DNA of 39,763 nucleotides from a virus, in the IMG/VR virus record IMGVR_UViG_3300023109_000051, positions 1 through 39,763 of that record. One strand, 5' to 3'. Positions 1-39,763 of the stretch are shown one piece after another (within the stretch, counting starts at the first letter, position 1; the number at the start of each line of letters is the position of its first letter). A program made the position numbers and the translations under genes. The notes under the pieces are model-generated. The model was given only the letters and a program-made list of their open reading frames with translations. It was not told where the DNA came from and did not search any database.

Positions 1-1100
1 TCTGCACCAATGTCACGGCTATCTACCGTCCCACTTACAGTAATATTTCCAGTTACATCAATTCCTGCACCGAAGTCTACATTCTGATCGAATGAGGTAA
101 TCGGCTGTAGGAATACAGATCCGTCACCAGTGAAAATTGCAAGTGTGTTGTTTGCACCAGTATAAACGAAATCATCAACACCTGCGACTGCAGTGTTAGA
201 CATTGTGGTGATACGACCATCTGCAGCTACAGTGATAACTGGAATTTGAGACGCAGTACCGTAAACCCCTGCGACTACACCAGTGGTAGAAATATCAGTT
301 GTAAACTCTACTGTACCATTCGACGATGTCGCAGTACCTGTCACATCACCTAATAGGTTTACAGTGGTTTGAGTTCTAACATGTGATATACCACCGTCAC
401 CTGTAACCAACGTGATTGTGTTGTTTGCAGGAGTATATGAGAAGTCATCAACACCTGCAACTGCAGTTGTGTTTGCGAGAGTAATACGACCATCATCGTC
501 CACAGTAAATACTGGGATCTCAGTAGATGAACCGTAAGATCCTGCAGTAACACCTGTGTCTTCAAGTTCTGTTGAAACTTGGACAGTACCATTCGAAGAG
601 GTTGCAGTACCAGTAACCTTACCAGATAATTCAACTGCAGTAGTTGTCTGGAAGTCAAACTGAGAACCATCACCAGTAATAAGAGTAATAGTGTTATTTG
701 CAGGTTCGTATGAGAAACCATCTACACCTGCAACAGCGGCAGTGTTTGCAACGGTAATTCTACCATCATCATCAATTGTGATAATAGGAATTGCAGTAGA
801 CGAACCGTAAGAACCAGAGACAACACCAGTGTCTTCTAACTCAGTTGCAATTTGTACTGTACCATTAGAAGATGTTGCAGTACCTGTAACTTTACCAGAT
901 AGTTCTACTGAAGTTTCTGTTTGAATGTGGAACTCAGAACCATCACCTGTCACGATTGTGATTGTGTTGTTTGATCCTTCGTAACTTACACCGTCAACTC
1001 CTGCGACACTTGCAGTATTTGCAAGAGTGATGAGACCATGTTCATCAACTGTTAGAATTGGGATTGCAGTAGAGGAACCATAAGTGTTTGCAGTTACACC
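1..1100 (-). repeat. Four tandem repeats of about 90 residues (about 270 bp) in the left-edge fibre protein
   Basis: Each unit reads roughly YGSST.IP..TVD.DGRIT.ANT..VAGVD, then S/V-Y...NNTIT..TGDG, then VTGTATSSNGTV. The YGSS/YGTA anchors fall at about 267, 530, 806 and 1078, a spacing of 264-276 bp. The leftmost copy is the most divergent (YGTASQIPVITVAADGRITT). Such repeats are typical of extended beta-structured fibre shafts. More copies may lie beyond the edge. Confidence 0.8.
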
Positions 1101-4100
1101 ACTTGTAGCGAGTTCAACAACACCATTCGAAACAACGAAGTCTTCGTCAACGAATGCGGCAACACCTCTGTTATCATTCGATGCATATTCAGTTGCGAGT
1201 TCTGCAGAGATTGTAATCGTGTTGTTAGTTACTACAGTGTTAATACCTTCACCTGCGGCGAACGTAATCGTCTCACCGAGGTTGATATTCTCTTGTGGGG
1301 TATATTGTTCTGAAACGATAATTTGACCAGAACGATCTATATCATTAATATCGATGTAGTAGAATGTACCAACAGTATCTGGAACAAATGTAAGTGTTTC
1401 ACCACCAGTTGCACCTTGGTTTGTTACACCAAAGGCTGCATCACCAGTACCTGAAGTTTCCGATGTCTTAATATAAAGTGAAATAGTGTTCGCACCACTC
1501 ACTGAGAGATTAAGAGTATCACCGATATAAGTTTGGATTGTTGGTTCTTCTGTGAACGCATATGTATCGTCACGCCACGTACCATTTACCTGCCAATTAT
1601 CACCATCGAAAAGAGTAAGAGTTGCGTTGATGAATGATGGTGGTACAGGTTCTTGTGTTTCAGCAGCAATTGTAATGAAAGGATTTGCAATCTTCGCATT
1701 AGTAATACCTGCGTCTTTAACACGAGTAATATCATTGACGATTTCAAGTGTAGAACCATCAACGTTAACATCAATTGTAAATGTGTTAGAAAGACTTGTA
1801 CCTTCACCACCTTGGATTGCAGCTTGCATAAACCCAAGTGTTACTGCATCATGAACTTCAACTGGAATACCAACGTTACGAAGTTTAGATCCACCAAATT
1901 CAACGATACCATTGTTTGCAACGATACCAGTGGATGTCAAGAAGAGGTTGTATCCAACCCATGCAGTATCTGTTTCTAAATCATTAAGGTTAGTAAGTGC
2001 GGCAGGGTTAACAACGAAACTCGTATCTTGTGAGTCTGCGAAACCACCTGCAATCAAGTTACCTAGAACTGTAAAGTCACCAGAAGATCTGTTTGCTTTC
2101 GCAAAGAAGTTGAGTGAGTCGTTAACAAACCCAATCTCTCCACCAGTTGAATATATGAATGACTTATCTGTTGGAAGAGGACCATCTGACATTTCGATGA
2201 ATGAAAGTGATTTGTCGTAACCCAAGATCAAGTTATTGATTCTTGAAGTACCCTCTGGTTCAATATAGTAATCTGTATTTGCAGAGTCTGCGAACCTTGG
2301 GGCAGCAATTGTATTGGCGGCATGTACTGCACCATCAAGACGTAAGTAAATCCCATCGGTGTTTGCAGATTCGAGAACAGTAACATGACCAAAATCGTCG
2401 AACTTCAAGTTCTGGATCATCTCTCCCTCTTCAAACTCAGTGTTTGTGATAGGAGATGTGTTATGACTAATATTAATTGTGTTTGCGGCATCGTCATAGA
2501 GGACATATACACCAGTGTGTGTACCATCTCTGAACATCAAACCAGTGATGTCCATAGACACCTCTGTAAAGTTTGGAATACCGTTCGCAACGATTTCGAT
2601 TGGAACTTCTGTCGCAAAGTCGACACGTCCATCAGTACCGATTCGAACTCTAGGAACCTGACCATCGTTACCATAAACGCCTGGTTGGACACCTGTTTCA
2701 TCCATTGCGAGTTCAAATGCAGTTGTATTTGCGTTCTGGATCTCTAGACCACGACCAACAGTGACGACTGGATCTTTTAAGAGTGCAACTAAGTGAGTAT
2801 TTGCACTATCTTTAAGTGTAAGTGTGCTCGCAAAGCCACCCTGTTCCAAATAAAACTTCGTAACTGCATCTTGGTCATTGACAGGGTCTTGTAGATTTGT
2901 TATAATGGCATTGCCAACATTAAGAAAACCACCAGGCACTGTTAAGAATGCATTGTTTCCTGCTGGCCATTGAAGAATACCATCATCTGTAATAGTAAGT
3001 CTTAGATCACCTGAAGTGAAGAACTGTAGTTCATCATTGTCTGCATTAGGTGAAGACTCTGCAGTGATCTTTGTATCCTGATCAACGTCAATAACAGATC
3101 CTGCAAGACCTGCCCAGATGTTTCCATCATAACCTTCAAATCGACTGTCGTCAGTGTTAAAACGAATTTGACCTTCAAAGGATGGTGGTCTCTGTGCAGT
3201 TGTACCAACTGGAAGAGTTAACGCACCTTCTGTTTCAATGATTACGACATTACTGTCATGTCCAATTCTACCTGCAAATAGTTTATACCAGTTCTTACCA
3301 GTACCACCAAGCATGTATGTGTCATTATCATTAGGTAACAAGTTACTTGTGAAGTCGGCAACGACTTCGATACTATCGACTTCGTTGTCACCAAGTTTGA
3401 TATTACCACCGATAACAACGTTACCTGCGATATCCATGTTACCGTAGAAGTATACATCTTTGTTTGCATAGAACTGAGCTACGTGGTTTCCACCTGCATA
3501 GAAGTTCAGTTCGTCTTGATCTCCACCAGGCGCATACTCTGCAGTAATTCTTGTATCTTGGTCAACATCAACAACGCCACCGAGACCTTGCCAATTGTTT
3601 CCGTTATAACCTTCGAACTGATCGTCTGAAGTATTGTAACGAATCATACCTCTACGGAGCGTAACGAGTGCATCACGTTGGGCAGATGTACCATCTGGAA
3701 GTGTTAATGCACCAGTTGTGTCAATGTTGATATCTGTATTTGCAAGGATACCATACTGATCTATTGTCAGTCTATTAACATCACCAGTGATAAATTTAAG
3801 TTGATCGTTGTCTGCGCCTGCAGAATCTTCTGCGATGATCTTTGTGTCTTGATCTCCATCGATCACTCCACCTAGTCCAGACCATGCCGCACCATCATAT
3901 CCTTCAAACTGATTGTCCGTTGTGTTGTAACGAACCATACCTCTAATATTATTAGGTCTATCGTCTGAAGATCCTACTGGAAGGATAAGTGCACCTTCTG
4001 AATCGATGAATACTGTGTTAGAAACAATTGTTAATGTCTCTAAATCCAAACTCGTGATAGTATCGAATGATGCATTTGAGTTGAGATTAAACTCACGTCC

Positions 4101-5240
4101 ACCCACAAGGGTGATATCTTTCCCTGCAGTAAAGTTTCCTTCACCAAAGAACTGTGTCCATGTAACTGCGTCTTGGTTAATGTTGTATGATTCTGCATCA
4201 ACAACTGTCGCAACGAACGCTTTGTTGCCATTTACTGTACCATCAGTAACAAACTCGAATGAGCCTGGGATCTCTGCACTCTCATTGGAGTAATCAGATC
4301 TTTTTAGTACCCATGGAAGGAAATCGTTACCCAACATGATAACGTCATAAGAACCGTTCTCTGCAGGATTAGTCTGATCTTTAACAAGTACCTGATCACC
4401 AATTCCCCAAGTCGTAACTCCGTCAATGTTCATCGTGCCATATGCAGGAAGAACAAGAGTATTGTTTGCAGAGTTGAATGTACCTAAGAGATCTGAAGTT
4501 GTTGCAGCTAGTGCAGACGGTTTGACATTAAGACCTTGTACAAGATTGTCAACATACCGTTTGTTGGTTGCATCATTTGGCCCTTGAGGGTCCGCAACGA
4601 ACAAAAGACCTTGTTCCAAACCATCAATTGCATTGTCAACATAGGATTTTGAAACTGCATCTTGATTGAAAATTGGATCTGCAAGATCAGAGATACGTGC
4701 AGTGGCAACTGATATGAAACCATTTGCACCAGTTTCAAATGTGAGGTTTTCACCTGTTGCAATAGTATTGTTTGCAAGAGTTAATTCACCAACGATAAGG
4801 GAAGTCAAACCTGCTAGATCAAGAGTTGATTCGTTATTACCAATAACTGTATTACCAATAGTGATATCATTTGTGAAAATGACACCATTACTTGCATAGA
4901 ACTGATCTGAATTGAATTCTGTACTTGCGAATACTGTAACGTGACCGAACTGATCGATCTCTACATTTCTTACGAATTGCAGTACGTCATTATTCGAGGA
5001 CACACCAGAAGATGTGTTTGCGTGAACGATAGTGATGTTTGCTGTTTCAATGTTGCGTGTATTCGCATCATCTGGGAATAATATAACACCATTACCCGAT
5101 GATAGAGTTGCAACGTAAGGACCTACAGTATCAACACCAAGAGTTACGGAATCTGGTGTGATGAGAGGTTTTTGTTCACCTTCTAGTACGGTTGTTACCG
5201 TTCTTTCTGGTGCACTTCCTATTACGACTTTAATTGCCAT
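1..5240 (-). CDS. Large tail-fibre-type virion protein, 3' end beyond the window (at least 1746 codons)
   Basis: I followed this reading frame from the ATG at 5240 to the left edge and saw no stop, so the C-terminus lies outside the window. The ATG is 4 bp after the TAG of the 112-aa gene. Features seen, in order: YVDN-type motifs near 4640 and 4560 (KSYVDNAI, KRYVDNLV), common in phage tail fibres; a segment at about 4540-4100 with VKDQTNPAENGSYDV, a known fibre motif; three copies at about 3990-2975 of a module containing RYNT.D.QFEGY followed by W.GL.G...D.DQDT.I.AE; a degenerate cupredoxin-like stretch (1309-1557); and four tandem repeats of about 90 residues near the left end. It is probably a distal appendage or fibre protein acting in host contact. 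This rests on repeat style and neighbours, with no enzymatic motif seen. It shares the 5605-5612 late promoter with the 112-aa gene. Confidence 0.85.
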   Translation of the reverse strand, partial: MAIKVVIGSAPERTVTTVLEGEQKPLITPDSVTLGVDTVGPYVATLSSGNGVILFPDDANTRNIETANITIVHANTSSGVSSNNDVLQFVRNVEIDQFGHVTVFASTEFNSDQFYASNGVIFTNDITIGNTVIGNNESTLDLAGLTSLIVGELTLANNTIATGENLTFETGANGFISVATARISDLADPIFNQDAVSKSYVDNAIDGLEQGLLFVADPQGPNDATNKRYVDNLVQGLNVKPSALAATTSDLLGTFNSANNTLVLPAYGTMNIDGVTTWGIGDQVLVKDQTNPAENGSYDVIMLGNDFLPWVLKRSDYSNESAEIPGSFEFVTDGTVNGNKAFVATVVDAESYNINQDAVTWTQFFGEGNFTAGKDITLVGGREFNLNSNASFDTITSLDLETLTIVSNTVFIDSEGALILPVGSSDDRPNNIRGMVRYNTTDNQFEGYDGAAWSGLGGVIDGDQDTKIIAEDSAGADNDQLKFITGDVNRLTIDQYGILANTDINIDTTGALTLPDGTSAQRDALVTLRRGMIRYNTSDDQFEGYNGNNWQGLGGVVDVDQDTRITAEYAPGGDQDELNFYAGGNHVAQFYANKDVYFYGNMDIAGNVVIGGNIKLGDNEVDSIEVVADFTSNLLPNDNDTYMLGGTGKNWYKLFAGRIGHDSNVVIIETEGALTLPVGTTAQRPPSFEGQIRFNTDDSRFEGYDGNIWAGLAGSVIDVDQDTKITAESSPNADNDELQFFTSGDLRLTITDDGILQWPAGNNAFLTVPGGFLNVGNAIITNLQDPVNDQDAVTKFYLEQGGFASTLTLKDSANTHLVALLKDPVVTVGRGLEIQNANTTAFELAMDETGVQPGVYGNDGQVPRVRIGTDGRVDFATEVPIEIVANGIPNFTEVSMDITGLMFRDGTHTGVYVLYDDAANTINISHNTSPITNTEFEEGEMIQNLKFDDFGHVTVLESANTDGIYLRLDGAVHAANTIAAPRFADSANTDYYIEPEGTSRINNLILGYDKSLSFIEMSDGPLPTDKSFIYSTGGEIGFVNDSLNFFAKANRSSGDFTVLGNLIAGGFADSQDTSFVVNPAALTNLNDLETDTAWVGYNLFLTSTGIVANNGIVEFGGSKLRNVGIPVEVHDAVTLGFMQAAIQGGEGTSLSNTFTIDVNVDGSTLEIVNDITRVKDAGITNAKIANPFITIAAETQEPVPPSFINATLTLFDGDNWQVNGTWRDDTYAFTEEPTIQTYIGDTLNLSVSGANTISLYIKTSETSGTGDAAFGVTNQGATGGETLTFVPDTVGTFYYIDINDIDRSGQIIVSEQYTPQENINLGETITFAAGEGINTVVTNNTITISAELATEYASNDNRGVAAFVDEDFVVSNGVVELATSGVTANTYGSSTAIPILTVDEHGLITLANTASVAGVDGVSYEGSNNTITIVTGDGSEFHIQTETSVELSGKVTGTATSSNGTVQIATELEDTGVVSGSYGSSTAIPIITIDDDGRITVANTAAVAGVDGFSYEPANNTITLITGDGSQFDFQTTTAVELSGKVTGTATSSNGTVQVSTELEDTGVTAGSYGSSTEIPVFTVDDDGRITLANTTAVAGVDDFSYTPANNTITLVTGDGGISHVRTQTTVNLLGDVTGTATSSNGTVEFTTDISTTGVVAGVYGTASQIPVITVAADGRITTMSNTAVAGVDDFVYTGANNTLAIFTGDGSVFLQPITSFDQNVDFGAGIDVTGNITVSGTVDSRDIGA
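1309..1557 (-). other. Degenerate cupredoxin-like module within the left-edge fibre protein
   Basis: In frame with the CDS starting at 5240. The stretch has TYIGDTLNLSVSG, then LYIKTSETSGTGDAAFGVTN, then GTFYYIDINDIDRSGQI. It aligns with the cupredoxin-like modules at 32983-33306 and 7478-7780: the IKT..GTG, GVTN.GA and YY anchors line up. The ligand positions do not: the HPF histidine is replaced by isoleucine-serine, and the Cys-x2-His-x2-Met loop by aspartate/asparagine residues. I infer a fold relative that no longer binds copper. Confidence 0.6.
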
Positions 5241-5244
5241 GCGC

Positions 5245-5583
5245 CTAAACCTCTGTTACTGTATCTACGACAAAAGCAAGTCCTTCAAGTATCTTAGACA
5301 TTTCCCCAGATTGTTTTCGCATTAGTACATCATATTGATATTTACCTGGCTTGAGTGCTCTAGTTTGCGTGTCAGTTAATACAAGTGTAATTAACCCTGC
5401 AATCTGAGTGCTCTTTTCTACTGTGAAACTTGTAAGGGGATTGCCTTCTGAATAAACTTTACGAATATCCGCAAAAAAATCTAGAACAGTGATGGGTAAA
5501 GCATCCTCGTCGCCGTCGAATAAATTTAATTCGACACGAAAATCTGAACCTTTGTCTATGTAAATATTTGCTTGAGAGGCCAT
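5245..5583 (-). CDS. Small virion-associated protein (112 aa), probable beta-sandwich
   Basis: I do not recognise a named family. The protein is short and soluble, with no signal peptide or membrane segment. It opens with ANIYIDKGSDFRVELNLFD and alternates short beta-type stretches with charged turns, ending LKPGKYQYDVLMRKQSGE then ILEGLAFVVD. This resembles the N-terminal beta-sandwich of some phage baseplate or receptor-binding adaptors (BppU-like), but that is only an impression. It is first in a late unit: a TATAAATA motif lies 21 bp upstream, and AAAAAGAG precedes the ATG as a weak ribosome site. The stop (TAG) is 4 bp before the ATG of the long fibre gene, so it may be an adaptor or assembly partner for that protein. 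Confidence 0.85.
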   Translation of the reverse strand: MASQANIYIDKGSDFRVELNLFDGDEDALPITVLDFFADIRKVYSEGNPLTSFTVEKSTQIAGLITLVLTDTQTRALKPGKYQYDVLMRKQSGEMSKILEGLAFVVDTVTEV

Positions 5584-5604
5584 ACGATTACTCTTTTTTC
5601 TTTT

Positions 5605-5612
5605 TATTTATA
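5605..5612 (-). promoter_or_regulatory. T4-like late promoter (TATAAATA)
   Basis: Read on the minus strand the octamer is an exact TATAAATA, the T4 late promoter consensus recognised through the gp55-type sigma factor. It lies in the 46-bp spacer between the collagen-like gene and the 112-aa gene, 21 bp before the ATG at 5583. It would drive the 112-aa and left-edge fibre genes. Confidence 0.75.
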
Positions 5613-5629
5613 TAATGATCTCAGAGCAA

Positions 5630-8600
5630 TTAAGTACCCCACACAACCGATCCCGCTGCATCCCTAATAATTAATGTTCTGTTCGAAGGATCTTGGTGTG
5701 AACCAATCAACGCACCTCCTGCAAATAGGTTACCATCAGCGGTTATATTTTCTAGATAAAGTGTATCAGCATTGGTATTGTAGAAGAAGTTCTGTTGTGA
5801 ACCAGTATTAGGACCTGTTGTCGCATATACTGTTCTACCACCTGCACCACCAGGCACGAATGTGACAAACATGTTTGATGATTCAAGACCTGTACCATAA
5901 ATGTTATTCACATCTAAAGTAACAGCGGAGTTACCTGGCCCTGCTGGTCCTTGTAGACCATCACCACCCTGTAGACCAATACTACCTGTTTCACCTTGGA
6001 AACCTGCACTACCTTGAACGAAGTCACCCTGATCCCCTTGGATACCAATATCACCTTGGACACCTTGGAAACCTTGTACGCCCTGTACACCAGAAGGTCC
6101 TACACCGACACCACCTTGAGATCCTGGCCCACCTTGCACACCTTGGTAACCTTGTTCACCTTGCGCACCTGAACCTGCAGGTCCTTGCAGACTTTCACCT
6201 GCTCCACCTTGGAAACCTCTAAATCCTTGGAAACCATCTTCCCCAGTACCTGCGGGTCCTTGGAAACCATTATCACCTTGTACACCTTGGTATCCTTGAA
6301 CACCCTGTACACCACCTTCACCAGTACCCGCCGTACCTTGAACACCCTGTGTTCCTTGCGGACCTTGGACACCCTGTGTACCTAAAGTACCCTGTGAAGT
6401 AGGACCTTGTGTACCTTGAGGACCTTGGAAACCTTGCGCAGTACTATCTGCACCTGTTTCACCTTGAATACCCTGCGGACCTTGATAACCTTGGACACCT
6501 TGTCCACCGCCACCACCGTTACCACCTTGGAGACCCTGCACACCCTGTGTACCTTGAGTACCTTGGTTACCACGGACACCAACACCAAATCCACCTTGGA
6601 TACCGCCGCCACCTTGGACACCTTGTATACCTTGAGGACCGATTGGGCCAACTCCACCACCTACACCTTGAGATGTGGGACCTTGGGGACCTTGAAGACC
6701 TTGTGCACCATCTGCACCTTGAGGACCTTGAACACCTTGTCCACCTTCACCGATATCACCTTGGAAACCACGTTCCCCTTGAATACCTGCAACACCTTGT
6801 GAACCAAATCCATCAGCACCTTGGAAACCGATACCACCTTGTGCACCAGCTTCACCTTGGACACCTTGAGGACCCTGTGTTCCCGATCCAGTACCACCTT
6901 GAGCACCGTCACCACCTTGTATACCCTGAATACCTTGTGTACCCTGTTGGGAAATACCTTGAACACCTTGGATACCCTGTGCACCAAATCCGCCTTGGAG
7001 ACCATCAGTACCTTGCGCACCTTGTGTCCCTGCACCTGTTGAACCTGCACGTGAGAATGTAATAATGACATCGTCATCATCAGCAAATCCTGCGGCGGAA
7101 CCACCTAAGTATGCAACATCAAATTCCCAGTAACCAGTTTTATCAGTAACGTCAGAATATTCGAATACAGCGAAAAAGGTTGGATCTGCCTTTTTCATAA
7201 TTTTTATTTGACCTTTGACAAGACCAATAACTGTATCTAATGATGTAAAGTAATTATCTAAGTTGACAAAGTTGTCATCTCTTTCGTCGATCCACATGAA
7301 TGTAGAACTGGACAAAAAGTTGTTGTTAAACTTAACTTTACCAACGCCTGGATCAGAATCAGTGAATGTATCTTCGAATGTGTAATCAAATGATGCACCA
7401 CCGAACGATCCTGAGTCACCTTGGATACCTTGAATACCCTGTGTACCCTGCGGACCTTGAGGACCTTGAGGTCCCAAATCGGAAATATTAAGTAGACCAA
7501 CCATACCACTGTGTAAAGAACACTGGTAGTACAAAAGATCTGGTGCGTTAAATGGAACTCTGAATGTTATCAGACCATTTTGTGCACCATTGTTTGTTAC
7601 ACCACTGTTATATTGGTTACCTGTACCAGTGCCTGGCGCAGTTTTGATAAAGAATGGGTGACCAGTCGCACTTACATCGAATGTGTAAGTGAAACCTCTT
7701 AACAATTGTAGTGATGGGTTATTCACACCATCGATTTGGTATGCAATGTTACCTACATTAGTAACTTCAAAGACACGAGATCCTTCTTGACCCTGTATAC
7801 CTTGGAAGCCTTGATATCCTTGAATACCTTGGAAACCCTGTGTACCCTGTACACCTTGGATCGCCTCACCTTGAATACCTTGGAACCCTTGGAAACCTTG
7901 AGGACCTTGAACACCCTGTATTCCTTGACCGCCTTGCACACCCTGATTACCGAGATCACCCTGAATACCAGTTGTACCCTGTGTACCAGTCGCACCAACA
8001 GGACCCGTAGGGTTGAATGAAACGATTGCAACGTCACCATATCTTGCAGTAGTGTCTAACCATGAGTTAGTGTTTGCACCTGCCGCACCTAATAGTGATT
8101 TTTCAATGAATTCAACATCAAACCAACCATTATCTTCACCACCTTGCGCCCATGTCCAGTCTAAGATAGAGAAAACAAGGAATTCGAAATCATTAGTTGC
8201 AGAATCACGTGGAGTCTGAATTACGATTTCACCTTTAGGACTACCATTAACTCTGTCAATATAGTTGAATAGATCGTCAATACGTCTGTTTGAATCATAT
8301 GGTTTGTCGTCAAACCAGATCTTATCAATGTTAGATACAACTCCTGAACTCGCAACTGTACCATCAACGAGACCAAATTTACCAACGCCTGGGAATGCGT
8401 CACCAGAAATTGGGTTTAATTCCCATTCGAATGTTAGACCACCATAAGTTCCGTCAAAACCTTGTACGCCTTGGAAACCTTGTACGCCCTGTACGCCTTG
8501 AGTACCTTGCAAACCCTGCAAACCAGTGCTACCAGTACCACCTTGCGTTCCTTGAGGACCTTGTCCACCCTGTACGCCTTGAGTACCTTGGTCACCTTGT

Positions 8601-9535
8601 AAACCTTGGGGACCCTGCAATCCTTGTAATCCTTGAGGACCTTGTAGTCCTTGGATACCTTGAATTGCTTCACCTTGCCAACCTTGTGTACCTTGTACAC
8701 CCTGAGAAGCTTGGGGACCTTGAACACCTTGCGTTCCTTGTACGCCTTGATCTCCTTGAAGACCTTGAGTACCCTGAACACCTTGACCTGCGAATGCACC
8801 GTCTGTACCTTGTACACCTTGATCACCCTGCAATCCTTGGGGTCCTTGAGGTCCCTGTAGACCTTGCAAACCTTGAGGTCCTTGAGGACCCTGCACACCT
8901 TGTGTGCCTTGATCGCCTTGTAAACCTTGCGTTCCCTGCGCTCCTTGGATTCCCTGATTACCTTTGTAACCTTGAATACCTTGGAAACCCTGCGTACCTT
9001 GAACGCCTTGTAAACCTTGGAAACCTCTAAATCCACGGAAACCTTGTACACCTTTTTGACCGAGGTCACCTTGTGTACCCTGTACGCCTTGAACGCCTTG
9101 GAAACCTTGTACACCTCTAAATGTACCGATATTAATCCAGTTAACACCGTCATAGATCCAAAGTTCTTCATCTGTGTCATCAATAACACCTTCACCCACA
9201 GAAGCGGATGGGAATGCAGTGTTGAGAGTTGCTTGTGGATCACCACCTGCATCTACATCTGCAACGGAACCAATGATTGTAAAACCAGGACCGTAATCAC
9301 CTTGTAGACCTTGTGCACCCTGTGTACCGTCTGCGCCTTGAAAACCTGTAGTCCCTTGAGGACCAGTACCCATGTTTAACCAGTTAGTACCATCCGAATA
9401 ACGCATTTCTCCGTTATCCGCATAGACAATAGACCCCTCAAAGGGGGCTGGATCAAGGGTAATAGGGAACGCTTGTGGTATCCCTTTCCCTAGTGTGACT
9501 GTGCCACCTCTGAAAGACTTAAACCTAGTCGACAT
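5630..9535 (-). CDS. Collagen-like fibre protein with Gly-X-Gln triplets and embedded globular domains (1301 aa)
   Basis: Probably a trimeric fibre. N-terminal residues 1-56 contain EMRYSDGTNWLNMG, a tail-fibre-like motif. Collagen-type Gly-X-Y tracts follow at about 57-82, 140-365, 510-585, 687-710 and 836-1200. Gln dominates the Y position (GVQGTQG, GPQGLQG), with short register breaks such as QGPQASQG and GEAIQG. Between the tracts sit a globular domain at 366-508, a cupredoxin-like domain at 586-686 (His626, Cys672, His675, Met678) and a second copy of the first domain at 715-830. The C-terminus (1201-1301) is globular and may seed trimerisation. The ATG is preceded by GAGGAA and overlaps the 151-aa gene by 11 bp, suggesting coupling. 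Collagen-like fibres are known in phages; a copper-site module inside one is odd. Confidence 0.93.
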   Translation of the reverse strand: MSTRFKSFRGGTVTLGKGIPQAFPITLDPAPFEGSIVYADNGEMRYSDGTNWLNMGTGPQGTTGFQGADGTQGAQGLQGDYGPGFTIIGSVADVDAGGDPQATLNTAFPSASVGEGVIDDTDEELWIYDGVNWINIGTFRGVQGFQGVQGVQGTQGDLGQKGVQGFRGFRGFQGLQGVQGTQGFQGIQGYKGNQGIQGAQGTQGLQGDQGTQGVQGPQGPQGLQGLQGPQGPQGLQGDQGVQGTDGAFAGQGVQGTQGLQGDQGVQGTQGVQGPQASQGVQGTQGWQGEAIQGIQGLQGPQGLQGLQGPQGLQGDQGTQGVQGGQGPQGTQGGTGSTGLQGLQGTQGVQGVQGFQGVQGFDGTYGGLTFEWELNPISGDAFPGVGKFGLVDGTVASSGVVSNIDKIWFDDKPYDSNRRIDDLFNYIDRVNGSPKGEIVIQTPRDSATNDFEFLVFSILDWTWAQGGEDNGWFDVEFIEKSLLGAAGANTNSWLDTTARYGDVAIVSFNPTGPVGATGTQGTTGIQGDLGNQGVQGGQGIQGVQGPQGFQGFQGIQGEAIQGVQGTQGFQGIQGYQGFQGIQGQEGSRVFEVTNVGNIAYQIDGVNNPSLQLLRGFTYTFDVSATGHPFFIKTAPGTGTGNQYNSGVTNNGAQNGLITFRVPFNAPDLLYYQCSLHSGMVGLLNISDLGPQGPQGPQGTQGIQGIQGDSGSFGGASFDYTFEDTFTDSDPGVGKVKFNNNFLSSSTFMWIDERDDNFVNLDNYFTSLDTVIGLVKGQIKIMKKADPTFFAVFEYSDVTDKTGYWEFDVAYLGGSAAGFADDDDVIITFSRAGSTGAGTQGAQGTDGLQGGFGAQGIQGVQGISQQGTQGIQGIQGGDGAQGGTGSGTQGPQGVQGEAGAQGGIGFQGADGFGSQGVAGIQGERGFQGDIGEGGQGVQGPQGADGAQGLQGPQGPTSQGVGGGVGPIGPQGIQGVQGGGGIQGGFGVGVRGNQGTQGTQGVQGLQGGNGGGGGQGVQGYQGPQGIQGETGADSTAQGFQGPQGTQGPTSQGTLGTQGVQGPQGTQGVQGTAGTGEGGVQGVQGYQGVQGDNGFQGPAGTGEDGFQGFRGFQGGAGESLQGPAGSGAQGEQGYQGVQGGPGSQGGVGVGPSGVQGVQGFQGVQGDIGIQGDQGDFVQGSAGFQGETGSIGLQGGDGLQGPAGPGNSAVTLDVNNIYGTGLESSNMFVTFVPGGAGGRTVYATTGPNTGSQQNFFYNTNADTLYLENITADGNLFAGGALIGSHQDPSNRTLIIRDAAGSVVWGT
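5936..9118 (-). repeat. Collagen-type Gly-X-Gln repeat tracts at DNA level
   Basis: The plus strand shows hundreds of CCTTG-based 9-bp units (for example CCTTGAACA, CCTTGTACA), which encode Gln-Gly-X on the minus strand. Tracts lie at about 8441-9118, 7781-8008, 7406-7477 and 5936-7030, interrupted by three unique domains. The 9-bp periodicity creates long open frames in other frames and strands that are not genes. It could also promote slippage or recombination between tracts. Confidence 0.9.
7478..7780 (-). other. Cupredoxin-like domain with amicyanin-type copper-ligand loop, in the collagen-like protein
   Basis: Residues 586-686 of the 1301-aa protein. The stretch includes GHPFFIKT, GTGTGNQYNSGVTNNGA and YYQCSLHSGMVG. 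His626, Cys672, His675 and Met678 match the His...Cys-x2-His-x2-Met ligand pattern of type-1 copper proteins; the short Cys-x2-His-x2-Met loop is as in amicyanin. There is no signal peptide, and the domain sits between two collagen tracts. Copper binding is inferred from the motif only. Confidence 0.7.
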
Positions 9536-9980
9536 CGTATTCCTCGCTCTGACCTATGGTATATGACAACGTTGCAGTAACTGCAAGATTTGCACTACAT
9601 TTTGCTTGAAGTATGTCACCCGATACAAAGAACTGACCGTTAATCGGAATTGGTATTGTGTCGTAGGCAGGCACTGGAAGATTTTTAATCAAATCAAATG
9701 TCAATGAATTCTCATAACGATAAATGTTAACGTCAACTGTTACAGTATTTTGAGTTGTGTTACAAAGGATCAATGGGGAAATAACTTCCCCGATACCAGG
9801 CTCAATAGTCTCACTACCACCAAATACAAGTTCTGGAACCATAAACTGAGGAACAGTAATGACTTCATCAAATTCTGTGGTTAAGACTGCATTAAAACCG
9901 ATTGGGAACGCATCGGGTGCCTGAGATGTCCTTATTACGGTAATCCCAGTATTTGCGTCTACGTATGATTCAACTGCCAT
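9525..9980 (-). CDS. Small virion structural protein (151 aa), function unknown
   Basis: I do not recognise the family. The protein is predicted soluble and beta-rich, opening AVESYVDANTGITVIRTSQ and ending in SYTIGQSEEYDVD. No signal peptide, membrane helix or catalytic motif is seen. It lies between the 3828-aa and 1301-aa fibre-type genes. The start has a good AAGGAA ribosome site within the 12-bp gap after the giant gene, and the stop overlaps the collagen-like gene by 11 bp. That tight arrangement suggests co-expression. A connector, cap or chaperone for one of the neighbouring large proteins is plausible, but this is inference. Confidence 0.85.
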   Translation of the reverse strand: MAVESYVDANTGITVIRTSQAPDAFPIGFNAVLTTEFDEVITVPQFMVPELVFGGSETIEPGIGEVISPLILCNTTQNTVTVDVNIYRYENSLTFDLIKNLPVPAYDTIPIPINGQFFVSGDILQAKCSANLAVTATLSYTIGQSEEYDVD

Positions 9981-9992
9981 TATTCTTTCCTT

Positions 9993-12900
9993 TTATACTA
10001 CAGCTCTTGAGTTCGAAGCACGTCTTGCGAGTTTCCGAACCGAAGATGTAAATGGTCGACCTTCGATACGACCTGTTCTACCGTTAATTCTCAAACCTCT
10101 TGCGAAGTATTGGTTATTCAATTCGTCTGCACCAGACCATCTTACACGACCACCGTCTTCAGAAAGAACCGAAGAAATCGCAGACGTTGCAGGTCCGAGG
10201 TTTCTAAAGTTCAATGGCAACGCAGTTCTGTTAACACCTGCAGCACCACCGTTGAACTGGTGTGCGATTGATTCAACAAGTGAACCGAATGTCAACACGT
10301 TTGGTCTCAAAATGTTGTCTTTTAGACATTCATTAAACAAGATCTCAATAAATGAACTATGCAGTGCATCTGGTGAGTAGTTCGCAATGATAAAGTCTCT
10401 AATTCTATCCCATGTTGCATAGAATGCATAGAGAAGATCAGTATTGTTTGCGCCATCATCGATCCATGCTGAACCGTTCCAATAGTATATAGTTCCTGCG
10501 TAGAAGTTGACATTAGTGTCAGTAGAAACAATATATGCGTGGTTCTTTTTCAAACTTACGTTTGGATCTGACTGCAACGCATTACGTGCAGAGATATCTG
10601 GAACCACTCCTTTGAAAGACAACCCAGATGTTGTAGAATTGAACACTGGGAACACATGTTGACCTTTTTGGTCGAAGAACGATTGCGAGAATGTTCTTGT
10701 TGCTTTTGTTGAACCCCTTTGATTAGTGTTCGGATTTATGAATTTAACATCATTCACAATAGTCTGCAACAAGTTACCTGCGTCACGTCTTGTCAAATTA
10801 ATATCAATAAACTTATAAGTTGCGTTAACAAATCTTACTGTATCATACTGAAGAGGACCACGTTTGGATAGTAGAATATCTGCGGCATCTCTAAATGGTT
10901 TTTCAACCCAGTCATAATCAGGTGCAATAAGTGTTTGTAACTCTTTTACATCTTTATTTATCTGACTTAGATAAAACATTCCTGCGAGTTCTTTAACTTT
11001 AGTTGATTCTGCTTCTGTTGCAGTATCAGCTTTTACAACTTGTCCTTCGTACTCACCCTGTAGGATATCCGCACAAATTACACCAAGTTGACGATAAGAC
11101 TTCGCAGTCGCTTCACGTTGGTCTTCTGGGATACGATATACTGAGTTCCAGAAATAGAACTCTGCATTCCAACGAGAAGCAGTGTTACCACCGTAGTTCA
11201 AGTCATATGAGAATGCGTCAATAAGGTATCCTGTATCACGACGACACTTAGATTTGTTATAGTCAAGTACGTTGAACTCAGTATTGATGAAGTGAATAAG
11301 ATCATCTGCAAGTTCTACTTTACTTTCTTCGATCTGATCAAATGCATCCTGTAGATCTCCACCAATCCATGTCATGTTTGGTTCGACCAATGCAGGGATA
11401 GGTGCAAGACTATCTTCACGAATGACATCTTCAACGATACCAATCAAGTTCTGTACTTCTGTACCTTCGGTAACACCTGCGGCAGTACCAGAGAAGTCTT
11501 GCGCAGTTGTAGTGAATGTTGTATTCTGAGTATCGATCTCTTGAACGATGTTACCCATCAGAACTTTCATAGTGTTGTAAACATCTGCAGTTTGTCTGCG
11601 AGTATCTTGTGGTAGTACAGACACACCGTTTTCAAAGTAAATCTGTGCAGAGATACGAGATGCGTGGTTTGTTTGATACTGAACATCGTGTGATGTGGCA
11701 TCAATCAAGAAGCCCATGTCACGACGACACTTGTTACGTGGGAATGATAAACCATTCCACTCACGAGATACGTAGTCTACGATTTCATTTGCGAGTGCAA
11801 CACTATTGTCTTGGATCAATGATTTTGCGTCCAAGTAGTTTGTAGGTGTCCATGACACATCTGGTGAGATACGTGCAGGGATATTTGAAACATCTGTATC
11901 ATCTACTGCGTTTGCAACGATCATTGCGAGATCCAATGCGTAACCCATAAGGTCTTTACGTTCTGGATATACTGCAGGTAGATGACGTTTGTCCTGATGT
12001 ACCAAGTTACCTTGAACCATCTGAACCGCATCGTTTACTGCAGATACGAATGTGTGTACACCGACATATCTCTCAACTTTACCAACTTGCATAGTGATTG
12101 TATCATCAGATACTGCAATAATCTCTACTGGTTTATTGAACCATGGATCTACTGGACGTGGGTGAGAAATGTTAACACTTGGGACACCACAAGAGAATGT
12201 GATACCGTTCGTTGCGAACAATGCACCGTCACCAACGTTGAACTTGTGATTTACACCAACATTTACAGTAAAGATACCACTTTGTGGATCGTAAGTTGCA
12301 CCAGTCGGAGTATACTTGACACCTTTTTGGATTGTTGGAGTTACATCAGTACGTGTAAGTACTGTTTCGATTGTTTCTCCAAGGTGCATGAATGCACGAC
12401 GAGTTGGTTCACGTTGACCAAGTGGTAGAATGTTAATTGCATTCTCAAAGTAGATCATTGCGTTTTTGTGAGTTGCAGAGTTACCATCGTATTGGATATC
12501 GTGAGCAATACCATCGATGATAGCACCCATGTCACGACGACACTTGTCTTCTTTATATGCAAGTCCGTTAAACTCTTGTGCAATGTGTCCAAGGATTGCA
12601 GACTGCATTGTAGGTGTTTTTGTTTTCAGAAGTGTACCCTCTGTTGCATATACACTAGTTTTTGGTTCTACAGATGCAGGAAGTCCTTCTAAGTTGTCAG
12701 CAGCGATTGCTTCTGCAACAATTTCCATAAGAGTTTCGGCTCTTGCACCAGTTGCAGCATCTGTCGCAACACCAGACACATCCTGTGCGACTGCGTTACC
12801 AAGTGATGGAGTATTTGCAATATTCTGAACACAGTTGTCTGCAAACTCTGCAAGTCTTTGGAAGACTGCGGCAGTTTGTGCACGTTGACCTGCAGGAAGA

Positions 12901-15900
12901 ACACTACCTGCACCTTCGAAGTACAATCTTGCATTAGACAATGCGGCAGTGTTACCACCATGTTGAAGATCGAATGAGATTGCATCAACCAAGTGACCAA
13001 CATCTCTTTCACACTTCGCAACATCGTAAGACAATGATGGGTATGTAAGTGCAATGAATGCAGTTGCTTCTGCAGCAAGGAAGGATTTGTTCAGTTGCAG
13101 ATTAATTCTTGCATTAAGACCTTTACCATCAATGAAGTTATTAGTACCATCAGAGTAATCGATAGTTTCAATTTTTCTGACCGCTTGTTCATCTGCACGT
13201 ACGAATGTGTGTGTACTTGTGTATCCACCTGCGTTACCAACATTAACTGTGATTGTTGAATCAGTCACGGCAACGATCAATTGTTTTTTCTCATATACAT
13301 TAACATCAGAGATACGTGGATGTGCAAGTTCAATTACGTCTGAAGTTGCAGTATTCACACAAGACAATGTAATTGACTCTGGTGAGAACATGATGTATTC
13401 ACCTTGAACGAAGTCGTGTTCACCAATTGTGATGTCCATGAACCCTGATGTAGGATCGTAATCAACACCTGTTGGAGTATAACCTTTTGCCATACCGTCT
13501 ACGAGTGTATCAAATGCAGATTTTACAAGTAATCTAGCTTCTTCATTAGTTACTAGTTTCTCTAATTCAGACTGGATGTAACGTACACCACCGACTGTTT
13601 CAGATAATTCACCCCAACGAATTGCATTTGTACCTGCAGTACTTGTACGATAAGACGCACCTGCATATACTGAGTTGAAGTTAGAACCAGTGATTAAGTC
13701 ACGACGAACTGCATCGATGATATAACCTGTATCTCTGAAACACTTGTCACCATCGTATGTGAAGTATTCATCATTCAAGTATGCAACAACCTCTTCAATC
13801 AAGAACTTACGGTTTGCAGCGATTTGATCACGTGCGAATGTACGTAGTGGATTGTATGTTGGTGCATCAGCAATTGCAGGAATGTTTTCATTTGTACGAT
13901 CATCTGCAATGTTTGCGATAACTGTAATAAGATCTTGTACACGTTGTGCAGTTTGAACTGAAGCAGCAGTACCAGACTTGTCTTGTTTCAGAATGTTTCC
14001 TGTAACTTCTTTGACACTATTTGAAACTGCACTTACAAAAGTATGCGCACCTGCGTATCCGTCTGGGATTGTGTATCCAGTAACAGTGATGAAATCACCA
14101 TCTACTTGAGTAATCTTAGTTGGTTTCTCGAATGCAGGGTCTGTTGGACGTGGATGTGAAATTTGTGTCACAACACCTGTCGCAGTATTTGCACATGAGA
14201 ATGTGAGTGCATTCTCATCGAACCAGATGTAATCACCAACTTGTAGAGCGTGAGTACCAATATCAAGTTTCAGTGTACCCTGTGCGACATTATAGTCTGC
14301 ATCTGTTGGGGTAAAGGCACTTGGCCCGAAGTGAGGTGTCACTGTATTTTCGAGTACAACACTTTCTGCAGATGCAGCGAGGTGCGTGAATGCGGCACTT
14401 GTAGCATCGTACTGATAAGATGGAAGTAAGTTGATAGAGTTGATGAAGTATGCACGTGCAGCTTTCACTGTCGCTTCATTACCACCGTACAGAAGATCTT
14501 CTGTTACTGCATCAATCAGATATCCACTGTCACGAATACACTTAGACTCTACGAAACCAATACCATTGTACTGTTCGTTAATGTAAGTTGTGATCTCTGT
14601 TTGTAATTTCTCTGTAAGACCATTGATAAGTGAAGACGCATCTTTGAATTCTTGTGCGTATCCAGTTTCACCTGGCCCAAATTCGAATGGTGAGAATTTG
14701 TATGAAGGATCATCCATTTCAGGACCACCCACATTGTAGGATAGAAGTCCAGATTGTGCACCATCGATACCACCAGAACCACCTCTTACAACAGCTTCAC
14801 GTGCAGTAGATCCACCACCAACGATTGTACCTTTTGCGGCACTTTCGTAGAATGGAGTACCAATATCATTTGGTTCGACTACTGGTGGAAGGTTAAGTTG
14901 TTCATCTTCTACACTGTCTGAAACGATGTTGATCAAGTCTTCTACTCTTTGACCCATAAAGTCAGAGAAGTATTTCTTGACTGCATTTGCAGTGGCAGAG
15001 ACAAAAGTATGTTCCTCTTCGTATCCACCTGCATCACCAACATCCATTGTAATTGTGTTTGCAGTTACTGCAAGGATTTTGTGTGGTTTCTCATATGCAG
15101 GATCTGTAGTACGAGGATGTACGATATTTGTAACTGGATCACCACATGACAATGTGATTGACTCAGGTTCGAAGATCATGTAATCACCGATTGCGAAAGA
15201 GTGAGCAGCACCCAGATCGATTTTCATGATACCAGAAACTGGGTTGTAGATCGCATCAATAGGTGTATATTCTACATTAGTCCATGCTACTGGTGTTTCT
15301 ACGTTACCAGTTGTTGGTGTTACAGTCTCGTTACGTGCGAGTTTCTTCGCAACATTCGCAATGTGTTGGAATGCTTCTGCAGTTGGTCTTCTTTGATTGT
15401 AAGGCAATACAGTAATTGCGTTTTCAAAGTAAACTTTTGCGTTATTGATAGATGCAACGTTTGAACCATGTTGAATGTCATATGAGACAGAGTCAACGAG
15501 GTAACCAACATCACGTGGACACTTAACACCAACACTCTCTGAGTTTGGATGATTAATGTTCAACCATGCAGTAACTTCTGCTTGTAAGAATGCTTTGTTG
15601 GACTGAAGGATACCACGAGTGTTCAATGCATCGTTAGACACATATGAGTCACCGAAGTTGATTGCATCTGCGGCACTTGTACCGTTTGTGATGATGTCAA
15701 TCAGTTCATCGAAAGATGCTTCTGCACGTGTTCTTGCAGTACCTGTAAGATTTGAAGATACTTCACCTTTTAACCATGTGAATGCACCAGTTGTTTGTGT
15801 CAACTGTTCTTCTACAACTGCATTTGCACCTACAGTACCAGAACGATATGCAAGTCCACTGAATACAGCGTTATAGTTAGAACCAGTAAGAACATCACGT

Positions 15901-18900
15901 TTGACTGCATCAAGCATCAAACCTGTGTCTCTTTCACATTTTGCACTGTCGTAGATGAAGTAAGTATCTCTTAGATATCCTACAACTTCATTTGCAAGGA
16001 ATGCACGGTTTTTCTGTAGTGTTGTTGCAGTGTTGACTTCGTCTGTATTAGACCTTAAGATTGCCAATGCATTGTCTGCACAACGGATGAATGTGTGAAT
16101 ACCACCTTGACCGACACCTACATTAACCTGAATTGTATTGATATCAGGTGTTGCAGTGATTGCAAGTGGAGTACGATATGGTGGATCTGCAGGACGTGGA
16201 TGCGAGATCTCTTGTAGATTGTTGTCAGAACCACATGTGAATGTGAAAGATCCAGGCATCAGTTCTACACGTTGACCTGCACTCAAACCATGACCTGTAA
16301 TAGTCATAGACATGATACCAGTTGCGGTATTGTATGCGACACCTTCAGGAGTTTTAAACTCTTTGTACATTGCAGGATCTGAGAACCATACAACATCGTC
16401 ACGGATACAACCTTCTGCGGCACTTACGAATGTGTGTGCAGTACCACCTGCATAACCACCTACGTTAATAGTGAATGTGGTTTCTGTTGCAGCTTTGATC
16501 TTAACTGGTTTTTTGTTCCAAGGATCTGTCTTACGAGGATATGCATGTTCAGTTACATTACTGTCCAATGCGCATGTAAAGACGATACTCTCTTCTTCCA
16601 TTTCAATATACTGACCAAGTTCAAGATTATGAACACCAACAGTAACAACCATATCACCTGTTGCAGGATCGTATGTCGCAGTTGTTGGAGTGTATGTTTT
16701 CTTACGAACATCATAGTACACTGAAACTGCATTCTCGTCTGCTTTGTAGAATGTATGTGGTTGAGTGTAAGAACCTGCGGAGCCTGGGTTCACTGTGATT
16801 GTTGTCAATCCAGTTGCAAGGATCTGCATTGGTTTTTTGTATAGTGGGTCTGTACGATTTGGGTGAGACTTGATACCTTGATCACATTCGAACTGGAATG
16901 AGTTAGGTGCAAGAAGTACCTTATCATCTGTAGTCAAACTGTGAGTACCGATGGTGATAACCATTTCACCTGTAACACCATTATATGTTGCAGTCGTAGG
17001 AGTATAAGCACGACCAGAACCATTCATGATGTGAGTGATTTCGTCAAACGCAGCGTCTGTTTTCATTGTTACAGAACTATCGTTTGCAAGGAGATGTACA
17101 CCATCACCTCTACCAGACACCCAAGTGTGAGCACCAGTGTAACCACCTGCATCACCACTGTTGAATGTAATAGTGTTTACAGTAACTGCAGTGATTGGGA
17201 TTGGTCTATCGTTAAGTGGATCTGCAGGACGTGGGTGAGAAATCTCTACCACATCTGAAGTTGCAGTATTAACACAAGAGAATACCAATGCTTCTGGTGC
17301 AAGTTTGATTGAGTCACCGACTTCAATGTCGTGTTGACCAATAGTAAGAACTGTTTCTCCACTTAATGGATCATATGTACCAGTTGTTGGAGTATATTTT
17401 GCAGATGCAAGTGAACTTACCTGACGTTTTAGTTCTTTTACAGAACCAACAGTTTCTGGTAACTGATCACTAATAACTTCTTTTGCATTGTTTGTGTGAT
17501 ATGCAATACCAGTTTGAACTGAGTTAAAGTTAGTTCCAAGGATCATATCTTGGTTTACTGCAGGAAGAATATATTCTTGAACGTCACGTAGACACTTATC
17601 ACTGGAGTAGATAAAGAAGTTAGTATCGATCCAACCTAACATGTAGTCTTGGATGTACTTTCTGTTTGCCTGAAGTTGTTTACGAGCATTCTTCTTGTCT
17701 GCACTGAGAGTTGGTGCATCACTGAATGTAATACCTCTAGCAACCACTTGAACTGCATTGTCCAATGTACGTTGATATGCATGGACACCAGTGTAACCAC
17801 CTGCGTCACCTGAGTTAAAGGTAATTGTCTTAGGTGTTACTGATTCGACTTGCAATGCATTCTTGTACCACTTGTCAGATTGACGTGGATGTGAGATTTC
17901 GATAATCTCAAGAGTTGCAGAGTTTGCACAACTATATGTCAAACCGCCTGGTGCGATTTCAATCATATCACCAACTTTGATGTTATGGTTTACATCAAAT
18001 GCGATTAGTGTTTCACCAGATACTGGATCATATGTAGAACCAGATGGAGTCCAACAGTTTTCTTCAAGACGGACACAGTCTGCATCCGCACTTACGAATG
18101 AATGAATACCCAAGTATCCACCTGCATTACCAGCCATAACTGTAAATGTTGTTTCTGTGACTTCAATAATTGGTAGTAGACGGTTCGCAACTGGATCAGT
18201 TGTACGAGGATGAGTAATGAAACCTTTGTTTGGAACACACTCGAAAGTGATACTATCTGTTTCAATAACAACTTTTTGATCTACTTCAAGACGGTGAAGA
18301 CCAACTGTTACTTCCATAAGACCAGAAATTGGATCGTATTCTACATGAGTAGGTGAATATGTGTAACGTTTTTCTTCTAATGCGTCAATAATGTTGTCAA
18401 ATGCGACATCAGCACGTTGAGAACCAAGGATAGAAACACCATCGATAACTTCGTTGGTCTGTTCTTTCAGTCTCTTGTATGATGCAATTGTTTCGTCACG
18501 TTGGTTATTGATAACCTTTGCGGCAGCGTTCATATAGTACGCATTACCTGCAGTAACGGAGTTGTAGTTTGTATCAAGTAACATGTCATACTTGACTGCA
18601 GGAAGGATATAATCCTGTGTATCACGACGACATGTGACACTGTTATATGCAAAGAACTCATCGTTATCTTCGATCCAGTCGATTAACTCGTCTTGGATGA
18701 ACGAACGATTGTCCTGAAGTTGTTTTCTAGCTGCAGTGTATTCGTTAGAAACTTCATTGTTAGAAACTTCTGTCCAAATGATTGGACTTGCATACTCTTC
18801 ACCGTTCTCAAGAATATTCAAGAGTTCGTCGTAAGAAGTGTTTGCACGATCTAGGATTTCTGAGTTCGCATTACTGAAGATACCTTCAATTTTACCTTGC

Positions 18901-21479
18901 AAGTAACGGTTCGCACCTAGTGTTTCTGTCAACTGTTCGCCAGGCACAACATAGGAGATTGGTGAACGGTATGTAATACCAGACAAACGTCCCCAGTAGT
19001 TTGAACCAGTTTGAATGTCTTGTCCAATTTTGTCAATGATGATACCACTGTCACGGTAACATTTTTCTGCGTCATATCCTTGATATCCAAGTCCACCAGA
19101 AGCAGTATTAGATGTCAGATAATCAACCATGTCATCGATGATGTTGTTCGCATTCGAAAGAATGGTATCACCGAACGCAGTGTTACCACCACCCATTAAT
19201 GAAGTGATTGGCGTAGCGGTATCTTTTGGTGCGTAGAAGGTTGTAGTACCTTTCGCTCTCATGGAGATGTCACCAAACTGAGTACCAGAGTTGTTGAGTG
19301 TAACCTGTCCACCGTTCAATGCGTAGAACGCACAACGTGTAAAGATTGACAATGAACCAATACCGTTAACACCTGCACCATCACGTGCAACGTAACCGAT
19401 ACCGTTCTGTGTACGAGGTGTGAAACCAAATGTCAAGATATATGTGTAGAGTGAGTCTGGGTCAAGAACACGTCTGTCTGCGAGCACACAACCACCACCA
19501 CGTCCAACAAGTGGGTTCGGGAAGTCGTCTATACCAATGACTGCAATGTTACCTGTACCACCTGATTCTGAGATGATTGTGTCACCTACGTTGATGTCAC
19601 CTTTAAGGTTACGAACATAGATACGATCTTCTGTAGCAACGTCAAGATCCCAAGAGATAACACCTGTCGCACCAGAACCGAAAGTAACTTCGTCAAACTC
19701 AATAAAGTCTCCTGCGTGACCAACTTCCATGAAGATCTCACGACCAAGGTCTGCTAGTGTGCCTTTAGAGTTGAATGGTTGCAGCGGGGGTTCTACATCT
19801 GCACGAAGGAAGTTTGATAACTGTGAACTGTCACGAATATATGGCGAACGTCTCATTTTTGCGCCTGGGCGATATGCAATCGCAAAACCACCTTCTGGGA
19901 AGTCGAAGTTGTCTACTTTCCAGTTAGTGTATGAGAAACCTTGTACGTAACAACCAGATCCCACTAGGACTGCGTTATTAAATTCATATCCAGGCAACGC
20001 TTCGATAACTGTTGCATACTGACCAGAGGTAGATGTCAATGAACAATCGTCTGGGAGTGCAACACCACCTTTAGTATAATAGGTTCCAGGCCCACATGAG
20101 ATGTGAACCGCATTGTTTACGTCATTACGAGAGTAAACACCACCTGCTTTTTCAAGTGCGATTTCCGCACCACGTTCTAGTGTGCGTACTGGTTGAAGAA
20201 CGGTGCCTGGGTTTCTGTCATCACCAGAAGACGCTTCAACGTGTACCTTCAGAGCCTTTGCAGTAGATCTTGAGATCTCATCAAAGAATTGACGGTATGT
20301 AATTCTTTCTGTTTCACCAGTTTTAACATTCTTCAGTGCGAAGTACGAGTCTTCCTCAATACGTGGTTCAAACGCTTTGGTAAGATCCATATCGAAGTCT
20401 GCAAGTTCAGAGTTCTTAATGTTTGCATTACTGATATCGGTCTGTTCAATCGAACCACCTTCCATCCGAGATTCGGAGATACCAGTGTTAGACATTGTAG
20501 ACGACGAGATAATCGCATCATTCAATGTGATGTCAGTTAGTTCACCAGTGAAAGATGAGTTAGCAATGACACTGTCTTTGATAAGACCACGATCAATAGT
20601 AGTGTTGGCAAATACGTTATTGTTACCAGTACCATTATTGAATGCAGAGTTTTCGATAGTGATATTGTTTGCAGTACTATCGAAGATCTGACCATCTGAG
20701 AAAGTAGATGTCGTTATCGTAATATTATTCGCATCAGAATTGCCAATGACACCGTCATTAAACTCTGAGTTGTCAATATCGATGTTGTTTGCAAAACTGT
20801 CATAAAGTTCATTATTCGACAATATCGAATTGGTGATCGTCATGTTGTTTGCAACGGTATCTAAGATAGTACCGTTAGAGAATAGTGATTCGCTGATGTC
20901 TAAATTTTCACCAGTAGAGTCTCTGAGTGAACCATTTGAGAAATCTGAGTCTGTAATGATTAGGTTGTTTGCAGTCGAGTCTTCAATAACACCGTTTGCA
21001 AAAGATGAATTAGTAATTTCTGATTCGTCAATCGTACCATTTGCGAAGGATGTGTTAGTGATTTCACTCTCATCGATAAAGGAGTTGATCAAGGTAACGT
21101 TATTACCTGACACTGTCTCCATAGTACCGAAGTCGAAAGAAGAGTTTGTGATCTCTACATTATTTGCAGTACCATTATCGAAAGAAGAGTCATCAATATC
21201 TGCACGATTAATGTCTGTATCATTAACAGAACCACGATTGAACTCGTTATCGTTCATTACGTTGTCGTTAATGATGTTCTCAAAGATAGTCGTGCCAGTA
21301 ATCGACCCACCAGTGATGGTGATTCGATCAAATATTTCGTACTGAATCGCTTGGACGAGTTCTTTTCTGGTAATGTTCTTTGTACCGTCATCACCTTGTA
21401 CAAGGTTTACGATGACGAATAGGTCTTCCGTTCTAGTATTTGCACCAGTAATCGAACCTAATTCAGAAATTTTTGACAT
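9993..21479 (-). CDS. Giant modular virion protein (3828 aa) with alternating alpha and beta repeats
   Basis: One uninterrupted frame, probably the largest virion component. Residues 1-50 (SKISELGSITGANTRTEDLF) look like a virion-attachment N-terminus. Residues about 50-370 are Asn/Ser-rich with pentapeptide-type 20-residue repeats, suggesting a beta-helix. Residues about 395-790 resemble a pectate-lyase-type beta-helix region (SSGDDRNPGTVLQPVRTLERG). From about 800 to 3570 two module types alternate: 12 helical modules with a KC.RD....DA...D...G.N core, the last degenerate, and 10 beta modules with YTPT.A.YDP.SG, a Cys, then HPR..DP and GGY...HTFVSA. The C-terminus (about 3590-3828) is unique and ends basic (VRKLARRASNSR). 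A late-promoter-like AATAAATA lies 33 bp upstream, and AAGGTAG is the ribosome site. I infer a host-contacting fibre or tail appendage; no catalytic site is seen. Confidence 0.92.
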   Translation of the reverse strand: MSKISELGSITGANTRTEDLFVIVNLVQGDDGTKNITRKELVQAIQYEIFDRITITGGSITGTTIFENIINDNVMNDNEFNRGSVNDTDINRADIDDSSFDNGTANNVEITNSSFDFGTMETVSGNNVTLINSFIDESEITNTSFANGTIDESEITNSSFANGVIEDSTANNLIITDSDFSNGSLRDSTGENLDISESLFSNGTILDTVANNMTITNSILSNNELYDSFANNIDIDNSEFNDGVIGNSDANNITITTSTFSDGQIFDSTANNITIENSAFNNGTGNNNVFANTTIDRGLIKDSVIANSSFTGELTDITLNDAIISSSTMSNTGISESRMEGGSIEQTDISNANIKNSELADFDMDLTKAFEPRIEEDSYFALKNVKTGETERITYRQFFDEISRSTAKALKVHVEASSGDDRNPGTVLQPVRTLERGAEIALEKAGGVYSRNDVNNAVHISCGPGTYYTKGGVALPDDCSLTSTSGQYATVIEALPGYEFNNAVLVGSGCYVQGFSYTNWKVDNFDFPEGGFAIAYRPGAKMRRSPYIRDSSQLSNFLRADVEPPLQPFNSKGTLADLGREIFMEVGHAGDFIEFDEVTFGSGATGVISWDLDVATEDRIYVRNLKGDINVGDTIISESGGTGNIAVIGIDDFPNPLVGRGGGCVLADRRVLDPDSLYTYILTFGFTPRTQNGIGYVARDGAGVNGIGSLSIFTRCAFYALNGGQVTLNNSGTQFGDISMRAKGTTTFYAPKDTATPITSLMGGGNTAFGDTILSNANNIIDDMVDYLTSNTASGGLGYQGYDAEKCYRDSGIIIDKIGQDIQTGSNYWGRLSGITYRSPISYVVPGEQLTETLGANRYLQGKIEGIFSNANSEILDRANTSYDELLNILENGEEYASPIIWTEVSNNEVSNEYTAARKQLQDNRSFIQDELIDWIEDNDEFFAYNSVTCRRDTQDYILPAVKYDMLLDTNYNSVTAGNAYYMNAAAKVINNQRDETIASYKRLKEQTNEVIDGVSILGSQRADVAFDNIIDALEEKRYTYSPTHVEYDPISGLMEVTVGLHRLEVDQKVVIETDSITFECVPNKGFITHPRTTDPVANRLLPIIEVTETTFTVMAGNAGGYLGIHSFVSADADCVRLEENCWTPSGSTYDPVSGETLIAFDVNHNIKVGDMIEIAPGGLTYSCANSATLEIIEISHPRQSDKWYKNALQVESVTPKTITFNSGDAGGYTGVHAYQRTLDNAVQVVARGITFSDAPTLSADKKNARKQLQANRKYIQDYMLGWIDTNFFIYSSDKCLRDVQEYILPAVNQDMILGTNFNSVQTGIAYHTNNAKEVISDQLPETVGSVKELKRQVSSLASAKYTPTTGTYDPLSGETVLTIGQHDIEVGDSIKLAPEALVFSCVNTATSDVVEISHPRPADPLNDRPIPITAVTVNTITFNSGDAGGYTGAHTWVSGRGDGVHLLANDSSVTMKTDAAFDEITHIMNGSGRAYTPTTATYNGVTGEMVITIGTHSLTTDDKVLLAPNSFQFECDQGIKSHPNRTDPLYKKPMQILATGLTTITVNPGSAGSYTQPHTFYKADENAVSVYYDVRKKTYTPTTATYDPATGDMVVTVGVHNLELGQYIEMEEESIVFTCALDSNVTEHAYPRKTDPWNKKPVKIKAATETTFTINVGGYAGGTAHTFVSAAEGCIRDDVVWFSDPAMYKEFKTPEGVAYNTATGIMSMTITGHGLSAGQRVELMPGSFTFTCGSDNNLQEISHPRPADPPYRTPLAITATPDINTIQVNVGVGQGGIHTFIRCADNALAILRSNTDEVNTATTLQKNRAFLANEVVGYLRDTYFIYDSAKCERDTGLMLDAVKRDVLTGSNYNAVFSGLAYRSGTVGANAVVEEQLTQTTGAFTWLKGEVSSNLTGTARTRAEASFDELIDIITNGTSAADAINFGDSYVSNDALNTRGILQSNKAFLQAEVTAWLNINHPNSESVGVKCPRDVGYLVDSVSYDIQHGSNVASINNAKVYFENAITVLPYNQRRPTAEAFQHIANVAKKLARNETVTPTTGNVETPVAWTNVEYTPIDAIYNPVSGIMKIDLGAAHSFAIGDYMIFEPESITLSCGDPVTNIVHPRTTDPAYEKPHKILAVTANTITMDVGDAGGYEEEHTFVSATANAVKKYFSDFMGQRVEDLINIVSDSVEDEQLNLPPVVEPNDIGTPFYESAAKGTIVGGGSTAREAVVRGGSGGIDGAQSGLLSYNVGGPEMDDPSYKFSPFEFGPGETGYAQEFKDASSLINGLTEKLQTEITTYINEQYNGIGFVESKCIRDSGYLIDAVTEDLLYGGNEATVKAARAYFINSINLLPSYQYDATSAAFTHLAASAESVVLENTVTPHFGPSAFTPTDADYNVAQGTLKLDIGTHALQVGDYIWFDENALTFSCANTATGVVTQISHPRPTDPAFEKPTKITQVDGDFITVTGYTIPDGYAGAHTFVSAVSNSVKEVTGNILKQDKSGTAASVQTAQRVQDLITVIANIADDRTNENIPAIADAPTYNPLRTFARDQIAANRKFLIEEVVAYLNDEYFTYDGDKCFRDTGYIIDAVRRDLITGSNFNSVYAGASYRTSTAGTNAIRWGELSETVGGVRYIQSELEKLVTNEEARLLVKSAFDTLVDGMAKGYTPTGVDYDPTSGFMDITIGEHDFVQGEYIMFSPESITLSCVNTATSDVIELAHPRISDVNVYEKKQLIVAVTDSTITVNVGNAGGYTSTHTFVRADEQAVRKIETIDYSDGTNNFIDGKGLNARINLQLNKSFLAAEATAFIALTYPSLSYDVAKCERDVGHLVDAISFDLQHGGNTAALSNARLYFEGAGSVLPAGQRAQTAAVFQRLAEFADNCVQNIANTPSLGNAVAQDVSGVATDAATGARAETLMEIVAEAIAADNLEGLPASVEPKTSVYATEGTLLKTKTPTMQSAILGHIAQEFNGLAYKEDKCRRDMGAIIDGIAHDIQYDGNSATHKNAMIYFENAINILPLGQREPTRRAFMHLGETIETVLTRTDVTPTIQKGVKYTPTGATYDPQSGIFTVNVGVNHKFNVGDGALFATNGITFSCGVPSVNISHPRPVDPWFNKPVEIIAVSDDTITMQVGKVERYVGVHTFVSAVNDAVQMVQGNLVHQDKRHLPAVYPERKDLMGYALDLAMIVANAVDDTDVSNIPARISPDVSWTPTNYLDAKSLIQDNSVALANEIVDYVSREWNGLSFPRNKCRRDMGFLIDATSHDVQYQTNHASRISAQIYFENGVSVLPQDTRRQTADVYNTMKVLMGNIVQEIDTQNTTFTTTAQDFSGTAAGVTEGTEVQNLIGIVEDVIREDSLAPIPALVEPNMTWIGGDLQDAFDQIEESKVELADDLIHFINTEFNVLDYNKSKCRRDTGYLIDAFSYDLNYGGNTASRWNAEFYFWNSVYRIPEDQREATAKSYRQLGVICADILQGEYEGQVVKADTATEAESTKVKELAGMFYLSQINKDVKELQTLIAPDYDWVEKPFRDAADILLSKRGPLQYDTVRFVNATYKFIDINLTRRDAGNLLQTIVNDVKFINPNTNQRGSTKATRTFSQSFFDQKGQHVFPVFNSTTSGLSFKGVVPDISARNALQSDPNVSLKKNHAYIVSTDTNVNFYAGTIYYWNGSAWIDDGANNTDLLYAFYATWDRIRDFIIANYSPDALHSSFIEILFNECLKDNILRPNVLTFGSLVESIAHQFNGGAAGVNRTALPLNFRNLGPATSAISSVLSEDGGRVRWSGADELNNQYFARGLRINGRTGRIEGRPFTSSVRKLARRASNSRAVV
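10700..19070 (-). repeat. Alternating alpha (x12) and beta (x10) module array in the giant protein
   Basis: Alpha-module anchors (K-C-x-R-D codons) fall near 19055, 18630, 17590, 15935, 15518, 14537, 13738, 13010, 12537, 11726, 11242 and 10788; the last lacks the Cys. Beta-module anchors (HPR or its variant) fall near 18207, 17887, 17234, 16861, 16538, 16198, 15115, 14152, 13318 and 12160. The order is a-a-b-b-a-b-b-b-b-a-a-b-a-b-a-b-a-a-b-a-a-a. Module copies are clearly diverged, so duplication is old, although some DNA blocks such as the GTCACGACGACACTT core recur nearly unchanged. Confidence 0.82.
20622..20981 (-). repeat. Six tandem 60-bp repeats (20 residues each) in the giant protein's N-terminal region
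   Basis: Each unit is exactly 20 residues, of the form DST-A-N-N-x-x-I-x-x-S-x-F-x-N-G-x-x. Examples are DSTANNLIITDSDFSNGSLR and NSDANNITITTSTFSDGQIF. The pattern equals four pentapeptide-type rungs and is preceded by two 15-residue units (IDESEITNTSFANGT and IDESEITNSSFANGV). A regular right-handed beta-helix is the likely structure. Confidence 0.8.
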
Positions 21480-21512
21480 TCTAGTCTACCTTACTAATAT
21501 GTTATTCTATTT

Positions 21513-21520
21513 TATTTATT
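21513..21520 (-). promoter_or_regulatory. T4-like late promoter candidate (AATAAATA)
   Basis: Read on the minus strand. It differs from TATAAATA only at the first base, within the relaxed NATAAATA form reported for T4-like cyanophages. It lies in the 54-bp spacer, the longest in the window, 33 bp upstream of the ATG of the 3828-aa gene. It would drive the giant, 151-aa and collagen-like genes. Confidence 0.6.
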
Positions 21521-21533
21521 CAGGATCATCATG

Positions 21534-22463
21534 TCAAAGATTGTTTTTTTCCAAACGTTCAACTTTATCGCTTAATTCCTTGATCGCTTGAATTAAGAGT
21601 GGGATCAAATTGTCGTATCGAACACCTTTGTGTCCAGCTTCATCCACTTCAAAGGTAACATTAGGTAAGACTTTCTCGACTTCCTGTGCAACTACACCTG
21701 CAACTCTTTCATCTGGATCATTGATATAGTTGAAAGTATAACCATTAATTTGTTCTACTTTATCTATGGCATTCTCAATGAGTTCTAGATTTTCTTTCAA
21801 TCTATAGTCAGAAGTGGTGTATTTCGTAACAACGTCACCAGAAAAGTAACCGTTACGTGCGTATACGTCACCACTAAGAAGTAAGTCACCTGCAAGAGAG
21901 TTGTTTCCACCTGGCCCTGTTAAGGCACCTTCGTAGTTGATGTTGTTTGCAGATACATCCCCACCGATGAAGTTATTAAAGATTGCATTGTTACCAGATG
22001 CATCTTCGTCTAATACTAAGTTAACTGTATCAATCGTACCTGATGGGGATAATGAAAACTTTCTTGTCCCTACACCAGTGTCTATGATAAAGTTTGCGTT
22101 GGTGGAATCTTCCATTCCAACGTCCCAAGCGATGTTTCCATCTGTATATCTAGTTTTACCACCACCTGCACCAAACGAGAATGTAGAACATATACCATTA
22201 GACAATGCACTATGAATGGTTGGGTTGGTAAATGTTACACTACCACCATTTGTTACTGGTTGGATTTCATCAGTGGATACGTCACCGACAAGATTAGTTG
22301 CAGTAAAATTTCCTACAAGTGTTGCGTTACCTGTTGTAGAGTCACCACCCGCCGAGGCAGTCACCGCTTCAGAGCGAATGATACCAGATAATTCATTTGT
22401 TTTATCAAACCAATTTTGAAAGGTTTGAGTCACCGTAATGTCGGCTAAGAGTGGTTTTGCCAT
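21534..22463 (-). CDS. Structural protein with C-terminal S74 intramolecular chaperone domain (309 aa)
   Basis: The C-terminal portion (about 216-309) matches the peptidase S74 chaperone that trimerises phage tailspikes and then releases itself. It has SDYRLKEN at 218-225, VEQINGYTFNY, VAGVVAQEVEKVLP, and a final helix LIQAIKELSDKVERLEK. Ser218 and Lys223 are five residues apart, the same spacing as the Ser-Lys cleavage pair of the K1F endosialidase chaperone, so self-cleavage before Ser218 is likely. The N-terminal 217 residues are beta-rich and resemble a short fibre (ITVTQTFQNWFDKTNELSG, then DVYARNGYFSGDV). The ATG overlaps the 66-aa gene stop as TAATG. Mature product is probably a short trimeric fibre or tip. 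Confidence 0.9.
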   Translation of the reverse strand: MAKPLLADITVTQTFQNWFDKTNELSGIIRSEAVTASAGGDSTTGNATLVGNFTATNLVGDVSTDEIQPVTNGGSVTFTNPTIHSALSNGICSTFSFGAGGGKTRYTDGNIAWDVGMEDSTNANFIIDTGVGTRKFSLSPSGTIDTVNLVLDEDASGNNAIFNNFIGGDVSANNINYEGALTGPGGNNSLAGDLLLSGDVYARNGYFSGDVVTKYTTSDYRLKENLELIENAIDKVEQINGYTFNYINDPDERVAGVVAQEVEKVLPNVTFEVDEAGHKGVRYDNLIPLLIQAIKELSDKVERLEKNNL

Positions 22464-22663
22464 TACTTATTTTCCAATTTAGCTATTCTCTCACACATAC
22501 TTGCGAGAGAGTCTTGAATGTCTGCAACATCTATAGAAAGTTGATCAACTTTTCTGTATAATTGTCTTTCCATCTTATATTTATTCAGAGCTGTAGTATC
22601 AGTAGACAAAACTGCATTAGAATGTCTATCCCTAGTCATTTCGCTTGCAGGTTTACGTGTCAT
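22463..22663 (-). CDS. Small coiled-coil protein (66 aa)
   Basis: No named family recognised. The N-terminal 25 residues are polar, and the rest forms a heptad-like helix (MERQLYRKVDQLSIDVADIQ ending RIAKLENK), suggesting a short coiled coil. The ATG overlaps the stop of the 1814-aa gene as ATGA, and its TAA overlaps the ATG of the S74 gene as TAATG. This nested start-stop arrangement strongly supports it as a real, translationally coupled gene despite its size. It has no strong ribosome site of its own. A trimerising linker or assembly factor for the S74-bearing fibre is plausible but unproven. Confidence 0.8.
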   Translation of the reverse strand: MTRKPASEMTRDRHSNAVLSTDTTALNKYKMERQLYRKVDQLSIDVADIQDSLASMCERIAKLENK

Positions 22664-25600
22664 GTCAATGCTATGCCTCTATAATCTTTCACCATTGGTG
22701 CGTCATACACATTTGGTGACAATAATTCGATACGTACCGCAAACTTTCGGTACGACTTGAAGGTTCCTGCGCTACTCACGTATTGATAAACACCAAGTCC
22801 ATCTTTGTTTGCGGCAGCGATTCTATATCTGAATTCACGATAATCATCTAAGTTTGTTGAAGACGAATATGTCTCAACACCTTCAAATAATTCCATTTCC
22901 ACCCAAGGAACATCTGCGAAGTCTTGACTATCGAAAACGTTCTGTGCACGAATGTAAGTTTTGATAGTTGTACCGACTGGTCTGTGTGCGGTCAAAATCA
23001 AATTAAAGTCCTCAGCATCAAAGTCTTCTGCAAGTTCTACTGTCTTAGAGACAAACCCTGCAGAGTTGTCTGGTGTGTTCGTTATATCGTATTTATAGGC
23101 CATCAACTTAGCAACTTCAAGATCCACAAATGGACTTGATGTAACGTTACCACCATTGGTCATATTTACCGTAATATCAAACGCAAGACTACCGTTCACG
23201 TTACTTGATCTACTGTATATAATTGCACCCTGTGCGTTGAAGTTGTTGTTATCATTAAACTTCATGGGCATACTATATGTAGTACCAACGTTGGCTGGTG
23301 GGATGAACACACCAGATAGTGAAGTTTTCGTTACACTATCGTTAATACGATTAATGAATGGTTGCACATAACTTAAGTTCATGTTATCAATACTTACGAT
23401 ATCTGCAGTAGATCCAGAGTCCACACCTTGTATCGTACTACCGTTAGAGAATACCACTCCTGATCTCGCAGTAGACCCCTCTAATATCATCTCTGTTGGG
23501 TTCGTTGGGTCATAGTGGATCAAAGTACCTGCAACCACAGGAGTACCCTGTGCACCTGTCCATAGGTCTGTTGCATCCTTGTTTGTTGTGATTGTTTGTG
23601 AATCAACCGCAACAACTTCGAAAACATCTAGGTATGAAGTGTTCGATGATAGGTTAACTTTGATAAAGTCACCAACTGCATATATTGTATCGAAGTTCGC
23701 ACCACTGGATCTTGTAATTACATTACTTCCGTTTGGCATACCGATAGTTTGAACTGAACCTGTATCTTGGAAGATTTGTTCACCAACTGAGAACGGACCT
23801 GCGATATCTGTGATTGTAAAGAACTCATGATCACGGTTTGTCATTGTGACAGAACCTGTAGACTCGTTGAAGTCATGACGGTAAATTCTAAACTTAATAT
23901 CTTCGTCTTGGTATGATTTCCACGCAGAGTTGTTTGTAGATGTGAATAACATCCCATCACCCCAGTCTTGAACAACTGGTTTACCTTGTGTCGCACCAGG
24001 CGTTAGATCTTTCTGACCAACTTTTGATGTGAAGGCAAGATAGCCTGGATCGTTCGCATCTGGTTCAATTACAAATGCATATTCTTTTTCAGTTTCAAGT
24101 GCAATCGGTGCATCAAATTCAACTGTTGTTGCGGCACTTGCATCATCTGAGATATTAACTTCACTAGCTTCTAGGTGAACTTGAGAGAATGGAATAACTT
24201 CTGATGAAGGGTATCCATTGATAACTTCACGCAACATAACAGTGACACCGTTAATACCACCACCACCTGCGATGGTAGATGTTGATTTACGTTTGAAATA
24301 TAGATCTAATTTAGATGCAAAGACCGTATTACTTCCACGTCCCATACCTTTCTTAATGAAGAAAGTCTGCGCAAGAGGATCACCACTGTTATCTCTTGGT
24401 TCTGGTGGGGGTGGTGGACGGAAGGTCACACTGCGAGTAGATGTTGATGTTGAGTAATCAACTGTAGGCATACGTGTTGACATACTTGATTTTGTTACAT
24501 CAAAGTTATATGCAGAATATTTCAGTTTACATCTTGACGTACCTGCAGAATTTCTTGCAGAGTACTGCTGAACGTCTAGGATTTGTAAATCTCTTTCACC
24601 AACAAGGAATTTTTCTGCAGGCAATTTGAAGACTGCACGTAAAACACCATTGGCATCTGTGGAGATTGGTGCGCCAAATCTACCTTGTCGACGTACCTTA
24701 CTGATTTTGTTTACTGTAGTACCATTACATACATGCTCATCTACGTTTACTTTATCAAAGAAGAAGTAGTGTTGAGTATTCGGTCTCAATCCAGATACTA
24801 AGATCTTGATGTCAGTAGAAGCCATGTAAGGTTTGAACTGGAAGTTAGATACAAAGTCACCAACTTTACTGGTTTCTGTACCACCTTCAAATTCAAGATT
24901 ACCAAATGTGTCAGTGAATGTTACTGTACCACCATTTGAACGTGCACGGCGCATCTGTGCTTGTATTTCTGCACTAAATTGATTTGTGTTAATTCTTGCA
25001 TCTGTCATAGGAATGAACTTCTGCAATGCTTCTGCGAAATCTACGAATGGTTTTTCAAAATCAATCTCAATTGGATTGGTTGTTGTGTCGTATGCAGCTT
25101 CGTATTGTGGTCTAATGTACCCACGACCACGATAGTTATAGAAGTTAGATACGCAGTTTCTGTATCCTGTTGCATACTTCTGATTAATGATAGACACGTG
25201 GGCGTTACGACTTAATGTTGCAACGGCAGGTTCTTCAGTAGCAGACGGTGCAGGGAATGCAGTCGCACCTGATGAAGTCTTGTACTTAAGATCTAATGGG
25301 AATGTTGTAACTGCAGGTGTCATTATTTTCTTAGAGAAGTGCACTGCAGAATTAAACTTTGGATCTCTTGTGTTTGCAAGATGCATGTCATTAAATGGAT
25401 CTACAATAAATCCATTCTTAAATCTTGACAATCCGTTCTCGTCAAGAACAGTCATGTTGTTTGTTTCTTGTTCCAACTGGTTCAATGATGTATAGTATAC
25501 CAGTTTATCCAGTCTCTTTTCGATATTTTCGATGTCTTTCATCGTATATCGTTTAATGCCTTTTGATTTCGCACGTACTGCGTACTCACGTTTACCTTGT

Positions 25601-28104
25601 TGACTTGCTTCCTTGGGTGAAAGGATTGGCGCACCAGGCACGAAGATTTCAGAGATGACCAATTGATTTTCGTCAACCATTGGTGGACGTGGTTCTCTTT
25701 CTTCCTCACCTTTAATATAGTTGAATTGACCATAAGAGTCAATAGCAATAATGTCATAACGTGGTAAATAATATTCAATATCTGCAGATGCATACTGAGT
25801 TGTCGCAGGTAATGTGTAATTTCCTGTGAATGAAGGAGCCTGAGCATCAATTGTGTTTTGGTTTGCGATTGATACGGCAGGTGCACCTGCAGGGGCAGCT
25901 TGACTATAACTTAATGCGGCGAGTTTGTCAACCTGTGGTCTGAAGTCCAAACAGTCACGTAGGTTATATTTGTATCCTGATTCTGAAACATATACTGGGA
26001 TATCTTTTTCGTCAACACCTGTATAAGATGCAACGTGATAGAAACTTTCCGCACCAACTGGTTTGAGAGTTTCAAATACATCAATGCGAATAGTAAGTTG
26101 TTCGTTAATTGGGCGTTCACGACCTTGAATATACTCAATAAAAGATAGATCGTAATATTGATCTTTTTGGTTCATGTTCAGTCTGAAAGATTTTGTGTAA
26201 TCTTTACCAGAAGAATCTACAATAGAAGTAATTTTATAAACGTCTGGGAAACCCAATGAGAATTTTGTTCTAGTAGTAACGTGATCAAGTTTTAAGTATA
26301 CATCTCTTGCAGACTTAGTAAACACTCGTGCATCGATTGCACGGTAGTCGTAGTAACAAATTACACTTACACCATCACCTACTGCGGCGTTTGGTAATGT
26401 CACAGTCAAGTTTGAACCACCAAGTGTGACTGCAGTACCTGTTGGAGTTACTTTTGTACCAGTAGAAGTAATAACAAGGATGTTATTTTGAGTTAAATTG
26501 AAGTCTGTTCCCACACCTGTTGAAGATGTAGTAATAGTAAATTCATTGCTGTTTACCACGTGAGATGACTGACCTCTGATAGGTACAATCAAATCATCTT
26601 CGTATACATCGTAAAGATAGTCCATACCTGTATCAAAGATGTATGCACGTTTGTCAGTTCCCTTAAGGGTACTTCCAACTAGGATTTCACCAGTAGTTGC
26701 ACCGTCAATCTTCGCAACGTCATTGAAACCTTTACCTGCGTTCATATCAACACCAAAGAGGTATGCACGATCTTCTGTTAAGTTAGAAACGAAACATTCA
26801 CCAATCTTTGCATTACCACCGTCTAAAAGATCCTGTGGAGTTGAGAGATCAATGTTGATGTGTCCAGAATAACCAGTGACATCTACATAGTTACCATAAT
26901 TAAAGGACACAGGCTGCGATGTCTGAACTTCTGTATTAGTCGTAGGTTCTACTTCGAAAGACTGTGTCCCAACTGACTCGACACGAAATCCTTTAACGTA
27001 TGCCACGCCTGGATCTACTAGTGCTTCGAGTGCAGTGTTCGCAACATCTGGATTTCTTTCTACAGAAACTGGGAAGTCTCTTAAGATATAGTTACCAGAC
27101 TCTTCATATGTACGTCTTGCGGTAACATCACCAAGAATGTTATATTGAGATATGTCACGAATGCGAACTGCGTTTCCGTTTTGATAACGAATTAATGAGA
27201 AGAACGTTGAGTCTACTTCTGATTCTGCTTCAGTTAGTTTCGAGAGAATAGGTGTGAGTTTTAATCTGTCTGCGCCTGGCGCATTTTCGTTTGTCGAACC
27301 GTTTGCGTTATCATACAGACTATCGTCTTGAAGATATGAAACAAGTGCTTCGTCGATTTTAAAACCAACGTGCGCATCAGCAGGTTCTGCGTTATATTTT
27401 TCAACAACAAGGGTTTGTTCTTCTGCATAGAGGAAGTGTCCCTTTTGGAATAAGATGCCTGGAGCGACTTGAATACCGAAAGATGAACCTGTTGGATCGT
27501 ATGATGCACGGGCAACATCGATGCTATCAATACCAGTTTCAACAGGTGTCAGTGGTTCAACTGTACCAGCTTTGTATGTGTACTTGTCAATACGAATTGT
27601 TTCACCCGCTGCAAATTCTTTTGCAGTACCCTCTGTATTCAGGTAACGGATGAAGAAAGTGTTTAGATTAGGTGGACGAGTTGTAAAACCTGCACTTGCA
27701 GCGACAACTTGTGCACTCACCAAAGAGGTTGCACCAACTAGAACGTATACGATATCGATCTCAGTTGAAACACCACCTAGAGTGTCTGTAGTAGTAGTTC
27801 GTTCACTTACATATGCTTCTGGGTTGAAATATGTCTGACTAAGAGTTTCTGATGCTTCACGGTTAGCAGTCTTTACGAATTTAAGGTCTGAGATGTCAGT
27901 AAATGTACAACCTTTAACGATACTACCTTCTTTAAAGACGTTATCACCAAATTGTTCCACTTGGTTCTGCATAGAAGTTTGAAGTTGTGTAAGTTCACGT
28001 GATTGGACTGCGTAGCCTGGTTTGAACAGTACACGATAGAACTGGTTTTCGATGTCGAAGTCATCGAAGTATGGTGATACATTTAAATCTGTATTAATCG
28101 GCAT
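22660..28104 (-). CDS. DUF4815-type large baseplate/tail structural protein (1814 aa)
   Basis: The N-terminus (SPYFDDFD, FYRVLFKPGYAVQSRELTQL, VFKEGSIVKG) is the signature of the DUF4815 family, found in large structural proteins of T4-like marine phages. A conserved helical stretch lies near residue 850 (MKDIENIEKRLDKLVYYTSL). A proline run (RPPPPPEPR) near residue 1225 precedes a beta-rich part with LAQTFFI and FASKLDLYFKRK. Further beta-rich sequence continues to the end. The gene follows gp8, where T4 has gp9-gp10, so a role at the baseplate periphery, perhaps as a fibre-attachment protein, is likely from position. The ATG is preceded by AAGGAAGAG; the stop forms ATGA with the next gene. 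No enzymatic motif seen. Confidence 0.9.
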   Translation of the reverse strand: MPINTDLNVSPYFDDFDIENQFYRVLFKPGYAVQSRELTQLQTSMQNQVEQFGDNVFKEGSIVKGCTFTDISDLKFVKTANREASETLSQTYFNPEAYVSERTTTTDTLGGVSTEIDIVYVLVGATSLVSAQVVAASAGFTTRPPNLNTFFIRYLNTEGTAKEFAAGETIRIDKYTYKAGTVEPLTPVETGIDSIDVARASYDPTGSSFGIQVAPGILFQKGHFLYAEEQTLVVEKYNAEPADAHVGFKIDEALVSYLQDDSLYDNANGSTNENAPGADRLKLTPILSKLTEAESEVDSTFFSLIRYQNGNAVRIRDISQYNILGDVTARRTYEESGNYILRDFPVSVERNPDVANTALEALVDPGVAYVKGFRVESVGTQSFEVEPTTNTEVQTSQPVSFNYGNYVDVTGYSGHINIDLSTPQDLLDGGNAKIGECFVSNLTEDRAYLFGVDMNAGKGFNDVAKIDGATTGEILVGSTLKGTDKRAYIFDTGMDYLYDVYEDDLIVPIRGQSSHVVNSNEFTITTSSTGVGTDFNLTQNNILVITSTGTKVTPTGTAVTLGGSNLTVTLPNAAVGDGVSVICYYDYRAIDARVFTKSARDVYLKLDHVTTRTKFSLGFPDVYKITSIVDSSGKDYTKSFRLNMNQKDQYYDLSFIEYIQGRERPINEQLTIRIDVFETLKPVGAESFYHVASYTGVDEKDIPVYVSESGYKYNLRDCLDFRPQVDKLAALSYSQAAPAGAPAVSIANQNTIDAQAPSFTGNYTLPATTQYASADIEYYLPRYDIIAIDSYGQFNYIKGEEEREPRPPMVDENQLVISEIFVPGAPILSPKEASQQGKREYAVRAKSKGIKRYTMKDIENIEKRLDKLVYYTSLNQLEQETNNMTVLDENGLSRFKNGFIVDPFNDMHLANTRDPKFNSAVHFSKKIMTPAVTTFPLDLKYKTSSGATAFPAPSATEEPAVATLSRNAHVSIINQKYATGYRNCVSNFYNYRGRGYIRPQYEAAYDTTTNPIEIDFEKPFVDFAEALQKFIPMTDARINTNQFSAEIQAQMRRARSNGGTVTFTDTFGNLEFEGGTETSKVGDFVSNFQFKPYMASTDIKILVSGLRPNTQHYFFFDKVNVDEHVCNGTTVNKISKVRRQGRFGAPISTDANGVLRAVFKLPAEKFLVGERDLQILDVQQYSARNSAGTSRCKLKYSAYNFDVTKSSMSTRMPTVDYSTSTSTRSVTFRPPPPPEPRDNSGDPLAQTFFIKKGMGRGSNTVFASKLDLYFKRKSTSTIAGGGGINGVTVMLREVINGYPSSEVIPFSQVHLEASEVNISDDASAATTVEFDAPIALETEKEYAFVIEPDANDPGYLAFTSKVGQKDLTPGATQGKPVVQDWGDGMLFTSTNNSAWKSYQDEDIKFRIYRHDFNESTGSVTMTNRDHEFFTITDIAGPFSVGEQIFQDTGSVQTIGMPNGSNVITRSSGANFDTIYAVGDFIKVNLSSNTSYLDVFEVVAVDSQTITTNKDATDLWTGAQGTPVVAGTLIHYDPTNPTEMILEGSTARSGVVFSNGSTIQGVDSGSTADIVSIDNMNLSYVQPFINRINDSVTKTSLSGVFIPPANVGTTYSMPMKFNDNNNFNAQGAIIYSRSSNVNGSLAFDITVNMTNGGNVTSSPFVDLEVAKLMAYKYDITNTPDNSAGFVSKTVELAEDFDAEDFNLILTAHRPVGTTIKTYIRAQNVFDSQDFADVPWVEMELFEGVETYSSSTNLDDYREFRYRIAAANKDGLGVYQYVSSAGTFKSYRKFAVRIELLSPNVYDAPMVKDYRGIALT

Positions 28105-28116
28105 TCTATCTCTTCC

Positions 28117-29754
28117 TTAAAATTCCATCACGAATTTAAATTCTTCTCGTGAGTTTTCCGTTCTAGGCAATGCAAAAAAGTCTTCAACAAAATATGTTCT
28201 TCCTGATCGCTGCACGTAAGTCGGTTCAATTACATTAGACGCTATAGGTGTATTTATTCGCATTAACTGACCAGTCTCATTACGCAAGTTTAGGTTCAAG
28301 TCTAGTGAGTTACTTGAATTTGCTTGATTCTGATACTCACCCATATATTCTGCAAGATATAACGTGTTACTCGAATAATCGATATCATGAACAACTGCTT
28401 TAAATACGACCTCTTGGTCTGCGTTTAACTGTTGAACGATACCGTTGACCAATGTTTTATCAAAATCATCGGTAGTAACTGCAATCCTATTGTCAAAGAC
28501 TGATGGAATGTCATTACTTGCTATTAATACGTTGTTTCCATCCCTAAATTCAGGGTTTTTGACCAGTCCGATTGTCGAGTATGTGTTATTTGCACCAATA
28601 AGAAGATTATCCTCTCCTGTTATATATGCATATATGCCGAAATGGTGGCATTTAAACTCATCAATTAGATCGTGTCCATGTCCATCTACTGGTGAAAGGA
28701 TGGGTCTAAGGATAGCACGAGTGTCTGTTCTTGTTGGATCGTTGGGTGAAAAGTCGTAAAGTGGATCAACAACTCTTGCGACGACATTGTTATATGCACT
28801 ACCACGTGATAACAATGTTGTATTTCTAATTCTACCTCTACTATCGATGACTGGGATCGCTACTGCGCCTGTACCATCACCATCGATTTGAATTCTTGGT
28901 AGGATTTGCCAACTAGCATTCTGGGAAACCCCTGCGAGTACTGGATCTCTATCTACTCTGAATTGTACTTCACCTGTTGTGGTGTTATATTGATAGAATT
29001 CAATGTTGAATAGGTTAGTTACCGCATTGTCATTATTTGTAACGTAAAGGGTTTGACCATAATAGTAAAAGAAAATCTGAGAGATATCGTTGACATCATT
29101 AGGTCTACCAAATAATAGTCTTGTACTATACGGTGCCTGGGATAATGAACCTGTTACTTTAGTGTATCCTAAGTTATCATCTAAGTTTGTCACAAAGATG
29201 TCTGATACTTCACCACCAGTTGTATTCGCAACTGGATCAACTACGAAATCAGAACTCTTAATTGGAATATACCCAAGTGCGTTATATGCTTCGAAGTTCA
29301 AGTCACTCAGATCGTACATATACTTCCAAAGGTATCCATCGGCAGTTTGATAGATTTGAGAATCAGTGTTTGCGTTCCATGCAGGTGGAGCTTCTACTGG
29401 TGCATTGTCATTATTGAATAGACATTTGAATATTCTGTAGTCACCAGTGTCGTTGTTTGTCGGACCAACTACGGCATAAAACTTCTGATCTTCCAAATCA
29501 ATTGCATCATCATACTGAACAAATACTTCATCTCTTTGCCATGGGTAATACTTGATCATGAAGTGAACATCATCATTGTACACTTGTTTACCAAAAAGAA
29601 TTCGCTCTTTGAACTCATTATCTGAGAACTGAGAGTTTTCAGCATCAATACGTTCAATCGCAGAACACATAATGTACATGTCACTGTTCACGATGTCTTC
29701 AATAAACAATCGTGTCGTATCGGATTTGAATTGTGTAGTTAAGATTTCTGCCAT
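28117..29754 (-). CDS. 8: Baseplate wedge subunit gp8 (545 aa)
   Basis: gp8 forms part of the T4 baseplate wedge with gp6, gp7, gp10, gp25 and gp53. Here the N-terminal half carries YYPWQRDEVFVQYDD, then GDYRIFKCLFN and DGYLWKYMYDLSD. The last two match the order and character of T4 gp8 WLVYRCLDV and DGYVWEYLFEI. The C-terminus has GQLMRINTP and ends EEFKFVMEF, comparable to T4 gp8 ending INILFTF. The protein is longer than T4 gp8 (334 aa), with extra beta-rich sequence in the middle. The gene follows a late-promoter motif 31 bp upstream and has a purine-rich ribosome site (AGAGAGA). The comparison is from memory, without an alignment. Confidence 0.85.
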   Translation of the reverse strand: MAEILTTQFKSDTTRLFIEDIVNSDMYIMCSAIERIDAENSQFSDNEFKERILFGKQVYNDDVHFMIKYYPWQRDEVFVQYDDAIDLEDQKFYAVVGPTNNDTGDYRIFKCLFNNDNAPVEAPPAWNANTDSQIYQTADGYLWKYMYDLSDLNFEAYNALGYIPIKSSDFVVDPVANTTGGEVSDIFVTNLDDNLGYTKVTGSLSQAPYSTRLLFGRPNDVNDISQIFFYYYGQTLYVTNNDNAVTNLFNIEFYQYNTTTGEVQFRVDRDPVLAGVSQNASWQILPRIQIDGDGTGAVAIPVIDSRGRIRNTTLLSRGSAYNNVVARVVDPLYDFSPNDPTRTDTRAILRPILSPVDGHGHDLIDEFKCHHFGIYAYITGEDNLLIGANNTYSTIGLVKNPEFRDGNNVLIASNDIPSVFDNRIAVTTDDFDKTLVNGIVQQLNADQEVVFKAVVHDIDYSSNTLYLAEYMGEYQNQANSSNSLDLNLNLRNETGQLMRINTPIASNVIEPTYVQRSGRTYFVEDFFALPRTENSREEFKFVMEF

Positions 29755-29785
29755 TGTATCTCTCTGTTTTTCATATTTCTCATAA

Positions 29786-29793
29786 TATTTATG
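29786..29793 (-). promoter_or_regulatory. T4-like late promoter candidate (CATAAATA)
   Basis: Read on the minus strand, in the 42-bp spacer between the S8 protease gene and gp8, 31 bp before the gp8 ATG. It differs from TATAAATA only at the first base. It would drive gp8, the DUF4815 protein, the 66-aa gene and the S74 gene. Confidence 0.65.
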
Positions 29794-29796
29794 GTG

Positions 29797-31689
29797 TTAA
29801 CCCAATCGGATTTTTCTGCGTGGATATAGTTGTCTTGAGTCTTCCTCATTATCAACAAAGAAGTTGCGTCTAGTCTCTGATGAGGATCTGGATTTAGTAT
29901 TCATTCTAATATAATTTGGTATGAAAACACGTTTTGTTGTGGAACCATATAAATCGGAAAGATCAGATCCACCGTTCTGTGGAAATCCTTCAACGATCTT
30001 GTTTACTCTGTTTGAACTGTAGAGCATATCAGAGGTTGCAGTTGCTCCTGCAGTACCTGCATTTGTCCAGTCAATTAAGTTTTCACTGATCATTACTTCT
30101 TTTGCAGTTCTTTGCATTGCTTCTAGTAATTGATCATGAGTTGGATACTTACCAGTTGTGTCGAAGAACCAATCTACAAAGATGGCACCTGCACCTGCGG
30201 CGACTGGAGCGGCACAACTTGTACCTGAGAAGAAACCCCATTTGTATCCACCTTCATAAGTGGAGCTTGGATAACTTGTCCAAGTATACGCACCATGCGC
30301 CCATAGATCAATGTAAGGTCCTCTGTTACTGTAGTCATCTGGAAGTCTGTTGGTACTACTGTGTTGACATGCACCAATTACATAACAGTTTGAAGATGAG
30401 GCAGCATATGCCCTCAATGGGTAAATGGTTCTGGCGGTTCTTCCTGTTGTTGTGAACATATAATCACCACTACCGTCTAGATCTGTATCAACTGTATCGC
30501 CAGCATCTGTTGCGCATCTAGTATTCCATGCAGGATCACTGTACTTAACACCAACACCTGAATTGTTACCTGCACTCTTAAAGTGGTATATACCGTTAGT
30601 ACTTGCAAAGTTTCCAACGAGAGTATCGAATGTCGACCCAAAGGATGCAGAACCAACACTAATGAACCACTTCTCTGTCTGATCTACAGGATCTTCTACG
30701 ACACGAGGTGAAAGGTTCGCCGCAACAAATGCAGAGTAATCACCATTCCAACCGCCAGCGGGTCTGTTTGTGATAACTTCATCACCGTTTGATTTTACAT
30801 CAGTGATTTGATTAATGTCATCTATTTTATATTGAACTTGATGCTCAAGACCTGAGTATCCCCATGCACCAGTAGTTATGGTAGCATTTCTCACACCTGT
30901 GGTGGGATTGACTGGTTTGTTTTGATGAAAGTTTAAAACTGCATCATATGCTGTTGTAACACCATCTGAAAGATAGATCACTCGTAAACTTGAGACCTTT
31001 GCCCAACCACAATACAAACCACCTGCGGCACTCATCACACCAATCGCATGTGAAGAGAACATTGTGTTACCATTTGTCGCTTGTAGATTTCGAGCACTTG
31101 TTATTGAATTATTATAGACATTCCAATCAGTTCTCACAAACCTAGAAGACCCATTATCATCTAATGCATCTACATGATTTTCCCAAACATCGTTTGCCAC
31201 AACTGGTGATCCAGCTTCAATTGCAACGATATCAACATAATTACCTGCGTAGTTCTGTGGTATATCTAAGAAGGGGACGGATGCATCTTCATTTTCGGGT
31301 GATCCTGTAAAGAAACCAAGAGGACCTGTATTCGCAACGAGGGGTTGACTTGTACTTCTCAAAGACATATCACTCTGGAAAGAGAAGAATGTAGAAGTCT
31401 GTGTCTCTCCAGGCGTAGTTGAAAGTGGTGTAGTTCTTGTTCTAATAGTTATATCTTGAAGGTTTCTTGGAAACTGTGCTTCTTCGATAACATCAAGTTC
31501 TTTTTCTACTGCAAGAACGTTACCCTGAGATTGAAGTAGTTCTGCTTCTTCTTCAGTGAGGTTCATTGACACGACACCATTAATCATCGGTAACGAATCC
31601 AAGACTTCCATATTAACAACATCATTAGTTGCAAGAGTTTGCTCTTGCATTCCACCGTCTTGTAGTATAATGTTGTATCTTGATTTCAT
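29797..31689 (-). CDS. Subtilisin-like serine protease (family S8) with I9-type propeptide (630 aa)
   Basis: Residues about 1-70 look like an I9 inhibitor propeptide (YNIILQDG, MINGVVSMNLTEEEAELL, VLAVEKELD). The catalytic domain follows a linker. His214 lies in SSHAIGVMSA, the oxyanion Asn375 in SAGNNSG and the nucleophile Ser491 in SGTSCAAP. At the catalytic Asp position the motif reads VAIEAG with Glu158, an unusual substitution. No signal peptide is visible, so it probably acts after assembly into the particle or after host lysis. The C-terminus (about 570-630) is basic and polar. The gene lies 1 bp after the 419-aa gene and before the gp8 promoter, so it is expressed late with baseplate proteins. 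Possible roles are maturation of a virion protein or cutting host surface proteins; neither is shown here. Confidence 0.88.
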   Translation of the reverse strand: MKSRYNIILQDGGMQEQTLATNDVVNMEVLDSLPMINGVVSMNLTEEEAELLQSQGNVLAVEKELDVIEEAQFPRNLQDITIRTRTTPLSTTPGETQTSTFFSFQSDMSLRSTSQPLVANTGPLGFFTGSPENEDASVPFLDIPQNYAGNYVDIVAIEAGSPVVANDVWENHVDALDDNGSSRFVRTDWNVYNNSITSARNLQATNGNTMFSSHAIGVMSAAGGLYCGWAKVSSLRVIYLSDGVTTAYDAVLNFHQNKPVNPTTGVRNATITTGAWGYSGLEHQVQYKIDDINQITDVKSNGDEVITNRPAGGWNGDYSAFVAANLSPRVVEDPVDQTEKWFISVGSASFGSTFDTLVGNFASTNGIYHFKSAGNNSGVGVKYSDPAWNTRCATDAGDTVDTDLDGSGDYMFTTTGRTARTIYPLRAYAASSSNCYVIGACQHSSTNRLPDDYSNRGPYIDLWAHGAYTWTSYPSSTYEGGYKWGFFSGTSCAAPVAAGAGAIFVDWFFDTTGKYPTHDQLLEAMQRTAKEVMISENLIDWTNAGTAGATATSDMLYSSNRVNKIVEGFPQNGGSDLSDLYGSTTKRVFIPNYIRMNTKSRSSSETRRNFFVDNEEDSRQLYPRRKIRLG

Positions 31690-31690
31690 T

Positions 31691-32950
31691 TTATGCGCTT
31701 TCTAGTTTAAGACCAGTAAGTGTAATCGTGATAGGATAAGTTGAACCAGATAAGTTAGTTACTCTTACAGGGATCTCAGTCTCTGTAGGTCTATTGTCTA
31801 CAAATCCAAAGATTGCAGGAGTAGTAACGAATGTGTTCGCAGAAGATGTAATGAATTCTGCAATAACACCACTACCCTCAGTAGGATCTGTACCTTGTGG
31901 ACGAGATTGGTCTGCAGTACGTGATGCGGCATCCTTGTAAATTCTTACTCTTGATGCATAATCAGTTTGCATTGAATACAGACAATAAGAAACACCTAAG
32001 TTTGCAAATGCAATGTCTGCCTCTGCATCGTCTGCAATACTTGCAGATGAAACTGTCTGAGAGATACGTGAGGGAGTGAAACCTGCACCACCAGATGCGG
32101 CAATAGTAACCTCGTCTGTTGCGGCATTTGTTGTAATCGCAATACCAGTACCTGCGGTAAGATTAAGAGTGTCTGCAGTTGAATCTGCAACTACACTTGT
32201 TTGACCTGCAACTGCAATTGTTGAGAATGTATTTGCGGCACCACCTGCACCACCAACTGCTGTTGATGAGAATGTAATAGAATCTGAAACTGAGTTTGCA
32301 CTGATCGTCATACCAGTACCTGCAATCAATGTCAAGTTGTCAGTAAGACTATCAGCAACAACATCTAAAGAACCTGCAACTGAGATTGTACCAAAGGTGT
32401 TTGCACCTGCGGCACCACCACCTGTTTGATCAACGAAGGTGAATGTCCCCGAACCATCTGTTGAAAGGACCTGATTAGATGTACCATCAACAATACCATC
32501 AAGATCTAAGAGATCAAACCCAGAGTTATTCGCATCTGTCAACATTCCAGTGTATGCAAGATTTGAAAGACTGTCGTCATAATCTCCAATATCATTGTTC
32601 GCATTATCAGATAGCATCTTATTCCACTTCTGATGAGCGTAATACATTGCGCCTGTTTCATGTACGTGTGCGATGCACCCATGATAAGCACCAGGCGAAA
32701 GTGCCCATAGTTCTGCTTCTGTATCGATCTTAAATGAAATAGGGTTCCACACGTTTTGAACAGACAAAGTTGGTGCAGTTCCACTTGGAGCGTTTGTAGC
32801 TACCATGTTAAGAAGTGTTGTTGACCCAAGACCACCGATAGAACGATAAATTTCGTTCATGTTATCGTTAATCTTATCCATGGCGATTCTTAACGGATCA
32901 CCAGTTCCATCATTTGGGGCTTGACCGATGTCTACCGTTTGTTTTGCCAT
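31691..32950 (-). CDS. Virion structural protein with tandem repeats (419 aa)
   Basis: The N-terminus (VDIGQAPNDGTGDPLRIAMD) matches a motif seen at the start of many marine-phage structural proteins and may serve as an attachment module. After a globular part (about 45-170), two tandem copies of a beta repeat occur at residues 185-229 and 241-285. Each reads TF.TI.VAG...VVADS..D.L.L.AGTG..I. and they are offset by 56 residues. The C-terminal domain (about 295-419) is beta-rich and ends with ITLTGLKLESA. The ribosome site AGGAAGG is strong, and a CATAAATA motif lies 29 bp upstream. The downstream protease gene starts 1 bp after the stop. Probably a short fibre or baseplate accessory; no named family recognised. 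Confidence 0.87.
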   Translation of the reverse strand: MAKQTVDIGQAPNDGTGDPLRIAMDKINDNMNEIYRSIGGLGSTTLLNMVATNAPSGTAPTLSVQNVWNPISFKIDTEAELWALSPGAYHGCIAHVHETGAMYYAHQKWNKMLSDNANNDIGDYDDSLSNLAYTGMLTDANNSGFDLLDLDGIVDGTSNQVLSTDGSGTFTFVDQTGGGAAGANTFGTISVAGSLDVVADSLTDNLTLIAGTGMTISANSVSDSITFSSTAVGGAGGAANTFSTIAVAGQTSVVADSTADTLNLTAGTGIAITTNAATDEVTIAASGGAGFTPSRISQTVSSASIADDAEADIAFANLGVSYCLYSMQTDYASRVRIYKDAASRTADQSRPQGTDPTEGSGVIAEFITSSANTFVTTPAIFGFVDNRPTETEIPVRVTNLSGSTYPITITLTGLKLESA

Positions 32951-32979
32951 TGAAAGTACCTTCCTGAAGTGTTTTTAAA

Positions 32980-32987
32980 TATTTATG
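32980..32987 (-). promoter_or_regulatory. T4-like late promoter candidate (CATAAATA)
   Basis: Read on the minus strand. It overlaps the stop codon of the 987-aa gene and lies 29 bp before the ATG of the 419-aa gene. It differs from TATAAATA only at the first base. It would drive the 419-aa gene and the S8 protease. Confidence 0.65.
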
Positions 32988-33306
32988 TTACTGTGATTGT
33001 GTTGTTCATCGATCCATGGACAGAACACTGATAATAGTACACGCCTGCAATGGCAGTCCACTCTAAGACTGCACCACCTTGTCCTGTGACGTTTGGTACT
33101 TGATTACCTGTCCCACTTCCTTGAGATGTTTTCAAGTAGAATGGGTGAGAGGTTTGTGTCCCACTGTCGATAACAAATCTAACCTTATCACCTACATTAA
33201 ATGTGAGTGGTGGTTGTGCGGCAGGTAGAGTAAATACCGCACCACGATGTGAACCAGTCATGACATAATCAAATACAGGTGTCGATACACCAATTATATA
33301 ATCTGG
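32983..33306 (-). other. Cupredoxin-like domain at the C-terminus of the gp7-like protein
   Basis: Residues 881-987. The stretch includes PPLTFNVGDKVRFVIDSG, SHPFYLKTSQGSGTGNQ and YYYQCSVHGSMNNTITVT. His934, Cys974, His977 and Met980 supply all four type-1 copper ligand positions with an amicyanin-type Cys-x2-His-x2-Met loop. The codons for the loop lie at about 33005-33030. It is the closest relative in the window of the module at 7478-7780. Confidence 0.72.
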
Positions 33307-35946
33307 TGCAAAGTTGAGTGACGTATCATTGATTGTATAATCTGGTGAAGTGTAAACAACAGTACCCGAACCACTACCCACTCTGAGTGTGACGTGCCAT
33401 GTTTCTGTACCTTCTGTCAATGCATCTGCAGCGACTTGAACAGAGAAACCACCTGAACCATTACTCATAACAACATTACCACTTTGGAAGGTGAAGTCAT
33501 CATCCCTAGCAGGTGTCGGACCAATTCTCCAATATATTGTTGTTCCATTTGGCCAATTAGGAATTGACACGTTAAATGTTTTTGTTTGACCTTCGTCTAC
33601 ACTCGTCCCACCAATAGGTGTTATTGAATATGTGTACGAGCCAGGGTTAGTTGCAGATGAATCGTTATCAGATGTAATTGGTGTACTATCCACAAAGATG
33701 TTTGACATATCAGATGTAAGAATAGATGTGTTACCAATATCCAGTGGTGAAGTTGACTCACCATTGTCATTAAAGATACGTAAGAAACGTTGTTTGACAC
33801 CACGTTTTTCAGGACCTGCAACGAATTGTCTCTGGTAATAGAAACGTCCAAAGAGTTTTGTACCTGCAGTGTGCATGTTTTCTTTTAAGAAGTCTTCGTA
33901 TGTTTCTAGACCCAACATACTACGGATTTCATATGAGTACTCTTGATAGTAATCACTGTCTTGGAGTTTCATAGAAGAGTCGAAGTATGCATAGTTGTTT
34001 GCACTATCTACTTGGTATCCGTTGAGATGAGAACTGAAGTTTGACCAGTATCCCTCTGTCGTACCTTGAGTTTCTGCAGTGATCGTTCCTTTTGCAACAC
34101 GAATGGAGTTGTTCGCAAGGTATGCGGTTTCTCCGTTGACATATCCAAATCCTGAGTTGAAGATCCTGACTTCGTCAATTTTACCTGTAGCGAATTGTAC
34201 TTCTGCATCAATCTCAGCATTGTCACCAAAGTTACGTGATCCGTAATCTCTTTCCACACCAAGAATGTTAAAGACTTGTTGGTTTGGTCTGACAACGTTA
34301 TTTGTTCCACTAAATCCATAGTACGCATAGGGTGTAAATGTAACCGAACCAACCTGTGTATTCGAACTACGGACAACACCTCTGATGCCTGTGTTTGCTT
34401 CAGTGATGATCTCATCGATGTTGAATGAACCTGCGGCGGCAGGAGATGCAAGTTGAATGATCTGATCTTTACGTTCAAATTGCTTCATCTGACTATCTTG
34501 CGCAATAGCCCAAACATCGTTAGTATAGTTAACGCCAGGATCTACGTTTCTAAAGATATCAATGCGACCAATATCAAACGGTGTTAAGTCGAATGCAAGG
34601 TTCAAAGGTGTTGCAAGAGTAACTGGATCTGCAGTACCAGACATAGGTTGACCTGCAGGAGGCACTGCGTTATAGTTTGCGGAGTTAATTGGTACAGTGA
34701 CGAAAGGTGCAATAGGATCAGTGATAAGAGAAACTGTCTCTACGTCATCAATAACTGCAATAACTTGATCATCTGCGATTTGTGGACTACCATCTGGGTA
34801 GAGAATGCCTGGCGAAGATGAGTTCTTATTTGTAATGTCATTATAGAATATCGCAGTGTTACCATAACTTCTGCGTTTTAATTCTGGTGTAAGATCAAAG
34901 TCAAACTCTTCACCTGCGTTAAGTTTAATTCCAAGTGCAACCTCGTTAAACCCTGTCACAATACCTTCGTTACCGAAACGGTCACCGATAGTTTCACCGA
35001 CTTCCCATTCAGTTGAAGTTGATGTACCATCAAGAATGATAACTTGATCACTCACAAGAAGTCTTGTGTTCTCTACTGTGTATCCGAACCCACCGTCAAC
35101 CCATTCGTATTCTACGAAACCTGTTATCTCATCAGATATTCCAGTAACGATTGCACGTCCACCGTAACCATACGTACCTTCTACTTCATAGATGTCACCG
35201 ACTTGGTTACCTGTTGTCGCCCCTGACCATCTGGTATCCATTGTCATTGCATTCAATGAACCATTGACTTTACCAAACGAAACTGTTTCACCACCAATTT
35301 GACACAACACGTCATCGTATTTGATGAAACTACCTTGAAGGTTGTCAATGTAGAGGATTGGTGTGAGGATACCATTCAAGAGAACAAAGTTAATTTTGTT
35401 CACAGAAGCCTTTGCACCTGTCGTAGAACCGATAATGTTTCTACCAAGTAAATCTAGATAGGTGTATTCTACACCAGTCTTGGAAAGAAATTCACCATCA
35501 TTTGGGAACATTTGTAGAAATGTACCTGTTCTCCAAGTGGAGTCAGAAGGTTTGAACATTTTCTGCGCAGGATAATAGACACCAATGTCTTCCTGATAGA
35601 ATACTCTGAAGAATAGTTTGATACCTTGTTCCGTACCCTTGGCACGGTATAAGTCCATAATATTCTTGATTACAAAAACAACTTGATCTTCCTTAAGGGG
35701 AAGATCTGCCATATACTTTCTTTGCCAATGAATAACCATACTCGACAATGTCGTAGAGACATCACGATACTCAAAGATACGTCTGATGTTGTAGACGGAC
35801 TGGTTTGTATCAGTTTCTAAGAAAGTATAATAATCTTTTACTAACTGCACCAGTTCAGGACCGTACTCTTTATAGAGTGCAGGGAACTGGGCATCAATGA
35901 AGAATGATACCTTCTTTAGAATTTCTCCTTGGTTATAATCGACCAT
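32983..35946 (-). CDS. gp7-like baseplate protein with Calx-beta-like and cupredoxin-like C-terminal domains (987 aa)
   Basis: It follows gp6, where T4 has gene 7. The N-terminal region has LVQLVKDYYTFLE, then LYRAKGTEQGIKLFFRVFYQEDI. The latter resembles the C-terminal region of T4 gp7 (YSTKGIEASYKFLFKVLYNEEV), so I infer a gp7-related wedge module. The middle (about 150-770) is beta-rich. Residues about 780-878 resemble a Calx-beta domain (TSVDEGQTKTFNVSIPN, then EGTETWHVTLRVG). Residues 881-987 are cupredoxin-like, with ligands His934, Cys974, His977 and Met980. The gene starts 3 bp after gp6 with GGGGTA upstream. It is probably in the wedge, with its C-terminal domains exposed. The gp7 link is from remembered sequence, so it is only moderately sure. 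Confidence 0.88.
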   Translation of the reverse strand: MVDYNQGEILKKVSFFIDAQFPALYKEYGPELVQLVKDYYTFLETDTNQSVYNIRRIFEYRDVSTTLSSMVIHWQRKYMADLPLKEDQVVFVIKNIMDLYRAKGTEQGIKLFFRVFYQEDIGVYYPAQKMFKPSDSTWRTGTFLQMFPNDGEFLSKTGVEYTYLDLLGRNIIGSTTGAKASVNKINFVLLNGILTPILYIDNLQGSFIKYDDVLCQIGGETVSFGKVNGSLNAMTMDTRWSGATTGNQVGDIYEVEGTYGYGGRAIVTGISDEITGFVEYEWVDGGFGYTVENTRLLVSDQVIILDGTSTSTEWEVGETIGDRFGNEGIVTGFNEVALGIKLNAGEEFDFDLTPELKRRSYGNTAIFYNDITNKNSSSPGILYPDGSPQIADDQVIAVIDDVETVSLITDPIAPFVTVPINSANYNAVPPAGQPMSGTADPVTLATPLNLAFDLTPFDIGRIDIFRNVDPGVNYTNDVWAIAQDSQMKQFERKDQIIQLASPAAAGSFNIDEIITEANTGIRGVVRSSNTQVGSVTFTPYAYYGFSGTNNVVRPNQQVFNILGVERDYGSRNFGDNAEIDAEVQFATGKIDEVRIFNSGFGYVNGETAYLANNSIRVAKGTITAETQGTTEGYWSNFSSHLNGYQVDSANNYAYFDSSMKLQDSDYYQEYSYEIRSMLGLETYEDFLKENMHTAGTKLFGRFYYQRQFVAGPEKRGVKQRFLRIFNDNGESTSPLDIGNTSILTSDMSNIFVDSTPITSDNDSSATNPGSYTYSITPIGGTSVDEGQTKTFNVSIPNWPNGTTIYWRIGPTPARDDDFTFQSGNVVMSNGSGGFSVQVAADALTEGTETWHVTLRVGSGSGTVVYTSPDYTINDTSLNFAPDYIIGVSTPVFDYVMTGSHRGAVFTLPAAQPPLTFNVGDKVRFVIDSGTQTSHPFYLKTSQGSGTGNQVPNVTGQGGAVLEWTAIAGVYYYQCSVHGSMNNTITVT

Positions 35947-35949
35947 TTA

Positions 35950-37920
35950 TTAGTACCCCGATGACCCTGATGATCCGACTGATGTGCCACTGTATACTGA
36001 TCCACCTGCGCCACCAGAAGATCCAGATCCACCTGAAGTCCTGAGAGTTACACCACTCTCAGCAGGAGCAGTCAATACCACAGGGACGTTATCGTCTGTT
36101 GATTGGGATGCCACTAACTTACCATCCAAATAGATGACAGTCTTAACGTCTTCGTCACGCAACAAGAACACACGTCCATTAGGAGAAGTGATATCATCTT
36201 GTTGAGTATTTGCGTAAATCTTAATTGCGGAGCCTGGATAACTTTCAGTTTCGAAGTTTACTAGTTTCACGTCACCTGTCACATAATCAACTGTTCCTGC
36301 ATTAGGTTTAACGATCTGTGGATTTGCAACGTCATCAGTCACAATTTGAATATTACCTTTACCATCATCTTGGAAGAACACACAGATACCATCAAGATCG
36401 TAAACACTTGATACGATTGCAGGTTTGTAGTTAGTAAACCCTTCTGTAGTCGTGTATGCGTAAGGACGAATAAGTGGAGCACCAAAAACAAATCTTGGAT
36501 TGTATATTTGATTAATTGTTGGTGAGAATTCAATAATTGGTTTTGCTTTAATAGAATTACTATCAATTGCAGTATCAATGTCGTTTAATTCTTTTGATAA
36601 TCTTGAAAGTCTCAACTTAGATTTGAATTTATTAAGATTAGTTACGGAGAACCTACTGACAACATCTCTTGCCAATGCTTCAATCTGCATTGGAGACTTC
36701 TCTGTCTCTTTAGATGTGTATGATAATGTGAGAGTTAAGTCTGCATATAAGAATTCAGTCTTAACAAAGAACGGTTCAATTGTCAATGGTGTTCTGTTTC
36801 TCAAGAAATCGATATATGAGTTTGCAAGTGTTTGAGAAATCAACTGTGCGTTGTCATTAAGATACACACTGATTGCAACTTTACCAAACTGAGGTGGTTC
36901 CAATTGATCCCCACCATATGCAGAAACTGCATTGATCTCTGGGAATTCTTGTTTTAAAAGGATCTCGTAGTCATTGGTTGTAATCGCACGATCTTGGATC
37001 TGCAATGCTTTAGGTGCATTACTTTTAATGCTTTCGAGTGTTTCTCTTTCAGCACCACCTGCGGCAGCTTGTATAGTAGTAGTGGTAATCTGTACGTTTG
37101 GAACGAATGCAGTAGTAAATTTATTTGCACCATTTGCTTCCGTACCACTTGTAATACGATATCGGACTTTAACGTCTTCGAACTCACTTGGTTGGAGACC
37201 AAAAACATTGTTTCCGAAATAAAGATTGTATCTGTTATCAAAGTATGGTTCAACATAGAACACTTTGTCTTCAGCACCCACACCGAAAATACTTGATCTA
37301 AATGTAAATACGTTCTGGTTTTCTGTTGCTTCCGCATCAATGAAACAAACAAGAGAGTCTGTATCGATTTCTGGGTTAGAGAGTGCAACTCTTAGAACAC
37401 CATTGTCATCAATGATAAATCCTTCACGTTCGAAACTTGCAAGTACTTCACCTTCGAAGATCTCAATGTCTTCTGATTCCCAAACATTAGGTGCAGTCTT
37501 TCTGGCAACATATGTTTGGTTTGTAATGAAGTTAAATGTCTGTCCAAGAAAGGATGTTGTGAATTCAGTATATGTTGGAATAACAACTACCTGATCTTCA
37601 ATGGTTCCTTGTGGATCATCAATACGTACACGAACAACTGCTTTAGGAGACTTACGAGAACGAGGAAGATAGTTCAACTCTTTTGCATGGGATATAACAC
37701 TGTTACGCAACATTGCAGAGTCAAGGAACATCTCGTTCATTGCCATGTTGGTATAGAAGTTGTTATGATATGTATTGTATGCAAGAACATCCAACATGAC
37801 ACTCATGTTAGAACCTTCAAAGTTATAATCTTTGAATTGCGTTTGCGACTTTAAGTATTGCTTTAATTGCGCTTTAGCGGCATCAAAGTCAAGTTCGACT
37901 ATTGGTTTGGGTGTCGCCAT
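35950..37920 (-). CDS. 6: Baseplate wedge subunit gp6 (656 aa)
   Basis: gp6 is the baseplate J-like wedge protein that forms the ring around the T4 hub and changes shape on sheath contraction. The N-terminus is characteristic: VELDFDAAKAQLKQYLKSQ, YNFEGSNMSVMLDVLAYNTY and MFLDSAMLRNSVISHAKELN. The length is close to T4 gp6 (660 aa). The middle carries AITTNDYEILLKQEFPEINA, a usual J-family segment. The last 25-30 residues are almost all Gly/Ser (GGSGSSGGAGG, GSSGSSGY), which is unusual and suggests a flexible tail. The ATG overlaps the gp25 TAA as TAATG, and the stop is 3 bp before the gp7-like gene, so the three wedge proteins are probably co-translated. Confidence 0.95.
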   Translation of the reverse strand: MATPKPIVELDFDAAKAQLKQYLKSQTQFKDYNFEGSNMSVMLDVLAYNTYHNNFYTNMAMNEMFLDSAMLRNSVISHAKELNYLPRSRKSPKAVVRVRIDDPQGTIEDQVVVIPTYTEFTTSFLGQTFNFITNQTYVARKTAPNVWESEDIEIFEGEVLASFEREGFIIDDNGVLRVALSNPEIDTDSLVCFIDAEATENQNVFTFRSSIFGVGAEDKVFYVEPYFDNRYNLYFGNNVFGLQPSEFEDVKVRYRITSGTEANGANKFTTAFVPNVQITTTTIQAAAGGAERETLESIKSNAPKALQIQDRAITTNDYEILLKQEFPEINAVSAYGGDQLEPPQFGKVAISVYLNDNAQLISQTLANSYIDFLRNRTPLTIEPFFVKTEFLYADLTLTLSYTSKETEKSPMQIEALARDVVSRFSVTNLNKFKSKLRLSRLSKELNDIDTAIDSNSIKAKPIIEFSPTINQIYNPRFVFGAPLIRPYAYTTTEGFTNYKPAIVSSVYDLDGICVFFQDDGKGNIQIVTDDVANPQIVKPNAGTVDYVTGDVKLVNFETESYPGSAIKIYANTQQDDITSPNGRVFLLRDEDVKTVIYLDGKLVASQSTDDNVPVVLTAPAESGVTLRTSGGSGSSGGAGGSVYSGTSVGSSGSSGY

Positions 37921-38336
37921 TATCGTGTCCTCTCTAATATCACGTCAAGTGTGATAGGCTGTTCTCTGTTATTGATAAAAAAGACTATGTTAACAAAAAC
38001 TGAGCCTTCATCTAACGAACCAGAGACTGTTATATCAATAATGTCTGCACGTGGTTCATATATTTCTAAAGTAGACTTAACTCTTTCTTTAATCAGTTCA
38101 AATGTAGAAGGTATCATATTCTCAAAGAGTAATTGTCTTAATCCTGCCCCAAGGTTGGGTTGCATCAAACGTTCACCACGGTCTGTCATAAGGAGATTAC
38201 GAATCGCTTCTTTAACTGAGTCTTCATCTCTTAGTACAGAGACATCGTCAGTTAAGAGATTTACTTCTAAATCCTTTTTAAAATCAGAATAAAGACTAAT
38301 CTTCTTCTGAACTGGTGTAAAAACGTTTAACGTCAT
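37920..38336 (-). CDS. 25: Baseplate wedge subunit gp25 (138 aa)
   Basis: gp25 joins gp6 and the sheath initiator position in contractile tails (GPW/gp25 family, related to TssE). Here the hallmarks are LLMTDRGERLMQPNLGAGLR at residues 48-67 and the EPR core motif at residues 94-96. The length matches T4 gp25 (132 aa). It has a good ribosome site (AAGGAAAAG) in the 11-bp gap after the M15 gene, and its TAA overlaps the gp6 ATG. It is one of the strongest calls in the window and anchors the T4-like identity. Confidence 0.97.
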   Translation of the reverse strand: MTLNVFTPVQKKISLYSDFKKDLEVNLLTDDVSVLRDEDSVKEAIRNLLMTDRGERLMQPNLGAGLRQLLFENMIPSTFELIKERVKSTLEIYEPRADIIDITVSGSLDEGSVFVNIVFFINNREQPITLDVILERTR

Positions 38337-38347
38337 ATTTCTTTTCC

Positions 38348-39763
38348 TTAGTTACCACGCCATGCAACATGCATACCCCATCCGTAGTTCAAGATCTCTA
38401 CTGCATTCAATGCAGCAGCTTCTGCTCTAAACACATCCCTGTTGGGAATAGAACTACTGGCAATATCAAATGCAAGACCCCGAAGATGGTAAGAACTAAA
38501 GGCAACCCCATAGTTCCACTGTCCATTTACAAGTTTTCCTTTGGACTGTCCTTTCGCCGCAGATTCTCTTCTCAATTGCGCTTGAAACTGTTCATCTCTA
38601 TATGCACTTAATATAATAAACTTAGTACCAATCTTCTTTTGCAACTCCGCCAACTTAGCTTTCGCCCTTGGTGATGCATTAGTCCATCCTCTTTCACCCA
38701 TCCGACTTTGGTATGCAAACCTTGGATGGTCACCCATTTGAATTTCAGACCAACTCGGTACTAGACCGTAAGATGATGCATCTAGGTCAATATCGTTTGC
38801 AGGTTGTTCACCAGTCGGTGTGTGATATTGCGTCCCTGGCCTCGATTTAGGTCTCACCAAGTTCGCAGACTGTCCCTTCTGAGTCCATCTATCAGGAATG
38901 TGATCCTGTCTTGAACTTTCTGGGTCATTTAAAATTTGTTCAACATTATCTAATACCTGATCAAAGGTTAAGGTAGAGTTAGTGACTGATGTTGGAAGGT
39001 CCTCTAAACTGCTTCTTCTTATTTCATTCAGTGCCGATTGTTGTTGACTTAGTGGTGGCATCCATTGCTTATGCATACTATTTATTACCGCACGACGAGC
39101 ATCATCAGAATAACGTGTTGCACCATCACTTACTGCAGATGCAGTTGCAAGACCAGAGATGCGTTCCAGTCTATCAACCACTCTTTGGTATTTAAATGCA
39201 TAGTTATCCATAGGTGTTTTTACATCTTGGATTAGTGCCTCTACTTGTCCTAACATTCCACAGAAACGTGAGATTAAAAATTGGATCTTTTGTAGGTTAG
39301 GATTAGAAAACAGACTTACACCGTAATCAAATAATGATTTTACTTTGTCTATTAGATTTTGTTTTAAATCATCAGTAAGGATAGAAGCAATTTTATCTTT
39401 TATTGCCGCACCTGTCGCAATAACGTTTTCTTCGATGAAAGTTTTAACGTTACCAATGATCTCTTCTACATTAAAGTTATTAACTACTGCTACTACTTTG
39501 TCCCATGTCTCTTCAATAATCTTACCAATCTTCTCTTTAATGGCATTAATTAAAGATGTTACTGTAATTTTCTCGATTATAGCTTTGATAGGATCTTCTA
39601 GGTTTTTTAATTTGTCCAGAAACGATAGTGCATTGTTAATTAATGACCCAATTGCACCAATGATTGTAAAGAAACCACCGATTGCACCGAAAACACTGGG
39701 TAACATGGAACAAAATCCACCAAGGATTGATCCGTTACTATCACGATAAAATGCATTGAGGTT
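38348..39763 (-). CDS. Baseplate/tail protein with C-terminal M15 zinc peptidase domain, 5' end beyond the window
   Basis: The frame stays open from the ATG at 39706 to the right edge (19 further codons, NLNAFYRDSNGSILGG), so the start shown by the first ATG is not necessarily real and the gene is partial. The visible N-terminus is hydrophobic (MLPSVFGAIGGFFTIIGAIG) and is followed by helical sequence. The C-terminal domain is M15/VanY-like: FIILSAYRDEQFQAQL, then the SYHLRGLAFD motif. Numbered from ATG 39706, zinc ligands are His407, Asp414 and His446 (GMHVAW). Such enzymes cut peptidoglycan cross-links. Lying just upstream of gp25, where T4 phages place gp5 hub lysozyme, it may serve as the tail's wall-piercing enzyme, though the gp5 fold itself is not visible here. 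Confidence 0.87.
   Translation of the reverse strand, partial: NLNAFYRDSNGSILGGFCSMLPSVFGAIGGFFTIIGAIGSLINNALSFLDKLKNLEDPIKAIIEKITVTSLINAIKEKIGKIIEETWDKVVAVVNNFNVEEIIGNVKTFIEENVIATGAAIKDKIASILTDDLKQNLIDKVKSLFDYGVSLFSNPNLQKIQFLISRFCGMLGQVEALIQDVKTPMDNYAFKYQRVVDRLERISGLATASAVSDGATRYSDDARRAVINSMHKQWMPPLSQQQSALNEIRRSSLEDLPTSVTNSTLTFDQVLDNVEQILNDPESSRQDHIPDRWTQKGQSANLVRPKSRPGTQYHTPTGEQPANDIDLDASSYGLVPSWSEIQMGDHPRFAYQSRMGERGWTNASPRAKAKLAELQKKIGTKFIILSAYRDEQFQAQLRRESAAKGQSKGKLVNGQWNYGVAFSSYHLRGLAFDIASSSIPNRDVFRAEAAALNAVEILNYGWGMHVAWRGN

Follow-up and report, generated by a model that had tools for sequence, protein, structure and literature searches.

Domains related to phycobiliproteins in a giant, putative fibre protein of a T4-like marine myophage

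The helical (alpha) modules of a 3828-aa phage protein are, with very little doubt on profile and model evidence, homologous to the phycobiliproteins, the globins that bind bilin in the light-harvesting antennae of cyanobacteria. We regard this homology as established; the sequence and structure evidence, obtained separately, agree. The protein is best read as a long, modular fibre that a T4-like marine myophage carries in its baseplate/tail region, with tandem biliprotein-type domains that are probably loaded with bilin (rough probability 0.55). Why phages carry genes for bilin synthesis and bilin lyases is an open question, and the module fibre is a concrete candidate acceptor. The bilin-binding globins would also gain a viral branch through these modules, which provide a lead on the light-dependent adsorption of cyanophages.

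Architecture and genomic setting of the giant protein

The window, i.e., the whole stretch of DNA analysed, is an IMG/VR virus contig of 39.8 kb, and megablast of its DNA against phage records gave no match. The protein matches phrog_701 (virion structural protein), phrog_5342 (tail fibre) and phrog_4527 (short tail fibre). Its neighbours are baseplate and tail genes, thus we place it in the baseplate/fibre block; a protein bearing an S74 chaperone is also encoded near the giant gene. The gp7-like ORF of the window is separate from the giant; T4 gp7 and gp12 occur as names in some annotations. Downstream of the giant gene lies a collagen-like fibre gene (5630-9535; 1301 aa with GxQG repeats), and a short stretch is common to this fibre and the gp7-like protein. 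The modules were located with profile HMMs built from the protein's own repeats, and the features of the window are as follows.

9993-21479 (-), giant modular fibre / virion structural protein, 3828 aa (ORF; phrog_701, phrog_5342 and phrog_4527 matches)
20350-21479 (-), N-terminal region, ~residues 1-377, starting KISEL..GANTRTEDLFVIVN, then NSSFxNGT-type repeats
19200-20349 (-), region of ~residues 378-760 with HVEASSGDDRNPGT..., by eye a putative beta-helix start
18840-19172 (-), alpha module 1, Cys807 (HMM)
18408-18731 (-), alpha module 2, Cys950 (HMM)
18072-18359 (-), beta module 1, Cys1081 (HMM)
17751-18053 (-), beta module 2, Cys1184 (HMM)
17373-17687 (-), alpha module 3, Cys1296 (HMM)
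17097-17396 (-), beta module 3, Cys1402 (HMM)
16725-17006 (-), beta module 4, Cys1532 (HMM)
16404-16694 (-), beta module 5, Cys1636 (HMM)
16065-16355 (-), beta module 6, Cys1749 (HMM)
15714-16031 (-), alpha module 4, Cys1848 (HMM)
15300-15620 (-), alpha module 5, Cys1987 (HMM)
14979-15269 (-), beta module 7, Cys2112 (HMM)
14322-14639 (-), alpha module 6, Cys2314 (HMM)
14013-14315 (-), beta module 8, Cys2429 (HMM)
13518-13835 (-), alpha module 7, Cys2580 (HMM; modelled with a phycobiliprotein fold)
13179-13481 (-), beta module 9, Cys2707 (HMM; modelled as an all-beta domain; missing from L091, L095 and L098)
12792-13112 (-), alpha module 8, Cys2823 (HMM; modelled in tandem with alpha 9)
12321-12638 (-), alpha module 9, Cys2980 (HMM; modelled in tandem with alpha 8)
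12024-12314 (-), beta module 10, Cys3097 (HMM)
11508-11828 (-), alpha module 10, Cys3251 (HMM)
11025-11345 (-), alpha module 11, Cys3412 (HMM)
10617-10886 (-), degenerate terminal alpha module 12 with LTRRD, without Cys (HMM)
9993-10616 (-), putative C-terminal region, delimited from the sequence
22660-39706 (-), baseplate/tail neighbours: gp25, gp6, gp7-like, gp9-like, fibre, gp8 and a DUF4815 protein

The N-terminal repeats are weakly pentapeptide-repeat-like (PF13599, E 5e-7, under its cut-off). The 11 full alpha modules scored 123-144 bits each and the 10 beta modules 120-143 bits each, and the full modules follow one another as AAbbAbbbbAAbAbAbAAbAA (A, alpha; b, beta). The first-pass annotation had counted 12 helical and 10 beta modules; the beta count was exact, while the helical count resolves into 11 full modules and a degenerate one at residues ~3531-3590 (9 bits), in which LTRRD replaces KCxRD and the cysteine is thus lost. 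The cysteine said to mark each module was present in 21 of 21 full modules, and the HMM module order bore out the run of four consecutive beta modules at 17.4-16.1 kb.

Close relatives were gathered with gp8 and with the giant protein as queries. The module order of the window recurs in L088 (97% identical) and L089 (100% identical), two contigs of separate metagenomes. Since independent metagenomes yield near-identical contigs with one and the same order, an assembly artefact, which had been named as a possible refutation, is ruled out as the source of the repeats. Gain and loss of domains, proposed earlier from the irregular order, is supported by relatives that range from all-alpha proteins with nine or ten alpha and zero beta modules (L099, L100) to one with 12 alpha and 15 beta modules (L103). 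L091 reads AAbbAbbbbAAbAbAAAbAAA and, like L095 and L098, is without the beta module at 13.18-13.48 kb. The view of the protein as one of the largest virion components went too far, as there are relatives with 6180, 6405 and ~6930 aa.

Conservation of the modules and their relationship to phycobiliproteins

Modules from the window, from its relatives and from cyanophages were clustered at 70% identity, and conservation was scored on the resulting 72 alpha and 46 beta modules. The cysteine proved conserved well beyond the window, being present in 72 of 72 alpha modules at a mean pairwise identity of 28% and in 46 of 46 beta modules at 41%. The only invariant alpha columns are this Cys, the Asp three residues on (72/72), a Tyr and one edge column, and the Arg of CXRD is found in 92%. 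Among the cyanophage alpha modules (n=28), Cys and Asp are each kept in 28 and the Arg at Cys+2 in 16, its replacement in ~40% of these 28 giving sites such as CxDD and CKTD. The mean number of cysteines is 1.15 per alpha and 1.24 per beta module. Hits without Cys were fragments or the terminal alpha module only. The latter reads LTRRD or KTRRD in every orthologue examined with its flanking residues kept, and because the surrounding sequence is retained in all orthologues, the fold tolerates the loss of the cysteine. The beta modules share invariant Tyr, Gly, Cys, Pro and His residues and a second His at 98% (46 modules). Of the beta motifs read from the window, HPR is looser than described (His 65%, Tyr 28%; Pro 100%; Arg 78%) and GGY is variable, while the His of HTF stands at 100%. 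One alpha module at L098:17672-18487 is without the D...G-x-N part (KQSGSIAGAQ) and retains CxRD and the invariant Tyr.

A PF00502 search of the window alone gave no match, so tests at the profile level were needed. Profile A1, built from 44 alpha modules, retrieved phycocyanin alpha chains first among PDB sequences (R-phycocyanin alpha, E=2.7e-4), followed by dozens of biliproteins, and the alignment sets the module Cys on Cys84, where the bilin is attached, and K-C-x-R-D on K83-C84-x-R86-D87 of CpcA. With profile A7 of 28 cyanophage modules, phycocyanin was reached at E=2e-7 and biliproteins made up 60 of the 60 hits among those listed. The window-only profile of its own 11 modules gave a weak match (E ~0.65), and in a mixed alpha-beta profile (A3) the phycocyanin signal was lost (E 0.66). 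When all Pfam families were scanned without preselection, PF00502 (Phycobilisome) matched 8 of the 44 A1 modules and 15 of the 28 A7 modules (best 1.4e-5) and was the sole family with more than one module matched, each other family having one. Its gathering threshold of 22.2 bits was reached by no match in the window and was not seen to be passed by any A1 or A7 member in tables that give E-values; judged by sequence, the alpha modules are distant relatives and not canonical PF00502 members.

A CpcA+CpcB alignment was built from cyanobacterial genomes, and profile-profile comparison with it by hhalign scored 51.4 for A1, 64.1 for A7 and 39.7 for the 11 modules of the window. The 50-60 column-permuted controls had a mean of 11-12 (sd ~2, max <19), the reversed target gave 13.5 and the beta modules scored 8-11. 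The sequence match to phycobiliproteins spans ~55 columns and the remainder rests on the fold. The alignment to CpcA begins at residue 40, and tandem modules leave no space for X-Y; the alpha modules thus seem, on balance, best explained as globin domains that span helices B to H and lack X, Y and A at the N-terminus.

AlphaFold models were made without templates from alignments that held only the window and metagenomic relatives. The alpha 7 + beta 9 model reached a pLDDT of 90 and the alpha 8 + alpha 9 tandem a pLDDT of 87. The alpha module was predicted to take the phycobiliprotein fold and beta module 9 to be an all-beta domain. Foldseek against the PDB retrieved for alpha 7 + beta 9 the bilin domain of ApcE (rmsd 2.8 A over 118 columns), allophycocyanin, phycocyanin and phycoerythrin, with probabilities up to 1.00, and for the tandem phycoerythrins and haemoglobins. 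The E-values were modest, 0.004 and up, apart from one hit below 0.001. This hit, the S-layer protein SbsC, was rejected, as an rmsd of 15.6 A and a TM of 0.25 amount to no real superposition.

The combined sequence and model evidence points to the alpha cysteine as the chromophore-attachment position of a phycobiliprotein-type globin, a fourth option beside the metal binding, interchain disulphides and fixing of the fold named in the first-pass annotation. Phycobiliproteins (CpcA/CpcB, Apc, Cpe; PF00502) and the ApcE bilin domain share with the phage modules the globin-type fold and a C-x-R-D site in register, whereas the phage modules, as known here from sequence and models, are without the helices X, Y and A of the alpha-beta interface and stand in tandem in one giant virion chain. 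They thus differ from strict light-harvesting phycobiliproteins, which have X-Y-A helices and an alpha-beta protomer. CXRD is the bilin site of both phycobiliproteins and BBAGs, the bilin biosynthesis-associated globins, of which the tested ones bind bilin without lyase (PMC10151467). Compared by description only, BBAGs resemble the phage modules in being globins, in having CXRD and in their link to genes for heme oxygenase and bilin reductase, but they are small cellular proteins. Since the alpha modules stay under the Pfam cut-off and are not strict antenna phycobiliproteins, we file them as a distant and apparently undescribed branch of the bilin-binding globins. No report of biliprotein-type domains in a phage was found in the literature of open-licence papers, the coverage of which is incomplete.

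Occurrence among phages and bilin genes

Searched by tblastn with a single alpha module, 50,697 phage records included 194 with a hit, all of them named Synechococcus, Prochlorococcus, cyanophage or marine. Whole-record profile searches found modules in S-RIM50, ACG-2014h, S-SSM4, S-SM1, P-HM2, Syn9, P-SSM4, S-PM2, S-H9-1, S-CAM1, Syn1, ACG-2014f and S-CREM1, and found none in T4, KVP40, Pelagibacter HTVC008M, phiM12, Cr30, Ochrobactrum OC, P-SSP7, P-SSM2, S-CREM2 and BUCT-ZZ01. Several giant proteins of cyanomyophages, i.e., T4-GC969 (S-SM1 SSM1_102), T4-GC734 'short tail fiber' (S-PM2, Syn1) and phrog_701/5342/4527, carry the same alpha modules and several also beta modules, but module number and order differ from the window protein and other domains lie between. 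They are annotated as structural or tail-fibre proteins, and no biliprotein domain is recognised in those records. The window protein belongs with these giants (phrog_701, T4-GC969/734) by its shared modules and its tail/baseplate location. SSM1_102 of S-SM1 (6180 aa, T4-GC969) contains alpha modules and was detected in purified S-SM1 virions (PMC3037559), and this homology supports the earlier assignment of the window protein as a virion component. In the S-PM2 record NC_006820.1 (L302:8449-13276), sixteen tRNAs are annotated inside the giant fibre CDS, where ARAGORN finds none; it places the tRNA cluster at L302:3275-5195, and the record coordinates are probably wrong.

In PMC3037559 the role of cyanophage pcyA/pebS is called a mystery and that of cpeT is described as unresolved, and PcyX is described as known only from phages (PMC11480375). 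In two relatives of the window (G002, G006), a heme oxygenase gene and, immediately after it, one for a PcyA/PcyX-type bilin reductase adjoin gp32 (L188:4437-5689 and L187:7855-9210); both relatives are without psbA in the available sequence. These cassettes are of the same kind as the hemO-pcyX cassettes of uncultured aquatic phages, for which the consulted portion of that paper names no acceptor protein (PMC11480375). The gp32 region is present in 2 of the 12 relative contigs and both carry hemO and the reductase; to give the co-occurrence of cassette and modules as 2 of 12 would be misleading, because the region is missing from the other ten and only two contigs are informative. Sixteen further contigs with the reductase and without modules are likewise uninformative because all are without the gp8 region.

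S-PM2, S-CAM1, Syn1 and ACG-2014h carry cpeT, a homologue of T-type bilin lyases, on the strand of the module fibre and 2-4 genes upstream of it. In S-H9-1, tblastn located an unannotated cpeT homologue upstream of the module fibre (MW117966.1, 32002-32511(-)). P-HM2 has cpeT and a bilin reductase, with its module proteins at other locations. The proximity of cpeT is an association and may reflect one ancestral arrangement. The coupling of bilin genes and modules is not strict, because P-SSM2 has pebS and S-CREM2 an S-type phycobiliprotein lyase (L186:1377-1829), yet no alpha modules were detected in either. No heme oxygenase or CpeT gene was seen in the 39.8 kb window. psbA was present in 0 of 12 window relatives versus 4 of 4 cyanophages tested; CpeT and psbA are both missing from the examined contigs of the window's clade, so its host may lack bilins.

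Possible working of the fibre and alternative readings

We propose that phycobiliprotein-type alpha modules would be threaded in tandem with beta modules interspersed, the Cys of K-C-x-R-D lying at the position of the thioether to a linear tetrapyrrole and the Asp and Arg at bilin-holding positions. The fibre would be assembled in the host cytoplasm, and in cyanobacteria the host could supply the bilin, or the phage heme oxygenase and bilin reductase could do so in some relatives at least. Attachment to the CxRD cysteine might proceed without a lyase, as in BBAGs, or via a lyase such as phage CpeT, and the bilin-loaded fibre would then be incorporated into the virion. For a covalent bilin on the alpha modules, which is predicted, we see about even chances; bilin occupancy and lyase pairing are both what we infer.

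Several alternatives have to be weighed against this reading. In the main rival, a bilin-binding globin gave rise to the alpha modules, which are now pigment-free rod blocks with Cys, Arg, Asp and Tyr kept for core packing or for the fit to a neighbour. Such a spacer would agree with the modules of phages whose searched sequence shows no known bilin gene, with the bilin genes of the module-free P-SSM2, with the missing helices X, Y and A, the match beginning only at CpcA residue 40, and with the variable Arg at Cys+2 in cyanophages. It is harder to reconcile with 72 modules at 28% identity in which invariance is confined to Cys, Asp, Tyr and one edge column, and with a fold that, by the terminal module of all orthologues, where alone the Cys is lost, tolerates this loss; the bilin genes and the restriction to cyanophages are left unexplained. 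We therefore consider it a serious but minority possibility.

The proposal closest to the first-pass annotation, i.e., that the cysteines of alpha modules, beta modules or both are interchain disulphides or metal ligands fixing the fibre, appears improbable. One Cys per module with few others would suit it, and so would the Cys and the two His (100% and 98%) of the beta modules, which are compatible with a Cys-His-His metal site, but the alpha Cys coincides with the residue to which a homologous family attaches bilin, and disulphides are less expected in a protein made in the cytoplasm. That the phycobiliprotein likeness is a chance resemblance of helical domains is highly unlikely. The weak window-only profile and some unrelated helical proteins in the fold lists speak for it, whereas independent profiles, the Pfam scan, the profile-profile controls and two template-free models agree with one another, with the functional Cys in register.

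Returning to the bilin-loaded fibre, the role of a pigment as a rigid cofactor, a light/oxidant shield or a sensor for light-dependent adsorption is speculative. It is conceivable, if rather doubtful, that the fibre is pigmented with about eleven covalent bilins per chain, made by phage or host enzymes and attached with phage lyases, that hemO, pcyX, pebS and cpeT serve virion building and not the host antenna, and that the chromophores could sense light for adsorption. Light-dependent adsorption was reported for several cyanomyoviruses (PMC2984593), and darkness prevents the adsorption of P-HM2 but not that of P-SSP7 (PMC7112961); in our profile search P-HM2 has modules and P-SSP7 has none. 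This comparison of two phages from different families is no evidence of cause, and host physiology is the obvious alternative.

In the beta modules, which lie between 12024 and 18359 of the window, the Cys together with the invariant and the near-invariant His may form a metal site, and either a metal or a structural role of the beta cysteine is possible.
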